The notes under the pieces are model-generated. The model had not been told where the DNA came from and did not search any database. It saw only the letters and a program-made list of their open reading frames with translations. Below, piece by piece: positions 1 through 64,000 of a stretch of DNA of 64,000 bases. Positions within the stretch are counted from its first letter, which is position 1; the number at the start of each line of letters is the position of its first letter. Source of the stretch: Halorubrum sp. PV6 (lineage in GTDB: Archaea; Halobacteriota; Halobacteria; Halobacteriales; Haloferacaceae); NCBI RefSeq assembly GCF_003990725.2, contig NZ_CP030064.1, forward strand, positions 1,054,001 through 1,118,000, given 5' to 3'. Position numbers and translations under genes: made by a program.

Positions 1-899
1 GCCAGTGCGGCCGCAACTTTCGGAACCGTTTCGATTGGAGAAGGTGATCCAGGTGGCGTCCACGCGGGACCCGCGTCAGCTGCCTGTTTGTACTGACTCC
101 ATCGCTCTTTGGCGGCGCTGGTGACTGTCAGGGTTGTCTCCTGCACTGCCGTTAGATACGCATCAAGCCTTGCTGTCGGAACTGGGCGACAGTCTGCTGG
201 GGCTGGGTTAGCGGCTGTCTGATCGGTCGGCTGCGCTTCGTCGGCAGCTGCGGCGTCGAGGTCGACGACGAAATCGAGACACGCCGCAAGGTGTGGATCG
301 AACGGCGCCTGATCACTAGCTGCGCGTGTGTGGGTAACGGCCACAGCGCCGGTTGACGACTGTGTGGTATACTGTGTCTCACTGGTAACCGCCACCTCAC
401 CGGTGGTGAGTGCCCGTCTGATCGTCATGTGCAGGTCGGCGGTGGCGTGTGCAATCGCGTCATAGATGGTGAGTCGCACCTCGGTATCGACCTGTGGCCC
501 CTGCTGGAGTGGCTCGCCAACGGCATGAGCTCTCGTTGCGGCTTCACACCCGAGGGTGGCAATCTGTCCACACGTCTCACGCACGTGTCGACACAGCGAC
601 GCCGTTGATGTCGGGACAGTCGCTGTGTAGCCAACCTGCAGTTCCTCTCGTGACATGTCGATGCTTGACCGGCCAGCACTGGCAAGTTGGAGCGCAACGG
701 CTTCGCCGGCAGTAGAAGCCATTCCTGGTGGCGTTAGTGTCGCTGCTAGCCGACGGAAGATCTGTGGATCGGCTGCGAGTTCCGCGACCGCATCAGATGG
801 GTCCATATGTACTGGCTCGGCCGTGTTGGTGTTATCTGCAGCGACTACAATGAGGCGTGTTGACACGGGTTCCGTCAATGGTGATGCTCCCGGGAGCAT
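1..899 (-). CDS. MCM-like protein lacking AAA+ motor (partial, runs off left edge)
   Basis: The reading frame stays open to the window edge, so the C-terminus is missing. Around residues 45 to 65 it has a stretch, LAADPQIFRRLAATLTPP, that resembles the entry into the MCM ATPase domain (DP..  RL  ..P). The following region aligns by eye with the protein at 5647-6537 (for example ALTTGEVA against GMTTGEVP), so the two are paralogues. No Walker A or Walker B motif is seen. The ATG at 899 begins a plausible run (MLPGASPLTEPVSTRL); an internal ATG at 806 is the alternative. It is divergent from the small gene at 988. I infer an MCM-derived or MCM-mimicking protein of a mobile element; its function is unknown. 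Confidence 0.6.
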   Translation of the reverse strand, partial: MLPGASPLTEPVSTRLIVVAADNTNTAEPVHMDPSDAVAELAADPQIFRRLAATLTPPGMASTAGEAVALQLASAGRSSIDMSREELQVGYTATVPTSTASLCRHVRETCGQIATLGCEAATRAHAVGEPLQQGPQVDTEVRLTIYDAIAHATADLHMTIRRALTTGEVAVTSETQYTTQSSTGAVAVTHTRAASDQAPFDPHLAACLDFVVDLDAAAADEAQPTDQTAANPAPADCRPVPTARLDAYLTAVQETTLTVTSAAKERWSQYKQAADAGPAWTPPGSPSPIETVPKVAAAL

Positions 900-987
900 G
901 ACGTATGGCACCGATCGTGTCGAATTCCATCGGTCAGCTGTTTATGTGCCTGAATGGGTGCGGTCGTGTTCACTCGACCGTGTTGTC

Positions 988-1236
988 ATGACGAAGAAGA
1001 CTTCCGTTGACGAGATCGCATTGCCCGACGAACTGTCACACCCTCCGGGAGTGCCCACACTGGACGACGCCACCAGATTCACGCCCGAACACGCGCCCCA
1101 CCGGCGTGTCGAGTACGAGCGGCGCGTCGACGCCGACGGCTGGGTTGATCCCGCCGCCGAGCGGACTGAACAGCCACCCGCTACGGACGCTGCATCGGCG
1201 CTGTCAGCATGGTCTGGTGGTGACTCCGATGCGTAA
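988..1236 (+). CDS. Small conserved hypothetical protein, first gene of a duplicated cassette
   Basis: An 82-residue acidic protein with no recognised domain. It contains FTPEHAPHRRVEYERRVDAD, which resembles YTPERQPRRQVRYEPRTHAD in the protein at 4751-5005, so the two are divergent paralogues. The upstream DNA is also conserved between the copies (gaatgggtgcggtc about 40 bases before each start). Its stop codon lies inside the start region of the next gene (8-base overlap), as in the second copy. It probably acts together with the downstream winged-helix protein, but nothing shows how. Confidence 0.6.
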   Translation: MTKKTSVDEIALPDELSHPPGVPTLDDATRFTPEHAPHRRVEYERRVDADGWVDPAAERTEQPPATDAASALSAWSGGDSDA

Positions 1237-1567
1237 GGCCGTCCCCGAGAGACGGCGGGTGTGTGCGCTGGTGCGTCACCCGCGTCGTCGCGCCCTCCTG
1301 TTGGTGGTTGCGATCGCACCCGACCATGGAGTTCCCTTGCAGACTGCTGTAGAACTGATCCGGACTCTCGAAATTGGTGTGACACCACAGGGAATCGAAC
1401 AGCAATCCGTGCAAATACTCGAGCACACACTCGAACAGACGCATCTGCCGGCGCTTGCAGCCATGGGGCTCGTTACCGTCACCGACACAGGCCACATTCA
1501 GGCTGGGTCTCGGTTTGCGATGGGTCTCCGGTTCCTTGTGACGACCCGGACGGTGTCCAGCAATTGA
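1229..1567 (+). CDS. Winged-helix protein, DUF7344-like (cassette copy 1)
   Basis: A 112-residue protein starting at an ATG that overlaps the previous stop by 8 bases (atgcgtaa). The N-terminal segment LVRHPRRRALLLVVAIAP matches the opening helix of haloarchaeal DUF7344-type winged helices, and the end of the domain (LAAMGLVTVTDTGHIQAG) looks like the wing. It is a paralogue of 4998-5327, which has the clearer LFDVLSHARRRSIILAVA. A DNA-binding regulatory role is inferred from the fold. The C-terminal 15 residues differ from the paralogue. Confidence 0.65.
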   Translation: MRKAVPERRRVCALVRHPRRRALLLVVAIAPDHGVPLQTAVELIRTLEIGVTPQGIEQQSVQILEHTLEQTHLPALAAMGLVTVTDTGHIQAGSRFAMGLRFLVTTRTVSSN

Positions 1568-1760
1568 TTCCGAGTCTCCGCCTGGTTTGGGTGGAGATGG
1601 GAGTACCGGCTGGGTGGCACAGCCCGGAGTCTCCCTGCACGACTTGTCCGGCGGACTCCAACCGCAGGCACAAGTGGTAGACTGCAAACCGTAATATCCC
1701 AACTGCGGTCGGGATTTTTCCACCTTCAGGCGGCGGCGGATGTCACCAGAAATCAAGGTG
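1568..1760. other. Intergenic stretch without a recognised gene
   Basis: This gap lies between the winged-helix gene and the IS1341-type element. Short open frames exist on both strands but none resembles a known protein. The last part (after about 1680) leads into the likely left end of the transposon. No convincing promoter or RNA was seen. Confidence 0.4.
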
Positions 1761-1866
1761 GATGCCCCGTCCTCACGGAGCGAACGAAGTGATGCGAGTA
1801 GGGCGAGGAGGAAACCGACATGGCTACAACCTCACCTTCAAATACTAGTAGTCTCATAAATACAAC

Positions 1867-3156
1867 ATGAGCGTGAAGGCGAACCGCACTGTGCGTATCC
1901 CACTCTCTGTCCCCGATCACTGGGTGGACGACCTTCACGCCACACATAACCTATATCAATACTGTCAAAACCGAACTGTCGACTGGTGCTGGCCTGACAC
2001 CCCCACACACCCAGACGACCTCAAGACCAGCAAAGGCGACGCCGAAGACGCCCTCTACGACGATCTCCGCGACAAAACAGACAACGAACTCCACGCGAAC
2101 CTCGTCCAAAAGGCCATCAAAGACGCAGTGAGTGCAGTCGGTTCATGCAAGACCTCATGGGAAAACGGCGACCGCATCAGCAAACCCGAGTTCCAAGACC
2201 GTGCTGACGAGTCGTACACGATGACGTATGACAAGCGAGCGGGGACATACCACCGATACAAAGCCTCGTTCGCCGTACTCGATGGAGATCCCGTGCACTG
2301 TCGCTACGAACTCCCTGCAACCCTCAACGCCACGCCGTACAACCAGTATGTGCGTGACTCTCGATGGGGGTTCAGCACGAGCAAGCTCGTCTTCGACGGC
2401 GAGCAGTTCTGGCTCCATGCCGTGATGAACCGCTCTTACACAGACGCACCAGAGTACCCACCGACAGCCGATGGTTCAAACACGCAAGAGGACTTCACAA
2501 GAGTTCTCGGCGTGGACCTCAATGTCAACGGGCACTCACCAGTCACCAGCGCCGGTGGCTTCCACGGCAACGCAGACTACCTCAACCACCGTCGGAGCAC
2601 CTACGAGGAGCTGCGTGGCGAACTCCAAGAAACGGGGACACGATCTGCACACCTTCGCTTACAGTCTCGGCAAGGCGTCGAGTGGGCATGGTTCGACCAG
2701 TACGCTCACCACATGGCAAATTGCATCGTTGCAGACGCCGTTGCTGTCGGAGCAACCAACGTCGTGTTTGAGGACTTGACTCGGATTCGACAGCGCATCT
2801 CGAACGAGCCGAAATTCCAGCAGTGGTTGTTCTGACGTGTCCAAGAGTACGTCGCATACAAGCTCGAGGAGTATGGAATCAGCTTCGAGCAAGTGGCCGC
2901 ACGGTATACGAGTCGGTCCTGTAGTCGAACGGATTGTGACTGCGTGGATGAAGACAATCGGTCTGGCAAGCAGTTCAACTGCGTATCGTGTGGGTATGCA
3001 TTGAATGCGGACTTGAACGCGGCAAAGAATATCGGATTGAAATTCCTCGAGACACTCCCGGCGAGCCGCACGTGTTTGTCTGGGAAGGCCACCAGTCAAC
3101 TGGCCTTGGTGTCGGGGACGCTCACGCCCACCGGGAGTTTTTCCCGTATGGACTAG
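1867..3156 (+). pseudogene. tnpB: TnpB RNA-guided nuclease with in-frame stop
   Basis: Reads as a TnpB of about 429 residues interrupted once, at the TGA 2833-2835 after FQQWLF; the same frame then continues RVQEYVAYKLEEYGI. In intact relatives an Arg is expected here, so CGA to TGA is the simplest change. Before the stop are the RuvC-I Asp (LGVDLNVNG) and RuvC-II Glu (NVVFEDLTRIR). After it come the zinc ribbon (CSRTDC, CVSCG) and the RuvC-III Asp (NADLNAAKNIG). Without readthrough the nuclease centre is incomplete. TnpB normally cleaves DNA guided by an omegaRNA made from the element right end. The rest of the frame is undamaged, so the mutation looks recent. Confidence 0.85.
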
Positions 3157-3159
3157 GCG

Positions 3160-3235
3160 TCCACCGACAAGCCCCACCCTCAACGAGCGAGTGGCAGTCT
3201 ACCTGCCCGAGCGAAGTAGGGTGGGGTAGTTGACT
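3160..3235 (+). ncRNA. Putative omegaRNA 3' end / transposon right-end hairpin
   Basis: Directly after tnpB, a 9-bp perfect stem (3172-3180 with 3218-3226) encloses a 37-base loop containing GAGCGA repeats. In IS200/IS605 elements this region overlaps the guide RNA scaffold. The hairpin is seen; transcription as an omegaRNA is inferred from the family. Confidence 0.5.
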
Positions 3236-3340
3236 GATGACGACAACCGCTCAAGGCACCCGTACCTTCCGTACGACCGTATCCAGTTCCACGTTGCGCT
3301 CATTGCGAACGACCCCAGCGACGAGTCCACAACACTGTGA
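3236..3340 (+). pseudogene. Possible C-terminal remnant of an interrupted gene
   Basis: Immediately after the transposon right end, an open frame reads DDDNRSRHPYLPYDRIQFHV and then ALIANDPSDESTTL before a TGA. It has no start, and its composition looks coding. It may be the tail of a gene split by the TnpB element, but the matching 5' part was not recognised on the left side. Confidence 0.3.
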
Positions 3341-3552
3341 GGCTGGTCATCGACATCAACAAATCTAGCCGGTGAACGCCGTGAGCCGACGCGTGTATGC
3401 GGTCAACGGCTTTGTTGAAATCCCAGTGTTCAGATATATTCCCGCCTGAAACAGCCGGTCGCCAAAGACTACGTATTGACTACTGTGAGTTTGTACTGAC
3501 ATGGATGGCGCGTCACAACGTCTATTACAGCGGAGAGAGAATATGAGGTAAG

Positions 3553-3861
3553 ATGGCCACAAACAACGACAAAATCCAGTTCCGGGGAGAAAGTGAGAAG
3601 GAGGCGACTCAGATTGTCGATCAGATGCGTCTTGGTGGGATCAACATCAGTGAGCTTGCTCGACAGGGTCTTCAAGAGAAACTCCGAGAAGTCCTCTCGG
3701 ACGAGGAGAAGATCACCCTCCACCAGCGATACAAGCAGGGAGAGCTTTCTGAAGACGTTGCAGAGATTCTTCTTGGTGATGCCTTGGGAGAAATTGAGCG
3801 GGAGCGGGAGGCCTTTGAGGAGGCTGCGGAGCTTGACACGACTGGCGTGTTCCAGAAGTGA
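3553..3861 (+). CDS. Antitoxin-like protein paired with PIN toxin
   Basis: A 102-residue protein. Residues 15 to 50 (IVDQMRLGGINISELARQGL) look like a ribbon-helix-helix or UPF0175-like DNA-binding segment, followed by a charged region containing a conserved-looking stretch (ELSEDVAEILLGDALGEIE). Its stop overlaps the GTG start of the PIN-like gene by 4 bases (GTGA), so the two are translationally coupled. It is inferred to neutralise the downstream nuclease and repress the operon. The exact antitoxin family is not certain. Confidence 0.65.
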   Translation: MATNNDKIQFRGESEKEATQIVDQMRLGGINISELARQGLQEKLREVLSDEEKITLHQRYKQGELSEDVAEILLGDALGEIEREREAFEEAAELDTTGVFQK

Positions 3862-4469
3862 AGATGGTGGATGATGTACGCCATCCAGTTATCGTTGATA
3901 CAGACGCACTAATTGCTGTCGCGAACACGGGTCTCTGGTCTCGAATTACGGATAATATACAGCTGACGACGACTAACGTGTGCTATCACGAACTCAAGCG
4001 CCACGTTCGGGAGATGTCTGAGTACGCGCCTGACGGGACGAGAGAGCGGTGGGTCCACGACGGGAGTAAGCGGGCACTTGAGCCGTTCGACGACGAGGAG
4101 AAGTCGTTTACGACGGTTCCGTGTGTTCCTCGACCGCATGGAGAGGATGCTGGGGAGAAGTCCGTGAAGATGGAAAGTGAGCAGCATACAGAGGTGTATC
4201 GGTTCGCTATTTTGATGGATACGCACGGGCGTCGGGCTATTAATCGAGTATTCGGTGACACCGACGAGACGACTGGAAAAGCAGTTGCTCCCACGTTTTT
4301 GCTGTATCTGCTACTAGACGACGGAGAGTGTACTGTAGCGGAGTTTTGTCAGGCCTGTGGCGAGATGCTTCGAGGGGAAGGCTGGACAGGATATCAAGCG
4401 ATTCAGGCAGCGTGGGAAGCGATCCCGGTCGATTGCTCGCAGTATCTCCCGGACACTCTACTTTCATGA
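3858..4469 (+). CDS. PIN-domain-like toxin (VapC-type ribonuclease)
   Basis: A 203-residue protein. The N-terminal VIVDTDALIAVANTG has the first PIN-domain acidic residue followed by a hydrophobic helix, and TTTNVCYHELKRH carries the second conserved acidic position. PIN toxins usually cleave tRNA or rRNA. At about 200 residues it is longer than a typical VapC (about 130), with an extra C-terminal helical part. The start is GTG at 3858, overlapping the antitoxin stop; ATG at 3864 is an alternative. Function is inferred from fold and operon structure. Confidence 0.65.
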   Translation: MKMVDDVRHPVIVDTDALIAVANTGLWSRITDNIQLTTTNVCYHELKRHVREMSEYAPDGTRERWVHDGSKRALEPFDDEEKSFTTVPCVPRPHGEDAGEKSVKMESEQHTEVYRFAILMDTHGRRAINRVFGDTDETTGKAVAPTFLLYLLLDDGECTVAEFCQACGEMLRGEGWTGYQAIQAAWEAIPVDCSQYLPDTLLS

Positions 4470-4750
4470 ACACTTCGGAACAACGAGATTGTATTACCAA
4501 CTATTGTTAATCTATCCTGAGCAATTCGTGAGTCCCCTGTATTGACCGCGATCGGGTCACTGTCTGGTATTGTTGATGCTCTCGCCAGTGCTGCTGATCT
4601 CGATTCACTCTGTCGGCCGCGGTGAGACCGCGGCACGCGACGAAACCGTGGCCTGCGAGCGTTCGGTTCGTGGATGTGTTGGTTGCGGCTGTGACTGCAG
4701 TTTGTGGATCCGGAATGGGTGCGGTCATGTTCGCTTGACCGTGTCTACAG
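4470..4750. other. Intergenic region upstream of cassette copy 2
   Basis: The last 50 bases resemble the sequence upstream of 988 (gaatgggtgcggtc then a gaccgtg motif), so this is probably the shared promoter region of the duplicated cassette. A minus-strand open frame at 4507-4728 has no recognisable similarity and is not called. Confidence 0.4.
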
Positions 4751-5005
4751 ATGACTGACCACGCAGAACCAAATTCGACCGACAGCGTCGTCTCGACTCC
4801 TGATCAACCGTGTGTACAGGTGCTTGCCTCCGGGTTCGCGATTCAGTACACACCCGAGCGTCAACCCCGGCGTCAGGTCCGGTATGAACCACGCACGCAC
4901 GCCGATGGCTGGTGGCGTATCGTCGACGAGTGGACAGGGTGTGCGTGGCGCGTGACTGACCGAGAACCGGTTGCTGATATCCAGCTCACTATCCACCATG
5001 ACTGA
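4751..5005 (+). CDS. Small conserved hypothetical protein (cassette copy 2)
   Basis: An 84-residue protein. The core YTPERQPRRQVRYEPRTHAD is followed by WWRIVDEWTGCAWRV and a REPV tail. This looks like a compact beta-rich domain seen in small haloarchaeal proteins, but I cannot name the family. It is a paralogue of 988-1236. The stop overlaps the next start by 8 bases (atgactga), repeating the copy 1 architecture, so the pair is probably one transcription and translation unit. Confidence 0.65.
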   Translation: MTDHAEPNSTDSVVSTPDQPCVQVLASGFAIQYTPERQPRRQVRYEPRTHADGWWRIVDEWTGCAWRVTDREPVADIQLTIHHD

Positions 5006-5327
5006 CACTGACACTTCGTTGGCAACGCTGTTCGATGTGCTCTCGCATGCGCGTCGTCGCAGCATCATCCTCGCCGTTGCCTGTGCGCCCGCTGGCGTGC
5101 AGTTGCGGACGGTTGCTGAGTTCCAGTACGCGATCGAACACGACGTGACCCCCACGGCTGCGGCAACACGCTCTGTGACGATTCTGCAGACGAATCTCAA
5201 ACGGAGTCATCTTGAGCCGTTGGAGGCGGCTGGCTGTATCACTCGGTCTGGTGACCGGCTTCACGCCGGGCCGACCCATGGGTGGGCTCTCGCGCTCATT
5301 GCTGTTGGGGCGCTGGTAGGCGCGTAG
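4998..5327 (+). CDS. DUF7344-like winged-helix protein (cassette copy 2)
   Basis: A 109-residue protein opening with LATLFDVLSHARRRSIILAV, the usual start of haloarchaeal DUF7344-type winged helices (a block of Arg after the first helix). The second helix region (RTVAEFQYAIEHDVTPTAAA) and the wing (LEAAGCITRSGDRLHAG) follow. The C-terminus is hydrophobic (ALALIAVGALVGA), possibly a short membrane-associated helix. It is coupled to 4751-5005 and converges on the MCM-like gene at 5647. A DNA-binding regulator is inferred. Confidence 0.7.
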   Translation: MTDTDTSLATLFDVLSHARRRSIILAVACAPAGVQLRTVAEFQYAIEHDVTPTAAATRSVTILQTNLKRSHLEPLEAAGCITRSGDRLHAGPTHGWALALIAVGALVGA

Positions 5328-5646
5328 GGGAACTCGGCGGCGGCGGCGTTCGATGGTGTGGCTGTGATTTTTCCCACCACGTAGTCGTGGACATTCTCCT
5401 CGATCTCGTGTACAGTGGGTCATCGAAACAGGAACCCCACGAGTGCAGTGAGGCGTCCGGGAGACACACGCTACGGTCACTGTGGCGATCATCGTGGCCC
5501 GTAGTTCGTAACCAGAAGTGTAGTCGATCAACTGGCTCGCTACGTCCTTGGGAGTTCATCGACGAGTGAGGTCGGATACCGCTCGCTGTCTGTGACCCTC
5601 TCCTCGCGGCAAACGGCGAGGAGGCAATCACTAGTACTCACGACGA
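5328..5646. other. Intergenic region between convergent genes
   Basis: About 320 bases without a supported gene. Open frames here are short, on both strands, and lack family resemblance. The inverted sequence around 5595-5615 (cctctcctcgcggc then ggcgaggagg) could act as a terminator hairpin for either side. Confidence 0.35.
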
Positions 5647-6537
5647 CTAATCGACATGCAACATATTGGCATACAGGTCCGCTGCCGTCTCAACGTGGGC
5701 TGGCGTGACCATGTCGGAGAGTTCGAGTCGCGCACTTGCGATTGCGAGTCGTTCGATGGTGTCTGTTCCGCCGGTCTGTGTCGGTGACTCGGTACTGTCG
5801 GCGTCGACATCGTGGGCGATCTCCGTCGCGGTGTTCATCTTCTCAAGCTGCTCGCGGGCCGCCGTAGAGAGTGGTGTTGGTCGCTGCCGAGCGTACTCGA
5901 GATACACGCCGGCAAATGCGGGCTCAACCGGATCGATCGTGGGGAGCCGCGTGTCGGTGAGCCAGCGATCAGCTGTGCGATCTGCAGTGACCACCCCGTC
6001 AACTGCCAGCGCCAGTTCGGGGATAATATCGTCGGACGCACCACGGCGCCGGGTAGGAGACGTCCGCCACGTCACGGTGATGGCGCCCGGTGCTGGATGG
6101 GTGCCGTCAGTCGTCCACTCTGGAACCTCGCCCGTTGTCATCCCTTGTGCAATTGCCTCTTGGAGATCTGGCCCAGCAAACCTGATCGACGAATACGCCG
6201 TCAAGGCAGTGTCTGGATCCGTAATCGGGCTCGTACCGCCCGTGTGCAGAGCGGCTGTGTGGTCGGCCGCCTCACAGTAGATGAGCCCGACGCTACCAGT
6301 GGCTGTACGGAGTGTGGTGAACGCGGAACTCGCTGGGATTCGTCTGTCGAGTCTGAGCCCGAGATGCAGCGGGCGCACCGCTTGATCGACGGTCGCCACC
6401 GGCGCGCTCACGAACTGTAAGAGGAGTGCTTCGCCAACTCGTGGCGGGATCTTAGGCGGGGTGAGTGTCAGTGCAAGCCGCTGTCGGGTGTACGGATCGG
6501 CTGTCAATTCGGTTGCGGTCATCTCGCCAGTGCGCAT
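5647..6537 (-). CDS. MCM-like protein without Walker motifs
   Basis: A 296-residue protein. The N-terminal LTADPYTRQRLALTLTPP resembles the MCM segment just before the AAA+ core. The C-terminus resembles the MCM lid and arginine-finger region: YLEYARQRPTPLSTAAREQL, then IERLAIASARLELSD, matching the MCM pattern RL.EASARVRLSD. The part between lacks a P-loop (GDPGTGKS) and Walker B, and the protein is less than half the length of an MCM helicase. I infer a replication-linked accessory or decoy protein of a plasmid or integrated element. It is a paralogue of the partial gene at 1-899. Confidence 0.65.
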   Translation of the reverse strand: MRTGEMTATELTADPYTRQRLALTLTPPKIPPRVGEALLLQFVSAPVATVDQAVRPLHLGLRLDRRIPASSAFTTLRTATGSVGLIYCEAADHTAALHTGGTSPITDPDTALTAYSSIRFAGPDLQEAIAQGMTTGEVPEWTTDGTHPAPGAITVTWRTSPTRRRGASDDIIPELALAVDGVVTADRTADRWLTDTRLPTIDPVEPAFAGVYLEYARQRPTPLSTAAREQLEKMNTATEIAHDVDADSTESPTQTGGTDTIERLAIASARLELSDMVTPAHVETAADLYANMLHVD

Positions 6538-6860
6538 ACACGGTCAACGTGTGGCCGAGAGTTGTATGCAGCGTGTACAATGAGTCGGGTTCACACCCCA
6601 CAAAAAGTATCTATCGCCCACTCGGGTGTTGCCTCTCCAGAAATCTAATTCGAAACAGTCGCTATCTCCGTGGAGGAGGGCGGTTTCCAGCATGAACCAC
6701 TCACAGATCGTTTCGCCTCACTCTCCATCCGTATCTGAACACCGTCCTGTCAGCATCACCGCTGAGAACATTATTCCGGTTACTTCTGTGGAACTAATAG
6801 TGGCAAAAAATGCAATCAATCTTATTTGACAGCACATGTTGCTGTCAAAGAGATTATGAT
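6538..6860. other. Intergenic region
   Basis: No convincing coding frame. AT content rises towards 6780-6860 (taatagtggcaaaaaatgc), which probably holds the promoter of the coiled-coil gene at 6861. Confidence 0.35.
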
Positions 6861-7115
6861 ATGGCCAGCTTTATTTCCGAGCATGATGAGTTGGGTGTGA
6901 TGAGCGAACACGAAGAGATGGAGGAAGTCTATTCACGCCTGTCAGATGGTGAGAACCGCGCACGGGAGCTTGAACGCACACAGGTTGACCTCCAGCATCG
7001 GGTCGAGATGCTCGAAAAAGTCATTGTACATCTCATTGATAAGTCAGATATTGACCCCGATGAGATTGGAGATACTGAGACGTTAGGGCAAAGTCCGGTT
7101 ACATCAATCCGATAA
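6861..7115 (+). CDS. Small acidic coiled-coil protein
   Basis: An 84-residue protein. From about residue 15 to 65 it is rich in Glu, Leu and Arg with heptad-like spacing (MEEVYSRLSDGENRARELER, then LQHRVEMLEKVIVHLI), which predicts a coiled coil. The tail is acidic. Family not recognised; such proteins occur on haloarchaeal plasmids. The ATG at 6861 was chosen over an upstream ATG at 6810 because the upstream segment is Cys-rich and non-halophilic in character. Confidence 0.5.
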   Translation: MASFISEHDELGVMSEHEEMEEVYSRLSDGENRARELERTQVDLQHRVEMLEKVIVHLIDKSDIDPDEIGDTETLGQSPVTSIR

Positions 7116-7265
7116 AAGCCACACCAGTGAACTATCGCACCCTACTCGTCTGCTAACGTAGATTCCTTGAGGGGGGATTTCTATTTCAACGACGCGACGT
7201 GTACTGACCATGTCACCAGAATCGGCACTCAGTGAAGTGGTCGTATCTCTTGTTCAACGGCACGG

Positions 7266-7671
7266 TCACTGGCGGTTCCCACGCTGTGGTTCGCGGTGAG
7301 ATATTGTCGACAATCCACCGTGGCCGGCCACTTGAATGGCGCTCACCCAATCAAGGTCGCGAACATCACTCAGACGATGGTCATAGCTCCTTGTGGAGAT
7401 CCCGGCTCGCTCGATCTGGAGCGGCCGAGCGACTGATCCGCTTTGAACAGTGTGGCGTACAGCTTCGTTGCTGTCGGGGTCAGGTCGGGGCGGAAGCGTG
7501 TGGCCGGGAGTGTCGCCGCGGCGCGTTCAATGTCGGCAGGCGTCGGAGAATGAGGGTCGTTCAGCGCTCGGAGGAGGTCCACCACGACATCGTACGGACA
7601 TGCTTGGTGGGTAGTGCCGATAGACCGAACGAGTGGAGACACAGCTGGACGAGTTGCTGTCGCTCACCCGA
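7266..7671 (-). pseudogene. Frameshifted C-terminal remnant of the large plasmid winged-helix protein
   Basis: Three frames together reproduce the C-terminal part of the 902-residue protein at 20118-22826. These are ERQQLVQLCLHSFG, then QACPYDVVVDLLRALNDPHS through TRFRPDLTPTATKLYATL, then ERAGISTRSYDHRLSDVRDL. At least two frameshifts separate these blocks and no N-terminal part is present. This is a decayed second copy, evidence that the element type was present more than once. Confidence 0.75.
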
Positions 7672-7677
7672 GGCGGC

Positions 7678-8160
7678 TTACGGTGGGTTTTGACCAGCAT
7701 TGAGCGGCGCATACGAATTTCTGTGGTAGGCGACCCGCCAGAGTTTACAGACGGCGCGAGTGACTAGTTCCTCGGGAGACTGTCTGATACAGGATTCTTC
7801 GACGGCGTCCAGATCTGAGCTCGCAGTCGGCGGCGAATGATAGTGTTCGAGCCTACTGACGTGAATGTAGTCTCCCGCATGTGGATGCTTTCCCCACCAG
7901 AAATTCACGCCGTCCGTGTCCGTGTAGTGAAATTTGTAGTCAGCTCGTGTCGTCCACTGGATGTCAATCCGAGCCTCGTCTGCCACACACAACCCGTCGT
8001 CGAGCACAACTTCGAGGACAGATGGATGAAGATAGTCGTCAAGTTCGGCTGTCGCAAGCGGCTCCATTTCCTCGACAACGTCGCGAATCGTCAGAAGTGC
8101 CGGACGGTCCGTCGCTCCGCGAAGCGTATGGTGTTCGTTTTGATCTGCGGAGTCCTCCAT
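7678..8160 (-). CDS. TumE-like protein paired with DUF7342-like regulator
   Basis: A 160-residue protein. The middle part (YKFHYTDTDGVNFWWGKHPH, then ISRLEHYHSPP-like VSRLEHYHSPPTASSD and a C-terminal VTRAVCKLWR) resembles haloarchaeal TumE-family proteins, small proteins usually found with a partner regulator. It follows the winged-helix gene by 3 bases, so they form one operon. TumE relatives are proposed toxins; a toxin role here is inference. The first 50 residues are less typical. Confidence 0.55.
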   Translation of the reverse strand: MEDSADQNEHHTLRGATDRPALLTIRDVVEEMEPLATAELDDYLHPSVLEVVLDDGLCVADEARIDIQWTTRADYKFHYTDTDGVNFWWGKHPHAGDYIHVSRLEHYHSPPTASSDLDAVEESCIRQSPEELVTRAVCKLWRVAYHRNSYAPLNAGQNPP

Positions 8161-8163
8161 CGC

Positions 8164-8751
8164 TCAGGCCGGGACGCTATCATTTGTTGAACGATCGCCG
8201 TCGACAAACTGCTCGGCGTTGCCAATCGAGAGGGCCGCGTTCGCGAACGCAAGGTTCCGACGGAGCGTCTTCCACTCACGAATCCGCTCGGGGTCGATCT
8301 CTTCTTGTGGAGATCCGGACTCGGCGAGAGCCTGATTCGTTTGGTTGATGGCCAACTCTTCAGGGGAATCGACACCGAATTCAGCCTGATACTCGGTGAG
8401 CTGCTCGCGCATTTCTTGGATACGTGTGGCCAGTTCGTCGGTCGAGACGTGTGCAAGGATGTCGGCAGCCTGTTCGACGACGAGCGATTCGGGTGAGCGC
8501 CGATAGAGCGTGCTACCGTGTTCGCCGGGTGTCGTCTCGACGAATCCCTCGTCTGCAAGTGTGTTCAGATGCTTTCGAGCGGTCTTCGGAGCGGTCCGTG
8601 CATCGTCAGCGACCGCCTCAGCTGAGAGAGGACGATATGTATGTCCAATGACGTGTCGAATACGTTCGTAGGGCGTCGTTTCCGTTTCCCATTTTTCCCC
8701 AACCGCCTCGTTGATATCTGTAAACTCCGCTGGCGGGCGTTGGTTGTTCAT
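8164..8751 (-). CDS. DUF7342-like winged-helix regulator
   Basis: A 195-residue protein. After an acidic start, residues 25 to 75 form a winged helix: the recognition region is VADDARTAPKTARKHLNTLA and the wing is EGFVETTPGEHGSTLYRRS. The second half is helical (REQLTEYQAEFGVDSPEEL) and probably dimerises. This layout matches haloarchaeal DUF7342-type regulators. It is the first gene of an operon with the TumE-like gene and probably controls it as an antitoxin or autorepressor. A degenerate paralogue lies at 18429-18998. Confidence 0.7.
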   Translation of the reverse strand: MNNQRPPAEFTDINEAVGEKWETETTPYERIRHVIGHTYRPLSAEAVADDARTAPKTARKHLNTLADEGFVETTPGEHGSTLYRRSPESLVVEQAADILAHVSTDELATRIQEMREQLTEYQAEFGVDSPEELAINQTNQALAESGSPQEEIDPERIREWKTLRRNLAFANAALSIGNAEQFVDGDRSTNDSVPA

Positions 8752-8813
8752 GTTCAGACAGATACGTTGAAGGAATATAGTACTTTGGACCGATCACAAA
8801 TTACTCTAACACT

Positions 8814-9023
8814 GCTCTGTTGAATCCGCAGAAGGCGGTGGGATCGGGTCACTCTGTACTCGGTTCTGGAGCGCTGTCGAGTGAATTCAGAGATGGAATC
8901 TTGACAGAGAGAGTGAGGACCAAGGTCACTGGGCGGAGCGATCCAACTCCTCGATGACGAAGCGTGAGATAATCACCTCTTCAGAGATCGTGATCCCCGT
9001 GCAGTCATCGGATTCAACAGAGC
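8814..9023. repeat. MITE-like element with 14-bp terminal inverted repeats
   Basis: The ends are gctctgttgaatcc (8814-8827) and its exact complement ggattcaacagagc (9010-9023). The length, 210 bases, nearly equals that of a second element with the same ends at 46616-47772 once the nested IS5 there is removed. The interiors differ and hold no gene. The longer end ctctgttgaatccgcagaag is identical to one end of the decayed IS5-like element at 47831-48301, the likely source of the transposase. Confidence 0.6.
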
Positions 9024-9227
9024 AGTTCTGACTGGTGCGTGGTACTCCGCTTGTGGGATCGTTGTTATCGGATCGTCTGCTTTGACGAGCATCGCCGGAT
9101 CGATTTGAACTCCATTTTCTCGGCCAGATCGGTCGACACGGATCACGCCAAGTGATTCAAGAACATCAGCGGTCGAGGGCTGATCACAATCCCAGAGGTC
9201 CTCCGCCGACGGGTTGACAGGCTGCAT
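8973..9227 (-). pseudogene. Gene fragment between two IS/MITE ends
   Basis: The frame reads DVLESLGVIRVDRSGRENGV and continues plausibly to about 9024, but its ATG lies within an IS5 end remnant and its last residues are inside the MITE-like repeat. It therefore looks like an internal piece of a lost gene. Family not recognised. Confidence 0.3.
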
Positions 9228-9254
9228 TGAATCGCTGTAAGGCGGAGAGATTTA
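9220..9254. repeat. IS5-family end remnant
   Basis: Thirty-five bases starting ggctgcattgaatcgctgta match the inward-reading right end of the IS5 element at 46820-47759 (ggctgtgttgaatcgctgta and the following ggcggagagatt) with three differences. The rest of the element is gone; regulator sequence follows directly, so a deletion happened here. Confidence 0.65.
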
Positions 9255-9464
9255 CGAGAGGTCGGCGTCGTCGCGGAACTGGTCGTTGCACCCGGCAATC
9301 GCGTGCGCGGGTACCCGTACAAGTTCTACCAGCTCACCTCGCAGGCGCGAGCGCTGTTCGACCGAAACGACCCGTTTCCGGCAGACGCGTGGCAGCGGCA
9401 GGACGCTCGTGTGGAGAAGACCGGTGAGGTCGCCGAACTCGAATCGATGCCGCGGCCCGAGTGA
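9250..9464 (+). pseudogene. C-terminal remnant of a haloarchaeal HTH regulator
   Basis: An open frame without a start reads VVAELVVAPGNRVRGYPYKF, then LTSQARALFDRNDPFP and a tail ending LESMPRPE. This is the typical end of haloarchaeal MarR/HTH-type regulators. The 5' two thirds are missing and the sequence abuts an IS5 end at 9220-9254, so an IS-mediated deletion removed it. Confidence 0.65.
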
Positions 9465-9517
9465 CTCCTGCTGGAATCGCCTCTCTTAGGAAACTCGGGT
9501 CGCAGAGTACCGCCCGC

Positions 9518-10900
9518 TCACCGATCGGAGTCGAACAGCGTCGCAAGCTCCGGGATGCCATACAGCCACGCGTCGGAACGATCGTCGACCACGGCCCGTA
9601 ACTCGTCCGTGAAGCCGGCCCGCGAAAAGAGCGCGTACCGTACCTCTCGGTCGGTTCCTTGCCACCGGACCTCCGATTCGAGCGTCGTGAGCTCGTCGAA
9701 CACCCGGCGACCCACTGGTTCCGTGGTCCACTTACACTCCCCGAGGAGCAAGGTCCCAGTCCCCCGATCAACCCCAGCGATGTCGACCTCCTCGCCGCCG
9801 TACCACCAGCGGCCGATCCGCGAGCAGGAGACGGGGAACGCCGGCGTCTGGACCGCCTGCTGGCACACAGTTTCGAAGTTCTGGCTCGTGTGTGTCGGTA
9901 GCGTCTCGGCGATCGCCGATCGGACCGGTGCCGTCCGTCCCTGTTCGAGCGTTCCTCGATTGGGTGCCACGTACCGAAACCAGAACCGAAGGAAATCGTC
10001 CGTCAGCCGATACAGTCCCCGGCCGCCAGGGTCCGTCACCGGATGCTCCTGGTTGAGGATTGCCAACTGCGTGAGGTTTTGGAGATACCGGGAGAGACTG
10101 CTTGCATCACGGCCGATCTCGTTGGCGATCTCGGTAACGCGTGTCGCGCCACCGGCGATGGCTTCGAGGATCGCCATATACGTCGCGGGCTCACGGAGTT
10201 CCTGCCGCAGGAGAAACTCCGGCTCCTCGTACAGGAACTCACCTTTCGAGAGGATGGATTGCTCGATGTTCTCGAGGAGGCTCAGTCCTGGATCGAACTG
10301 TTCGAGATACGCGGGAACGCCTCCAAGCACACTATACAGCTGGATCTGCGTCTCCAGATCGTCGTCCGGGAAGAACGCGCGAACGTCCGCGAACGAGAGT
10401 GGAGCGAGCTCCCACTGTCCGGTTCGGCGCCCGTATAGTGGGCTCTCGTAGCTCAACACGCCCTCCTCCATCATCGAAATCGACGAGCCCAACAACACGA
10501 GCGAGACGTCCGTTCCTGCGAGTACGTCGTCGACAACGGTCTGAAACACTGACGGGATCGTGTCGTCCTCGTCGACGAGATACGAGAACTCGTCTAACGC
10601 TACCACGCACGGCCCGTCGACGCGCGCCGTGAGATACTGAAACGCCTCGACGAACCCGTCGACATCCGGAGTGATATCGTCGAACGCAGCAGCGCACTGT
10701 GCCGCGAATCGCCGAGCGTTGTGCGTTGCGCCCCGCTCGTCACAGAGATAGTAGACTGACGTGTCTTCGAGTGCGTCAAGCGCCGTCGTCACCAGCGTCG
10801 TCTTCCCTACCCGCCGTCGCCCGTATACGACGAGGAGCTGTCGCTCGGCTCGTGAGAGATGCGACGTGAGCCATTCGAGTTCAGTTTCTCTGTTTATCAT
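9518..10900 (-). CDS. Archaeal ATPase with C-terminal DUF234 nuclease-like domain
   Basis: A 460-residue protein. The N-terminal ATPase_2-type P-loop domain has Walker A (GRRRVGKTTL, residues 26-35) and Walker B (CVVALDEFSYLV, about 97-108). A winged helix follows (EIANEIGRDASSLSRYLQNL, about 260-280). The C-terminal DUF234 part has a PD-(D/E)XK-like signature, EVDIAG then LLLGECKWT (about 370-395). The length is normal for this archaeal family. Role unknown; the family is often linked to mobile or stress genes. It is monocistronic, with the next gene divergent. The nuclease assignment is based on motif reading. Confidence 0.8.
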   Translation of the reverse strand: MINRETELEWLTSHLSRAERQLLVVYGRRRVGKTTLVTTALDALEDTSVYYLCDERGATHNARRFAAQCAAAFDDITPDVDGFVEAFQYLTARVDGPCVVALDEFSYLVDEDDTIPSVFQTVVDDVLAGTDVSLVLLGSSISMMEEGVLSYESPLYGRRTGQWELAPLSFADVRAFFPDDDLETQIQLYSVLGGVPAYLEQFDPGLSLLENIEQSILSKGEFLYEEPEFLLRQELREPATYMAILEAIAGGATRVTEIANEIGRDASSLSRYLQNLTQLAILNQEHPVTDPGGRGLYRLTDDFLRFWFRYVAPNRGTLEQGRTAPVRSAIAETLPTHTSQNFETVCQQAVQTPAFPVSCSRIGRWWYGGEEVDIAGVDRGTGTLLLGECKWTTEPVGRRVFDELTTLESEVRWQGTDREVRYALFSRAGFTDELRAVVDDRSDAWLYGIPELATLFDSDR

Positions 10901-11207
10901 TATGCGTGCGATAATATTATCGTGTTCATAATAGTTGTTCGGGTCCGTTGTGGCGATCGTTCTCCGGGTTTCAGTACAAGAAGGCCGCTACAGTCTTAGC
11001 GCCGGCGTTGTTCGAACTCCTGACGTTCACCACGTTGCTGTTGGCCGCCTCCGACGTTAGCAGCGTCCGCTTCGTATCCACCATCTTGGCTACATACGTG
11101 ATGTCACGTGTCTGCTGGTCGTCCCCGTCGATCACCGGCGGACCGTCGAGACAGCCGTATCGAGTTGGGAGAGTGTTTTGTCTGTCGGCGTTCAAAGATA
11201 CCCTAGC
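10901..11207. other. Intergenic region with a weak minus-strand ORF
   Basis: Upstream of the ATPase gene. AT-rich sequence at 10903-10930 (ataatattatcgtgttcata) is a likely promoter for 9518-10900. A minus-strand frame at 10971-11195 (74 residues, containing SEAANSNVVNVRSSNNAGAK) has protein-like composition but no recognised family and is not called as a gene. Confidence 0.4.
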
Positions 11208-11732
11208 ATGGGCCTGTACGACGACGTGCTGGTCGCAGATGGCGTCAGGCTACCGAAGTTCCCAGCCGAGGCTAGTCCGTCCGATATCGGGTGGCAGACG
11301 AAAGACATTGGTCGGCCAGCCATGCGAGCGTACAAGATTACCGCAGACGGACGGCTTCTGCGACGCGAGCGAGAGTTCCGTGAGAAAACGTCTGAGGAAA
11401 AGCAGGCGGTGGCCGCCGATCATGGCTTCGGATCGTGGGACGAGTACGCCTCGTTTTGTGATGACGCCGACCCAGGTGACCGCATCCAACGGGGAATCGG
11501 TCTTGGAGCGCCGAACTCCCGGACCGTCGACGAGGAGTTCTGGCTCGATCACAATATGCACGGCAGTTTCGAGTTCCATGGACGGAGCGACGGCATCGAA
11601 GACGGATTTCACTGGTCGTACGAAGCACGGTTCACACGCGGGGAACTCATCGCTATCGTCTTTCTCGGCGAACGAGGCGGCGGTTCTCCCGATGAATACA
11701 GGCCCGAGGCGCCCGTCTGCGTCGAGTTTTAA
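11208..11732 (+). CDS. Conserved hypothetical protein
   Basis: A 174-residue acidic protein with no named domain. It starts MGLYDDVLVADGVRLPKFP, has a central SFEFHGRSDGIEDGFHWSYEA-like beta-rich stretch and ends with CVEF. The ATG at 11208 was chosen because the sequence before it is not conserved in character. The opposite-strand open frame over the same bases is a GC-rich shadow. It stands alone, with no operon partner. Confidence 0.6.
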   Translation: MGLYDDVLVADGVRLPKFPAEASPSDIGWQTKDIGRPAMRAYKITADGRLLRREREFREKTSEEKQAVAADHGFGSWDEYASFCDDADPGDRIQRGIGLGAPNSRTVDEEFWLDHNMHGSFEFHGRSDGIEDGFHWSYEARFTRGELIAIVFLGERGGGSPDEYRPEAPVCVEF

Positions 11733-11925
11733 CATCCACGACAGCCTGATCGTCGCCAGTCATCGCGCACAAGAGACTACTGCGATCCTCACAGCTGACG
11801 GTGGTATCGGTGACGCCGGGTACAAAACGATCTGGGACTGACTAAGCGCCTCTTCGTGAAGCGCTCGGTGACACAGACGCCATCGGTATGCATTGTTCAC
11901 CGTCGCGGTGACGCGCGAGGAACCA

Positions 11926-14466
11926 TCACTCGGAGCCGATCGCGTCACGAATCGTCTGCGCGTCAACCTGGCCATACGTCACCAACGTCGAACACCCAGG
12001 GGCATCGAGATCATACGTTGTAAGCGCTGTTGTGTCGCTCCGGACGCCGTGGGCGTCAAGGGTAATCCGTGGCTCCCCAGTCGCAGGATGCGCAAGGTGA
12101 TCGACAACGGTGTGTCCAAGTCTGCGGTTGGTGACGACCCACAAGCTCACCGCAGGGTCACACGCCGCCATCGCATCGGCATCGGTGAGCACGCCTGTCG
12201 ACAGATCATGTGTTTCGCGTTCAACTTCGACACAGATATGCGGCTGGCCGTCGCCGTCAAGCCCGACGACATCGATCCGCGCTTCTGACTCAGGAGGGAC
12301 CCAGTACCGTTCGACCTGTTCGACCGGACTTGCCGGCTCATCACGGACTGTTTCGAGCGCCTGCACCGCCAGCTCGACGCCTTTGATGTGTAGGACTGAT
12401 TCTTCGGGATCGCCGCGTTTGGGTTCGGGTGGGTCGGCGCCATTTCGGAGCCGCTGCAGTAGCGTCCGCGCTTTCGGTGTCAGGCGGTAATATTCGCCTT
12501 GGAGTTCGGACTGCGGTGTGATGTAGCCTGCCTCAGCGAGCTCGTCTTTTGGCTCCGGGCCGGTGAGTCCGACAGTTGCGCGAAGTGGGTACATTGAGTC
12601 GGTGCGCACGTCCCAGGCACGCGAGTCGATCGCCCGCCGTCGAGCGCGCTCCATGAGCCGGAGGAACATGACTTCGGTAATCGACAACGGGCAGGCGCGA
12701 ACACGCTCAACAGTCACGTCTTCGAGCCAAATATCGGTAATTGGAAGTGATGTCGCATCATCCTTAGTTGAATCCTGGCAGTGACGGATTGCATCCACCA
12801 ACCGCTCGAACCGCGGCGAAAACTGTGAACCGCAGTCTGCACAGCGAAGACTATCTTTATTCGTCGCGTACTCAACCCCCTCTGGGAGTGACTGTGAACC
12901 TAACCATAGTGTATGCCGGAGACCACGCTTAATGTCTTCTGCCGGCGTCTGTGGCTCTTCGCGAGTGTGATAGCCGGTTGGTGTCACTCCAAAGTCGTCG
13001 TGAGTGTGATCCCGAAGCTGAGACCATGCGTGTGAAAAGTCGGCTTCAACGGAAGGTGTGAACGGAGCCTGCCCGTTTGGATGCCCCGGTGGAAGCGGCG
13101 GGTCATTGATCACTGCCGTCGGACTCCGTTGGGTCGGAAGTGACCGATCCGTGGCCGGTGAGACAATCCACCGATCATCGGGACATTCACCAAGCAACGC
13201 CTGTGTCTCGGCAGGCGATCGGTCACGAACAGCAAGTTTCTCTGCAAGCCCCGGTGCGTCCATCACTTGGCCACTGAGGATGGACCCAACGTTGGTAAGT
13301 AGTTCACGGTATGAGCGGTCACCCATGTCGCTTGCTCCAGCACGCAGTTGCTGTGGAAACTGAAGAAGTGGGATGACTGAGCACCCGAACCCGCGTCCCA
13401 TTGCGAGGAGCTCTGATAACACACCCTGGACACGGAGCTGGGGAACCTCATCAATCCAGAGTGTGACTAACGCGGGCTCGTCTCGGGGGCCAAGTGCTGC
13501 CTGTCGGCTACGGAGCGCACGCCAGAGCGAAAACAACAGTGTGTTCGCAATCATGCGTTGTGCGCGCGGCGTAATCTCACTGAGATCGATGATGATGACG
13601 ACATCTTCATCCAACCATCGATGCAACCGAAAGCCATCCGTACTGGTTTCCGGTATTGAATCGAACATTGCCCGCAGGTACGGATCTCGGAACAGCTTCT
13701 CCACGCGGGTCTGCGCCCCTTCTGCGATTGCTCGAAAGAGGCGATCGGGTCCACTTGTGAGACTCTTTGTGAGTTGTTTGAGCCACTCTGGGCTCGCTTC
13801 CGGAACGGTTCGTTCAGTTTTGAGCGTGATAACTGCGTCATACAACGTCGAGAGCCCGAACGCATCAGTCCCATACTCGGGGTCAAATAACGCCATCACG
13901 AGATTTCGGATCACGTCCGGGGCCCGGACGGCGTCATCATCACCCTCAAAGACGATCTCAAGGGTCGTTAACAGATCATCAATCACGGCTGTCACCGCAT
14001 CAATCCGACTGATGCCGACGTCGAGTTGTAGCCGAATATCAAACAGTGGAGCCTGTGGTAGGCCAATCTCGCTATCGAAATATAAGACATCCTCAAATGC
14101 GTCCTCGGCGTCACGCGACCCGTAGACGACTTGGTCATGATACAATGCGCGGCCGATCATGTCTGGCCAGCCGTCCCCTTTTGGATCAAGAACAATGGTT
14201 GCACCGTCCGTCGATGTGTGTCCAGTCCTGATACCTTGTGTGGCTGTCGAGCTCTTTCCGGCACCGGTTTGTCCGGTGATTAGGCAGTGGCGATCAAGAA
14301 CCTCTTCAGGAATGATCACCGGTCGCGGTGGGCCATCAGTGGCCGTCGCTTCCTCGCCAACGAGAAGGCCCGGCAGTGCGTGTGGATCGTAAATTGACAT
14401 GGTGTGAGTCGCGGAGGTCTTACTGGATTTTAGCCGCTGGGTATCGCTGAGAGTGTGCTTAACCAA
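11926..14466 (-). CDS. VirD4/HerA-like ATPase with zinc, winged-helix and nuclease-like C-terminal parts
   Basis: A protein of 846 residues, or 824 if it starts at the ATG 14400 (MSIYDPHALPGLL). Walker A is GQTGAGKSS (about 65-73) with IVLDPKGDGWPD after it; Walker B is VTLWIDEV (about 340). This is the TraD/VirD4-HerA class of DNA-pumping ATPase. After the motor come a CADCG..HC zinc site (about 542-563), a winged-helix-like ELAEAGYITPQSELQGEYYR (about 640-660), and near 730 RIDVVGLDGDG then ICVEVERETHD, resembling a PD-(D/E)XK fold. The gene follows a membrane protein gene. I infer a DNA-transfer coupling ATPase of an integrative element, or a nuclease-linked DNA motor. Confidence 0.75.
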   Translation of the reverse strand: MVKHTLSDTQRLKSSKTSATHTMSIYDPHALPGLLVGEEATATDGPPRPVIIPEEVLDRHCLITGQTGAGKSSTATQGIRTGHTSTDGATIVLDPKGDGWPDMIGRALYHDQVVYGSRDAEDAFEDVLYFDSEIGLPQAPLFDIRLQLDVGISRIDAVTAVIDDLLTTLEIVFEGDDDAVRAPDVIRNLVMALFDPEYGTDAFGLSTLYDAVITLKTERTVPEASPEWLKQLTKSLTSGPDRLFRAIAEGAQTRVEKLFRDPYLRAMFDSIPETSTDGFRLHRWLDEDVVIIIDLSEITPRAQRMIANTLLFSLWRALRSRQAALGPRDEPALVTLWIDEVPQLRVQGVLSELLAMGRGFGCSVIPLLQFPQQLRAGASDMGDRSYRELLTNVGSILSGQVMDAPGLAEKLAVRDRSPAETQALLGECPDDRWIVSPATDRSLPTQRSPTAVINDPPLPPGHPNGQAPFTPSVEADFSHAWSQLRDHTHDDFGVTPTGYHTREEPQTPAEDIKRGLRHTLWLGSQSLPEGVEYATNKDSLRCADCGSQFSPRFERLVDAIRHCQDSTKDDATSLPITDIWLEDVTVERVRACPLSITEVMFLRLMERARRRAIDSRAWDVRTDSMYPLRATVGLTGPEPKDELAEAGYITPQSELQGEYYRLTPKARTLLQRLRNGADPPEPKRGDPEESVLHIKGVELAVQALETVRDEPASPVEQVERYWVPPESEARIDVVGLDGDGQPHICVEVERETHDLSTGVLTDADAMAACDPAVSLWVVTNRRLGHTVVDHLAHPATGEPRITLDAHGVRSDTTALTTYDLDAPGCSTLVTYGQVDAQTIRDAIGSE

Positions 14467-14540
14467 TATGACGGTTCAGACGAGCCGACAGCGCCGCCAC
14501 CCTGTAGTGAGGGACTGCCGACTGGTAGGCTGGTTGGGTG

Positions 14541-16010
14541 TTATTGTTCTGTATCACCCGGTGACGTCGTTGAGTCGATCTCGCTATCCCCACTGGATTC
14601 GTTCTCGTTGTGCTCAGTGGCATAGTACACCGAATCGGCATCTTGCAAAAAGATCCCTTCCTGCTCGCGTGTCATCGAGTCGGTGGTTTCGCCGTATGGA
14701 TCCCCGGTAAACTCAGCGTCGATCGACTCAAAGACATCTTCCCGGACCTCGAGCAGGCTCCGAAGACCCGCTTTCGGGACACGGAGACCAACCGTCTGTG
14801 AACGAAGTTGTCCGGAGTGGCGGCGCTTCGTCCGGATGGTTCGGTCTTCGATATCAGCCACGACATCACCGACACTGTCACCACGGATCTTCTCGCGCAC
14901 ACCACCACGCCTGCCTGTCGACGAAGATAATTCAGTTAGCTCCGAGACCGGAATGTCCCTATGTGTTCCTGCAATCGGTGCTGTTCCAGGGATCGTAACC
15001 ACACCTTCTTTGGCGAGTGCTGACAGTGTCTCTTTGACCGACTCAGAATTAGTGTCATCGTAGACGGCCAGCAGGCGAAGATTTGCTGTCCAGACCGGAT
15101 CATGTTCTGGTGCGTCAGGGTCGAAATCACGAGCCTCAGACGATGCGAGCGCCCGCTTGACCGGCGTCAGTGTCTCGTCGGTGTAGGACGCCTCATACGG
15201 CTTGACGCCATTCCCAACCATTATTTGTACCGTCCAGTCAGCATCGATGCCACTGAGCTTGTGCATCAGTCGCTCAATTGTGTGCGTCTCCTTGAAGCCG
15301 CTTAGCGAGACGCCAGAGGGTGCGTGATAGAACTCAACAATCGATACCCGTTCGGGTGAAGACGCTGCTGACACTGTCGAGGATGGTGTCGTTGTCGTTG
15401 CCGTCGTTTCCGGATACAACCAGTCCATCGCTTGCTTGAGTTCCGGTGTCGACGTGCTATATGTGATCTTAGAGCCAGACTCCACAGACTGGACAGTCAC
15501 ACTGACATCGTCTTCGAGTGCCGGTGACGGCGTGACAAGTGCATACCCCCGAAGCACCCGAGTTATGTTAGTGGTTCCCGCCAACCCCATTATTGCACCC
15601 AGAAGGAGGACTCCCGGCAAGAGCACACCGGTGAGCAGCCCCGTAGCTACCACTGGCTTCAGTTGCGTTATGATGTTTGGCATCAGTTGGCCGTTAATTA
15701 TCACATCGACGAGACTTTCGCTTCCGGCTCCTGGCCCGAGGAAGTACGCAATACCGACCTCAGCCAGATAGCGGAGTTGGATTAATGCAAACCCCCCTCC
15801 TGCAAAAATGACACCCAAAAAGAAACTGATTCGCAAATTGTGGCAAACCAGCTGAGTGAGCTTCCGGCGAAACGAGTTCTGTTCGTCTGTGTTGAGGATG
15901 GAACTTAGCGTGTCAATTCCTTGCCCGTGATGATCGATCTCGGCGTCCTTGCTCGTGGACAGTTTGACGGCTGTTCGTTTGTTTTCTCGCGATTGTGTAC
16001 GGTCTTTCAT
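14541..16010 (-). CDS. Membrane protein partner of the VirD4-like ATPase
   Basis: A 489-residue protein. Two membrane segments lie near residues 60-80 (FFLGVIFAGGGFALIQL) and 120-145 (ATGLLTGVLLPGVLLLGAIM), with a cytoplasmic or external domain after them. The later part (GVSLSGFKETHTIERLMHKL) vaguely resembles the N-terminal region of conjugation ATPase partners. The C-terminus is acidic. It precedes the VirD4-like gene by about 75-140 bases on the same strand, so they are probably cotranscribed. I infer a membrane anchor for DNA transfer; the family is unknown. Confidence 0.55.
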   Translation of the reverse strand: MKDRTQSRENKRTAVKLSTSKDAEIDHHGQGIDTLSSILNTDEQNSFRRKLTQLVCHNLRISFFLGVIFAGGGFALIQLRYLAEVGIAYFLGPGAGSESLVDVIINGQLMPNIITQLKPVVATGLLTGVLLPGVLLLGAIMGLAGTTNITRVLRGYALVTPSPALEDDVSVTVQSVESGSKITYSTSTPELKQAMDWLYPETTATTTTPSSTVSAASSPERVSIVEFYHAPSGVSLSGFKETHTIERLMHKLSGIDADWTVQIMVGNGVKPYEASYTDETLTPVKRALASSEARDFDPDAPEHDPVWTANLRLLAVYDDTNSESVKETLSALAKEGVVTIPGTAPIAGTHRDIPVSELTELSSSTGRRGGVREKIRGDSVGDVVADIEDRTIRTKRRHSGQLRSQTVGLRVPKAGLRSLLEVREDVFESIDAEFTGDPYGETTDSMTREQEGIFLQDADSVYYATEHNENESSGDSEIDSTTSPGDTEQ

Positions 16011-16142
16011 TTGTCTTTTTGTTGTCTTTATAGATCCGATTCCTCATCCAATTAGGCCCGTTGTCAGCCTCAGCCAACTGTGTATAGTTGATTTTGGTGA
16101 CCTATTCTGTCCGATTTTGAGCCTGTGTAAAAGACTGATAAA

Positions 16143-16310
16143 ATGCGATTAGATATAACTCTTCCGAAGGAATTAGTTCTAGATACGGTACTTGAGGTTG
16201 GTATACTTTACAATTGGAACACACATACAAATTATATATTCAATTTGAGACTTCTCTTTGTTGGACTAAGGCTACCGTTAACAGCGCTTATCGGTACAAT
16301 TGCTGCCTAG
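16143..16310 (+). CDS. Possible small hydrophobic protein
   Basis: A 55-codon frame, MRLDITLPKELVLDTVLEVG and so on, ending LPLTALIGTIAA before TAG. Its hydrophobic second half could be a membrane segment. The region is AT-rich. No family was recognised and the call rests on an intact frame in a divergent intergenic gap; it may be noise. Confidence 0.3.
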   Translation: MRLDITLPKELVLDTVLEVGILYNWNTHTNYIFNLRLLFVGLRLPLTALIGTIAA

Positions 16311-16367
16311 GTGCGATGTTGCATCGGGCCTCTATTAGCGGCGACGCAATGACGCTGAGTATTCTAT

Positions 16368-17417
16368 ATGTTCAGAGGCTCACTTAATCGACTCAATCAC
16401 CGTACCGTCGATATTTTCATACTCAAAAAAGAACATGAGGGCATGAATGTAAATCACCCAATCGACAAAGAGATACTCAAGAATACGCTTCGTCAACATT
16501 CCGCCAATATCGTGGAAGATCCAGATCTAGGTATTGAAACTGAATTTCTCGAGAAATTAACGCTGGTCAACGATGACTTGAAAAATGCACAAAATACACT
16601 ACAAGCAAATCTGAAGTATATTCTCGGGTGTGCGACAACTGGCACCGATGATATTCATCTTCTCTGGCAGTCATCTAATTACATCATTTTTGACGATCGT
16701 GAGGGAATACTCATAGAAGGGCTAAGTGACAAAATTGACTTTGTATCAGATTTGTCACTTATTCACAAGATGCATTCAAGAATGGCAAATGAGATCTTCA
16801 GGAATTTTACTGAGAGGCCTTCTCGGGAGGGTGATACATGGATAATTAAGGTCCCACAGGACTGGGCTCATGCGACCCAGTTTATGGGGACATTACTAAC
16901 AGAACTGATCAAAAAAGGGGTCACGCCAACACAAGCACTTGATTATTGGCTGGTTGAAATTCACAATAAGACCGTCCCCAATTGGGCAACAGAACGGCAG
17001 ACATCAACACAGGCTATCCGAAAGAACATCGAAAAGGCCACAGAACGCCTCAACGAAGACGGTAGCAGCCTCGAATATGACTCCGATCACTATTTCAACT
17101 CGGTGTATGACGGCCGATATACGACCGAAAACCGGCGTGTCGTTACGGTGAATGGCCACCACTTGGATCCACAAACCGACCTCTATGATTATTCACCATC
17201 TGGCAGCCTCAGTTGGGGGTATCGTGGTGCAGGTCCAACCCAGTTGGCTGCGGCGATGCTTTGTGATGTATTTGGTGCGGATCAGGTTGACCATGACATG
17301 ATTGTGAGCTTTCGAAGATTTTGTAATAAAAAAATGGGGCAGGGTGGACACTGGCGCATTGATGAAGATGAGATCTTCGAGTGGTACGATGACTATACCG
17401 AACACGATTCTTCTTGA
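16368..17417 (+). CDS. DUF6166-domain protein
   Basis: A protein of 349 residues, or 324 if it starts at ATG 16444 (MNVNHPIDKE), which looks more natural. The C-terminal 90 residues match DUF6166: RVVTVNGHHLDPQTDLYDYS, then SWGYRGAGPTQLAAAMLCDV. The middle (VTPTQALDYWLVEIHNKT) resembles a domain often fused to DUF6166 in haloarchaea. Function unknown. The gene is more AT-rich than its neighbours, suggesting recent acquisition, and ends 4 bases before an IS5 element. Confidence 0.7.
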   Translation: MFRGSLNRLNHRTVDIFILKKEHEGMNVNHPIDKEILKNTLRQHSANIVEDPDLGIETEFLEKLTLVNDDLKNAQNTLQANLKYILGCATTGTDDIHLLWQSSNYIIFDDREGILIEGLSDKIDFVSDLSLIHKMHSRMANEIFRNFTERPSREGDTWIIKVPQDWAHATQFMGTLLTELIKKGVTPTQALDYWLVEIHNKTVPNWATERQTSTQAIRKNIEKATERLNEDGSSLEYDSDHYFNSVYDGRYTTENRRVVTVNGHHLDPQTDLYDYSPSGSLSWGYRGAGPTQLAAAMLCDVFGADQVDHDMIVSFRRFCNKKMGQGGHWRIDEDEIFEWYDDYTEHDSS

Positions 17418-17421
17418 GAGT

Positions 17422-18348
17422 GCTGTGTTGAATAGCGATCTAATCAGCTGTTATCACGGAGCAGAAGAACGAAGCCGAGGAAATCAATTCTGTCCATGGA
17501 AGTCGATCTCCTCGACTTCGTTGAGTAGTGTTACCGCCTAGTCAAACAAGCGTTGGGAAAGCACGCGGGTGAGCCCGCCAGCGGCGGGTTCGCCCGCTGG
17601 AAACACGTTGTGCTACACTGTCTTCGGCTCGAAGACGGCCACAGCTACCGAGAAACGCCGAATCGGCTGAAGTATATGGCCGAGATTCGTGACGCACTCG
17701 GCTTAGATCCAGACGATCTCCCAGACTACAGCACGATCTACAAGTCGTTTGATCGGCTGAAAATGTGGGTATGGCGGGCGCTGCTGCGCGTTTCCGCGCA
17801 GCAGCACCCGCAGTCCAGACACGCTGCGCTCGACAGCACGTTCTTCGACCGGCGACGTGCCTCCTCGTACGTTCGCCAGCGGGCAGGACGGACGATACAG
17901 ACGCTGAAAGTGACGACATTGACTGATGTGGAATCACTAGCTGTTCTCGACGTTCACATCACAGCGCGGTGGAAGCATGACACGAAGACCGGACCGCAGG
18001 TCGTCCGCCGAAACGCGGACGACCTACAGTCCGTCGCCGCCGACAACGGCTTCCAAGACTGGCACACCGAGTACGAAATCGCCGCACACGACATCGATTA
18101 CCTCGTTCATTATCGCGGCTCGTCAGCGAACGCAACCGCGAAAAACGCTCTGAACCGGGCAAAGGGCTACTCTCAGCGGTGGATGGCCGAAACATCCTAC
18201 TCGACAACCAAGCGCTCGCTCGACGATGCCGTGCGAGCGCTTGGCTGGTATCGGCAGTTCCGTGAAATCGTCTTGATGTTCGCCATTACCAACATAGAAC
18301 CATTGTGTGAGCCGCTGTAACCGTGACTCAGCATCTATTCAACACAGC
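17422..18348 (+). mobile_element. IS5-family insertion sequence, complete
   Basis: Terminal inverted repeats gctgtgttgaata (17422-17434) and tattcaacacagc (18336-18348) bracket one intact transposase gene. The total is 927 bases. The flanks share AGT (17419-17421 and 18349-18351), a possible short target duplication. The ends are related to those of the other IS5 copies in this window. Confidence 0.8.
17553..18320 (+). CDS. IS5-family transposase
   Basis: A 255-residue DDE transposase. The catalytic residues appear as D in AALDSTFFD, D in VAADNGFQD and E in WMAETSYSTTKRSLD, with the usual Y..  R..  K spacing after Glu. It is full length for this haloarchaeal IS5 group and undamaged, so possibly active. 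It is related to, but clearly different from, the transposase at 46897-47727. Confidence 0.85.
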   Translation: MGKHAGEPASGGFARWKHVVLHCLRLEDGHSYRETPNRLKYMAEIRDALGLDPDDLPDYSTIYKSFDRLKMWVWRALLRVSAQQHPQSRHAALDSTFFDRRRASSYVRQRAGRTIQTLKVTTLTDVESLAVLDVHITARWKHDTKTGPQVVRRNADDLQSVAADNGFQDWHTEYEIAAHDIDYLVHYRGSSANATAKNALNRAKGYSQRWMAETSYSTTKRSLDDAVRALGWYRQFREIVLMFAITNIEPLCEPL

Positions 18349-18428
18349 AGTCTGGAGGAAGTTGAGGATCGGGCGATCAATTGGGGCAGGGCTTCCGCCG
18401 TCACCTGTTGGTGGCACCATCGAGGGAG

Positions 18429-18998
18429 CTACCCGGAGACTTGTCCGCCGTCGGCGCTGGCACGTTGTTGGCGAGCGCGTTCGTAGCGCTCACGTTCCTC
18501 CCGTGCGGTTGCCCAGTCGGCGAGGTCACTGTACACGACGTCGATCGTTCGTTCGTCACTCGCCTCCGCCATAGCCACGGCATCAACCGCAGCCGGTGTT
18601 GCAGCGTCGTACGCGTCCTCGTAGTCGGAAATTCGTTTAGTCAACTCGAGAACATTTCCCTGTAACTCTTCGACGGAGTGGTCTGCAGCGAGCTGGTTGA
18701 TGCGTCGCCACTCAAAGTATGCGTCATTGCGTTCATAGGTGGTTGGATGACCGTTATGACGTGTGACGATGCCGAGATCCGTGAACCAGCTGAGGTACTT
18801 TCGAGCAGTCTTCGGGTCACACTCTACCCGCTCGGCAATAGTACTCGCCGTTGATGCTTCTCGGGTCTGGAGGATAGTCCCATAGATACGCTGTTCGACA
18901 TTATCCCCGCTAAACGGGTCATCGAACGAAGGGGGGCCATCGGTGGACGCTGTGTCAGGAATACGTCTTCTTGCGAGGCGATAGATATAATTCTTGCT
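18429..18998 (-). pseudogene. DUF7342-like regulator lacking a start codon
   Basis: The open frame encodes a winged helix (STIAERVECDPKTARKYLSW, wing TDLGIVTRHNGHPTTYERND) and the helical tail of the DUF7342 type, paralogous to 8164-8751. No ATG, GTG or TTG is found before the winged helix; the frame opens after a TGA at 18999-19001. A run of six C at about 18931-18936 suggests a lost base: one extra C would put an ATG in frame. An internal TTG at 18644 would give only the tail. Confidence 0.6.
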
Positions 18999-19272
18999 TC
19001 AAGGAATAATTTCTTGCGTGAAGTAATGTTGCCGTACCTGCTGGGTGGAACCAAGACATGTAGTCGTTTGAGACGACAAAGCCATCTCGTGATGGCGGGA
19101 GAGTTCCGATCTCTCGGGCCACGCCGAGAGAGTAGGATGAGGTAGCGCTGTGAACTGCGGGTTTTTTCTGTTCTCTATCGGATCATTCGTATGGTCCCCG
19201 CAATCGCGCACTTCTTAATTGGGACCGTGCTCCTGCTCACAGCAGCGGCGCCAGTTACGTGCGCAGTGAGTC
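18999..19272. other. Intergenic region
   Basis: About 270 bases between the decayed regulator and the aglF-like gene. There is AT-rich promoter-like sequence around 18985-19020 (aaggaataatttcttgcg). No supported gene. Confidence 0.35.
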
Positions 19273-20052
19273 TTAGGAGTCAACGATGGTGTCGGGCGCA
19301 TCTTCCACGTCAGTTTTCTCCGTTTCGTCTGCGGCGTCGGTTTCCTCGTTCAGTCGTTCTTCGGCACGGTCGCGGTCTTCGGGGTAGCCGACGTCGATAC
19401 GCCAGCCGTCGAGGCCGATAGCGTCGATCGTCCGACCAGACTGGATGAGGAGATCGATCGCGTCAGAAATTTCGTACTCGTCGCGGTTCGAGGGTTGGAC
19501 GAGGTGACACGCGTGGAAGATGGCGGGCGAGAAGGTGTAGAAGCCGGTCATCACCAGATTGCTCGGCGGGTCCTCCGGCTTCTCGACGACGTCCGTAATC
19601 TCTCCGTACTGGTTGGTGTCACAGACACCGTAGCGAGAGGCGTCTTCCCAGGGGACTTCCTCGACGAGGAAGGCGGCATCTGCACGGTCCTCACGCTGAC
19701 GACGGACCACGTCTTGGAGATTCGCCTCAAAAATGTTGTCGCCGAGGATGAGCATGAAGTCGTCGTCAATGTGCTCTTCGACCGTGAGGAGCGCGTGGGC
19801 GAGCCCGTTCTGTTCGCGCTGGTGCGTGTAGGTGATCGGGACGCCCTCGTAGGCGTCGCCGTAGTGGTCGATGATCACCTCCTTCATGTAGCCGACGACG
19901 ACGATGAGTTCGTCGGCGCCGAGCTCGATGAGCTGATCGAAGCAGTGGGTGATGAGGGGTTTCCCGTCGACCTCCACCATCCCCTTGGGCTTGTCATCCG
20001 TGAGCGGGCGGAGGCGCGTGCCCTTGCCGGCCGCGAGTACGACTGCTTTCAT
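19273..20052 (-). CDS. aglF: Sugar-1-phosphate nucleotidyltransferase (AglF-like)
   Basis: A 259-residue protein beginning MKAVVLAAGKGTRLRPLTDD, the signature of NTP_transferase enzymes, followed by PKGMVEVDGKPLI (substrate-binding Lys). LILGDNIF carries the metal-binding Asp. In Haloferax, AglF makes UDP-glucose for the N-glycan; the exact sugar here is not shown. The start at 20052 was chosen because upstream in-frame residues lack family resemblance. The C-terminal tail is strongly acidic. It stands among plasmid-like genes, away from aglB at 54.6 kb, so transfer or rearrangement is likely. Confidence 0.8.
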   Translation of the reverse strand: MKAVVLAAGKGTRLRPLTDDKPKGMVEVDGKPLITHCFDQLIELGADELIVVVGYMKEVIIDHYGDAYEGVPITYTHQREQNGLAHALLTVEEHIDDDFMLILGDNIFEANLQDVVRRQREDRADAAFLVEEVPWEDASRYGVCDTNQYGEITDVVEKPEDPPSNLVMTGFYTFSPAIFHACHLVQPSNRDEYEISDAIDLLIQSGRTIDAIGLDGWRIDVGYPEDRDRAEERLNEETDAADETEKTDVEDAPDTIVDS

Positions 20053-20117
20053 GATCCGAGGATTCAAGTCAGGCAATGATAAGCATTCTGCCTTTCCGGG
20101 TCGGCTGGTTGCACTGT

Positions 20118-22826
20118 TCACCCGAGGTTGTAGTAGGAGACTGGCGCCGATGGAGTTGCTGCTGTGGGTGTCTGAATCTGCCACCAGTTCGCTGTGTCGT
20201 CGTGGTTACACCCGCTACGGCCGACAGTTGAAGCGCTGTTTTGCGCGGGTGTCGTGGGCTGTCGATGCGTCGCCAGCGGGACAGTTGTACATCCCCTGTT
20301 GGACGGCCACACCGATGGTGGCACACGCGCCGTGGCCTGTGTAGAGGCGTCGTCGACGATCCATTGCCGGTGGCCGTCAACGTGAACGGCACTCACGCGT
20401 TCGAGGTCGCGAACGTCGCTCAATCGCCGGTCGTAACTGCTCGCGGAGATACCGGCCCGGTCAATCAGCTCGGAGCGGCCGAGTGGCTGGTCCGCTCTGA
20501 GCAACGTTGCGTACAGCCTCGTCGCTGTCGGGGTCAGATCGGGTCGGAAGCGTGTGGCCGGAAGGGTGGTTGCTGCGCGTTCGATGTCGGCAGGCGTCGG
20601 CGTTTGTGCCTCAGTGAGTGTCCGTTGTAGGCTCTCCACAACGTCGTATGGACACGCTTGGTTGGTGTCCGACGGGCCGAACGAACGGAGACACAGCCGC
20701 ACGAGCCGCTGTCGCTCGCGGGGTGTCCACTGTACGTCGTGGGTCATCGCGACCTCGTCGATCACCCGCCGGATCGCCGGGTAAGTTGTGCCGTCAACGA
20801 CTGGGATTTCCAGTGTCGGTGCGTGTTCGGTACCGTCGGCGATTGCTTCTCGGACCGTCGTGAGTTCTGTAGAGAGTGCCGCAGTAATGTCGTCGTGGAG
20901 CGCGGTGATCGTCGGGCCAGCAACCACCCACGACATCGTGAGATCCATCGTCGCGTCGTGGTCCGTTTCGTACGGGAGTCGCCGGCACAGCTTTGCGGGC
21001 CGGTCTTCGAACAGCATGCGGTAGCCCGAGTGAATACCGTAGACGGACTGTTTAGGCGCCGTTTTGGCGAAGAATTCACAGAGGTCCTGGAGGTGGGTGG
21101 GGTTGCGTGCGAGGGCGTCGGTATCGGGCACTCTAAGGGTGGTCGTCAGATCGATTCCGACTGCGTGATACAGCTGGGTCGCTGAGGCGATCAGCCCGTG
21201 GAGATCTTCGAAGAGGTTGGCACGGGCGGCGGTGTCGTTACTGTTCGTGAGTTCGGCGACTTGTGCGAGGAGCCGATCTCGAACCGTTGTGATTCGCTCA
21301 CGCCACGCGCCGTAGGTGGTTTCTGTGTCGCTGTACCAGCCGACTTGGTGACCACGGCGGAGCATGCGCTCGACAGGATACGCTTGGGTGTCGTCGTCGA
21401 TCGCTTCGAATTCGTGACCGAGTTGTGATGGAGTGAGGATCTTCGAGAGGGCTTTCTCGCTCAGTAAGGCTCCCGCGAGACGTCCCAGGGTAGCTAAGGG
21501 CCCACCCCACTGGAGCACGACGAGGGTTTCATCGTTGGTGTGGCTGAGGTACGCGACGCGGCCGTCGTCGAACGGATGCGGTTGGTCGTCGACGAGTGTG
21601 ATGGCATCGTCGTCGGCGACGGTGGTGAATCGCTCGTGGAGGTGGGTTGCGGCGTTTGCAGGGCCACTGAGCCACTGGACGTACTCGGCGTCTTCATCTG
21701 GATCGCCGGTTGCCGCCATCCAATCGTCGGGAGTGGGTGTCTTTTCCCCTTCTCGGCGGGGCGACACTGTACTTGTGGATTGTTGAGGGGTCGCAGTAAG
21801 ACACCCATCGAGCCGGCGCTGATCCGGGTGGACGAGGTCGTTGTTGTCGTCGAGACACTGCTTGACGGCCTGGTGTCCCAGATTGGTGAGTTGGACCGTA
21901 TTATGTTGGCCACGGCGGTTGACCGTGACTAACTCACGGTCTTCGAGCTCGAGGACATACCTGCTAATGGTACCGTCAGCGACATCGATCGCGTGATCGG
22001 TGGTGAGATCCCGGTAGCTCCGGGCGTATTCTGTCTTGAGGTTCCCGAGGAGGCGGCGTTTCCCTGGCTCGGTGTCGAGATCACGGATGGCCTGCCACGC
22101 GACCGCGGCAGTCTGGGCGGGGTCGGTATGGGGGGACCGATCCCGGCTGGCAGTAAGATCGAGGTGACACTCGGTCCAGGTGGGATACCGCTTCGAGAGA
22201 TGTCGTTGGACCGCAGGGGAGGCGACGAGTCTGACGTCGAACCCGTCGGCGATCACGGCGATCGCCGCGAGTGCGCGGACGCCCGTGCGGCGGTCTGTGA
22301 GGCTGGTCCACGCGTCGCCGTCCAACAGGAGTGTGAGGGCACGTGGCTGATCGTCGAGTTCCTGATGGAGTGCAACTGGTCCTTTCGCGAGCGCGCCGAG
22401 GTCGGCGTTGACTGGACCACGGCCCGTCCCGATGCTGGTGACTGTGTCGGTAAGGTTAGCGTGTCGCTGTTGGTGGTACGGACTGCGTGTACTGCTGGGT
22501 TCGTCTCCGTAGGTGAGCGCGAGTGTCGTGATCGCCCGAGTGTACGCGGCGGCTTCGGCGACGTCGTCGGTCCATGGGGTGTCCGCGTGGTGCCACGCTG
22601 GCAGGATTTTGGCGAGGAGCTGGGAGCTCGTCCGCCACGGATCCGTGGTGGCGTGCTCGCGGATGGTCCGCTCGGTGAATGGCCGAAGTTTGTCGAGTAG
22701 CTCTGGTACCCACTCGGTCAGCCTGGGTGAGACTGCTGGACAGGTGATTCCCTCAGTGGAGATGTCCGTGGTGTGGCTGACGAGGTGGACCCCTCGCTTG
22801 CGGGCCGCAGGCTGGCGTGTTCCCAC
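20118..22826 (-). CDS. Large plasmid-type winged-helix protein, last gene of a four-gene operon
   Basis: A 902-residue protein from a GTG start. A winged-helix-like region lies near residues 265-330 (DVADGTISRYVLELEDRELV, then VTVNRRGQHNTVQLTNLGHQ). A second one near the C-terminus has LGRSELIDRAGISASSYDRR and WIVDD. A long central helical region and a Ser/Thr/Pro-rich linker (about 345-380) separate them. Such large proteins are typical of haloarchaeal plasmids, where some act in replication (RepH type); I cannot confirm that for this one. A decayed copy of its C-terminus lies at 7266-7671. Confidence 0.6.
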   Translation of the reverse strand: MGTRQPAARKRGVHLVSHTTDISTEGITCPAVSPRLTEWVPELLDKLRPFTERTIREHATTDPWRTSSQLLAKILPAWHHADTPWTDDVAEAAAYTRAITTLALTYGDEPSSTRSPYHQQRHANLTDTVTSIGTGRGPVNADLGALAKGPVALHQELDDQPRALTLLLDGDAWTSLTDRRTGVRALAAIAVIADGFDVRLVASPAVQRHLSKRYPTWTECHLDLTASRDRSPHTDPAQTAAVAWQAIRDLDTEPGKRRLLGNLKTEYARSYRDLTTDHAIDVADGTISRYVLELEDRELVTVNRRGQHNTVQLTNLGHQAVKQCLDDNNDLVHPDQRRLDGCLTATPQQSTSTVSPRREGEKTPTPDDWMAATGDPDEDAEYVQWLSGPANAATHLHERFTTVADDDAITLVDDQPHPFDDGRVAYLSHTNDETLVVLQWGGPLATLGRLAGALLSEKALSKILTPSQLGHEFEAIDDDTQAYPVERMLRRGHQVGWYSDTETTYGAWRERITTVRDRLLAQVAELTNSNDTAARANLFEDLHGLIASATQLYHAVGIDLTTTLRVPDTDALARNPTHLQDLCEFFAKTAPKQSVYGIHSGYRMLFEDRPAKLCRRLPYETDHDATMDLTMSWVVAGPTITALHDDITAALSTELTTVREAIADGTEHAPTLEIPVVDGTTYPAIRRVIDEVAMTHDVQWTPRERQRLVRLCLRSFGPSDTNQACPYDVVESLQRTLTEAQTPTPADIERAATTLPATRFRPDLTPTATRLYATLLRADQPLGRSELIDRAGISASSYDRRLSDVRDLERVSAVHVDGHRQWIVDDASTQATARVPPSVWPSNRGCTTVPLATHRQPTTPAQNSASTVGRSGCNHDDTANWWQIQTPTAATPSAPVSYYNLG

Positions 22827-22873
22827 AGCCGATCACCTGCTGGTAGTGGGCCGGTAGGTCAGATCGGCCAGCA

Positions 22874-23350
22874 TTACTCCGACCCCTCGCGTGGGGAGCC
22901 ACCATCAGAGCGGGCGTGTTCTCGGACAGCCGTGAGAAGCGGGGTTGGCTCCCGCTGTGTTGGCTGGGTTGGGTTTCGTGGTGTTGGGGCGTCCGGGTGG
23001 ACGTATGGCTCAGCGGTTGTCGTGGGACTCGTGACAACCGCAGTCGGATCGAGGAGGACAAACGTTGTGGATTGCGTGTGGGTGTTTGAACACGTCCCGA
23101 TGTGGCCCGTGAGGACGTACTCGCGAACACCGCGGGTGAAGACGGTCGGGTGTTCGTGGACATCTGATCCGCACATGATGTAGCCGATCGCGTACGCGGG
23201 GTCGCCGGCCGCGCAGTAGGCGTAGGCAGTGATGTCGTCGCCTTCGTGGAGCGGTTGGCCGCAGACTTGGCAGATCGGGTGGTTGGTGTCGAGTGAGATA
23301 CGTGTGAGCTGGGAGAGATCTGCGGCTTGTGGGTCCTCGGGGCGCGTCAT
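22874..23350 (-). CDS. Zinc-binding hypothetical protein
   Basis: A 158-residue protein. HPICQVCGQPLHEGDDI has a CxxC pair, and further Cys occur in YIMCGSD and GTCSNTH, suggesting a zinc-stabilised fold. The last 50 residues are Pro/Thr-rich and probably disordered. The ATG at 23350 overlaps the previous gene's stop by 4 bases (ATGA), so it is translationally coupled. Function unknown. Confidence 0.6.
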   Translation of the reverse strand: MTRPEDPQAADLSQLTRISLDTNHPICQVCGQPLHEGDDITAYAYCAAGDPAYAIGYIMCGSDVHEHPTVFTRGVREYVLTGHIGTCSNTHTQSTTFVLLDPTAVVTSPTTTAEPYVHPDAPTPRNPTQPTQREPTPLLTAVREHARSDGGSPREGSE

Positions 23351-23664
23351 TCGTTCCCTCCCTCGGCGTTGTGAGTGCCAGCTTGCCACGCTTGCCGCGC
23401 GGAGAGTGCGCGGCGGCCCGACTCGGTAAGTCGATACTGGGAGTCGTTGGTTTGTTTGGTGACGAGGTCGCGTTCGACGAGTTCCTCGAGGGTGTTACAG
23501 ACACAGGTGTGGTCGATGCCGTCGGTGTAGTAGTCGGTGAGTGCGTGGTAGAGTGGACCGCTCTCGCTGGGGCCAGTCTGCGAGAGTACCCAGAGCAGGT
23601 CGCGATGGGTGGCTGAGAGATCGGCAAGCGAAATGGCGTCGCTCTCGGTGTTTTGGCTAGGCAT
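23347..23664 (-). CDS. PadR-like winged-helix protein
   Basis: A 105-residue protein with a compact winged helix: LSATHRDLLWVLSQTGPSES, recognition part HTCVCNTLEELVERDLVTKQ and wing YRLTESGRRAL. The ATG at 23664 lies within an 8-base overlap with the end of 23657-23848. Probably a regulator within the operon. Confidence 0.65.
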   Translation of the reverse strand: MPSQNTESDAISLADLSATHRDLLWVLSQTGPSESGPLYHALTDYYTDGIDHTCVCNTLEELVERDLVTKQTNDSQYRLTESGRRALSARQAWQAGTHNAEGGNE

Positions 23665-23848
23665 TGTGGCCCTCCGCAGTTCCCTTATTGACGTTGGGCG
23701 TCGTAGCGCACGTTGTACAGAGTGGGCCGTCGACGGCAGCGTCGTAGCCGTCGGCTGTGTTTCCACACAGACTACAACTTGAGGTATCCCTGTTCGATCT
23801 GTCTGTCGTCTCGCAGGGCTTAAGCCCCGCAATTGCCAGCATTAGCAT
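23657..23848 (-). CDS. Tiny zinc-ribbon protein, first gene of operon
   Basis: A 63-residue protein with two CxxC pairs: CSLCGNTADGYD and PLCTTCATT, a classical zinc ribbon. The ATG at 23848 gives MLMLAIAGLKPCETTD. It overlaps the next gene by 8 bases. Such small zinc proteins are common in haloarchaea and probably bind nucleic acid or protein; no specific role is shown. Confidence 0.6.
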   Translation of the reverse strand: MLMLAIAGLKPCETTDRSNRDTSSCSLCGNTADGYDAAVDGPLCTTCATTPNVNKGTAEGHNA

Positions 23849-23957
23849 GGTTCTGTGATTGGGCACAGAACCCGTCCCGGCCGGGTGTTGGAGCACCGCG
23901 GCCGGGGTTTTCCACAATTTCTCACTAGCCGAGTCTTTGTCACCGGGCTCTGTAGCT

Positions 23958-24031
23958 ACTACCCAGTACTGAAATTACTTTAATGTACTGGAAGTTCTTT
24001 GGGTAACTACCCGGACTACTATTAAATATGG
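23958..24031 (+). promoter_or_regulatory. Divergent promoter/operator region
   Basis: Between the zinc-ribbon operon and the PhiH1-like repressor are an inverted repeat (ccagtac 23963-23969, gtactgg 23985-23991) and a direct repeat (ACTACCC-AGTACT at 23958, ACTACCC-GGACTACT at 24006). A TATA-like attaaatatgg at about 24020-24030 lies 20 to 25 bases before the ATG 24049, as expected for a leaderless haloarchaeal transcript. The repeats may be binding sites of the 24049 protein. Confidence 0.5.
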
Positions 24032-24048
24032 GTCCTCCAAGGTAACAT

Positions 24049-24357
24049 ATGAGATATGCTGGTGAATGGATGTCTGCAGCGGACGACCGCATCTTAGAAT
24101 ATTTATCTGAAAATGAATCCGGCTCCCCAACGAAAATGAAAAGAGAGGGGCCAATACGATATTCTCGTGTACAGGTTCATCGTCGGTGTAAGATACTAGC
24201 CGAAAAGGGCCTTATTAACGATCTCGGAAATGGCGTCTACATGATCACTGAAGACGGCGAGGCATATCTTGAAGGCTGTTTGGACACTGAAGATTGGCAG
24301 TATATTGACGAAGAGACCGATGAGAATTCTCACGATGGTTCTACTGGTGACGGCTGA
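24049..24357 (+). CDS. PhiH1-repressor-like winged-helix protein
   Basis: A 102-residue protein starting MRYAGEWMSAADDRILEYLS, the hallmark of haloarchaeal proteins related to the PhiH1 phage repressor. The recognition helix region is YSRVQVHRRCKILAEKGLI and the wing is GNGVYMITEDGEAYL. The C-terminus is acidic. It is divergent from the 23848-20118 operon, with repeats in between, so it probably represses that operon in the manner of a phage or plasmid switch. Start ATG 24049; ATG 24070 is possible. Confidence 0.75.
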   Translation: MRYAGEWMSAADDRILEYLSENESGSPTKMKREGPIRYSRVQVHRRCKILAEKGLINDLGNGVYMITEDGEAYLEGCLDTEDWQYIDEETDENSHDGSTGDG

Positions 24358-24493
24358 ACGGTAGTTTTCTGAATCTGTGTGGAGTACTCTGGATTGACGG
24401 ATTAGACTTAACCAACACTAAATCCATTTGAGGGTGGTTGTTGGTTAACAGCATTCTGTTTGACTCAACTCTTGGAAAGCAAATTTCTGCGGA

Positions 24494-24829
24494 TCAGATC
24501 CACGCTTCGACGTAAACTACGCCATCAATCTCTGCTTGCGGGTATTGATCCAGCACCCGGTAGATCTCATCGGCGATCTCTCCCGATGGAATCGTCACGT
24601 CGTTTATGTACAGTACCGCTCTGGAAGTATCGAGATAGAGTACGAAATCGTCGACGTAGGTGAGAATTAGGCGGGGTTTCGAGTTCGAAAAATGGCCGGG
24701 TTCTCGGTCAGACGAACCCTTCCCGAATTCAGAGAGGTCATCGACTTGCTTGACGTCATGGCCATCGTTTCGAAGTTTGTGGACAATCAGATACTCGATA
24801 TTCTCATCGACGAGAAGACGGTACCTCAG
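24494..24829 (-). pseudogene. DUF5615-type PIN-like toxin with lost start codon
   Basis: The frame reads RYRLLVDENIEYLIVHKLRN, then HDVKQVDDLSE, the opening of DUF5615 toxins with the first acidic residues of a PIN-like fold, and continues intact to TGA at 24494. The first codon next to the antitoxin stop is CTG (24829-24827), where an ATG overlapping that stop would be expected. CTG might still work weakly. It is paired with the DUF433-like gene just upstream. Confidence 0.6.
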
Positions 24830-25078
24830 TCCGTCGGGGTAACCGACGAACGCCGCGCCGCCTCCGCAACAGCGCGGCCGTGGCGGGCCTCGACGTGCCG
24901 CATTGCCTCCGGATTTCGGTGGTAGTACGTCAGTGCTTCGTACACTTCACCGACATCGAGTCCGTGACGATCTGCGACCTGTTGGGGCCGAAGCTCGGCC
25001 TCCTTGATGAGCGCATGGAGCTGTCGAACCGTCACTCAACTCTCATCGAGATGGGGCTCGTCGTGGAACTCGTTATCT
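24826..25078 (-). pseudogene. DUF433-like antitoxin with N-terminal stop codon
   Basis: The C-terminal 69 residues from GTG 25035 (VRQLHALIKEAELRPQQVAD, then HGLDVGEVYEALTYYHRNPE) match DUF433 antitoxins. The same frame upstream reads DNEFHDEPHLDES, stop, VTVRQ. The family expects an Arg at the stop, so CGA to TGA is likely. No start for the upstream part is seen. The shortened protein from 25035 may still be made. It partners with the DUF5615-type gene downstream. Confidence 0.6.
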
Positions 25079-25108
25079 GAACGAGAGACACTTCGTGTCG
25101 CATCCGGC

Positions 25109-26044
25109 CTAGTTCGTCCCGGGAGTATCCGCCTCGCGGTAGGGCGCACAGACGAGCTCGACGCCCTCACGGAAGCCGATCTCGGGCTCCCACCCCGTCG
25201 CCTCGTGGAATTTCGAGTAGTCGGCCATCGTGTCGTGGACGTAGCCGTCGAAGGGGCACTCGATGTACTCCGGGTCGATATCGGTACCGAGCGCGTCGTT
25301 GATCATCGCGACCATCTCGTTGAAGGAGTACGCCTCTTGAGTGCCGACGTTGTAGACGCCTGTCAACTCGTGGTCGGCGGCGAGCTCGCAGGCGCGGGCC
25401 ACGTCGGAGACGTGCGTGAAGTCCCGCGTCTGGCTGCCGTCGCCGAACAGCTCGGGCGCCTCGCCGTTCGCGATCGCGTCCGCGAACTGCGCGACCGTGT
25501 TCGCGTACTCGCCTTTATGTTCCTCGTTGCCGCCGAAGCCCTGGTAGACGGAGAAGAAGCGGAGCCCGGCCACGTCCATCTCGTGGTGGTTGGCGTAGTA
25601 CTCGGCGTAGCGCTCGCGGGCGAGCTTCGAGGCCTCGTAGGCGGTGTGCGCCTCCACGTCCATGTCGACGGGCGAGGGCTCGGTGCGGCTCCCGTAGATC
25701 GACGAGGTCGAGGCGTACACGACCGTCTCACAGCCCTCCTTGCGAGCGCGCTCGACGGCGTTGACGAACCCCTCGACGTTGACGCGGCAGCCGCGCTGGG
25801 GGTCGCTCTCGTGCATGTTCCGCGAGGAGAGCGCGGCGAGGTGGAAGACGACGTCCACGTCGGCGGGGTAGTCGTCGTCGAGCACCGAGGCCTCGACGAA
25901 CTCCACGTTCGAATCGAGGTTGTCCGGATCGCCGAGATACGTGTCGTCGACCGCGATCACGTCGTTGTCGGCCGCGAGGCGGTTCGCGAGGGTCGAGCCG
26001 ATAAACCCCGCCCCGCCCGTGACCAAGACGCGCTTGTCGTTCAT
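25109..26044 (-). CDS. NAD-dependent nucleotide-sugar epimerase/dehydratase
   Basis: A 311-residue extended SDR enzyme. NAD-binding GGAGFIGS is at residues 10-17, the catalytic Tyr and Lys are in TAYEASKLARER (YxxxK), and a Ser upstream lies in YASTSSIYGS. This is the UDP-glucose/UDP-glucuronate 4-epimerase class, making a nucleotide sugar for the glycan genes that follow. The substrate cannot be told from sequence. The gene is GC-rich like core haloarchaeal genes, unlike the AT-rich genes after 28 kb. It is first or last in a minus-strand glycan run with 26071-30690. Confidence 0.8.
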   Translation of the reverse strand: MNDKRVLVTGGAGFIGSTLANRLAADNDVIAVDDTYLGDPDNLDSNVEFVEASVLDDDYPADVDVVFHLAALSSRNMHESDPQRGCRVNVEGFVNAVERARKEGCETVVYASTSSIYGSRTEPSPVDMDVEAHTAYEASKLARERYAEYYANHHEMDVAGLRFFSVYQGFGGNEEHKGEYANTVAQFADAIANGEAPELFGDGSQTRDFTHVSDVARACELAADHELTGVYNVGTQEAYSFNEMVAMINDALGTDIDPEYIECPFDGYVHDTMADYSKFHEATGWEPEIGFREGVELVCAPYREADTPGTN

Positions 26045-26070
26045 ACCTATGTGTCGAGTAAGTGTCGTAA

Positions 26071-27183
26071 TTACGTCTTCGATTCTTCGGCTACGCGCCG
26101 GTAGATCGTCTGTATCTGCTCCAACATCCGCTCGCGCGTGAACAGTTGCTTGACTCGCTCGCGAGCCTGCTCACCGTACTTCTGGCGGAGATCATCGTCG
26201 TCGATCAGGTCGTTCATCGCATCGGCCAGAGCACTGGCATCACGAGGCGCAACCGTAAGGCCTGTTTCGCCATCTACGCTGACCCAAGGGACACCCGTCG
26301 GAAGTGACGTATTCACAACTGGTAATCCCCTCGCCATCGCTTCCAACTGGACAACACCGAACGCCTCGCTCGGTTCGACCGATGGCAGGACGAAGAGATC
26401 AGCGGTGCGGTACGCGCTCGCAAGACGCTCGTCCGAGACGTGGCCGAGGAATTGGACTCGATCTGCCACGCCGCGCTCGCGGGAACGTTGTTCTAATGCT
26501 GTCCGCCGTTCGCCATCTCCGACGACGAGCAGGTTCGCCGGAACATCGGTCATAGCGTTGATGAGGTACTCTACACCTTTATAATAATTCAAGCGTCCGA
26601 CGAAAAGGATGTTCATTTCCTGTGTCTTGATATCGAGGGGAGATGGATTCTCATCGCCGATGGCGTTAAGATCGATCGACAACGGGACGACATCGCATTT
26701 CTCCGTGAATGGTTCAAGTATCTCGGAGTGATCGAGTAATCGATCGGACGTTACGATGATACGGTCAACTGAGTCGAGAAACCGCTTGAGGACGGGATGA
26801 TATGCGCGGAGCGCCTTCTTTTGACGAACAATATCGCTATGATAAGTGGCGACGACCGGCGCGTCACCTGCGCCGACGGCAAGGTGCGAGACGGTAGAGA
26901 GTGGATTCGGGAGATGGTGGTGTACGATGTCGGCGTCCTGAACCATCGCACGGAGGCGTATGGGAAATGTTGGCGATAGTGGTACTGAGAGTGGGGTTCC
27001 TAAACTCGACGTTTTTACCACATCGACTCCGTTGTGTCGTTCGGCACCTCCGAATCCTCTGGGACGCGATGCGAGAACACGAGTCGAATACGAGTCGGGC
27101 AATCCTTCAGTGATGTTCTGAACGACACGCTCAATACCGCCGATATCCGGATAATAGAACTTGTTTACCTGAAGTACTCTCAT
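26071..27183 (-). CDS. GT4 family glycosyltransferase
   Basis: A 370-residue GT-B enzyme. The N-terminal MRVLQVNKFYYPDIGGIERV has the Gly-rich acceptor loop. The C-terminal domain has FVGRLNYYKGVEYL and the E-x7-E donor-binding motif EAFGVVQLEAMARGLP. Retaining GT4 enzymes use UDP- or GDP-sugars; neither donor nor acceptor is known here. It is cytoplasmic or membrane-peripheral, in the same strand run as the epimerase and the second GT4. Confidence 0.85.
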   Translation of the reverse strand: MRVLQVNKFYYPDIGGIERVVQNITEGLPDSYSTRVLASRPRGFGGAERHNGVDVVKTSSLGTPLSVPLSPTFPIRLRAMVQDADIVHHHLPNPLSTVSHLAVGAGDAPVVATYHSDIVRQKKALRAYHPVLKRFLDSVDRIIVTSDRLLDHSEILEPFTEKCDVVPLSIDLNAIGDENPSPLDIKTQEMNILFVGRLNYYKGVEYLINAMTDVPANLLVVGDGERRTALEQRSRERGVADRVQFLGHVSDERLASAYRTADLFVLPSVEPSEAFGVVQLEAMARGLPVVNTSLPTGVPWVSVDGETGLTVAPRDASALADAMNDLIDDDDLRQKYGEQARERVKQLFTRERMLEQIQTIYRRVAEESKT

Positions 27184-27255
27184 ATTAGGGGATGAATTCG
27201 TTCCGCGTCATACACTATCTCGAAAGGTGCGATACAAAAGGTGACTGGTCGGTAG

Positions 27256-28362
27256 TCATGCGTCATCGGCAACGTCGCGGAACAGTTCTGCAGTCTGGTG
27301 AGCAGTTTGTGACCAAGTGAACTCGCTGGCTCGATCTCTTCCTCGCTGACTGAGAGTGTACTGATACTCTATATCCTCGAGTACATCTTCAATTCCATCC
27401 GCGATAGCAGTCGGATCGGTTGGATCAACGAGGTGGGCGGCATTACCGGCGACCTCGGCCATCGCCCCGCGATCCGATGTCACCACAGGCGTACCGACGC
27501 TCATCGCTTCCAAAATTGGAAGGCCGAATCCCTCGTGGAGCGATGGAAACAAGAATACTGCGGCGGAGTCGTACAGCCATGTTAGTTGGGATTCACTCAT
27601 GAACCCGAGGCGGTGAACTCCATCAACTGCTGGGAGATCAGTGGATGCGAACACGTCGTTATCCGGTCCCACTAGCACAAGTGGGTACGGGTCAGAGGTT
27701 CTCTGACGATAGTGATGGTACGCATGGAGCAGTCCCGAGAGGTTTTTTCGTGGATTGACAGACCCAACGAATAACAGAAACTGCCCGGTTTCAAGCGAAT
27801 CAACTGGTTCCGAATCCACTGTGTCACGCCCCTCGACACCGTTGTAGATGACTGTGGTCTTATTCGCTGCTGTTGGATAGATATCGATGAGCTCATTTCG
27901 GGCGGATTTCGAGACAGTGATAATACGGTCGGATACCCGCACCGCTAGGGGCGTCAAGATCCGATAGAGTGCGGCGTAGGATTTTGTAAACCATTCCGGG
28001 TGCGTGATCGGCGATATATCGTGAATGGTCGTAACTAGAGGAGTTTGAGATAGTACAGGTGGATTTCCTGCCGGTGTGTGAAACACGTCGTACTCCTCGC
28101 TAGCGAGAATACGGGGGAGGGTCAGTTGCTCCCAGAGGTGTGCTCGTGGGCCACTGTGAGCCGGTACTACTCCTTCGGTCTTAACACCATCTGGGAGGTT
28201 CAACACATCTTCTGCCCCGATGGCAACTGGCAAGCACTCGTATTTATCTACACTACCCGCGGTGAGTTCAGCGAGCAGGCGGTGCGTGTATCGTCCGACT
28301 CCGCCGGGACTGGGCTTCACCAGTACCCGACCATTAATTCCGACTTGAATTCTGTCTGACAT
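27256..28362 (-). CDS. GT4 family glycosyltransferase
   Basis: A GT-B enzyme of 368 residues from ATG 28362 (MSDRIQVGINGRVLV); an ATG at 28395 adds 11 residues. It has LVTTIHDISPITHPEW in the N-domain, FVGSVNPRKNLSGLL at the hinge and FPSLHEGFGLPILEAM with the E-x7-E motif, typical of mannosyltransferase-like GT4 proteins. It probably adds one sugar of the surface glycan. Confidence 0.85.
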   Translation of the reverse strand: MSDRIQVGINGRVLVKPSPGGVGRYTHRLLAELTAGSVDKYECLPVAIGAEDVLNLPDGVKTEGVVPAHSGPRAHLWEQLTLPRILASEEYDVFHTPAGNPPVLSQTPLVTTIHDISPITHPEWFTKSYAALYRILTPLAVRVSDRIITVSKSARNELIDIYPTAANKTTVIYNGVEGRDTVDSEPVDSLETGQFLLFVGSVNPRKNLSGLLHAYHHYRQRTSDPYPLVLVGPDNDVFASTDLPAVDGVHRLGFMSESQLTWLYDSAAVFLFPSLHEGFGLPILEAMSVGTPVVTSDRGAMAEVAGNAAHLVDPTDPTAIADGIEDVLEDIEYQYTLSQRGRDRASEFTWSQTAHQTAELFRDVADDA

Positions 28363-28463
28363 AGGTGATTTTGTATTTGCTATCTTTGGTTCCAAGTGTC
28401 TAGTTTTCTTATATCGAGGATTAACTATTGTTTAAAATATTTCATGGGATCGCGGTTTTGTTT

Positions 28464-29741
28464 CTATTCTGATTCCCATACCGATTTTATTGTAGATTTC
28501 TCTTTGGTACTACGATTGTGGAATAACAGATGGCTCTCTGGCGGGAAAGCCCACAACGCACCAGCCAAAACCCAAATGAATGGGAATATCCAGTCAGGCA
28601 CTGCCACTAGGTGTACGATGAGCCCAGCGAACAGACCGATCCGAAGACCTCTCGCGAGTCGGTATTCTCTCGGGAGAAAGAGCGTCCTAAGAAAAAACCA
28701 GCCTAGCGGAACCGCACCGAGTACTCCGAAAGAAATAAGTAGTGTTGATAATCCATCGGTCGTTCGTGCTGCCCCGATACCCCACCCGAATATAGGGGAT
28801 TCTACCCACGCACGCAAACCTGTGAGCAATATCTCTAGTCTTGCGTTTCCAGAGTGTGTATTTATTTTACCTATTGTGGTTGTGTATAGTGCCTGCCGTA
28901 GGGTCTCTGAGATGATAACGACAATAGTAAGTAATGTGGCTGATGTGATTCCCAATTTTATAACTCGTTGATAATCTACCTCGCTCAGATACAGGAATCC
29001 GATAATTGCCCCCATAATGCCAATAACTGCAGACGTAGAAAGTGCTAGTAACATTCCAGTAGTAAAAACAATTAACAGGACTCGGCGACGAAGGCCGTAG
29101 ATCACACCGAGAGCAACCGATCCGTATAGTGCGAACATTGATGGTTCGGGAAATGAGGAAGTAAAGCGCTTGATACCCGCTATTTTGGAGCCCCAATTGA
29201 GAGCGAATGTAGGATTCGAATATACGATATTGTGAGGGAATGGGATGATACTGTAGTAAGATATTATTTCGTATCCACCCACCAGAATCGCAACAGTAGC
29301 TCCCGCCGCAAACCAGCCCCAATCCTGGTATAGCGTTTCGAAATCCGAAACATAACTAGTGTAGACGTTCGCAACTAATAGATATCCGATTGCGGAGACC
29401 CAATATAGTAACTGCCCAGCGATAGAAGGAGACAGACCTGAAAAGTACGGGGTTGTTGGTGTGATGTGTACCCACATGTAAGATGCTATGATAACACAGA
29501 ATAGAAATAATGAAAATAACCCGACCGTCCGAGTTAATAAAACTCTTTTTTCTCGTACAAATACAACTACGAGCGCTATCGAGGCTACTACTAGTGACAC
29601 ATGAACCATCTGGAGTCCAAACCCAACTCCAGATATAGTTAGAAGTGCAACACTTGGAAACGGTAGCGTGAATAGTAGAATCCGAAATGGTAGCCGCCAG
29701 ATCCCCGGCCTCACCTGAGATTCCTCCATTCCTTCACCCAT
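28464..29741 (-). CDS. O-antigen polymerase/ligase-like membrane protein (Wzy-like)
   Basis: A 425-residue protein with about ten membrane segments spread over its length. Near residue 310 is a loop with WVESPIFGWGIGAARTTDGL, the signature of the O-antigen ligase/Wzy_C family, which polymerises or transfers lipid-linked glycans on the outer membrane face. Codon use is AT-rich. It overlaps the start of the gene at 29734 by 8 bases, so they are cotranscribed. It implies a polymerised polysaccharide besides the N-glycan. Confidence 0.8.
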   Translation of the reverse strand: MGEGMEESQVRPGIWRLPFRILLFTLPFPSVALLTISGVGFGLQMVHVSLVVASIALVVVFVREKRVLLTRTVGLFSLFLFCVIIASYMWVHITPTTPYFSGLSPSIAGQLLYWVSAIGYLLVANVYTSYVSDFETLYQDWGWFAAGATVAILVGGYEIISYYSIIPFPHNIVYSNPTFALNWGSKIAGIKRFTSSFPEPSMFALYGSVALGVIYGLRRRVLLIVFTTGMLLALSTSAVIGIMGAIIGFLYLSEVDYQRVIKLGITSATLLTIVVIISETLRQALYTTTIGKINTHSGNARLEILLTGLRAWVESPIFGWGIGAARTTDGLSTLLISFGVLGAVPLGWFFLRTLFLPREYRLARGLRIGLFAGLIVHLVAVPDWIFPFIWVLAGALWAFPPESHLLFHNRSTKEKSTIKSVWESE

Positions 29742-30690
29742 TAATCTCTAATCTATTATATTTGAACTTGATTTTTTTCACACTATTCTTCATCTTCAAC
29801 AATATTCCTGAATCGGGGTTTAGGTGCAAAAGTAGGAGCAGCAAGCAGAGCCAAGAAGTAAAATTAAATATGTTATGAGCAACTGATAATATAAAAAATT
29901 TCGCTGCCCGGCGATCTTGACCATTTCTCTGGAGATACCGACCTATATTGAAATACTGGCTAGAAAGAATTTGATGCTGGGTAATAGAGTCAAATTCCAC
30001 GATGCGAGCGCGAATGCGTTTAAGCAGTATCTGATGGGCATTCATCCGAGCATCAATATTGTCTGTTATTCTATTATTACGGTTAGTGTGCAGCGTCACT
30101 AGTGGTTCCTTCACGTATTCAAACTCGTACGAATAAGATAATCGAAGCCACATATCATAATCTTGTCTGGCAGCTAGACCCGTATCAAAAATGCCAACTT
30201 CATCAAAACACTCCGACTTGACCATCACTGCAGATGTCGGACTCACCCAATCTTTGGCTAGCTGTGCTCGGTGGATATCTCCGCGCTTCGATGGCACTTG
30301 TCCCAGCTCCACGATGTCGGAGCGTTTCACGCGATATCCAGTATAGACGACACCAACACAGTCCGATGTGTTCTCCATACAGTCGACTTGCTTCGCCAAT
30401 TTTGTCAGGTCCCATTCGTCGTCGCTGTCAAGAAATGCCACATATTGACCGTTACTCTGCTTGATGCCTGTGTTCCGGGCGGCACACGCACCCTGGTTCT
30501 TGTCGTGCTGGATGTACCGAATGCGGTCGTCGTCATACTCTTCCAGTGCCTCTACTGTGTCATCTGTCGAACAGTCATCAACGACAACTATCTCAAAATT
30601 CTCGTATGTCTGTGCCAAGACGCTATCTATCGCTCTCATTAGAACGGAGGACCGGTTGTAAGTCGGTATTACTATCGAGACGGTCGGCAC
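29734..30690 (-). CDS. GT2 family glycosyltransferase
   Basis: A 318-residue GT-A enzyme. VSIVIPTYNRSSVLMRAIDS opens the nucleotide-binding fold, VVVDDCSTDDT follows, and AFLDSDDEW carries the DxD metal site. The acceptor-domain motif is ARQDYDMWLRLSY. A hydrophobic stretch near the C-terminus (WLCLLLLLLHL) may anchor it in the membrane. It resembles the GT2 protein at 49351-50289 closely in layout. Likely a glycan-chain transferase. Confidence 0.85.
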   Translation of the reverse strand: MPTVSIVIPTYNRSSVLMRAIDSVLAQTYENFEIVVVDDCSTDDTVEALEEYDDDRIRYIQHDKNQGACAARNTGIKQSNGQYVAFLDSDDEWDLTKLAKQVDCMENTSDCVGVVYTGYRVKRSDIVELGQVPSKRGDIHRAQLAKDWVSPTSAVMVKSECFDEVGIFDTGLAARQDYDMWLRLSYSYEFEYVKEPLVTLHTNRNNRITDNIDARMNAHQILLKRIRARIVEFDSITQHQILSSQYFNIGRYLQRNGQDRRAAKFFILSVAHNIFNFTSWLCLLLLLLHLNPDSGILLKMKNSVKKIKFKYNRLEING

Positions 30691-30781
30691 AAGTATACTA
30701 ACTGTTGTACCGTCAGTGTATAAGTAATTGCCGAATTTTCGAATTACCGAATCTTATCTGGATTCTTGATTAATCGATGAA

Positions 30782-31784
30782 CGCTCTTGTGACGTAGATT
30801 GTTGGTGAGTCAGAGAACTGCTTGGACAATCTCTTTCAGCGCCTCTCGACCCGGTTTACGGAGGATTCGTCGCCGAAGCTGGAGCGGTCTGAGATGCGCT
30901 GTCAGTTTTTCTTTTGAGACGCCTCGATGCGGCGAGAGCCACCGTCGCGCCAGCGACGCGTGGCTCTCGCACGTGTTCACGTGTGCGTCTCCATCAACGT
31001 ACTCGCCGTTCCCGTGAATTACTGATTCTCGGTGGAAGTTCTCGTCATCGTCGAGTGGGTCGTAGGCCCGAAATCCGTCAGTATAGACGGTCAACGACTC
31101 CTTCTCGTGGTTGTCGAGAAGGAGTCGCACAGTCGCTTCGTCGGCGGATTTCGCCGGAATGACGTACCGCTGACCGCTGCCGCGATACACGAAGACGAAC
31201 ACGGGTGGTTTGTCTTGGTTATACGTTCCGCGTCCGCGTCGAGAGAGGCCGCGAGAGCGCGACCAGCGGTCGCGCTCGCGGCCTTTCAATCCAGAAGAGA
31301 CGTAGAACTCGTCAATCTCGACCGGGCCAACGAGAGAGATGTCTGGCGCGTCAAGCGTTCTGGCGAACTGCTCGACGTGCCAGCGAAGTGAACGATATGA
31401 AACGTCAATTTCAGCATCTAACTGGCGGATACTCGTGTTGAATCGGAGGAACGAGTAGAACGCCAACAAGAGCTTGTCGAGGCCGATCTTCGCGTGCGCG
31501 AAGATCGTGCCAGTCTTGTCGTTGAACGTGCGGTCGCAATCCTTACAGAGATATCGTTGATACTCTCGATAGCTGCCGTGTTTGATCACTGACTCAGACC
31601 GGCAGCGCGGGCAACAGAGGCCCTCGCGCCAGCGAACCTGCTCCAGCAGGTTCGCGGCGCTCGCCTCTGAACTCAGCAATTCAAAGGGGAACATTGCGTT
31701 CGGGTGACGCGTTCGCGTCACCCTTGCCCGCTACGCTTCCACAGCGACAGCTCTACCTGACCAACAATCTACTTCCGAAGAGCG
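30782..31784 (-). mobile_element. IS1595-family insertion sequence, copy 1
   Basis: The ends begin cgctctt (30782) and end aagagcg (31784). Imperfect inverted repeats continue inward with gtagattgttggt (30794-30806) and accaacaatctac (31760-31772). One intact transposase lies inside. The total is about 1003 bases. No clear target duplication was recognised. Confidence 0.75.
30810..31721 (-). CDS. IS1595-family transposase
   Basis: A 303-residue protein. An N-terminal zinc ribbon has LCCPRCRSE and LCKDCDRTF, and the ISXO2-like catalytic domain follows with D in GPVEIDEFYVSSG, D in VYTDGFRAYD and the third catalytic position in HVNTCESHASLARRW. It looks intact. It is clearly homologous to the transposase at 51655-52539 but not identical, so the two are separate lineages of one family. 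Confidence 0.85.
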   Translation of the reverse strand: MTRTRHPNAMFPFELLSSEASAANLLEQVRWREGLCCPRCRSESVIKHGSYREYQRYLCKDCDRTFNDKTGTIFAHAKIGLDKLLLAFYSFLRFNTSIRQLDAEIDVSYRSLRWHVEQFARTLDAPDISLVGPVEIDEFYVSSGLKGRERDRWSRSRGLSRRGRGTYNQDKPPVFVFVYRGSGQRYVIPAKSADEATVRLLLDNHEKESLTVYTDGFRAYDPLDDDENFHRESVIHGNGEYVDGDAHVNTCESHASLARRWLSPHRGVSKEKLTAHLRPLQLRRRILRKPGREALKEIVQAVL

Positions 31785-31904
31785 TTTGAAAAGTCTCCTT
31801 TCTCGTCAAGAAACGACAGTTTCTCTACTATAATTCACACAAGACTCTCATAACTGGCATTATGTTCTTACCATCTTGCTATGCCAACCACGACATCCAC
31901 CGCT

Positions 31905-32198
31905 TCACTCGCTATGTGAATCATAGATTTGCTCTAACTCATTGAGAATATTCGTCACCAAATCCGATTTAAAGAACCACTCACGATCAAATTGATTCGC
32001 GGCGCTCGAACCCAACTGCACGGCCAGCTCGGCGCTGCTCATCATCGACGCCGCCCCGTCCTCCACGAACGCCCCGAACACATCCGGCCGTCCACTTCGA
32101 ACATGAACGCCTCCAGATCGAAACAGTCTCTCGTAGACGATGGGTGACTTGCACAGATCTATGTTGTATGTCCTATGAAGAAATTCTGGCATTACCAT
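31905..32198 (-). pseudogene. C-terminal fragment of a capsule-type transferase
   Basis: A 97-residue frame whose last two thirds (GAFVEDGAASMMSSAELAVQ, then REWFFKSDLVTNILNELEQI) match the C-terminus of the 468-residue protein at 34284-35690. The GT-B core is absent and the first residues are unrelated, so this is a leftover duplicate, probably cut by the rearrangement that brought in the neighbouring IS1595. Confidence 0.6.
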
Positions 32199-32238
32199 TA
32201 CTATGTCTGATTTATGTTCTTTGCCAGTATATTATATT

Positions 32239-32769
32239 CTAGTAGTGTTTATTTTTAGCTTTTAATTGATTATAATGTTTCATATCTCGTTCCGAAAATT
32301 GTTCCGCAGGATGTCCGCCAACAATAGCACCGCTCGGAACGTCCTCAACGACGGTTGATCCCGCTTGTACGATCGCCGCTTCTCCAATCTCAACACCCGG
32401 AATGATCGTAACTCCAGCCCCTACCCATACGTTATCTCCGATACGTACTGGATTTCTGATATACGTATCGTCATACGGTATCGCATCACCATCATCGTAA
32501 TTGTGGTTACGAGTCAAAATCCGAACATCTGGTCCGGAATGAAAATTGTCTCCAATAGTTAATTCACCATCGCCTCGAACTTCGATCCCGTTGAAATTGA
32601 CGTTGTCTCCTAATGACGTGTTTGAATTGACGTTGCTTGGGCCGTTTACTCGGAGTTGTTTTCCAACACTTGAGGCCCGTTCTCTGACTTTAAACGTATA
32701 CCAACGGCGAGTCAGTTCGCTTGCTATTGATTTGTATCTTTTCCAGATCTCTTTCAATACTGCTTTCAT
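32239..32769 (-). CDS. Hexapeptide-repeat acyltransferase
   Basis: A 176-residue protein from ATG 32769. It shows left-handed beta-helix repeats and the CoA-dependent acetyltransferase pattern: LTRNHNYDD with the catalytic His, RIGDNVWVGAGVTIIPGVEI and VVEDVPSGAIVGGHPAEQF. It probably O-acetylates a sugar of the surface glycan. An upstream ATG at 32859 exists but overlaps the divergent gene at 32825. Gene is AT-rich. Confidence 0.8.
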   Translation of the reverse strand: MKAVLKEIWKRYKSIASELTRRWYTFKVRERASSVGKQLRVNGPSNVNSNTSLGDNVNFNGIEVRGDGELTIGDNFHSGPDVRILTRNHNYDDGDAIPYDDTYIRNPVRIGDNVWVGAGVTIIPGVEIGEAAIVQAGSTVVEDVPSGAIVGGHPAEQFSERDMKHYNQLKAKNKHY

Positions 32770-32824
32770 TATCTGCCGGATAGCATTTGTAACACTTAAA
32801 CTTGAGCGGATTGACGGGCCACTA

Positions 32825-34264
32825 ATGGATCCGCCTAAGCCGAACATCCTCTGGATCACTCTTGACAGCGTTCGAGCTGATCACACCTCGATCCACGGAT
32901 ATCATCGTGAGACGACACCCGAGATAGCCAGAATCGCCGAGAGTAAGAACGGAAATAATTTCAAACACGGGATCGCTCACAGTACCAGAACGCCCGTCTC
33001 AGTACCATCGATGCTAACGGGATTATATCCCACCAGTCATCAGATGTTAGGGACTAAGTCGGGATATCGAATTCCGGAATCGATGAAGACCGTTCCTGAA
33101 TTTCTAGCGGCACAAGGATACGATACCTTCGGGATTTCGGAGAACGGATATGCGGGAAAAGCGAAAGGGATCGATAAACGATTTGATGAGTTCGTTCATT
33201 CCAATCCGTCCAGTCTCTCGGATATACTGTCTCCCCAGTTCAGACGGAGCTTCTTTAAGTATCTTTTCAAAAGTCGGGCACACGGACCTGGACTCAGTAC
33301 GAACAAGAGCGATCACTCGAAGACCAACTCCTATTTCACAACGGATATCGCAAAACAAAAGTTACGATCGAGATCATCAAATGATGATCCATTCTTTTGT
33401 TATATTCATTATAACGATCCTCATCACCCATATATTCCTCCTAAAAGGTATCAAGACGAGTATACCGCCGGACTCGAGAACACAACCGACGAAGCAGTAG
33501 CCTTCGCGGAAAAAATGCACGATGAGTTGTACGAGTGGATGGCTGATGGAGTTCCACTGACGGAAGCCGAATGGGAAATGCTCTACGCGATGTACGATGC
33601 CACAATCAAATACACCGACTCCTGTGTCGGCAAACTCTTCGATTACGTTCAAGATCGTTTTTCAAACACGATCGTCGTTATTACTGCTGACCATGGTGAC
33701 CTCTTCGGTGAGTACGGACTTCTCGGCCACCATATGGTTCTTCACGATGGGTTGATCCACGTACCGATGGTCACTCATGGGCTCAATAACGTAGACCGGC
33801 ACGTCGATCGGCCGACTCAACACATTGACCTAATGCAGACGATTCTCTCTATAGTCGATGCGGACACGTCTCAATTCCAAGGATACGATCTCAGAGAGCA
33901 GTCCCGTGAGATAGCGGTCAGTCAAGATCTACGGGGAACGGTCGACGACGATAATAAACAGAATTACGAGCGGATCCGTCAGTACAACCCTGACGTTGAT
34001 CTTTCTCACCTTCCAACCTCGCTTGTTACGGCCGCACGAACAACCGACTTCAAATTAGTCCGAACAGATCGAGAGGCGAATCTCTATATATTACCTGATG
34101 AGGAACGAGATGTTAGTAACGAACACTCTACAAAGTATGGTACTCTCTCTTCCTTACTAGACCAATGGTCGAAAAGCAACGATCAAGAGTTTGAAGCGGA
34201 TCCTGAAGAGGAAAAGTTAACTGAGGAACTGGAAGACCACCTTCGTGATATGGGATATATCTAA
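32825..34264 (+). CDS. Sulfatase-fold protein without the formylglycine motif
   Basis: A 479-residue alkaline-phosphatase superfamily protein. Metal-binding Asp residues lie in NILWITLDSVRADHTS (N-terminal) and VVITADHGDLFGE (residues about 285-297). Where sulfatases have C/S-x-P-x-R, this one reads RTPVSVPSMLTG, with no Cys and no Arg at the expected place, so it may be a phosphotransferase or phosphodiesterase rather than a sulfatase. No signal peptide is seen with ATG 32825. It is divergent from the acyltransferase at 32769 and probably modifies glycans. Confidence 0.75.
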   Translation: MDPPKPNILWITLDSVRADHTSIHGYHRETTPEIARIAESKNGNNFKHGIAHSTRTPVSVPSMLTGLYPTSHQMLGTKSGYRIPESMKTVPEFLAAQGYDTFGISENGYAGKAKGIDKRFDEFVHSNPSSLSDILSPQFRRSFFKYLFKSRAHGPGLSTNKSDHSKTNSYFTTDIAKQKLRSRSSNDDPFFCYIHYNDPHHPYIPPKRYQDEYTAGLENTTDEAVAFAEKMHDELYEWMADGVPLTEAEWEMLYAMYDATIKYTDSCVGKLFDYVQDRFSNTIVVITADHGDLFGEYGLLGHHMVLHDGLIHVPMVTHGLNNVDRHVDRPTQHIDLMQTILSIVDADTSQFQGYDLREQSREIAVSQDLRGTVDDDNKQNYERIRQYNPDVDLSHLPTSLVTAARTTDFKLVRTDREANLYILPDEERDVSNEHSTKYGTLSSLLDQWSKSNDQEFEADPEEEKLTEELEDHLRDMGYI

Positions 34265-34283
34265 TCTGGTGTAAATAGCCGAA

Positions 34284-35690
34284 TTACTGTAAATTTTGTT
34301 TAATATTTTTCAATTCTTCGATCACGTTGTCGATAGCATTCGGCTTGAAAAAGCGATCTCGCTCGAATTCCTGTCCATTTTTATAATGGAGGCTCGTGGC
34401 AAGCTCCTCTACTGACCCGATCGCTGAGGCAACCCCATCTTCAACTAATGGTTCGAGCACATCTGCGCCGTCCGCGTCGAACACGAATGTCTCAAGATCG
34501 AAACAGAGCCCCTCGTAGACGGCGGTCGATCCGACCCCGACCTGCGCGCTCGACTCCGCGAAGAGCCGGTAGAGCGGTGGTTCGGACTCGTCGATCACCC
34601 GCATGTCCGATTCTGCGAGCCAAGGGTATTCGTCTTCCCATCGATCGTACTCCCCAGGGTGAAGCTTGTAGACGACCTCGTGATCGATCCGATCGTCTTC
34701 GTGAACCTCCAGGGCGAACTGCGAGAGTTTGCGGCCGATCGTTCCCTGTGAGATGAACAGGAGCTGTTCGGTGGATTCGACATCGTCGTACTTGTTGAGT
34801 CGCTGTTCGAGGTACGGGTAACCGACGGGGATCACGCGGCCGTCCGAGATCGGGAACCGAGCGTTCTCGTTCCAGAACTCACCGAACGTCAGGAGGTAGT
34901 TGGGGAATGTCGTCTTAGTCTCACCTTCTGGGAAGGAGTACGCAAAGTGGTGATCGTAGATAACCCCGTGTTGGAGTTCAACGACTGGAATCTCCTTTCG
35001 CTTACACGCCTCGATGAGCGTTTCTTTCCCGTATGAGACGACGATGACGGCCACTTCGGGGTCGACTTGGTCTAACAATCGTTCGTATTGCGGGAGTGTC
35101 GTATTCCGAACGTGGAGTGCTCCTCGTGCTTCCGAGACGACATCGACTTCAACGTTGAAACGCCGTCGAATCTCGGCTTCGGCCTCTCGAAGCTGTGAGA
35201 CGACGTCGTCGGGAAGTGACGGCAAGCGTAGGCCGAGCTTCCGTTGGAGCGTTCCGCCGTACTGTATAAGCTCAAGGTATCTGAGGTTCTTCGTCTTCGC
35301 GGGGCTCCGATGTGACAAGAGGTACGGTTCTTCCATGTGGACGTAGTCGAGTTCCTCCTGCTCATGGATCGGATCGCAATAAATGCCCCACCAATAGCTG
35401 TCTTCTTCGAGCTTTCTGCGTTGGTGGCCGAAGAAGATGAAGTCGTGTTCGTCGGCGAAATACGGGTTTTTATTAACGGTATTTTTCAGCCATAGTGAGA
35501 AGCCGTGGAGGTAGTCTTTTACTCCATCTCCGTTTTGAGTATGAGCTTGCCCGCGTCCTTTTTTACGGGCGATCTCCCGGAAGATGTTTGTGCGTATTCG
35601 TTCCCAGATTGGTATCTGGTCGACCCGGATTGAGAATAAGTCTAACTCATTTTCAAGTGACTCGTATTCTGTAGCATTTATCTCCATCAA
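34284..35690 (-). CDS. Capsule-type GT-B transferase, candidate nonulosonic-acid transferase
   Basis: A 468-residue protein. The C-terminal half has IPVVELQHGVIYDHHFAYSF, VVYKLHPGEYDRW and VGVGSTAVYEGL, the layout of CDP-glycerol/capsule-type GT-B transferases, in which the HP motif binds the CMP or CDP donor. The N-terminal part is not recognised. Because it lies next to the legionaminic-acid genes and such enzymes use CMP-activated sugars, I infer it may transfer that sugar; this is untested. Its C-terminus is duplicated at 31905-32198. Confidence 0.6.
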   Translation of the reverse strand: MMEINATEYESLENELDLFSIRVDQIPIWERIRTNIFREIARKKGRGQAHTQNGDGVKDYLHGFSLWLKNTVNKNPYFADEHDFIFFGHQRRKLEEDSYWWGIYCDPIHEQEELDYVHMEEPYLLSHRSPAKTKNLRYLELIQYGGTLQRKLGLRLPSLPDDVVSQLREAEAEIRRRFNVEVDVVSEARGALHVRNTTLPQYERLLDQVDPEVAVIVVSYGKETLIEACKRKEIPVVELQHGVIYDHHFAYSFPEGETKTTFPNYLLTFGEFWNENARFPISDGRVIPVGYPYLEQRLNKYDDVESTEQLLFISQGTIGRKLSQFALEVHEDDRIDHEVVYKLHPGEYDRWEDEYPWLAESDMRVIDESEPPLYRLFAESSAQVGVGSTAVYEGLCFDLETFVFDADGADVLEPLVEDGVASAIGSVEELATSLHYKNGQEFERDRFFKPNAIDNVIEELKNIKQNLQ

Positions 35691-35794
35691 CAGACGCAGT
35701 ATCTTACCTAGAGGTAAATCAATAACTATTATCGCATAGGGTGGAACTCAAATAAGCAACCGTTGATCGAGAAACCTCACTATTGGGTTAGAAG

Positions 35795-36731
35795 GGCTGT
35801 GTTGAATCGCCATACTGTAGCGAGGTGAGCCGTTAAATCAAAGGACTTGAAGCGGGAGACTTCAGTTGTTCATGACCCAAATCTCCCGCTTCATCGGGGA
35901 GGTTGTGCCGGTTGGTAAAAGAGTTACTGGCGATGGAGGCGAATCCGCCACCCCGGACGGTGGCGGCGAATTCGCCGACTACGCACTCGTTTCCCTCCAT
36001 TGTCTCCGGATTTACCTCGATACGTCGTACCGTATGACGATCGACTTGCTCAAAGAGATGCCACAAATAACCGGGGAGATCGGCCTCAGCGCGGCCGATC
36101 TCTCCGCGCCGTCCACGTTGTGTAAGGCGTTCGACCGGATCAGCATGAGCGTCTGTCGAGTGCTGCTGCGCCAGTCGGCGCAGCTGCACGATCTCTCTGA
36201 ACACGCCGCGATCGACGCCACGTTCTACGACTGATCACCAGCGAGCCGCCACTACTGCCAGCAAATCAGTTACCGCGTTCAGAAGCTCAAAGTCACAAAA
36301 CCCGTCGATACAGCGCCGCAAGCCGTCTTTGACATTCACTGCTCAACGAACCGGGAAGGAAGTGACGCAGACCTTGCTGAGCAGATCGCCCACCGGAACG
36401 CGGACGATCTGCGGTCGCTCGCGGCTCATAAAGGCTATGACAAGCAATCGCTCCGTGAAGAATTACGCGAGCTCGGGATCAGACCGCTGATCAAGCATCG
36501 GATCTTTGCGCCGTACGACCACGCACACAACGCCAGAATTGACAAAATCGCTACAATCAGCGCTCTATGACCGAAACCGTGAACTCGGCATCAAGCGCCC
36601 ACTCGGCTTCGACGTGCGAGCGCGGTCGTAATTCCGTGAGTTCCGCGAGATCGCGCTGATGTGTGTCGTCTATAACATCAAACGCTTCGTCAAACCGTGG
36701 ATCACCTCGCCTTACGGCGATTCAATACAGC
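35795..36731 (+). pseudogene. Dead IS5-family element with broken transposase
   Basis: The ends are ggctgtgttgaatcgc (35795) and gcgattcaatacagcc (to 36731). The interior is nearly the same as the intact copy at 46820-47759. The transposase frame (from ATG 35872) is stopped by TGA at 36232-36234, right after the first catalytic Asp (AIDATFYD), with further deletions and stops later (around 36540, 36590 and 36630). No target duplication is seen; the right flank is an IS6 remnant. Confidence 0.85.
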
Positions 36732-36969
36732 CAGATGAATCGATTTTTCTCGTTGATGGCCCGGTTCCACTGCGCTGAACTTGTGATAAAGGTGGTTTCG
36801 ATGTCAGATACGAGCCGCATGGAAATCGGAACAGCATCGAACATGTCTTCCCTGAGCTAAAGCGCGGAAGTACCCGTTTCTCAAACTGTTTCAGCAACAC
36901 TGAAGCAGAAACTGCGAACAATTGGATCAACTCGCTCGCCTTCGTGTGGAATCAGCTCATTTGAACACT
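36732..36969 (+). pseudogene. IS6-family remnant (3' end)
   Basis: The frame reads DESIFLVDGPVPLR, stop, TCDKGGFDVRYEPHGNRNSI, then SNCFSNTEAETANNWINSLA and WNQLI. This matches the last third of the IS6 transposase at 48672-49307. The terminal repeat ctcatttgaacact (36956-36969) differs at two positions from that of the intact copy. The 5' part is missing, replaced by the dead IS5. Confidence 0.8.
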
Positions 36970-37017
36970 ACGCCTCTGATTGTGCATCATCTCAGACTAG
37001 TTGCTGGGGTTAACAAC

Positions 37018-37032
37018 AGTGAATTAATATGG
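37018..37032 (+). promoter_or_regulatory. Putative promoter of the nonulosonic-acid operon
   Basis: TATA-like gtgaattaatatgg is centred about 25 bases before the ATG at 37052, which fits a leaderless haloarchaeal transcript. It lies just after the IS6 remnant end, so the operon promoter is close to the insertion scar. Confidence 0.35.
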
Positions 37033-37051
37033 ATCAAAATCAATTACAAGC

Positions 37052-38191
37052 ATGACCCGGAAACCAGACTCAATACCACTCTTCGAGATCCCGTGGGATG
37101 AGAATGACATCGCATCAGTAGCAGATTCAATCAAGCGAGGCGGGTACTGGGCAAAAGGACCATACGTCGATCAGTTTGAGTCGAAACTTGAAGAGTTTTT
37201 GAATGTAAATAACGCTCTCGTCGTCAACTCGGGAACAACCGCGCTTGTCGCCGCACTTCATGGGCTTGAAATCGGTGAGGATGATGAAGTTATCGTTCCA
37301 GCATTCACATTCATCGCAACTGCCAACGCAGTTCGATTAGTCGATGCAGAGCCGATCTTCGCCGATATTGAGTCGGATACATATGGACTCAGCCCTGCCT
37401 CAGTGGAAGACAATCTCTCGGAATCAACTGCCGCGATTATTCCCGTTCACCCGTACGGAACCAGTTGTCGAATCGATGAACTAGCCGACCTTGCGGCTGA
37501 GCACAATCTCGCTCTCGTTGAGGACGCAGCAGAGGTTCTTGGTGCCGAGTTTGACGGGCAAAAACTCGGCTCTTTTGGTGACGCCGCAGCGTTGAGTTTC
37601 TGTCAAAACAAGATTGTTCCCACGGGTGAAGGTGGTGCAGTCGTTACTGATGATGACAAACTCGCAGAACAGGTGAAACTGTACCGCTCACACGGCCGTG
37701 CGTCAAGCGACTACTTCGAGAGTTCAGAATCCGGCGACTACGCTGAAATCGGAACCAATATTCGAATGTCAGATCTCACAGCCGCGTTGGGATGCTCTCA
37801 GTTCGATCGGATCGATGAGCTCATTAAGCGCCGTCAGCAGGTCGCCAACGAACTTAGTGATCACTTTGTAGACATTGATGGAGTACAACCACACACGCCC
37901 CCAGACGCGGGAACCCACGTCTATCAACTGTATACGATAGAGCTTGCTAAATGGATCAATCGCAATCACGTGATCGAGACCTTGGAGGATCACAAGATCT
38001 CCTCCAAAGTATACTGGGATCCAGCTGTCCACCAGACTGAATATTATATGCGAACAAAGAACGATACTCCGGATCTACCTGTTACGGAGGATATCGCAAG
38101 CCGTGTGCTTTCGTTACCGATGTATCCGACCCTTTCCACAGCGGAGACAGACCGAATCGCTGATGCTGTGATCGAAGCGGTGGATCAGTAA
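37052..38191 (+). CDS. legC: PLP-dependent sugar aminotransferase (LegC-like)
   Basis: A 379-residue DegT/DnrJ/EryC1 family enzyme. LVVNSGTTALVAALHGLEIG is the cofactor-phosphate region, VEDAAEVLGAEFDG follows with the conserved Asp, and FCQNKIVPTGEGG holds the PLP-binding Lys. In legionaminic or pseudaminic pathways this enzyme aminates the 4-keto sugar made by the dehydratase encoded next. First gene of a plus-strand run to 42787. Assignment to the legionaminic branch is from context. Confidence 0.8.
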   Translation: MTRKPDSIPLFEIPWDENDIASVADSIKRGGYWAKGPYVDQFESKLEEFLNVNNALVVNSGTTALVAALHGLEIGEDDEVIVPAFTFIATANAVRLVDAEPIFADIESDTYGLSPASVEDNLSESTAAIIPVHPYGTSCRIDELADLAAEHNLALVEDAAEVLGAEFDGQKLGSFGDAAALSFCQNKIVPTGEGGAVVTDDDKLAEQVKLYRSHGRASSDYFESSESGDYAEIGTNIRMSDLTAALGCSQFDRIDELIKRRQQVANELSDHFVDIDGVQPHTPPDAGTHVYQLYTIELAKWINRNHVIETLEDHKISSKVYWDPAVHQTEYYMRTKNDTPDLPVTEDIASRVLSLPMYPTLSTAETDRIADAVIEAVDQ

Positions 38192-38242
38192 CCACTGGGG
38201 TACTTCGAAAGCGGTTTACTCACGCGCTTAGGGAATCAATGT

Positions 38243-39268
38243 ATGACATCCCTCGAAGGAAAAGATATTCTCGTCACTGGCGGGTGCGGGTCCATCGGTT
38301 CTCGCCTTGTTCAGGAAATTCTAGCTGAGGATCCATCTGTTGTCCGTGTCTTCGATAACAACGAAGAGGCGCTTTTTACTCTCCAAAAGGAGCTTGGCGA
38401 CGACGCTCCAGTCCGTTATCTTCTCGGAGATATTCGAGATCAAGACAGGCTCGAACTTGCTGTTGAGGATATCGATATCGTGTTTCACGCCGCGGCGTTG
38501 AAACACGTCACATTGAATGAGTACAATCCGTTCGAGACTGTTCAGACGAACGTCGATGGGACACAGAACCTTATTCGAGCTGCGCTTGAGGAGGAAGTTG
38601 AATCGTTCGTCGGAGTAAGTACGGATAAGGCATCGAATCCGACATCGGTGATGGGGGCAACAAAACTTCTCTCTGAACGGCTCATCATCGCTGCGAACAC
38701 GTACAAAGGAAGTCGTGATACGCGATTCGGTTGTGTTCGGTTCGGAAACGTGCTCGGTTCCAGCGGTTCTGTTGTCCCACTGTTCCTAAATCAGATCCGT
38801 GAGGGTGGACCAGTAACGGTAACTGATCCGGAAATGACGCGGTTCATCATGCCTATCGATGAGGCAGCTGACCTCGTCGTTGAAGCCCATGACCGGATGA
38901 CCAGCGGTGAGGTGTTTGTTCTCAAGATGCCAACCTTCCGCGTTGGTACGCTTGCCGAAGCCATGGTAGAGGAATATGCTTCCAAATTCGGATACACTTC
39001 TGGTGAGATCGAGATTGACGTTATCGGTGCGCGACCTGGAGAACGCGTTCATGAGAAACTCATCTCAATGGATGAAAGTGCTCAAGCGCGAGAACTGGAG
39101 AATATGTACGTGATCCTTCCACAGATCGACGTCTCCGGATACGAAGAAGTGAATTACTCTCAGGCGGATCTAGTTGATGGCGAATACACGTCTGCGGGGA
39201 CTGAACACCTCTCTAAGGATCAAATAATCGACTTCGTCGAGTCAATCGAAGACATTCCCGAGACATAA
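38243..39268 (+). CDS. legB: UDP/GDP-HexNAc 4,6-dehydratase (LegB-like)
   Basis: A 341-residue SDR of the Polysacc_synt_2 type. NAD motif ILVTGGCGSIGSRLV (residues 9-23), VGVSTDKASNPTSVMGATK with the Ser/Asp, Met and Lys catalytic set typical of short soluble 4,6-dehydratases, and VRFGNVLGSSGSVVPLF. It converts a nucleotide-activated HexNAc to the 4-keto-6-deoxy sugar, the first step towards bacillosamine, legionaminic or pseudaminic acid. It ends 1 base before the next ATG. Confidence 0.8.
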   Translation: MTSLEGKDILVTGGCGSIGSRLVQEILAEDPSVVRVFDNNEEALFTLQKELGDDAPVRYLLGDIRDQDRLELAVEDIDIVFHAAALKHVTLNEYNPFETVQTNVDGTQNLIRAALEEEVESFVGVSTDKASNPTSVMGATKLLSERLIIAANTYKGSRDTRFGCVRFGNVLGSSGSVVPLFLNQIREGGPVTVTDPEMTRFIMPIDEAADLVVEAHDRMTSGEVFVLKMPTFRVGTLAEAMVEEYASKFGYTSGEIEIDVIGARPGERVHEKLISMDESAQARELENMYVILPQIDVSGYEEVNYSQADLVDGEYTSAGTEHLSKDQIIDFVESIEDIPET

Positions 39269-39269
39269 G

Positions 39270-39992
39270 ATGTCCACCCGCACATTAGCAGTAATCCCTG
39301 CCCGAGGTGGTTCAAAGAGAGTCCCAAACAAAAACGTTCGCGAGGTCGGTGGCAAACCCCTCATCGCTCATACGATCGAGCAGGCAGACAATGCCACTAA
39401 GATCGACTATGCGATCGTGTCTACCGATAACTCTGATATTGCGGAAGTTGCTGCGGAATATGGAGGTAACGTCCCGTTTGAGCGTCCCGCTAAACTTGCC
39501 ACGGATACAGCTTCGTTAGCTGGAACGATCACACATGCTTTGGATTGGATAACGAAAGAGCAGGATCACCAGTTTGATCAAGTCTGTTCGCTTCAGGTTA
39601 CTTCTCCACTTCGCCGTTCGAAAGATATTGATGGAGCACTAACCCGCTTGGAGAAGTCAGGTGGATATTCCTGTATAAGTGTCTCGGAATACGTTACTCC
39701 TCCCCAGTGGGCAGTGGCAACTGACGAGAATGAATTCCTTTTCGAGTTCTTCGACTATGATCTGCTCTGGACCGATCAACCGACGCGTAGTCAGGACATA
39801 CCGGAACTTCAGCACCCAAACGGGGCAATATTCGCTGCGACTACTGAAGCATGGCGTTCCCACGAATCGTTTTATACTCCAAAAACTATTAGCTATGAAA
39901 TGCCTCCAAAACGTTCATTCGATATCGATGAGCCGTGGGAATTAGAACTTGTACGGAGTTTGATGAAGAATGGTACTGGTTGTGAGGATTAA
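39270..39992 (+). CDS. legF: CMP-nonulosonic acid synthetase (NeuA/LegF-like)
   Basis: A 240-residue cytidylyltransferase beginning TLAVIPARGGSKRVPNKNVR, the CTP-binding signature of NeuA/KdsB enzymes, with VCSLQVTSPLRRSKDIDGAL matching the QPTSPLR-type motif. It activates the nonulosonic acid as a CMP-sugar for transfer. It starts 2 bases after the legB stop, so it is cotranscribed. The exact sugar is inferred from the cluster. Confidence 0.85.
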   Translation: MSTRTLAVIPARGGSKRVPNKNVREVGGKPLIAHTIEQADNATKIDYAIVSTDNSDIAEVAAEYGGNVPFERPAKLATDTASLAGTITHALDWITKEQDHQFDQVCSLQVTSPLRRSKDIDGALTRLEKSGGYSCISVSEYVTPPQWAVATDENEFLFEFFDYDLLWTDQPTRSQDIPELQHPNGAIFAATTEAWRSHESFYTPKTISYEMPPKRSFDIDEPWELELVRSLMKNGTGCED

Positions 39993-40004
39993 CCAACTTC
40001 CAAA

Positions 40005-41168
40005 ATGACCACTGATACTCGAAATGTAGCTGTGTTAACAGGGACGCGCGCTGAGTACGGTCTGTTAAAACCGGCTATGGAAGCGGTCCAAAATCACGAG
40101 GCTCTCTCTTTGTCAGTCGTCGCAACCGGAATGCATCTTTCCCCAAAGCACGGCATGACTGTCGACGATATTCGCGCAGACGGTTTTACTGTCGATCGAG
40201 AAGTACTCATGCAGGTTGATGGGGATTCTGGTACGGCGATGGCTAAATCACTAGGTGTCGGAGTGATGGGCCTTACAGATGCTTTCAACGACTTAGATCC
40301 GGATATTGTGTTATTACTTGGTGATCGTGATGAAGCTCTTGCCGGAGCACTCGCAGCGGCACACATGAATATCCCTATCGCTCATATCCATGGCGGTGAT
40401 TCAATGTATGGCGCGGTCATCGATGATAGCATTCGACATGCGATCACGAAGTTTGCTCATATCCATTTTCCGGCTTCTGACCTGAGTGCAGAACGTATCC
40501 GAAAAATGGGTGAAGAAGAGTGGCGTATCATGACTGCCGGTGCTCCAGGTCTCGATGACATTCTTGCTGGAGAATATATGGATCCAGAAGTTGTTCTTGA
40601 AAAATACAATCTAGATCCCGGAAAACCGTCGATACTCGTTGTACAGCATCCAATAACGACACAGCCAGATCAAGCAGGAGACCAGATGGCTGAGACACTT
40701 GATGCGGTAGAATCATTCGATGCACAGGTTATCCTCATTTACCCTAACTCCGACGCCGGTGGAGACACAATCATATCTGAGATCGAGTCTCGTGATGATA
40801 CTACTCCAATTCGGACGTTTCGAAGTCTACCGCGTCGGGAATATCTTGGAATCATGGATGCGGTGGATGTGATGGTCGGAAACTCTTCAGGCGGGATCAT
40901 TGAAGCCCCGTCTTTCTCCTTACCGGTTGTGGATGTTGGACCTCGACAAGAGGGACGGGAACGAGCTGAAAACACTCTTTCTGTTGCCCATAATTCTTCA
41001 GAGATCCGAGATGCGATAAGAATGTGTCTAGATGACCCTGAATTCCAACAACGAGTCGAACGATACGAGAATCCCTATGATTATGGCGGGGCAGGTCGCC
41101 TGATTGCTGATCATCTATCCGAAGTGGATCTTAATGAGGATCTCATCCGAAAACGCCTGACCTATTAG
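40005..41168 (+). CDS. legG: Hydrolysing UDP-HexNAc 2-epimerase (NeuC/LegG-like)
   Basis: A 387-residue NeuC-type GT-B-fold epimerase. It opens VAVLTGTRAEYGLLKPAM, with VLLLGDRDEALAGALAA, HGGDSMYGAVIDDSIRH and VGNSSGGIIEAPSF. It cleaves the nucleotide and inverts C-2, giving a free mannose-configured sugar for condensation with phosphoenolpyruvate. Presence of this enzyme favours the legionaminic or sialic branch over the pseudaminic branch, where a PseG-type hydrolase is used. Twelve bases follow legF. Confidence 0.85.
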   Translation: MTTDTRNVAVLTGTRAEYGLLKPAMEAVQNHEALSLSVVATGMHLSPKHGMTVDDIRADGFTVDREVLMQVDGDSGTAMAKSLGVGVMGLTDAFNDLDPDIVLLLGDRDEALAGALAAAHMNIPIAHIHGGDSMYGAVIDDSIRHAITKFAHIHFPASDLSAERIRKMGEEEWRIMTAGAPGLDDILAGEYMDPEVVLEKYNLDPGKPSILVVQHPITTQPDQAGDQMAETLDAVESFDAQVILIYPNSDAGGDTIISEIESRDDTTPIRTFRSLPRREYLGIMDAVDVMVGNSSGGIIEAPSFSLPVVDVGPRQEGRERAENTLSVAHNSSEIRDAIRMCLDDPEFQQRVERYENPYDYGGAGRLIADHLSEVDLNEDLIRKRLTY

Positions 41169-41207
41169 CTTCCCAGATTTCATAAGCTAGCAAAACACAT
41201 TCGGCGT

Positions 41208-42161
41208 ATGCGAGTCGTGTTTATCACTCATAACGAACTCGGTCAGGCTTGTTTGGAAGAGCTAAACTCTCTTGGAGCAAATGTTCAAGCGGTCTATACC
41301 CGATCAGAACAAGAAGAACTTGCAGACCAAACAGATCTTGCTGAGTTCACTACGGGTAACGAAATTCCGCTCCATCGGGTGGAATCTGTTAACACAAACT
41401 CAGTGAAATCACAGATTATGGACTATGAACCAGATCTTCTATTCGTCGTCGGATGGTCCCGATTGGTTGATTCTGAAGTAATAAGGATACCTTCCGTAGC
41501 GGCTCTTGGAATGCATCCCGCACCGCTGCCTAGAGGAAGAGGAAGGGCACCCCTGGCTTGGTCTATTATCAAAGGTCTTGATGAAACTGTGCTCTCCCTT
41601 TTCCATCTCGTAGAAGAGGCTGATGCCGGTGATATAGTGGGAAAAGAACCGCTACCAATTCATATTGAGGATGATGCCTCTTCACTCTATCAAAAAATGA
41701 TCAAAGCAGGGCGGACATTAATGCGAAAACACTACCCGGAGTTTAGTAACGATATCGTTCAGAGTACCTCTCAAGATCATTCGCGTGCGACGTGGTGGCC
41801 GAAGCGTGAGCCTCATCACGGACTTATCGATTGGAACCAGCGACCAGATGTAGTATATAACTGGATACGTGGACAATCGAGACCTTACCCTGGCGCGTTC
41901 TCTTATCTTCGGGATAAAAAAATAACTATTTGGGGGGCGAATCCGCCAGAAGGTAACACAACATTTGGTTGCCCTGGTGAAATAATGTATCAAGATGAAG
42001 GTTGTCTTGGCGTTGAGGTATGGGAAAGCACTATTGAACTAACAGAAGTACAAGTAGAAGGAGATGACCCTATTTCAGCTGGTTCACTCGTTAGTAACTA
42101 TGACTTTTCTATCGGTGATACATTTATTAACGCACGTGACTTTCTACTTGAGACCAAATGA
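41208..42161 (+). CDS. Sugar N-formyltransferase-like protein
   Basis: A 317-residue protein of the formyl-THF-dependent formyltransferase fold. The active-site region is ALGMHPAPLPRGRGRAPLAW, with the catalytic His, and EEADAGDIVGKEPL holds the catalytic Asp. The Asn that comes two residues before His in Met-tRNA formyltransferase is Gly here, as far as I can align. A C-terminal domain (YNWIRGQSRPYPGAFSYLRD) is the usual FMT C-domain. In this operon it most likely formylates an amino sugar, giving an N-formyl nonulosonic acid. It overlaps the next gene by 4 bases. Confidence 0.75.
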   Translation: MRVVFITHNELGQACLEELNSLGANVQAVYTRSEQEELADQTDLAEFTTGNEIPLHRVESVNTNSVKSQIMDYEPDLLFVVGWSRLVDSEVIRIPSVAALGMHPAPLPRGRGRAPLAWSIIKGLDETVLSLFHLVEEADAGDIVGKEPLPIHIEDDASSLYQKMIKAGRTLMRKHYPEFSNDIVQSTSQDHSRATWWPKREPHHGLIDWNQRPDVVYNWIRGQSRPYPGAFSYLRDKKITIWGANPPEGNTTFGCPGEIMYQDEGCLGVEVWESTIELTEVQVEGDDPISAGSLVSNYDFSIGDTFINARDFLLETK

Positions 42162-42787
42162 AAGTAATTTACTGTGCTGGGGAACAAGGTAAAGTTGTCT
42201 TAGACATCTTGCGTGCTAGCGGTGACTCTGATAACGTTGTTTTTGTGGATGATGATCCATCTCTACATGGTAAATTGATCACAGACGTCCCCGTAATTGG
42301 TGGGTTAGATGCGATCTCTGAGCGGTCAAAAGAAGCTATTCAATGTCTAATCGCATTTGGTGACCAACCTGGTGTCAGATTAGACCTCGCAAAAGACCTT
42401 TCAAAGTTTGATAATGAATTTTTTAATGCGATCCATCCCTCTTCAAGTATCTCCGGAAAATCTACACTTGGTGATGGAGTAACGGTAAATGGTCAATCAT
42501 ATATTGGTCCACATTGTGATATCTGTAACCATGTTATTGTCGACAGTTGTGCGAATATATCTCATGACTGTGCTCTGCGAGAGGGCGCTACGATAACACC
42601 AAGTGTGTCTCTCGCTGGAGGGGTTGAGATCGGTCGGAACTCGTATATCGGCCCGAATGCAACTGTGGTAGAAGACGTAACTATAGGAGAGAATGTGATT
42701 GTAGGTGCTGGGTCTGTAGTAACTGAGGATGTTCCCTCAGGAACAACGGTCGTCGGAGTTCCTGCGTCACCAACTGAGACTGAATGA
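42158..42787 (+). CDS. NeuD/PglD-type sugar acyltransferase
   Basis: A 209-residue protein. The N-terminal Rossmann-like part starts MKVIYCAGEQGKVVLDILRA, binding the substrate, and the C-terminal hexapeptide helix has CANISHDCALREGATITPS with the catalytic His, and VVEDVTIGENVIVGAGSVVT. PglD/LegH relatives N-acetylate the amino sugar after the aminotransferase step. ATG overlaps the formyltransferase stop (ATGA). The last 15 codons belong to a 46-base direct repeat. Confidence 0.8.
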   Translation: MKVIYCAGEQGKVVLDILRASGDSDNVVFVDDDPSLHGKLITDVPVIGGLDAISERSKEAIQCLIAFGDQPGVRLDLAKDLSKFDNEFFNAIHPSSSISGKSTLGDGVTVNGQSYIGPHCDICNHVIVDSCANISHDCALREGATITPSVSLAGGVEIGRNSYIGPNATVVEDVTIGENVIVGAGSVVTEDVPSGTTVVGVPASPTETE

Positions 42788-42836
42788 GTGAACGGTCGTC
42801 GGAGTTCCTGCGTCACCAACTGAGACTGAATGAGTG
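42745..42836. repeat. Perfect 46-bp tandem duplication between convergent genes
   Basis: Bases 42745-42790 (starting aacggtcgtcggagttcctg, ending gaatgagtg) are repeated exactly at 42791-42836. The first copy encodes the C-terminus of the NeuD-type protein including its TGA. The second copy is untranslated spacer that ends 1 base before the stop of the convergent deacetylase gene. Identity is complete, so the duplication is recent. Confidence 0.95.
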
Positions 42837-42837
42837 A

Positions 42838-43506
42838 TTACCGATATGCCCGTAAAATATCAAATGCCTCAGCAGCTCTGTGACCACTAGCGGCACCACG
42901 TGCTTTTGCGATGCTTCTGATTGACTCAGTTGAACGCGGATGTGGATACTCTCGAACTTCAGTCTCATAACAATCAAACGCATCAGTCTTTAAACCCAGA
43001 TACTCTTCAATCTCCGTAAATAATGTTGGATTAAATCCATCTATATCTGTAGCAAAATCAGTTGATGATGGCGTTTCATATGTGAGTACTGTTGAAACAC
43101 CTGATCCAGGTCGTGTTGCGACAACGGTTGATTCATGAACAGCAAGATGATCTAGGTTTACCTCTCTTCGAGAGTGAGTATACACGATATCTGGATTAAC
43201 TTTATCACACATATCTTCGATAACTGAGTTTACTTCCACGTGTGGTATTTGATCTAACTTCATATCGGGTAGATCTCCAAAATGAACTGTGGAAGCTCCG
43301 AGAGTATCAGCACACAATTTTGCCTGTTTTTTCTTTTCTTCGATCAGTTCTGTATCGCCGTACTGGTGAGTTGTACCTTCCGTAACAATGAGAATATGAA
43401 CGTCATCTCCGGAATTTGCGTGTTTAGCGATTGTCCCTCCCGCCCCGAGAACTTCGTCATCTGGGTGGGCACCGATAACGAGTACTGTATTATCTCCCTC
43501 AAACAT
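42838..43506 (-). CDS. PIG-L/LmbE family N-deacetylase
   Basis: A 222-residue protein with the zinc and catalytic motif VLVIGAHPDDEVLGAGGTIA (HPDDE) and the later histidines in VNLDHLAVHESTVV. The family removes N-acetyl groups from GlcNAc-type sugars. In this cluster, beside a formyltransferase, I infer it frees an amine for formylation. Its ATG overlaps the stop of the synthase gene by one base, so the two are translated together. Confidence 0.85.
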   Translation of the reverse strand: MFEGDNTVLVIGAHPDDEVLGAGGTIAKHANSGDDVHILIVTEGTTHQYGDTELIEEKKKQAKLCADTLGASTVHFGDLPDMKLDQIPHVEVNSVIEDMCDKVNPDIVYTHSRREVNLDHLAVHESTVVATRPGSGVSTVLTYETPSSTDFATDIDGFNPTLFTEIEEYLGLKTDAFDCYETEVREYPHPRSTESIRSIAKARGAASGHRAAEAFDILRAYR

Positions 43507-44564
43507 TACAAACCACCTTCCTCTATCTCCAAATCTGACTTAGTGATTGGTTTGCCTTGAGGTATATCTTGAGTTATTTTCATTCCAATAACGGAATCAT
43601 ACCACTGTGGTGAAAGTCCGTCTTCAGGTCGAAGAATTGCGATATCGCTCTCCTCCAATGAGTCACCTGAATCGAGGTCTGATGCGGCATAAAGACTCTT
43701 TCGTATTGTTCTGATATTCTCCTGTTCGCTTTCGGTTGGTTGTTTCCTTGGGTTGCCCCTAATTTGTGCCGCAGTATGAACTAAATCTACTGCGTGGTTC
43801 AATCCTTCTGGTTCAAGTGATGCTTCGTGATCCGGTCCTGGTAGCGTCGAATCTAGTGTGAAGTGTTTTTCAAGTATGGAAGCGCCAGCGGCGACAGCGA
43901 AAGCCGGTGTCTCTGGCAAAACGGTATGATCTGAGTACCCTACCGATACATCCAATTTCTCTTTGATCGTTTCCATCGCCCTGAGATTCACATCTTCCGG
44001 AGAACAAGGATATGTTGACGTGCAATGGAGAAAGACGATATCTGCTCCCACATCTACTGATTGGATCGCCTCATATGCTTGTTCCACTTCTTCTAATGTC
44101 CCCATTCCTGTACTCACAATCAGTGGTAAATCAAACTTAGCAACATGCTCTATTAACGGAATATTAGTGAGCTCTCCTGACCCGAGTTTAATAGCGCCAA
44201 CCCCCAGTTGTTTTAGCATATCTGCGCTCTCGCGGTCGAATGGCGTTGAGAGAAATGTGATGTCTTTTTTGGAACAGTAGTCCAGTAGCAATCTATGAGA
44301 TTCTCGGTCAAGTTCGTATTGCTTTAGCATCTCATATTGGCCTCCTTCACCGGTTGTCTCCGTTTGGTAATCCGCTTTATCGGCATGAGGAGTAACTAAT
44401 CGATCTGCGGTGAACGTCTGGAATTTAACTGCATCTGCTCCCGCATCAGCAGCGACATCTATGAGTTCTTTTGCTTTTTTTAGCTCTCCGTTGTGGTTGA
44501 CACCTGCCTCCGCAATGAAAAATGGCGGAGAGTCTGGACCGATTCGGGTACCATCAATCTCCAT
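43506..44564 (-). CDS. legI: Nonulosonic acid synthase (NeuB/LegI-like)
   Basis: A 352-residue protein. The TIM barrel begins PFFIAEAGVNHNGELKKAKE, with DAVKFQTFTADRL and LGSGELTNIPLIEHVAK, and a C-terminal SAF domain (about 285-350: YAASDLDSGDSLEESDIAIL). NeuB enzymes condense a mannose-configured amino sugar with phosphoenolpyruvate to a nine-carbon acid. With LegB, LegC, LegG and LegF nearby, legionaminic acid is the likely product. First gene of a two-gene operon with the deacetylase, convergent on the legC operon. Confidence 0.85.
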   Translation of the reverse strand: MEIDGTRIGPDSPPFFIAEAGVNHNGELKKAKELIDVAADAGADAVKFQTFTADRLVTPHADKADYQTETTGEGGQYEMLKQYELDRESHRLLLDYCSKKDITFLSTPFDRESADMLKQLGVGAIKLGSGELTNIPLIEHVAKFDLPLIVSTGMGTLEEVEQAYEAIQSVDVGADIVFLHCTSTYPCSPEDVNLRAMETIKEKLDVSVGYSDHTVLPETPAFAVAAGASILEKHFTLDSTLPGPDHEASLEPEGLNHAVDLVHTAAQIRGNPRKQPTESEQENIRTIRKSLYAASDLDSGDSLEESDIAILRPEDGLSPQWYDSVIGMKITQDIPQGKPITKSDLEIEEGGL

Positions 44565-44697
44565 AGCTCAACTGTTATTTAGAAGGATATAGATTTGATC
44601 ATTGACCTTCCCTTTCCAATCAAGATTCTTTGACAAGAATAGTCCTCGACAAATTCTATGAGATCTCTGTCTCTTATTGTAAATCCGATTTGGAGTG

Positions 44698-46503
44698 TTA
44701 CCGACTCGATTGGATCCCGTACAGCTCCGCGTACTTTCCGCCTTCTGCCACGAGCTCGTCGTGCTGTCCAGTCTCTGTGACTCTGCCCTCCTCAATCGTG
44801 TAGATCCGATCGGCGTTTTTCACCGTCGACAGCCGATGGGCAATCGTCACGATCGCGTAGTCTCGGTCCATCTCCTCGATCGCCTGCTGGACCTGCTTTT
44901 CCAAGTTCGAGTCGAGGTCGCTCGTCGCCTCGTCGAGGATTAACACGTCGGCATCCTCGAGGAGCGCCCGCGCAAGTGCGACGCGCTGTTGCTGGCCCCC
45001 CGACAGTCGAACCCCATCATCTCCAAGAAGCGAGTCGTAGCCGTCCGGAAGTTCGTCGATGAACTCGTCAACCTTCGCGATCGAACACACGCGATCGAGT
45101 TCTGCGTCCGCCACCTCCCGATTCCCCAGCGTCAGGTTGTACCGCAGCGTGTCGTTGAAGATGAACGGATCCTGTCTGACCATCGAGAGTCGATCACGCC
45201 ACTCCGAGATATCCATCTTGTCGATCGGGATCCCGTTCGCTCTGATTTCCCCGTCATCGACCGGATAGAGGCGAGCAAGCAGCGAGACGATCGTTGATTT
45301 CCCTGCTCCCGACTGTCCGACAAACCCGACGAACTCGCCCTTCCCAACTGTGAAGTCAACTCCGCGAAGGATATCCTCTTCGTCGTCGTACGAAAAGTGG
45401 ACGTCGTCGAACTCGACTTCTTGAATCTCTTCAGGGACTTCCTGGCTCGACTCGGTTGGTTCGTTGTACATCGCCAGCTCGTCGGTGAACTGGACGGTGC
45501 GGACGAGGTGTGGCAGGTTGTTTTCGACCCGGTAGTACAGCGTATTCACATAACTTGCCTTCGGCCCGAGCCGAAACATCGCGAAGAGGAACACGCCGAG
45601 TTCGCCGACTGAGAGACTTGCGAATGTTAACGCAAGGTAGATGAGCACGAACACCGACACCGCGACGACGAGGTTGTAGAAATTGTTGATCGCGGCTTCG
45701 TTGCGCCGCAAGACGATCCGCGATCGCGTGAACTGCTCGATTGCGTCGGTAAAGTCTTCGAAGAGTTCCTCTGCAAGCCCAAAAATCCGCACGTCGCGGA
45801 TGCCTTGTGTTCCAGCCTGTGCGGCCTCTTGTCGCATCTCGTTCGCTTCGGCAACCTTCTCTCCCACGTTGTACCCCGAGTCGAGTACTCGTCGGAAGAA
45901 AACTGAGAATCCACCGAGGACCACACCGGTGATGATCGTCAACGTCGGTGCGATCACCAACGCGACGGTGAAGTACACGCCGGCAAGAAACACTTCCTGG
46001 GTGAACTGAATCGAGTGTTGAATCACCCGGCCAGCGTAGTTCGTCTGTGTGACGATCGCGTTCAAAATGTCGTCGGAACCCTCTCTATCGAAATACTCCA
46101 CGCGCGCGTTTAACGCGTTCCGGAACGCCCGCGTCTGAAGATCTCGGATGTAGTAGGTTCGCAGTGCTTCCCGGAACCACGCGACTGCGAAACTAGTTGT
46201 GTACCGCGCGACCATCACGCCGGAGACCCCAATCACGACGTATCCCAACGTGAACGGGATCCCAAGCGCCTGATAGGCGGTGACGAACACCGCGAGTATC
46301 CCTTCCGCCTCCGCGGCGGGGTCTTGGAGCTGGACAAGCTCAACGATTGGGAGGATGAAGCTCAGGCCGACACCCTCGAGGACCGCAGCGATGATGCCCA
46401 GCGTGACGACCGCGGCTGTATACTTCGGATTATACTGCGCGACATCGCGGAGGGCGTCGATTTTCTCACTTCTGGAGACCGGTTCGGGATCTGACGATGA
46501 CAT
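44698..46503 (-). CDS. ABC flippase-type exporter (MsbA/PglK-like)
   Basis: A 601-residue half-transporter: six membrane segments in the first 330 residues, then an ATPase with Walker A FVGQSGAGKSTIVSLL (about 395-410), signature RLSGGQQQRVALARALL and Walker B VLILDEATSDLD. The size and layout fit PglK/MsbA lipid-linked oligosaccharide flippases. Placed between nonulosonic-acid and glycosyltransferase genes, it probably flips lipid-linked glycan across the membrane for AglB or the Wzy-like protein. Substrate is inferred. Confidence 0.8.
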   Translation of the reverse strand: MSSSDPEPVSRSEKIDALRDVAQYNPKYTAAVVTLGIIAAVLEGVGLSFILPIVELVQLQDPAAEAEGILAVFVTAYQALGIPFTLGYVVIGVSGVMVARYTTSFAVAWFREALRTYYIRDLQTRAFRNALNARVEYFDREGSDDILNAIVTQTNYAGRVIQHSIQFTQEVFLAGVYFTVALVIAPTLTIITGVVLGGFSVFFRRVLDSGYNVGEKVAEANEMRQEAAQAGTQGIRDVRIFGLAEELFEDFTDAIEQFTRSRIVLRRNEAAINNFYNLVVAVSVFVLIYLALTFASLSVGELGVFLFAMFRLGPKASYVNTLYYRVENNLPHLVRTVQFTDELAMYNEPTESSQEVPEEIQEVEFDDVHFSYDDEEDILRGVDFTVGKGEFVGFVGQSGAGKSTIVSLLARLYPVDDGEIRANGIPIDKMDISEWRDRLSMVRQDPFIFNDTLRYNLTLGNREVADAELDRVCSIAKVDEFIDELPDGYDSLLGDDGVRLSGGQQQRVALARALLEDADVLILDEATSDLDSNLEKQVQQAIEEMDRDYAIVTIAHRLSTVKNADRIYTIEEGRVTETGQHDELVAEGGKYAELYGIQSSR

Positions 46504-46819
46504 AGCGGTGAGTTGTCCGATTTCCGTCGCCGACTGGAATAATGTCGTCGGTCTTGTCCCGTTCCCTCTCTAATCTGCGTTCCCTAGTGGTATATCAAAC
46601 TTATCTGAATCATTTGCTCTGTTGAATCCGCAGAAGGCATCGAAATCGGCCATAGAGTTAGCCAGAAAAACAGCTGTCAAAAGTGATCTCTCGATCGGTG
46701 CTTTTGTTAGATCCACCTACACACCAGATACTGGTCAAATATGCCGAATGAACAGCCAACTAATTCGGGAATATTCCAGTTCTGTGGATAGACGATCCCG
46801 CCCAATCATCGGATTCAAC

Positions 46820-47759
46820 GGCTGTGTTGAATCACCATACAGCAGCGGGGTAGGCCACTAAATCAAAGGAGTTGAAGCGGGAAGATTCGGTTGCCTATGA
46901 CACAAATCTCCCGCTTCATCGGGGAGGTTGTGCCGGTTGCTCAAAGAGTTACTGGCGATGGAGGCGAATCCGCCGCCCCGGACGGTGGCGGCGGATTCGC
47001 CGACTACGCACTCGTTTCCCTCCACTGTCTCCGGATTTACCTCGATACGTCGTACCGTATGACGATCGACTTGCTCAAAGAGATGCCACAAATAACCGGG
47101 GAGATCGGCCTCAGCGCGGCCGATCTCTCCGCGCCGTCCACGTTGTGTAAGGCGTTCGACCGGATCAGCATGAGCGTCTGTCGAGTGCTGCTGCGCCAGT
47201 CGGCGCAGCTGCACGATCTCTCTGAACACGCCGCGATCGACGCCACGTTCTACGACCGCTCACCAGCCAGCCGCCACTACTGCCAGCGAATCAGCTACCG
47301 CGTTCAGAAGCTGAAAGTCACGAAACTCGTCGATACAGCATCGCAAGCCGTCCTTGACGTTCACTGCTCAACCAACCGAGAAGGAAGCGACGCAGACCTC
47401 GCTGAGCAGATCGCTCGCCGGAACGCGGGCGATCTGCGGTCTCTTGCGGCCGATAAGGGCTACGATAAGCAATCGCTCCGCGAAGGTCTGCGTGAGCTCG
47501 GGATCAGACCGCTGATCAAGCACCGCATCTTCGCACCGTACGACCACGCACACAACGCCAGAATCGACGATAACCGCTACAATCAGCGCTCTATGACCGA
47601 AACCGTGAACTCAGCTGTCAAGCGCTCGCTCGGCTTCGCCGTGCGAGCGCGGTCCTGGTTCCGTGAGTTCCGCGAAATCGCGCTGATGTGTGTCGTCTAT
47701 AAGATTAAACGCTTCGTCAAACAGTGAATCTCTCCGCCTTACAGCGATTCAACACAGCC
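46820..47759 (+). mobile_element. IS5-family insertion sequence with 8-bp target duplication
   Basis: The ends are ggctgtgttgaatc (46820) and gattcaacacagcc (to 47759), 940 bases. The flanks repeat gattcaac exactly (46812-46819 and 47760-47767), a clean 8-base target duplication inside the terminal repeat of a MITE-like element. The transposase is intact, so this copy is the best candidate for an active element in the window. Confidence 0.9.
46897..47727 (+). CDS. IS5-family transposase
   Basis: A 276-residue DDE transposase from ATG 46897. Catalytic positions: D in HAAIDATFYDRS, D in SLAADKGYDKQ and E in RSMTETVNSAVKRSLG. It is full length and undamaged. A nearly identical but dead copy is at 35795-36731. 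Confidence 0.9.
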   Translation: MTQISRFIGEVVPVAQRVTGDGGESAAPDGGGGFADYALVSLHCLRIYLDTSYRMTIDLLKEMPQITGEIGLSAADLSAPSTLCKAFDRISMSVCRVLLRQSAQLHDLSEHAAIDATFYDRSPASRHYCQRISYRVQKLKVTKLVDTASQAVLDVHCSTNREGSDADLAEQIARRNAGDLRSLAADKGYDKQSLREGLRELGIRPLIKHRIFAPYDHAHNARIDDNRYNQRSMTETVNSAVKRSLGFAVRARSWFREFREIALMCVVYKIKRFVKQ

Positions 47760-47830
47760 GATTCAACAGAGCACATAACTCGACTAAAACAGTAGATCGT
47801 AGTCCAGCCTCTACACTTGGAATGTATCTG

Positions 47831-48301
47831 CCTTGTTGAATCCGATGACGGCGTTGGGTTCATTATTTGAGAACCTGTTTGAGGTTGTAGACTACGGCAG
47901 TCTCCACGAGTTTGTGGAACTCGCGGTACCACGCTCGAGAGTGGACAGCGGGGCCGAATCGATGCTTGATGGCCAAAAAAGAAGTTTCAGCTATCCAGCA
48001 CTGTCCGTGTAATTCGCTATCCAACCGTGCGTTATGGGTGTGGTCGTGCACAGCAAACAACCGGTGGCGCAAGCAGGGCCGGACGGAGAGATTGGTCGCC
48101 ATAGCCTTTGTCGACGGCGAGACTCTCGATTATCTGGGTGTTACAAAGGTCAAATCAACATTCGGTTTACATATCATGAAGCCAGTGTATCAGGGCAGTG
48201 GATATCGAGAATGACACACGAACCAGCGTTATATTCTAATCTTCCGCTCGCTTCTACCTTCAGAGCGACGCCATTCTGCGTCTTCTGCGGATTCAACAGA
48301 G
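47831..48301 (-). pseudogene. Decayed IS5-like element, source of MITE ends
   Basis: The ends are ccttgttgaatcc (47831) and cttctgcggattcaacagag (to 48301). On the minus strand, LAVDKGYGDQSLRPALLAP, a frameshift, then LRHRLFAVHDHTHNARLDSE, IAETSFLAIKHRFG and AWYREFHKLVETAVVYNLK reproduce the second half of an IS5-type transposase (second Asp and Glu). The first half is missing. Its end sequence equals that of the MITE-like elements at 8814 and 46616. Confidence 0.75.
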
Positions 48302-48433
48302 AAGAATGTATCAGATGTACCTCAAGTGATATTCAGTTCTATGAGGTTTAAACAATGAATTCCACAATCGTTAGATCGCAATCCTTCGGTGATAAGGCCA
48401 GCTATAAAATAAGTGGTGGCAAATAGTGCGTTA

Positions 48434-48640
48434 ATGTCAGAGCGAAGATTCGGTTCTTATCGGGTGGAACTGTGTCAGAAGGATGCTGCCCCCGATTTGA
48501 TGTCCTTCATTCACGAATACTGGCAAGAAGATCACGTCCTATCTACCCAGCGCCACCTTCTTGATTGGCTTTACTTTGATGAGTTCGAACAATATTATAA
48601 TTTTGCGCTCGCCAGATGGCAGTGTTCAGATAAGGATTGA
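48434..48640 (+). pseudogene. N-terminal fragment of a GNAT-like protein, cut by IS6
   Basis: A 68-residue frame whose SFIHEYWQEDHVLSTQRHLL and LDWLYFDEFEQYYNFALAR resemble the N-terminus of GNAT-like proteins found in capsule and nonulosonic-acid clusters. The frame runs into the IS6 terminal repeat at 48621 and ends 20 bases inside it. The rest of the gene is absent on the other side of the IS. Confidence 0.5.
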
Positions 48641-49312
48641 AAGGTGAGGCGGTGCGTTTTCAAGGTGATTCATGCCCGAAAACGACCGCCTCAACGGCTG
48701 TTTAGACGAGATCGACTTAGAGTTTGTGGAGCGAGAAGCAACACCGCGGCTGTTGATGAAGCTCAGTATTCAGCTTCATTTGTCTGGATTATCGCTTTCG
48801 AATACTGTTTCATTTCTTGAGATATTCGGTTTTGATCGGGTTCGTTCCACCGTTCATAACTGGGTTCACAAGGCCGATCTACAGCCGGAATCTAGTCGGA
48901 GACCGAATCACGTCGCGGTCGATGAGACTGTGATTCGACTTGACGATGAACAATATTGGCTGTACGCTGCTGTCGATCCCGAATCAAACGATCTGCTCCA
49001 TACACAGCTTGAACCAACGACAAATAACGCTCTGGCAGATCGGTTTTTTGCTGAGCTCCGTGATAAACACGACATAGATGACGCAACAGTTCTCGTAGAT
49101 GGATCAGCTTCACTTCAGCGAGCCTGTCGCAAACACGACCTCGATTTCAGATACGAACGACATGGAAATCGGAACAGTATCGAACGTGTCTCTCGTGAAA
49201 TAAAACGTCGAACTATCAGTTTCTCAAACTGTTTTAGCAACGCCGAAGCAGAAACTGCTGACGAGTGGCTCAGATCGTTCGCTTTCGCATGGAATCAGCT
49301 TATCTGAACACT
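48621..49312 (+). mobile_element. IS6-family insertion sequence
   Basis: Perfect 14-base inverted repeats, agtgttcagataag (48621-48634) and cttatctgaacact (49299-49312), enclose one transposase gene; total 692 bases. No 8-base target duplication is seen (flanks cagatggc and acgataat), which suggests an adjacent deletion or recombination between copies. Confidence 0.9.
48672..49307 (+). CDS. IS6-family transposase
   Basis: A 211-residue DDE transposase. Catalytic D in HVAVDETVIRLDDEQYW, D in ATVLVDGSASLQRAC and E in SNCFSNAEAETADEW with the usual RNSIERV segment before it. Intact and of normal length for haloarchaeal IS6. A 3' remnant of a related copy lies at 36732-36969. Confidence 0.88.
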   Translation: MPENDRLNGCLDEIDLEFVEREATPRLLMKLSIQLHLSGLSLSNTVSFLEIFGFDRVRSTVHNWVHKADLQPESSRRPNHVAVDETVIRLDDEQYWLYAAVDPESNDLLHTQLEPTTNNALADRFFAELRDKHDIDDATVLVDGSASLQRACRKHDLDFRYERHGNRNSIERVSREIKRRTISFSNCFSNAEAETADEWLRSFAFAWNQLI

Positions 49313-49350
49313 ACGATAATAAGAGTAGAAAGATTATCTAAGTCCAACCG

Positions 49351-50289
49351 ATGGGCATCCGAGAAAGGGAGAGGGAGCGATCGCCAGAAGTGAGTGTTGT
49401 TATACCTATTTACAACCAGCCTCAATTGATCGAGGCTGCACTGAATAGCGTAGCGGAACAAAGTTTGGAGAGATACGAAGTCGTGGTCGTCGACGACGCG
49501 TCGAACGCCGACTTCAAGCCGATCGTCAACGCCTACGACGACCGAGTACGCCTCCTTACGCACGAAGAGAACCGAGGCGCTGCTGCCGCCCGAAACACCG
49601 GCATTGAGCACGCCAATGGCGAGTACGTGGCCTTTCTTGACGCCGACGATACGTGGGAACCCACTAAACTGGAGAAACAGCGTGAGGTATTCGAAAACGA
49701 CGACGAGCTCGGCCTTGTCTACACTGGATTTGTCCAGTACGAACTCGACGGTAGCGAGTGGGAACGATATCCTGAAGCGAGAGGTAAGATCTACGTCGAC
49801 GAACTGGAGCGCGATCGCGTCCATCCCACCTCGACGGTGATGGTTCAACGAGATATACTGGCGGAAGTCGGTGGGTTCGACACCAACCTACCGAGCCGCC
49901 AAGACTACGATCTCTGGCTACGCATCACGGAATACTACGAAGTCGATTACGTCGACGAGATTCTCGTCGACAAGCGCGAACAGCCCGACAGCATCTCGAA
50001 GGACTTCGACAGCCGAATCGAGGGTGACCTCGCCGTTTTCGAGAAAGTGAAAAAATGCGCGGCCGACCTCGACTTCTTGACCCGTAGCCGTATCTACTCG
50101 TATCATCACCACGTCATCGGCCGGGACTACGAATCCAACGGAGACCGCTGGAAGGCTCTGAAACACCTCGGACTCGCTATCGTTCGATATCCATTCCGTC
50201 CGGTCTCCTACGGGATGTTCATCATCGCGCTGTTCGGCATTGACAGAAACGGTCCGCTGCTGATGTTCGCTAAGAGATTCATTCGGTGA
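49351..50289 (+). CDS. GT2 family glycosyltransferase
   Basis: A 312-residue GT-A enzyme: VSVVIPIYNQPQLIEAALNS, VVVDDASNADF, AFLDADDTWEPTKLE (DxD) and SRQDYDLWLRITEYYEVDY. The C-terminus is hydrophobic (YGMFIIALFGID), a likely membrane contact. The layout is close to 29734-30690. It is GC-richer than the neighbouring IS region. Donor and acceptor are unknown. Confidence 0.85.
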   Translation: MGIRERERERSPEVSVVIPIYNQPQLIEAALNSVAEQSLERYEVVVVDDASNADFKPIVNAYDDRVRLLTHEENRGAAAARNTGIEHANGEYVAFLDADDTWEPTKLEKQREVFENDDELGLVYTGFVQYELDGSEWERYPEARGKIYVDELERDRVHPTSTVMVQRDILAEVGGFDTNLPSRQDYDLWLRITEYYEVDYVDEILVDKREQPDSISKDFDSRIEGDLAVFEKVKKCAADLDFLTRSRIYSYHHHVIGRDYESNGDRWKALKHLGLAIVRYPFRPVSYGMFIIALFGIDRNGPLLMFAKRFIR

Positions 50290-50304
50290 GTACGCAAAGC
50301 ACAC

Positions 50305-51498
50305 TTACTCTTCTGTGTCGTCGTATTCGCAATTAGACGCCGTAACTTCGATCTCCGAGTACCACTCCGGAGTCACTTCCGCAATCTCGACTGCACGATC
50401 GACTGCCTCGTGCATTTGATCGTGAAACGCCTGGACAGAGAAGCGATTCGCAAAAGACGCGATCTCTGAGGCATCCCAGTCGACACCGGTATCCTCAAAT
50501 TGTTGAACCGCTGTGCGAATCGTGTGCCCCGACTCGTCTCGTTCGAATACATATCCCGTTTTTCCGTCGACAACCTGGTACTGCGTCATTCCTTCCTCAA
50601 CACCTAACAGCGGCGTTCCAGCGGCCAGAGCCTCCACGGGAGAAATACCGAAGTCCTCGTCTTGGCCGTTGAAAATGAACGCTTTCGCGCCGGCAAGCAT
50701 TTTTTTCTTTCGTTCCTCACTAACGTATCCTGCAAATTCGACATTTTCGCTCGCGATTCGTTCGAGGTCGTCACGCTCAGGACCGTCGCCAGCGACGACG
50801 AGTTTCCCGTCGAGACCGTCGAACGCGCGTACGATGTCGTCGACGCTCTTGTGCCAGTCGAGCCGAGAGAGCGTGAGATAGTAATCTGCGGTCTCTGCGT
50901 CGTCAGGCGAATAGGAATTGGTGTCCACTGGTGGGTAGACGACATCTATTTTTTCTTCGGGAATTCCCCAGTATCGGACCATCCGACGTTTCACTTGCTC
51001 GGAGTTGGCGAGAAAGAGGTCCGGTTTGTGCGTGTTATGGTCGAATGCGACACGGATCGCGTAGTATAGGAGAAGCTTTAGAGGCGCAAATGTGCCGGTG
51101 TCGACCTCGTGAATCTGGTCGGACTGGCGGCGGTTCGTGTGGTGGATATATGCTATCCAGACCTGTTCGGTCGGCGGGACGTAGAACAACGGCTCGTTAC
51201 CGCTCGTCACGAGAACGTCATGGTCTCGGAGCGGTTCGGCGATCTGCCAGCCGAGCATGTGTGCAATCATTCGCGCGATACCACCACGTTTTAGAGCCAT
51301 TTCCGATAACCTGCCATTAATAAGCTTCTCTGTCTCGATATCTGGAGGTTCAATACTCTCGTCTTGGTAACCTACGTATAACATCGCATCGTCAAACACT
51401 CGTGAAAGTTCCCAAGCGACACGGTCGCCACCACCGTTGACGTGTTCTCCCCAGTGGGCGACCGCAATACTTGGGAAGGGGTGGGAGACTTGGTTCAT
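50305..51498 (-). CDS. GT4 family glycosyltransferase
   Basis: A GT-B enzyme of 397 residues from ATG 51498 (MNQVSHPFPSIAVAHWGEHV); an ATG at 51516 adds 6. It has VNGGGDRVAWELSRVF at the N-terminal Gly-rich loop, LTLSRLDWHKSVDDIVRAF at the hinge and FNGQDEDFGISPVEALAAGT with an E-x7-E-like motif (Asp in the first position). Convergent with the GT2 gene. Probably adds a glycan residue. Confidence 0.82.
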   Translation of the reverse strand: MNQVSHPFPSIAVAHWGEHVNGGGDRVAWELSRVFDDAMLYVGYQDESIEPPDIETEKLINGRLSEMALKRGGIARMIAHMLGWQIAEPLRDHDVLVTSGNEPLFYVPPTEQVWIAYIHHTNRRQSDQIHEVDTGTFAPLKLLLYYAIRVAFDHNTHKPDLFLANSEQVKRRMVRYWGIPEEKIDVVYPPVDTNSYSPDDAETADYYLTLSRLDWHKSVDDIVRAFDGLDGKLVVAGDGPERDDLERIASENVEFAGYVSEERKKKMLAGAKAFIFNGQDEDFGISPVEALAAGTPLLGVEEGMTQYQVVDGKTGYVFERDESGHTIRTAVQQFEDTGVDWDASEIASFANRFSVQAFHDQMHEAVDRAVEIAEVTPEWYSEIEVTASNCEYDDTEE

Positions 51499-51628
51499 CC
51501 TATTTCTTTGGATCACCTATGTTCAAGATTCCACCGATAATAATCCGCAGGTCTCTCATCAACTCTTAATATTTATTTGAATTACTAACGGATTATATGT
51601 AAGACAGATTAATAATTAATAGAAAGAT

Positions 51629-52629
51629 CGCTCTTGTGTAGCACATTGTTGATTTCAGAGAGTAGCTTTGACGGCGTGTTTGAGCGCTTTTCGTCCTGGT
51701 TTGCGGTAGAGTTCTCGTCTGAGTTGGAACGCTCGGAGATACTGTGTGAGGCGATCTTTTGAGATGCCTCGATGCGGCGAGAGCCACCGTCGCGCCAGCG
51801 ACGCGTGGCTCTCGCAGGTGTTCACGTGGACCGTCTCGTCGGCGTATTCACCATCTCCGTGAACGACGTATTCGCGGTCGAATCGCTCATCTTCATCAAG
51901 CGGATCGTACGCGCAAAATCCGTTGGTATAGACCGTGAGAGGCTCCTGCTGACGGGCCGCCAGCAGGAGCCGGACCGTCGATTCGTCTGCGGATTTCGCT
52001 GGCACAACGTAGCGCTGCTCGGTGCCGCGATCTACGAGAACGAACACGGGCGGTTTGTCTTGCTCATACGTTCCGCGTCCGCGTCGTGCGAGGCCGCGAG
52101 AGCGCGACCAACGGTCGCGCTCGCGGCGTTTCAAGCCGGCAGAGACGTAGAACTCGTCAATTTCGACCGGACCACGGAGATCGAGTGACGGCACGTCGAG
52201 CGCTTCGGCGAAGCGCTCGACACGCCTGTGGATCGTTTTGTAGGTGACTTGGATTTCGCACTGTAACTGCCTGAGACTCGTGTTAAACCGCAAGAACGCG
52301 TAGATGGAAAACAGCCATTTGTGGAGTGCGATCTTCGAATGAGCGAAGATTGTGCCAGTTTTATCATTGAACGTGGGGCCGCAATCCTTACACAGACACC
52401 GCTGAAACTGCCCATAGCTGCCGTTTCTGACCGTTCGGTCAGAACGGCAGCGAGGACAGGAAACGCCGTCACGCCAGCGAACCTGTTGGAGCAGGTCCGC
52501 TGCGACCGATTCCGACCCAAACACATCGAGCGGAATCATTCGTGTCGGACACCGCTGACGCGGTGTGCTTGTCCTCTTCGACTCGACAGCGACAGCTCGG
52601 CAGTATCAACAATCTCCTACAGAAGAGCG
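51629..52629 (-). mobile_element. IS1595-family insertion sequence, copy 2
   Basis: The ends begin cgctctt (51629) and end aagagcg (52629), with inner repeats cattgttgat and atcaacaatc. Same organisation as copy 1 at 30782-31784. Its right end stands 3 bases before the GTG start of the sulfatase-fold gene. Confidence 0.75.
51655..52539 (-). CDS. IS1595-family transposase
   Basis: A 294-residue protein. Zinc ribbon VSCPRCRSD and LCKDCGPTF, catalytic D in GPVEIDEFYVSAG, D in VYTNGFCAYD and third position in HVNTCESHASLARRW. It looks full length, though the second catalytic loop reads TNG where copy 1 has TDG, which may reduce or abolish activity. Confidence 0.85.
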   Translation of the reverse strand: MIPLDVFGSESVAADLLQQVRWRDGVSCPRCRSDRTVRNGSYGQFQRCLCKDCGPTFNDKTGTIFAHSKIALHKWLFSIYAFLRFNTSLRQLQCEIQVTYKTIHRRVERFAEALDVPSLDLRGPVEIDEFYVSAGLKRRERDRWSRSRGLARRGRGTYEQDKPPVFVLVDRGTEQRYVVPAKSADESTVRLLLAARQQEPLTVYTNGFCAYDPLDEDERFDREYVVHGDGEYADETVHVNTCESHASLARRWLSPHRGISKDRLTQYLRAFQLRRELYRKPGRKALKHAVKATL

Positions 52630-52632
52630 TTT

Positions 52633-53532
52633 GTGTTTACACTCTACCTCTCGATTTGGTATGCTGTTACCTCTCGGTGGCCATTCGGACGGAACGTCTA
52701 CGAGAGTGACTGGGATCTGCTCGTCATCCTAGATGCGTGCCGCGTAGACACCCTACGCGAAGTCGACGACGAGTACGATTTCATCGAGAATGCCGATAGC
52801 GTCTGGTCAGTCGGCAGTCAGTCCGCCGAATGGATGGTAAATACACTAACGGATTCACACCGAGGAAAGATTGAGGGTACAATGTATATTTCGGGCAACG
52901 GGTTTAGTGGAGGGATACTGAAACGCGGAGGTCGACCGCCAGCCAACAACACCATCCCGTTAGATATCTCCTCATGGTCTACCGTCAATGAGGATGCGCT
53001 TCATTCCCAAATTGAGGTTTGGGAGACGAATCACGACGAAACGTACGGTTCTGTGCTCTCTGGACCGATGACGGACTACACTATCGAGGAAGGACGGAAC
53101 GGCGACGCAAACCGCATCATCACCCACTACACGCAACCACATCTTCCCTACATCGGTGCCGCATATCGAGAAGGACGAGGGGCGACCGGGCTCAAGAATC
53201 CCGGCTACGAACTCCTCGAGGAAGGCCGCGGTTCCCGTGACGAAGTCTACGAGGCGTACAAGGAGACGCTCCGGTGGGTGCTCGACGATGTCGAGGAACT
53301 TCGAGAGAACATCGACGCCGAAAAGGTCGTCATCACGTCTGATCATGGCGAGCCCTTCGGTGAGTGGAAGGCTTACGGCCATCCCGAAGGGTTTCGCCAT
53401 CCAGAAGTTCGGAAGGTCCCGTGGGTGGAAGCCTCGGCGAAAGATGAACACACCCGAGAGCCCGATATCGAGATCGAATCGTCCGTCAAAACCGACGTGG
53501 AGGAGCACCTTCGTGATCTCGGGTATCGCTGA
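52633..53532 (+). CDS. Sulfatase-fold (alkaline phosphatase superfamily) protein, 5' end rebuilt by IS1595
   Basis: A 299-residue frame from GTG 52633, just beyond the IS end. It has DWDLLVILDACRVDTLREV (metal Asp and candidate nucleophile Cys), VWSVGSQSAEWMVNT, and VVITSDHGEPFGEW (second metal site). These match haloarchaeal sulfatase-like proteins, but their N-terminal 20 to 40 residues are absent, and the frame is open back into the IS. The gene may be truncated or may use the new GTG. Likely acts on glycans or lipids. Confidence 0.65.
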   Translation: MFTLYLSIWYAVTSRWPFGRNVYESDWDLLVILDACRVDTLREVDDEYDFIENADSVWSVGSQSAEWMVNTLTDSHRGKIEGTMYISGNGFSGGILKRGGRPPANNTIPLDISSWSTVNEDALHSQIEVWETNHDETYGSVLSGPMTDYTIEEGRNGDANRIITHYTQPHLPYIGAAYREGRGATGLKNPGYELLEEGRGSRDEVYEAYKETLRWVLDDVEELRENIDAEKVVITSDHGEPFGEWKAYGHPEGFRHPEVRKVPWVEASAKDEHTREPDIEIESSVKTDVEEHLRDLGYR

Positions 53533-53565
53533 TCACGACTCCTGTACAAATTGTGGAGGACTCGG

Positions 53566-54504
53566 CTACTGATTCGCTTTCCCGACCAGATCCGGCGTCG
53601 CGATCGCGTACAGATACCCGAGTCCGACGGCCGCGGTAAACGCTCCGATCGCTCCGAGCTGTGTCACCGCGGCGGCCGACGGTGACCGGACTAACCCCTC
53701 CAGACGTCGCGGCACTCGATCGGTCAGTAACCACTTCAAATAGTCCCCCTTAGCGTCAGGCGCGTTGGGATACAGAAGGTCCATCACACGCTTGGAGTAC
53801 CCCTGCCAGAACGACCGGAACACCAGCCACCGGAACTCGCCACGGTACTCGAACAGCGTGTGGTGCACCACGGCGTCCTCGGTGTACACCATCCCTTGTC
53901 CGAACTCCTCCAGCAGCCGAATTCCGACGGGCGCCTCGTGCGCCTGTAGATGCTTGTCACCCTTCCGCCCCGTGTTCGGGTCGTACCCGCCGACCTCAAG
54001 AAAGGCATCTCGCCGGTACGAGATGTTCGACCCGTACGTGTTTCGGACTTCCTCGCCGTCCTCGGCGAATCCAGGCTCGACACAGCCGACGAGCCAGTAG
54101 AACTCTTCGGGGAAGAAGTCCGGCCGCTTGCCCTGCCAGTTCGGGCGCACGTCGCCGCCGACCGCGATCGCGTCTGTCTCCTCGTACACGTCGACGAGGT
54201 TCTCTATCCAATCCTCCTCGGCCACGCCATCGTCGTCGATGAACGCGACGATCTCCCCAGACGCCAGCTCCGCGCCTCGCGTCCGACTGTAGGAGATGCC
54301 CTGATTTTCGTCGTTGTCGGAAATAACGACGTTCTCGCGGTCACCGAAATCCTCGACCGCCCGCTCGTACACGTCGGGATTGCCGTCAATCACGAGCACA
54401 ACCTCGATCGGGTCGTACGTCTGCGCCAGCGCGCTCTCGACGGCCTCCGTGAACACGTCGTAGCGATCCATCGTATACGTGCAGACGACGACGGAGACCT
54501 TCAT
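53566..54504 (-). CDS. GT2 glycosyltransferase, AglG-like
   Basis: A 312-residue GT-A enzyme: KVSVVVCTYTMDRYDVFTEA, VLVIDGNPDVYER, AFIDDDGVAEEDW (DxD) and a C-terminal membrane segment (TAAVGLGYLYAIATPDLV). The N-terminus and the position next to aglB resemble Haloferax AglG, which adds glucuronic acid as the second N-glycan sugar. The assignment is by pattern only. It is divergent from aglB. Confidence 0.7.
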   Translation of the reverse strand: MKVSVVVCTYTMDRYDVFTEAVESALAQTYDPIEVVLVIDGNPDVYERAVEDFGDRENVVISDNDENQGISYSRTRGAELASGEIVAFIDDDGVAEEDWIENLVDVYEETDAIAVGGDVRPNWQGKRPDFFPEEFYWLVGCVEPGFAEDGEEVRNTYGSNISYRRDAFLEVGGYDPNTGRKGDKHLQAHEAPVGIRLLEEFGQGMVYTEDAVVHHTLFEYRGEFRWLVFRSFWQGYSKRVMDLLYPNAPDAKGDYLKWLLTDRVPRRLEGLVRSPSAAAVTQLGAIGAFTAAVGLGYLYAIATPDLVGKANQ

Positions 54505-54557
54505 TAGCCCCGACTTTCACGCCCGGATCAATAAGGATTCTGAACCCGCACCTGGGC

Positions 54558-54580
54558 GGTATATAACAAGTCTTATAGAC
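54558..54580 (+). promoter_or_regulatory. Putative aglB promoter
   Basis: The sequence tatataa (about 54560) and cttatag (about 54572) lie 43 and 27 bases before the ATG at 54603. Either could be the TATA box; the second would give a leaderless transcript. Seen by eye only. Confidence 0.35.
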
Positions 54581-54602
54581 GTTTTGGGAGTGACATCGTG
54601 TA

Positions 54603-57600
54603 ATGAGCGAGCAAACCGACTCCGTCGGAGACAATGAGGGATCGACTCTCGACGTTCTCCAGCGGTGGTACCACGTCCCGCTCCTCCTCGGGGCTGTGGT
54701 TTTCATGTTGTGGACCCGTCTCCGTTCGTACGGCAACTTCGTTCGAAACGGCGAGGTGTACTTCCGCGGCAACGACGCGTGGTACCACTTCCGCGAGACG
54801 AGCTACCTCCTTGAGAATTGGCCAGGCACGCTCCCGTTCGATGTCTGGACCGGTTTTCCTGTCGGCCGATCGGCCGGGCAGTTCGGCACACTGTGGGACC
54901 ACATCATGGCCGTCGGCGTCTGGATTGCCCGCCCGATCATGGGTAGCACCGAAGAGGTCATGCTTATCATGGCCCCAATCGCTGGCACGCTAGTCGCGAT
55001 CCCGACCTACTTCATCGCGCGTCGGTTCGTTGATCGCTTCGCCGCGATCGTCGCTGTCGGTGTCCTTGCGCTCCTGCCGGGCACCTTCTTCAGCTACAGT
55101 CTTGTCGGCTTCCCAGACCACAGCGCGGCCGAGGTCCTCTTCCAGAGTCTCGCTGTCCTCGCGTTCCTCGTCGCCTTTGCGGTCGCCGAGCGCGAGGCGC
55201 CGGTCTGGGAGCTCGTTGTCGATCGAGACTGGGACGCGATCACACGCCCTGCTGCGTACGCGGCCGCCGCGGGCGTCGCGCTCGGCCTCTACATGTGGAC
55301 GTGGCAGCCCGGCGTCCTCATGGTAGGGTTTACAGGTGTCTTCCTCGCGATCAAGATCACGAGCGACGTGTATCACGACACGAGTCCTGAGCCGATCGCT
55401 TTTGCGGGTGCAGTGTCGATGGGCGTCGCTGGACTCATGCAAGTGATTCCGCTCGATAATTTCTCGTTCGGTGTCACCAGCTACTCGCTCACACAGGTTA
55501 TTCTCCCACTTGGCGTCGCGGTCGGTTCTACCTTCCTCGCGTGGCTCGCCCGTGAGTGGGAGTCACGCGGTCTCGACACCACGAGTTATCCGCCTGCAGT
55601 CGGCGGCCTTATCATTGCGTCTGCAGGCGTCGTCTGGCTCGCGATCCCCGCGTTGTGGTCGACGCTTACAAGTAACCTCCTGAACTTTGTTGGATTCAGC
55701 GCGGGCGCCACCTTCCGCACCATCGGCGAAGGCCAACCCCCGCTCCAAAGTACCGACTTCACCAGCTTCGTCCTCTCCCAATACGGCCTCGCCTTCTTCC
55801 TCGCACTCGCCGCAGTCCTCTACATTCTCGCGCGACCCCTCTACCGCTCTAAAGACATCAACCACACCCTCTACATCCCAACCGCACTCGCCGTGGTCGG
55901 CACCGTCTACGCAGTCCCCCAAGCGTACGACGCCATCGGCGGCCTCGTCGGTGTGAGCTGGCAGGTGATCGGTCTCATCATCGCTGCTGGGTTCCTCGTC
56001 GGCGCGACTTTCCTCGTCGAGTACGACACCGAAGAGCTCTACTTCGTCGTCTGGGCGGCGTTCATCGGCAGCGCCGCCTTCACGCAGGTCCGCTTTAATT
56101 ACTACCTCGCCGTGATCGTCGCGGTCGGCGCGGCGTACTTTCTCCAAGCCGCGCTCGACGCAATCAGCCTCCGGTCGCTCAACGACGTTCGCTCCATCGA
56201 GGGGTGGCAGGCGATGGTCGCTGTCGCCTTAGTCGTCGTCCTCATCGTGCCGCTGGTCGCGATGGCCACCCCTGTCTGGGCCGCCGGCGCGAACACCGGC
56301 CCTGGCGGCGTCGTCCAGTGGGACGACAGCCTCCAGTGGATGAACGACGAGACGCCCACGCCGGGCGAACTCGAAGGCGCCGACAACCCCATGGAGCTGT
56401 ACGGCACCTACGAGCGACCGGCCGACGGCGACTTCGAGTACCCCGAGGGCGCGTACGGCGTGCAGTCGTGGTGGGACTACGGTCACTGGATCACCACGCG
56501 CGCCGAGCGCATCCCGAACGCGAACCCGTTCCAGCAGAACGCGGGCGAAGCGGCGGACTACCTCCTCGCACCGAGCGAAGAGGCGTCCCGTGAGGTCCTC
56601 GCCAGCCAAAGCACCGAAGGCGAAAGCACTCGCTACGTGATGGTTGACCGTCAGATGGCGTCGCCGAACTCCAAATTCGGTGCGCCCGTCACGTTCTACT
56701 CGGGCAACGAGACGCGCTCTGATTTTAACCGCGTGCTCTATCAGCAGACCCAGCAGGGCGGGTTCCGGACGATTATGCAGGTGAACACCCAGCGCTATCA
56801 CGAAAGCCAGATGATTCGCCTGTATGAACACTACGGCAGCGCGGTCGATCCCAAGCCAGTCGTCGTTGACTGGGAGACGACATCCGTGAGTGCACAGGGT
56901 CAACAGGCTGCGGTAAACACCATCCCAGTTGACCCACAGACTACCGTCCGGCAGTTTGATAATATGACTGCAGCACGCGAGTACGTTGAGGAGGACGGCA
57001 GCGCCCAGATCGGCGGCATCAGCAATCTACCCTCCGAGCGCGTTGAGGCGCTTGAACACCACCGGCTCGTCCACGCCTCACAGGCACTCGGGCAGTCGGC
57101 GTCGGCCCGGCAGGTACAACTCCTCTCACAGCTCGTGTCCGAAGGCACCAACACCGAATCCATCCTCGGTGAATCCAGGTTCGCGGCCGTCCGAGACAAC
57201 TTCGTGAAGACGTTCGAGCGGGTTCCGGGGGCGACGATCGAGGGCTCTGGTGCCGACGCTGGCGACGAAGTGCGAGCAACCGTCCAGATGCAGAAACCCT
57301 CTGGCCAAACGTTCACCTACACGCAGTACGCTGAGGCCAACACCGATGGTGAGTTCGAGCTCACAGTGCCGTACTCCACGACGGGGTATGATGAGTTTGG
57401 ACCCGAGAACGGCTACACGAACACTAGCGTTCGCGCGGTTGGCCCGTATCAACTCTCGACTGGGCTCTCTGTTGAGAACGGCACACCGAGCCTGCAGCGT
57501 GGACAGGTGAACGTGACTGAAGCGCAGGTTGTCGGCACAGATACAGCACCGGCCACGGTCGAACTCGAAACAACAACACTCGGTGACAGTGAGACGAACA

Positions 57601-57773
57601 GCACAAACACGAGCGCTACCGATTCGGAATCAGTAGACACCACCAATGAGACGACCACAACGAGTTCTGTTGGCGCACCTTCGCTGCTCGCGTCCGACAT
57701 GACCTCTGTGGCGAAACCCGCACAGACTGCCACCGCAATCGGTTCACTCACCGCGCTTATCCCTACCGCGTAG
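54603..57773 (+). CDS. aglB: Archaeal oligosaccharyltransferase AglB
   Basis: A 1056-residue STT3-family protein. The N-terminal half has about 12 membrane segments, the first external loop has VYFRGNDAWYHFRETSYLL with the catalytic Asp, and the soluble C-terminal domain has QSWWDYGHWI (WWDYG near residue 623), the sequon-recognition motif. The Thr/Ser-rich tail (about 1000-1040) and last hydrophobic stretch are usual for haloarchaeal AglB. It transfers the dolichol-linked glycan to Asn-X-Ser/Thr of secreted proteins such as the S-layer. GC-rich, core-like gene. Confidence 0.95.
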   Translation: MSEQTDSVGDNEGSTLDVLQRWYHVPLLLGAVVFMLWTRLRSYGNFVRNGEVYFRGNDAWYHFRETSYLLENWPGTLPFDVWTGFPVGRSAGQFGTLWDHIMAVGVWIARPIMGSTEEVMLIMAPIAGTLVAIPTYFIARRFVDRFAAIVAVGVLALLPGTFFSYSLVGFPDHSAAEVLFQSLAVLAFLVAFAVAEREAPVWELVVDRDWDAITRPAAYAAAAGVALGLYMWTWQPGVLMVGFTGVFLAIKITSDVYHDTSPEPIAFAGAVSMGVAGLMQVIPLDNFSFGVTSYSLTQVILPLGVAVGSTFLAWLAREWESRGLDTTSYPPAVGGLIIASAGVVWLAIPALWSTLTSNLLNFVGFSAGATFRTIGEGQPPLQSTDFTSFVLSQYGLAFFLALAAVLYILARPLYRSKDINHTLYIPTALAVVGTVYAVPQAYDAIGGLVGVSWQVIGLIIAAGFLVGATFLVEYDTEELYFVVWAAFIGSAAFTQVRFNYYLAVIVAVGAAYFLQAALDAISLRSLNDVRSIEGWQAMVAVALVVVLIVPLVAMATPVWAAGANTGPGGVVQWDDSLQWMNDETPTPGELEGADNPMELYGTYERPADGDFEYPEGAYGVQSWWDYGHWITTRAERIPNANPFQQNAGEAADYLLAPSEEASREVLASQSTEGESTRYVMVDRQMASPNSKFGAPVTFYSGNETRSDFNRVLYQQTQQGGFRTIMQVNTQRYHESQMIRLYEHYGSAVDPKPVVVDWETTSVSAQGQQAAVNTIPVDPQTTVRQFDNMTAAREYVEEDGSAQIGGISNLPSERVEALEHHRLVHASQALGQSASARQVQLLSQLVSEGTNTESILGESRFAAVRDNFVKTFERVPGATIEGSGADAGDEVRATVQMQKPSGQTFTYTQYAEANTDGEFELTVPYSTTGYDEFGPENGYTNTSVRAVGPYQLSTGLSVENGTPSLQRGQVNVTEAQVVGTDTAPATVELETTTLGDSETNSTNTSATDSESVDTTNETTTTSSVGAPSLLASDMTSVAKPAQTATAIGSLTALIPTA

Positions 57774-57779
57774 CGTCTT

Positions 57780-58724
57780 ATGTCCGGGGTTCGCGCATGG
57801 CTTACCATCTATTTCAAGGGGATCGCGATGGGAAGCGCGGACGCCATCCCCGGCGTCTCCGGCGGCACCATCGCGCTCATCGTCGGCATCTACGAGCGGC
57901 TGATCGCGGCGGTCACCGCGGTCGACCCCTCGCGGCTCCGGCGGCTGGTCGTCGGCGTCTGCTCTTTCAACGTCCCGGACGCGCGCGCCGCGTTCCGCGA
58001 GATCGACGGCGCCTTCCTCGTCGTACTGCTCGCGGGTATCGGAACCGCAGTCGTCGCCGTGTTGAGCGGCGTCAGCTACCTGCTCGGCACCCGACCCGTC
58101 GCGACCTACGGCTTCTTCTTCGGCCTGATCGCGGCGAGCGCGGCGATCCTGTTCGGCGACGTCGAACTCGACACGCCGCGTCGGCAGGCGGCGGCCATCG
58201 CTGGGTTCGCGCTTGCGTTTCTCGCGTCGGGATACGCCTCGACGGCGCTCGGCAGCTCGCTCCCGGTCGTGTTCGTCGCCGGCGCGGTCGCCGTCAGCGC
58301 GATGATCCTTCCGGGCATCTCCGGGTCGCTGCTCCTCGTCGTCCTCGGGCAGTACGAGTACATGTCCGGAAAGGTGAGCCAAGCGCTCGACGGGCTCACC
58401 GCGTTGGCCACCGGCGACGGCCCCGACGCGCTCGTCGCGACGCTGCCCCCAGTCGTCGCCTTCCTCCTCGGTGGCGTCATCGGCGTGTTCACCATCGCAC
58501 ACGCCGTCAAATACGCGCTCTCACGCGCTCGGGCCGCGACGCTCGCCTTTCTGGTCAGTCTGATCGTCGGGGCGCTGCGAGCGCCCCTCGTCGAGGTGTC
58601 GGTCCGGTTGGCAGCGAGCGGCGAGACGTGGCGCGCGGCGGCGCCGCGATTCGCAGTTGCGGCGGTCGCTGGCGCAGCCATGGTTCTCGTCCTCGATCGG
58701 TACTCGGCAGCGATCGAGTACTGA
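57780..58724 (+). CDS. DUF368 polytopic membrane protein
   Basis: A 314-residue protein with about eight membrane segments. The N-terminal AMGSADAIPGVSGGTIALIV and the later SAMILPGISGSLLLVVLGQY form the two PG(V/I)SG repeats of the DUF368 family, now linked to lipid-carrier (undecaprenyl or related phosphate) recycling in bacteria. Next to aglB, 6 bases downstream, it could recycle dolichol phosphate after glycan transfer; this is inference. Confidence 0.85.
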   Translation: MSGVRAWLTIYFKGIAMGSADAIPGVSGGTIALIVGIYERLIAAVTAVDPSRLRRLVVGVCSFNVPDARAAFREIDGAFLVVLLAGIGTAVVAVLSGVSYLLGTRPVATYGFFFGLIAASAAILFGDVELDTPRRQAAAIAGFALAFLASGYASTALGSSLPVVFVAGAVAVSAMILPGISGSLLLVVLGQYEYMSGKVSQALDGLTALATGDGPDALVATLPPVVAFLLGGVIGVFTIAHAVKYALSRARAATLAFLVSLIVGALRAPLVEVSVRLAASGETWRAAAPRFAVAAVAGAAMVLVLDRYSAAIEY

Positions 58725-58746
58725 AGCGATTGACCCTTTTATTCGG

Positions 58747-59175
58747 CTACGCCGGTTCGGTCCGAAACCGAGTGATTGGGACCTCGGTGATACTGTCGTA
58801 ATCGTCGTCGGCACCGACGAGTAGCGTTCCGTCGACGTGTGCCGCGGTCCCGAGCGCGAAGGCGTCGCCGAGCGCCGGCGCGTGGCTGAATTTGAACTCG
58901 GCCACCAACGGCCACGTGTGTTCGGTATCGACTCGACTGATGCCGCTTTGCTCAAGCACATCGACGACGGCATCAGCACGTTCCTCGCCGTCGGTTGCTC
59001 GGACGATATAATGAACTTCGGCGAGAGTAACGGCAGATATATACCCATCTGCTGCGCCCTCGACGGCCTCGACGTACGCTTCGACGGTGTCGCTCCCCGG
59101 ATCGTCACAGAAGTAGGCGATGAGTGGCTCGGCGTCAGAGACTATCGACTCCGGCGGTTCAGTGCCGCTCGTCAC
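58747..59175 (-). CDS. PIN-domain toxin (VapC-like)
   Basis: A 142-residue PIN protein: VSDAEPLIAYFCDDPG with the first acidic residue, SAVTLAEVHYIVRAT with the second Glu, and PALGDAFALGTAAH with the third Asp. PIN toxins are ribonucleases. Its start overlaps the stop of the AbrB-type gene upstream by 4 bases (ATGA). Confidence 0.85.
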   Translation of the reverse strand: MTSGTEPPESIVSDAEPLIAYFCDDPGSDTVEAYVEAVEGAADGYISAVTLAEVHYIVRATDGEERADAVVDVLEQSGISRVDTEHTWPLVAEFKFSHAPALGDAFALGTAAHVDGTLLVGADDDYDSITEVPITRFRTEPA

Positions 59176-59480
59176 GCGTCTCCCTCGCCGTCACCGGTGT
59201 AGCGTTGCCGCAACGCCGCTTCGCTGGCGTTGTCGGTTTCGCGTTCCTCCAGAAGGCGCTCGGTCGCAGAGCGCCCCTGATCGTCGGTTTTGTCTTCCAG
59301 AATCCCACGCAGGTCTGTAACCGACCGGATAGGGCGCACAACGATGTCTCCCTCCTCGGTCCGAACGAACTTCACACGGCCAGGCGTGTCGATACCCAAC
59401 TCCTCGCGAAACTCTTTCGGGATGGTCGCTTGTCCTCGCGACGACACGGACACCACTCTTTCAGACTCTGTGTTACTCAT
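59172..59480 (-). CDS. AbrB-type antitoxin
   Basis: A 102-residue protein from ATG 59480. SSRGQATIPKEFREELGIDT is the swapped-hairpin AbrB/VapB DNA-binding fold. The C-terminal acidic region probably binds the PIN toxin encoded next. A canonical vapBC pair, separate from the one at 63424-63774. Confidence 0.85.
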   Translation of the reverse strand: MSNTESERVVSVSSRGQATIPKEFREELGIDTPGRVKFVRTEEGDIVVRPIRSVTDLRGILEDKTDDQGRSATERLLEERETDNASEAALRQRYTGDGEGDA

Positions 59481-59693
59481 ACTATTTTCTGTCATTACCT
59501 TCTTTCAGTTGTACAAAAGGCTACCTCTGGTCTGGGTAGCTAGCGAGTCAATCGGACGGCTCACTCAACGTTGTTACCGGCCACAGGACCAGCATCGTGG
59601 CTGCGAGCGTCCATCGGCCAGTTCCGCCTGTGAGATACCTCACTCTGCGACTGGCCGCAGGCTTCAAACCAGCGGTCGTCGAACCTCCACGCG

Positions 59694-60818
59694 ATGCGAA
59701 CGCGTCGGACCGTGCTGGCGTCGAGCGTCGCCGGACTCGCCGGCTGCGCCGTGCTACCGGCCGGTCGGCGCACAAATGACGGGGCGGACCGCGACGACCA
59801 CGTCGCCGCCGACATCGACGCACGCCTCGGGTTCGTCGGCGACCTCATGCTCGGACGGAGCGTCAACGAGCGGTGGACTTCGGACGGCGTCCACCCGAAA
59901 GACATCTGGGGCTCGACGCGCTCGCGACTGCAAGAACTCGACGCGCTCGTTGGGAATCTCGAATGTTGCGTCTCAGATCGCGGCACGCGCTGGCCCGACA
60001 AGGTGTACTACTTCCGAGCGGACCCGGAGTTCGCTGTTTCCGCTTTGGAGGCCGCGGGAACCGGATTCGTCTCGCTCGCGAACAACCACGTGCTCGACTA
60101 CGGCGAGCGCGCGCTCCGAGACACCACCCAGCATCTCGCCGACGCGGCAATCGCGCACGCCGGCGCCGGAACGGACCGAGACGCGGCGCTTGAACCCGCG
60201 GTCTTCGAGGCGGGCGGGCTGACCGTCGCCGCCTTCGGCCTTACCGATCAAGCGCCGGAGTTCGGCGCCGGGGCGTCGACGCCGGGGACCGCGTTCGCGC
60301 CGCTCAACCCCTTCGCGCCCGCGACGCGCTCGCTCGTCACCGAAATTCTCGACCGCGCAGCGAAACACGAACCCGACCTCGTCGTCGCCTCGTTACACTG
60401 GGGGCCGAACTGGGAAACCGAACCGCGCGGAGTTCACGAGCGGTTCGGCCGGTGGCTCGTGGAGCAGGGCGTCGACGTGGTCCACGGCCACAGCGCACAC
60501 GTGCTGCAGGGCGTCGAGGTGTACCGGGGGTGCCCGATCATCTACGACGCCGGTGACTTCGTCGACGACTACGTCAGCTACCGAGACCGCGAGGGCGTCT
60601 TCAACAAGCGGAGCGCGCTCTTCGAGGTGGTCGTGCGCGACGGCGACCTCGCGGAACTCGTCGTCGAGCCGACCGAAATCGTCGACGAGGCGGCGACGCT
60701 CGCTGACGACGGCGTCGCCGAGTGGGTCCGTGAGACGCTCGCCGAGCGGTCTGCCGCGTTGGGCACGGAGGTCAACCGACGGAGCGGCGAGACAGTGATC
60801 CCGCTCGGAGACGCGTAG
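59694..60818 (+). CDS. CapA-family protein, secreted lipoprotein
   Basis: A 374-residue protein. The N-terminal MRTRRTVLASSVAGLAGCAV looks like a Tat signal with an LAGC lipobox, so the mature protein is likely lipid-anchored outside the cell. The body has FVGDLMLGRSV, FVSLANNHVLDYG and VVHGHSAHVLQGVEV, the metal-binding pattern of the CapA metallophosphatase-like family named from poly-gamma-glutamate capsule synthesis. True role in haloarchaea is unknown. Confidence 0.85.
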   Translation: MRTRRTVLASSVAGLAGCAVLPAGRRTNDGADRDDHVAADIDARLGFVGDLMLGRSVNERWTSDGVHPKDIWGSTRSRLQELDALVGNLECCVSDRGTRWPDKVYYFRADPEFAVSALEAAGTGFVSLANNHVLDYGERALRDTTQHLADAAIAHAGAGTDRDAALEPAVFEAGGLTVAAFGLTDQAPEFGAGASTPGTAFAPLNPFAPATRSLVTEILDRAAKHEPDLVVASLHWGPNWETEPRGVHERFGRWLVEQGVDVVHGHSAHVLQGVEVYRGCPIIYDAGDFVDDYVSYRDREGVFNKRSALFEVVVRDGDLAELVVEPTEIVDEAATLADDGVAEWVRETLAERSAALGTEVNRRSGETVIPLGDA

Positions 60819-60934
60819 CGCCCCGGCACGCGACCGTTCGGTCGGCGCGTCTCACCGCGGGGAGTCGAGTCGCGAGCGCGTTACCCCGTCTCTCGCTCGG
60901 ACACATTGAAATGCGGGCGCCTGCTAAAACTGGT

Positions 60935-61054
60935 ATGTTTGGCGTGAGTGCGGCCCAACTGGAAACGCTGTTTCCGATACTCCTCATCACCATCCTGGTG
61001 CTCGGCGCGGCGTACACGGTCTTCGTATTATCGAGAGATTCGGTAGAGGACTGA
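60935..61054 (+). CDS. Tiny single-pass membrane protein
   Basis: A 39-residue frame: MFGVSAAQLETLFPILLITI then LVLGAAYTVFVLSRDSVED. One membrane helix with a short charged tail. It is shorter than usual gene callers accept, but the frame is complete and amphipathic ends are consistent with a real micro-protein. Confidence 0.5.
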   Translation: MFGVSAAQLETLFPILLITILVLGAAYTVFVLSRDSVED

Positions 61055-61114
61055 GCGCGCCGGTTTACCCGTGGCGGCCGGGCGGTTGCGGAGCGTATTC
61101 GCCGGATTGCAGAT

Positions 61115-61576
61115 TCAGGTGCGCTCTCGCTCTACGGCGTCGTCGGTCGGAGCCCCCTCGTCGGCTTCGGCCGCCTCCCTCCGACGCCGGACCGAGGACG
61201 ACGCCTCGGCGACCGACTCGGTCTCTAACAGTCGTTCGACGCGCGACTCGAACTCCTCGTCGTCCAGTTCGCCCCGCGCGTATCGGTTCCGGAGCGATTC
61301 GAGCGCCGCGTCGGTGTCGCTCTGCGATTCCGTCGAACCGTCGCCGGTCGCCTTCTCCTTCGACTCGTACCACCGCGCCAACCCGATCGCCAAGGGCATC
61401 CCGCCGCCGAAACCCACCGGGAACGCCACCCAAAAGAACGGGTTTCCCAGCGCCAGCAACCCGAACGCGACGCCGAGCGTGAGGAGCGTGACGGCACCCG
61501 CCGCGATCGTTTCGAGGGGCGTCTCGTCGTCGCTCTCGCTCTCGCGGCGTCCGCCGTCTGCGACCGCGTCGTCCAT
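61115..61576 (-). CDS. SHOCT-domain membrane protein
   Basis: A 153-residue protein. Two membrane segments near residues 28-45 and 48-66 (GVAFGLLALGNPFFWVAFPV), then the SHOCT motif ALESLRNRYARGELDDEEFE and a basic-acidic tail. SHOCT is a short C-terminal domain of unknown role, often in membrane proteins. ATG 61576 gives MDDAVADGG. Confidence 0.8.
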   Translation of the reverse strand: MDDAVADGGRRESESDDETPLETIAAGAVTLLTLGVAFGLLALGNPFFWVAFPVGFGGGMPLAIGLARWYESKEKATGDGSTESQSDTDAALESLRNRYARGELDDEEFESRVERLLETESVAEASSSVRRRREAAEADEGAPTDDAVERERT

Positions 61577-61684
61577 GCCCGCCCGTCGGGTCGGGACTAA
61601 TAAATAGCTACCCACCCCGCCTGAGTCGACCACCCTCGCTGCTGGTGTCCAAACCCTATTCCACCCTATGGCCCAACGGGGACT

Positions 61685-62707
61685 GTGACGAACACCAACC
61701 GCGAGTGGCTTCTCGCCGAGCGACCGGCCGGCGAGCCCGACATGGACAGCTTCGAACTGCACGAGACGGACGTTCCCGCTCCCGATCCGGGCGAACTCCT
61801 CGTCCGGACCCGGTATCTCTCGGTCGACCCGTACATGCGCGGTCGGATGCGCGACGTCGAGTCGTACGCCGAGCCGTGGGACGTTGGCGACGCGCTCCGA
61901 GGCGGCATCGTCGGCGAAGTGGTCGAAAGCGAGAGCGACGCGTACGACGAAGGCGACCTCGTCACCGGCGAGGGGAGGTGGGCCGACTACGCGACCCTCG
62001 ACGCCGGCGACGTGGCGCCCGTCGACCCGTCCGTCGCCGACCCCGAGGCCTACCTCGGCGTCCTCGGCATGCCCGGTCGGACCGCTTACTTCGGCCTGCT
62101 CGAGGTCGGCGAGCCCAAGCCCGGCGACACGGTGGTCGTCTCCGGCGCGGCGGGCGCGGTCGGCTCGGTCGTCGGCCAGATCGCCAAGCGCAACGGCTGT
62201 CGCGTCGTCGGGTTCGCCGGCAGCGACGAGAAGACGGCGTGGCTCACCGAGGATCTGGGCTTCGACGCCGCGATCAACTACAAGACGACCGACGACTACC
62301 GGGCCGCGCTCGACGAGGCGGCACCCGACGGCGTGGACGTGTACTTCGACAACGTCGGCGGGCCGATCACCGACGCCGTGTTCACGCAGTTGAACCTCGA
62401 CGCGCGGGTCGCCGTCTGCGGACAGATCGCCCACTACAACGACGAGGAGGTCCCGACCGGCCCGCGGAAGCTCCCGCAGGTCATCCCCATCCGAGCGCGG
62501 ATCGAGGGCCTGCTCGTCGGCGACTTCGCGACCCGGTTCGGCGAGGCCAGCGAGCAGCTCGCGCGCTGGGTCGCCACCGACGAGCTCGCACACCGCGAGA
62601 CGGTCGTCGAGGGGTTGGAGAACGCTCCCGACGCCTTCCTCGGGCTCTTCTCGGGCGACAACATCGGCAAGCAGGTGGTGCGCGTGTCGTCGCCCAGCAG
62701 CGAGTAG
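61685..62707 (+). CDS. NADP-dependent MDR oxidoreductase (leukotriene B4 dehydrogenase-like)
   Basis: A 340-residue zinc-free medium-chain reductase from a GTG start. The opening ending FELHETDVPAPDPGELLVRT and LSVDPYMRGRM are typical, and VVSGAAGAVGSVVGQIAKRN is the NADPH-binding loop. The family reduces enones and 15-keto compounds. The GTG at 61685 gives MTNTNREWLLAERP, which matches family starts. Confidence 0.88.
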   Translation: MTNTNREWLLAERPAGEPDMDSFELHETDVPAPDPGELLVRTRYLSVDPYMRGRMRDVESYAEPWDVGDALRGGIVGEVVESESDAYDEGDLVTGEGRWADYATLDAGDVAPVDPSVADPEAYLGVLGMPGRTAYFGLLEVGEPKPGDTVVVSGAAGAVGSVVGQIAKRNGCRVVGFAGSDEKTAWLTEDLGFDAAINYKTTDDYRAALDEAAPDGVDVYFDNVGGPITDAVFTQLNLDARVAVCGQIAHYNDEEVPTGPRKLPQVIPIRARIEGLLVGDFATRFGEASEQLARWVATDELAHRETVVEGLENAPDAFLGLFSGDNIGKQVVRVSSPSSE

Positions 62708-62753
62708 ACCGTCGCAGTCTTCGACGCACAGCCTACTGACGGCACGCCGACCC

Positions 62754-63128
62754 TTATAAACGGTCGAGCGCCTCGTCCAAGTCGAACTGCTCGGTCGTCT
62801 CCTCGAAATCTTTCTCGTCTGCGTCTGTCGCGCTCGACGCCGCAGTCGACTCGCCGTCTTCCGACTCGTCGCCGGCGGGCGTTAGCAACTGCACGTGTTC
62901 GTCGTCGACCGACTCCGTGATCACCGTCGCGTCGAACCGCTCGCGCTCTGTGGCCGGCCCAGAATACGGTTCGACGCGTTCGACCCCGTCCACCGAACAG
63001 ACCACCGCGAGACACACCGCCTCACGGAGCCGGTCGGTCGTCGCCCACCCAGCCGGGGGGACGCGCGGGAGCGCCCGTTCGCGGAACTGCCACGTTTCGA
63101 TCACGAGTTCCGCGTCACGAGCAGTCAT
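62754..63128 (-). CDS. Conserved haloarchaeal hypothetical protein
   Basis: A 124-residue protein from ATG 63128 (MTARDAELVIETWQFRERAL). The first 80 residues look like a compact alpha-beta domain; the last 45 are acidic and probably disordered. No family was recognised. It stands alone, in GC-rich core-like DNA. Confidence 0.6.
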   Translation of the reverse strand: MTARDAELVIETWQFRERALPRVPPAGWATTDRLREAVCLAVVCSVDGVERVEPYSGPATERERFDATVITESVDDEHVQLLTPAGDESEDGESTAASSATDADEKDFEETTEQFDLDEALDRL

Positions 63129-63240
63129 TGGCGACGATACGCGATCTGCGGACAAGTGCGTTGCGCTCGGGGGTCACGCTCGCGAGCCAACGCGGTCACA
63201 GACCGACGCGTACATACGGGTCCGCCGCGGGTAGCCGAAC

Positions 63241-63405
63241 ATGCAGCGAGTCGGCGCAGTCCTGCTTGTCGGCGCCGCGGCGGCCGGCCTCGCCGTCGGC
63301 GTCCTCCTGTTGGCCGGCGTGTCGCTACGGGTCGTCCCGATGGGCGCGCTCGGCGCCGCGATTCCAGTCGCGTTCACCTACGCGGTCGTGACGGCTGGCG
63401 ACTGA
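63241..63405 (+). CDS. Small membrane protein
   Basis: A 54-residue frame with two hydrophobic segments: VGAVLLVGAAAAGLAVGVLL and VVPMGALGAAIPVAFTYAVV. Complete start and stop and strong hydrophobicity support it; no family was recognised. Confidence 0.55.
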   Translation: MQRVGAVLLVGAAAAGLAVGVLLLAGVSLRVVPMGALGAAIPVAFTYAVVTAGD

Positions 63406-63423
63406 GCGCGAGCAAGGTTTAAT

Positions 63424-63543
63424 TTAAACGGGCATCGGCAAAATTCTTGGTTGGAGATAGTCGTTGTAAACAGCCTCTGCGGCGTCACCAAGCCGATCTT
63501 TATCGTTGATAAGTGCCAGAAGGAAGTCGGTTTCCGCGTATAT
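63424..63543 (-). pseudogene. Truncated PIN toxin remnant
   Basis: After the AbrB stop the same frame reads IYAETDFLLALINDKDRLGD, then AAEAVYNDYLQPR and a TAA. This is the first quarter of a VapC-type PIN protein (first acidic residue in AETDF). There is no ATG before it and the remaining catalytic residues are missing. Confidence 0.6.
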
Positions 63544-63774
63544 TCAGCGCCCTGCCTCGTCCAACGCTGCGTTACGTGCTTCTTGGCGGAGTTCTTCGGC
63601 CGTCTTCTCAACGTTCGCAAACTCCGAACGGAGAGCATCGAGTGGGTTATCTTCGATTGGAATCAGCTTGATGCCGTCGTGTAGTTGGACGATATGGTAG
63701 TGTTCACCGTACCGCTCTCGGATCTCTATTGGGAGTGTAAGGCGTCCACGACCGTCCAGCGTCGCCTCGGACAT
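63544..63774 (-). CDS. AbrB-type antitoxin
   Basis: A 76-residue protein: LDGRGRLTLPIEIRERYGEH is the AbrB swapped-hairpin DNA-binding part; IKLIPIEDNPLDALRSEFAN leads to the toxin-binding tail. Its toxin partner is only a fragment, so the gene may be an orphan antitoxin that still regulates itself or another locus. Confidence 0.75.
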   Translation of the reverse strand: MSEATLDGRGRLTLPIEIRERYGEHYHIVQLHDGIKLIPIEDNPLDALRSEFANVEKTAEELRQEARNAALDEAGR

Positions 63775-64000
63775 ATCTTTATCAAACGGTAGGCAGATAT
63801 AAGATATTTCCCACAGTGTGTATTTCTACCCCACTCTAGTGGGTCTCTCTTGTTTGCTGTACATACTCTCTGTATCTCGCAAGCGCGTCCAGTCGGTCGC
63901 CGAGGGTTTTGAGCCGTCAAGGACTGAACGGCTCTCTATTAGCCACTGTCAGCACTCACAGGCACCAGTATCAACACGGGAAGATATGCACCCGCCACCG
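63775..64000. other. Right-end region without a firm gene
   Basis: AT-rich upstream sequence of the AbrB gene (63775-63820) probably holds its promoter. Further right, a minus-strand frame reading LKTLGDRLDALARYREYVQQ looks protein-like but follows a stop codon and has no start. No confident call. Confidence 0.3.

Follow-up and report, generated by a model that had tools for sequence, protein, structure and literature searches.

Archaeal MCM is usually viewed as a homohexamer in which each subunit is a motor. A natural, catalytically inactive MCM homolog without a conserved Walker A has been described in Methanopyrus kandleri (MCM2, PDB 3F8T; PMC2933578, PMC3972481), and haloarchaea carry extra, divergent outlier MCM genes beside one core mcm (MacNeill, 2009; Kristensen, 2014, PMC3972481). 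The 13 outliers analysed either consist of the N-domain only (312-315 aa) or conserve Walker B, the arginine finger and the P-loop lysine (PMC3972481). In eukaryotes, MCM-BP, a protein with limited MCM homology, binds MCM subunits and aids unloading (PMC3335088), while archaeal RecJ/Cdc45-like DHH proteins and inactivated PolB exemplify dead enzymes retained as structural replication parts (PMC3307487, PMC3984812).

Here we describe two proteins, A and B, encoded in a 64,000-nucleotide stretch of the Halorubrum sp. PV6 genome (the window). Like M. kandleri MCM2, they combine MCM homology with a degenerate P-loop, and among the PDB matches to the A/B profile 3F8T ranks second, with an alignment over nearly the whole profile (E 4.2e-7); this likeness is one of match rank and implies no closer kinship to A and B than that of other MCMs. 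M. kandleri MCM2 differs in that it was solved with N-terminal subdomains, which A and B lack, and in being chromosomal and from another archaeal group, whereas the class of A and B is plasmid-borne and haloarchaeal. Among the haloarchaeal outlier MCMs as analysed, no AAA+-only motorless class comparable to A and B was described (PMC3972481). The active MCMs of haloarchaeal plasmids and viruses (e.g. those of Natrinema pNATPE01 and Haloarcula tailed virus 3) resemble A and B in their AAA+ homology and their residence on mobile elements, but they are full length and keep the Walker motifs and the arginine finger. MCM-BP is a functional comparison only and its profile is absent from the Pfam hits of A and B up to E 1; the folds of the DHH proteins and PolB are unrelated to A and B. 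Inactive MCMs were known before, in the form of M. kandleri MCM2; the AAA+-only motorless form is a new version of them.

The features of the locus are collected in Table 1. The coding sequence of B overruns the left edge of the window by 129-130 bases (end = L004:9871), and its possible starts are the ATG used in the table and a GTG at position 911 (346 aa). The first-pass annotation of this DNA had placed A exactly, while the protein that it drew at 1-899 is B cut by the window edge, with the ATG at 806.

Table 1. Features of the motorless MCM locus (window coordinates)
Feature	Coordinates	Strand	Details
Motorless MCM protein B	1..806	-	311 aa in full; genome about C1:1053871-1054806
Cassette small protein, divergent from B	988..1236	+	82 aa; motif FTPExxPxRxVxYExRxDADGW
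DUF7344 winged-helix protein, copy 1	1229..1567	+	PF24035 2.7e-8
Cassette small protein, copy 2	4751..5005	+	84 aa
DUF7344 winged-helix protein, copy 2, convergent with A	4998..5327	+	PF24035 1.2e-8
Motorless MCM protein A	5647..6537	-	296 aa; degenerate MCM AAA+ domain + AAA-lid
RepH plasmid replication protein, C-terminal remnant upstream of A	7317..7633	-	tblastn pieces
HerA/TraG-type ATPase within this mobile region	11926..14466	-	PF01935 4.4e-10, PF10412 8.4e-8
RepH-family plasmid replication protein, intact	20118..22826	-	902 aa; identity to annotated RepH

Both proteins had been proposed to be kin of MCM, and this proposal was confirmed by several comparisons. Protein A matched Pfam MCM_lid above the gathering cut-off (E 3.5e-7), and so did its orthologue in G118, another genome from this genus. 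Protein B alone gave a weak lid match (0.1), and its MCM homology is shown only via the profile and its relatives. The A2 profile, built from A, B and their orthologues, aligned with the active MCM profile over 287 columns in the HMM-HMM comparison that the first-pass annotation had suggested (hhalign, E 3.6e-12), and MCM-family chains were its only matches among PDB chains; in a tblastn search, B matched a motorless MCM of Haloferax profundi (E 2e-10). Foldseek with the low-confidence predicted model of A returned 46 matches at E <= 0.001, all of them MCM subunits. The mean pLDDT of the predictions was 44 for A and 62 for a larger relative, and only the fold match was used, leaving structural details aside. 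Along the AAA+ domain and lid of MCM, A and B align in collinear order, the lid being their best conserved part. Thus, they are almost certainly MCM-derived proteins.

The ATP site was examined by keying a residue table for A and B to the catalytic positions known from SsoMCM, with residues named as in PMC6629641. The Walker A lysine is replaced by alanine in A and by threonine in B, the Walker B DE reads SS in A and DA in B, and the positions of R473, N448, H418, Q423 and R560 (arginine finger SRF, sensors 1-3) are all altered in both proteins. Across the six frames of window positions 1-12000, no Walker A was detected near A or B, the sole G-x4-GK[ST] belonging to an ATPase_2 gene at 9518-10900, and a six-frame search of the whole genome with PF00493 detected only the intein-split host mcm. 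A P-loop concealed by a frameshift, which had been named as a possible objection, is thereby ruled out, and the original description of the proteins as motorless MCMs with neither Walker A nor Walker B holds. The MCM-like entry motif, YLEYARQ and RLAIASARLELSD reported in that description were all found in the sequence; however, RLAIASARLELSD, read there as an arginine finger, is an AAA-lid helix, and the real arginine finger position is changed. The view that the flanks had been kept and the ATPase core dropped has to be reversed: the AAA+ region persists in its normal order and has substitutions at the catalytic positions, whereas the N-terminal domain and the C-terminal winged helix are gone. 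A genome-wide search with PF17207 for the N-terminal OB/zinc domain matched the host mcm alone, which rules out that the missing N-terminal half is encoded elsewhere in this genome. As judged from sequence, A and B are MCM paralogues of which only the AAA+ domain and its lid remain, devoid of the residues of the ATP site, and no ATPase activity is predicted for them.

A and B are part of a broader, sporadic and mostly unannotated set of motorless MCMs, of which they are the most degenerate branch in haloarchaea. Larger relatives of about 390-440 aa are found in Haloferax profundi (two in tandem), in Natronorubrum and on two Natrinema plasmids, and their locations include plasmids and integrase-bearing or virus-like contigs. 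Another of them, in genome G215, begins 89 bases past the stop of a complete active chromosomal mcm, on the same strand. The Walker B DE is changed to EQ in most larger relatives, with loss of the P-loop lysine and the arginine finger as well. Most retain the MCM winged-helix region, which in some is very near that of active MCMs (PF21120 matches three of them, two above the cut-off), and in some cases also sensors 1 and 2. In the tree, the active MCMs form one clade (support 100), and A, B and their orthologues another (100); the connecting branches are weak (51-71), and the motorless forms may or may not all share one origin. The full-length dead MCM of pNYT2 groups with the active ones (support 73), suggesting that inactivation took place at least twice. 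No spread on viruses was seen: a tblastn search of B against phages came back empty, as did profile-guided IMG/VR scans with A2 and A4.

The genes around A and B bear out the earlier placing of the two proteins in mobile-element DNA. The pieces of the RepH remnant upstream of A, an arrangement that recurs in G118, share 62-72% identity with RepH residues 712-820 (tblastn), and the intact RepH shares 47-63% identity with the annotated RepH of pNRC100 and of a Halorubrum ezzemoulense megaplasmid. An Orc1/Cdc6 gene lies about 3.5 kb from B, and one lies about 5 kb from the G118 orthologue of A. The locus has the look of a RepH/Orc1-type plasmid that integrated and is now decaying. The small protein and DUF7344 gene pair adjoining each motorless MCM is indeed a duplicated cassette, as had been claimed, with 56% identity over 25 aa between the two small proteins and 41% over 70 aa between the two winged-helix proteins. 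In G118 the small protein is also divergent from B, and the DUF7344 copy beside B is broken. A tblastn search of A against plasmids gave no match, and motorless MCMs were absent from the other RepH loci examined, which speaks against a linked gene in those plasmids.

Orthologues of A and B turned up in just 2 of 170 family genomes, with 63% identity between A and its G118 counterpart and 53% for B. Against these orthologues, dN/dS was 0.44 for A (bootstrap range 0.32-0.60) and 0.45 for B (0.32-0.57); pairs of the larger relatives gave values of 0.24 and 0.28, and more distant pairs were saturated and left out. With orthologues in a second genome, dN/dS of about 0.45 and bootstrap values below 0.61, A and B are not plain pseudogenes: purifying selection maintains both of them in two species, within DNA of plasmid origin. 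Since they lack the ATP residues and are still selected, mobile elements appear to retain engine-less helicase subunits for a non-motor job. One could argue that A and B are decaying relics, i.e. plasmid-borne mcm copies that have lost their function and are en route to pseudogenes, since remnants crowd the neighbourhood (the RepH fragment, a HerA fragment and the broken DUF7344 gene in G118, a transposon), the dN/dS is only moderate and the distribution very narrow. This is unlikely, given that both frames (296-311 codons) are intact in two species although A and B are just 31% identical (over 291 aa), that dN/dS has an upper bound of 0.60, and that the larger forms are more constrained and share the catalytic replacements.

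An element-made dummy MCM could also serve as an inhibitor that poisons the MCM of the host or of a competitor, resulting in copy-number control or the exclusion of rival plasmids and viruses. The Walker B change to EQ is of the same kind as a laboratory dead-ATPase mutant, and its company of lost P-loop lysine and arginine finger, together with the mobile setting of the larger relatives, would suit such a role. We nevertheless consider it improbable, because a site just downstream of the replicative mcm, as in G215, is an odd place for a poison, and because A and B are without even the residues that reach the ATP of a neighbour. Very doubtful is the reading of A and B as a recycled fold that now serves the DUF7344 cassette in DNA binding or regulation, with no remaining tie to MCM. 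Their position beside the cassettes would fit it, as would the divergent orientation of B and the small protein in either genome, but the lid is what they have kept best, and the larger relatives retain MCM winged-helix regions.

The best explanation of the whole, with chances that we would call even, is that of selected motorless MCM paralogues acting as partners of active MCM; that A and B themselves are such non-catalytic partners is a serious candidate, if not quite a probable one. The active MCM could be that of the host or of the element. The motorless subunit would dock via its retained AAA+/lid surface and, once docked, may recruit, cap or restrain the helicase at the element's origin, with no unwinding of its own, while RepH or Orc1/Cdc6 would act at the same origin. 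Association with the host MCM or with origins, along with control of element replication, would be the most plausible class of function. Several observations speak for the partner model: the RepH remnant that precedes A in each of the two genomes, the intact RepH nearby, the Orc1/Cdc6 genes near B and near the G118 orthologue of A, and the G215 gene directly downstream of an active mcm. Others speak against it, namely the missing winged helix of A and B, their narrow distribution within a decaying element, and the weak Pfam support for B as a single protein. The surface predicted to contact the ATP of a neighbour (arginine finger, sensor 3, sensor 2) is lost in A and B, and therefore normal ring docking is not assured.

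A motorless class that is selected and recurs on plasmids and virus-like elements, and in one case just past a chromosomal mcm, would imply non-catalytic MCM subunits or adaptors in archaea and in their elements. The question of mixed archaeal MCM assemblies can thus be put to a direct test in a genetically tractable host, for example Haloferax volcanii. Some proteins labelled as MCM P-loop domain by current Pfam profiles, moreover, cannot be helicases. It is tempting to speculate, although we regard it as unlikely, that haloarchaeal mobile elements use dead AAA+ MCMs as working parts in mixed assemblies with active MCM and that some elements use a split MCM. The latter would consist of two separately encoded proteins, one N-domain-only and the other a dead AAA+, that share a replicon, as on the Natrinema thermotolerans plasmid CP031299 and on contig C7 of G211.

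The first-pass annotation had described protein A and its neighbour B, which is cut by the left edge of the window, as MCM-like, and profile-profile alignment bore this out. When A, B and their two orthologues from a second genome of the genus (G118) were combined in a profile, hhalign aligned it over its full length (287 columns, E 3.6e-12) with one built from six haloarchaeal MCM-family proteins, five of them catalytically intact and the sixth, from pNYT2, turning out to be without the motifs. Pfam MCM_lid matched protein A above its curated cut-off (E 3.5e-7) and the G118 orthologue of A more strongly (3.4e-9); protein B by itself gave a marginal match (0.1). Against all PDB sequences the A/B profile matched MCM-family chains only, and the inactive Methanopyrus kandleri MCM2 ranked second, aligned across nearly the whole profile. 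Structure prediction, proposed earlier as a check, gave low-confidence AlphaFold models: that of A matched only MCM subunits at E <= 0.001, and all 50 listed matches to that of a larger relative were MCM subunits. These comparisons, made with shallow alignments (4-5 sequences per group) and poor structure models, show that A and B are of MCM ancestry.

The catalytic residues of SsoMCM act in cis (K346 and S347, Walker A; D404 and E405, Walker B; N448, sensor 1) or in trans (R473, arginine finger; R560, sensor 2; H418 and Q423, sensor 3) (PMC6629641). At these nine positions, in the order K346, S347, D404, E405, N448, R473, R560, H418, Q423, protein A has A, S, S, S, R, A, G, A and T, the serine at S347 being the sole coincidence, and protein B has T, A, D, A, a gap, C, S, R and T, its sole match falling on the Walker B aspartate. 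The earlier statement that A and B have no Walker A or B thus holds, and a search of every frame found no P-loop hidden by a frameshift. The supposed arginine finger RLAIASARLELSD is really the lid helix, with the MCM pattern RLAEASARVRLSD; the true one, SRF, has become LAV in protein A. Both proteins lack the N-terminal OB/zinc domain and the winged helix. The alignment shows that the ATP site has been lost, and no motor residue set is left in A or B. The 3.04 Mb genome, in two contigs, has its own mcm at C1:2.54 Mb, away from the window (C1:1054001-1118000), split by two inteins. Both inteins are large, one lying inside the Walker A motif and the other just past Walker B.

Coordinates of the features discussed
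Feature	Location	Details
Protein A	window 5647-6537	- strand; 296 aa ORF
Protein B	start ATG window 806 (311 aa) or GTG 911	CDS end ~130 bases left of window
Intact RepH	window 20118-22826	
HerA/TraG-type ATPase	window 11926-14466	
DUF7342 + small-protein pairs	window 7678-8751; L005:8415-9435; L056:4341-5332 and 8419-9395	
Host mcm, with its two inteins	L006:96-5372	
Larger motorless MCMs (two)	Haloferax profundi SB29, contig NZ_LOPV01000713	L048:10146-13563
Larger motorless MCM (one)	Natronorubrum texcoconense	
Larger motorless MCMs (one each)	genomes G211, G215, G206	G215: L051:6320-9674, together with the adjacent mcm
Larger motorless MCM	Natrinema pallidum plasmid pNPA70	WP_138655765.1; annotated merely hypothetical protein
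Larger motorless MCM	Natrinema thermotolerans A29 plasmid unnamed2	QCC57278.1; annotated merely hypothetical protein
N-domain-only / motorless MCM	CP031299.1 24615-25553 and 70183-71370	L141, L107
N-domain-only / motorless MCM	G211:C7 91382-92203 and 12937-13842	L068, L049
MCM genes, Haloarcula taiwanensis pNYT2	CP019157.1 76559-78655 and 7197-9146	

In both this genome and G118 the gene for protein A has a fragment of a RepH plasmid replication protein upstream of it. The intact RepH of the window has its nearest relatives on Halorubrum plasmids, which makes Halorubrum the apparent genus. An Orc1/Cdc6 gene (TIGR02928 2.5e-124) is found ~3.5 kb from B, and another ~5 kb from the A orthologue in G118. 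The cassette duplication reported earlier is real: a small protein paired with a DUF7344 winged-helix protein is present twice, and in G118 too B is divergent from the small protein of its cassette. A plasmid context is thereby shown for A and B, and the region, flanked by chromosomal sugar-nucleotide and polysaccharide synthesis genes, reads as an integrated, decaying RepH/Orc1 plasmid. Decay of A and B themselves is nevertheless unlikely: their G118 orthologues, on different contigs, are open frames with 63% and 53% identity, respectively, and dN/dS values of 0.44 for A (bootstrap 0.32-0.60) and 0.45 for B (bootstrap 0.32-0.57) show, at the sequence level, that both are under selection. The A/B duplication (31% identity) took place before the copies of the two species diverged. 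The genes are distributed very narrowly: a protein search found close relatives in 2 of 170 family genomes, and screening 392 genomes of the order with a profile gained, beyond these, only larger forms.

Elsewhere in the window, a DUF7342 winged-helix protein and a small protein form an apparently recurring gene pair, its other copies matched by eye. The small protein of the window copy has a weak similarity to the TumE toxin (E 0.0023, under the cut-off), and the pair is possibly a toxin-antitoxin pair. Window 1867-3156 looks, by eye only, like a stop-interrupted IS200/IS605-type TnpB gene, and two overlapping small genes at 3553-4469 look like a VapBC-type pair, without a useful Pfam match.

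The larger motorless MCMs, relatives of about 387-439 aa, came from screens across the order and from searches of plasmids. A Haladaptatus plasmid protein of 291 aa is a more doubtful member, with no Pfam match and a very long branch in the tree. That tree is compatible with one lineage of motorless forms or with several. All five larger relatives scanned matched Pfam MCM (1e-16 to 1e-23) and MCM_lid (5e-5 or better, in one case just under the cut-off), and the MCM winged helix was recognised in three, over cut-off in two. The Walker A motif, GDPGTGKS in active MCMs, is SDATANLS-like in most of the larger forms, and the arginine finger is lost in all; six, from Haloferax, Natronorubrum, Natrinema and G211, have Walker B DE changed to EQ or ER and retain sensor 2. 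Two pairs of larger relatives gave dN/dS of 0.24 and 0.28. In G215 the stop of a complete active chromosomal mcm is followed 89 bases later, on the same strand, by the start of the motorless gene, whose winged helix seems to have been copied recently from that of this neighbour. The Haloferax profundi genes stand in tandem (mutual identity 50%) around a 265 aa gene with no Pfam match, with an integrase gene nearby. The G211 gene is on a 101 kb contig with a weakly PCNA-like gene and, by eye, a ParA-like gene; plasmids are among the other contexts.

The order of the AAA+ region, the lid as its best-conserved part, and the relatives' winged helix and position downstream of mcm point to a putative protein-protein role in replication. 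A and B would then be non-catalytic partners of MCM at the element's origin. Helicase poisoning by two such proteins is quite improbable, and loss of the trans residues in both speaks against their simply being inserted into an active interface; a partner of MCM might still act by capping, recruiting or restraining. Regulatory reuse of the fold, unrelated to MCM, is very unlikely.

Kristensen et al. (2014) divided 13 non-core haloarchaeal MCMs into two groups, one N-domain-only and the other with Walker B, arginine finger and P-loop lysine conserved (PMC3972481). A and B differ from these outliers, among which no AAA+-only motorless class was reported. M. kandleri MCM2 is a known catalytically inactive archaeal MCM (PMC3972481, PMC2933578), as A and B are predicted to be, and mobile elements are well known to carry additional MCMs (PMC3307487, PMC3984812). 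Motorless haloarchaeal MCMs are not described in the literature searched, whose scope left out most subscription journals; A and B are therefore new only as a variant.

Two related elements, CP031299.1 and G211:C7, each encode an N-domain-only MCM (313-317 aa) and, at a distant position on the same replicon, a motorless AAA+ MCM. The N-domain gene is set among the same sorts of genes in the two elements. No N-domain gene is detectable on pNPA70 beside its motorless MCM. AUG49568.1 of pNYT2 is a full-length MCM of 698 aa, complete with N-domain, AAA+ and lid. Its Walker A reads GPSNGTVD and its Walker B HEAG, and SQF stands in place of SRF; a Cdc6 gene is close by, and a second MCM of pNYT2 has its motifs intact.
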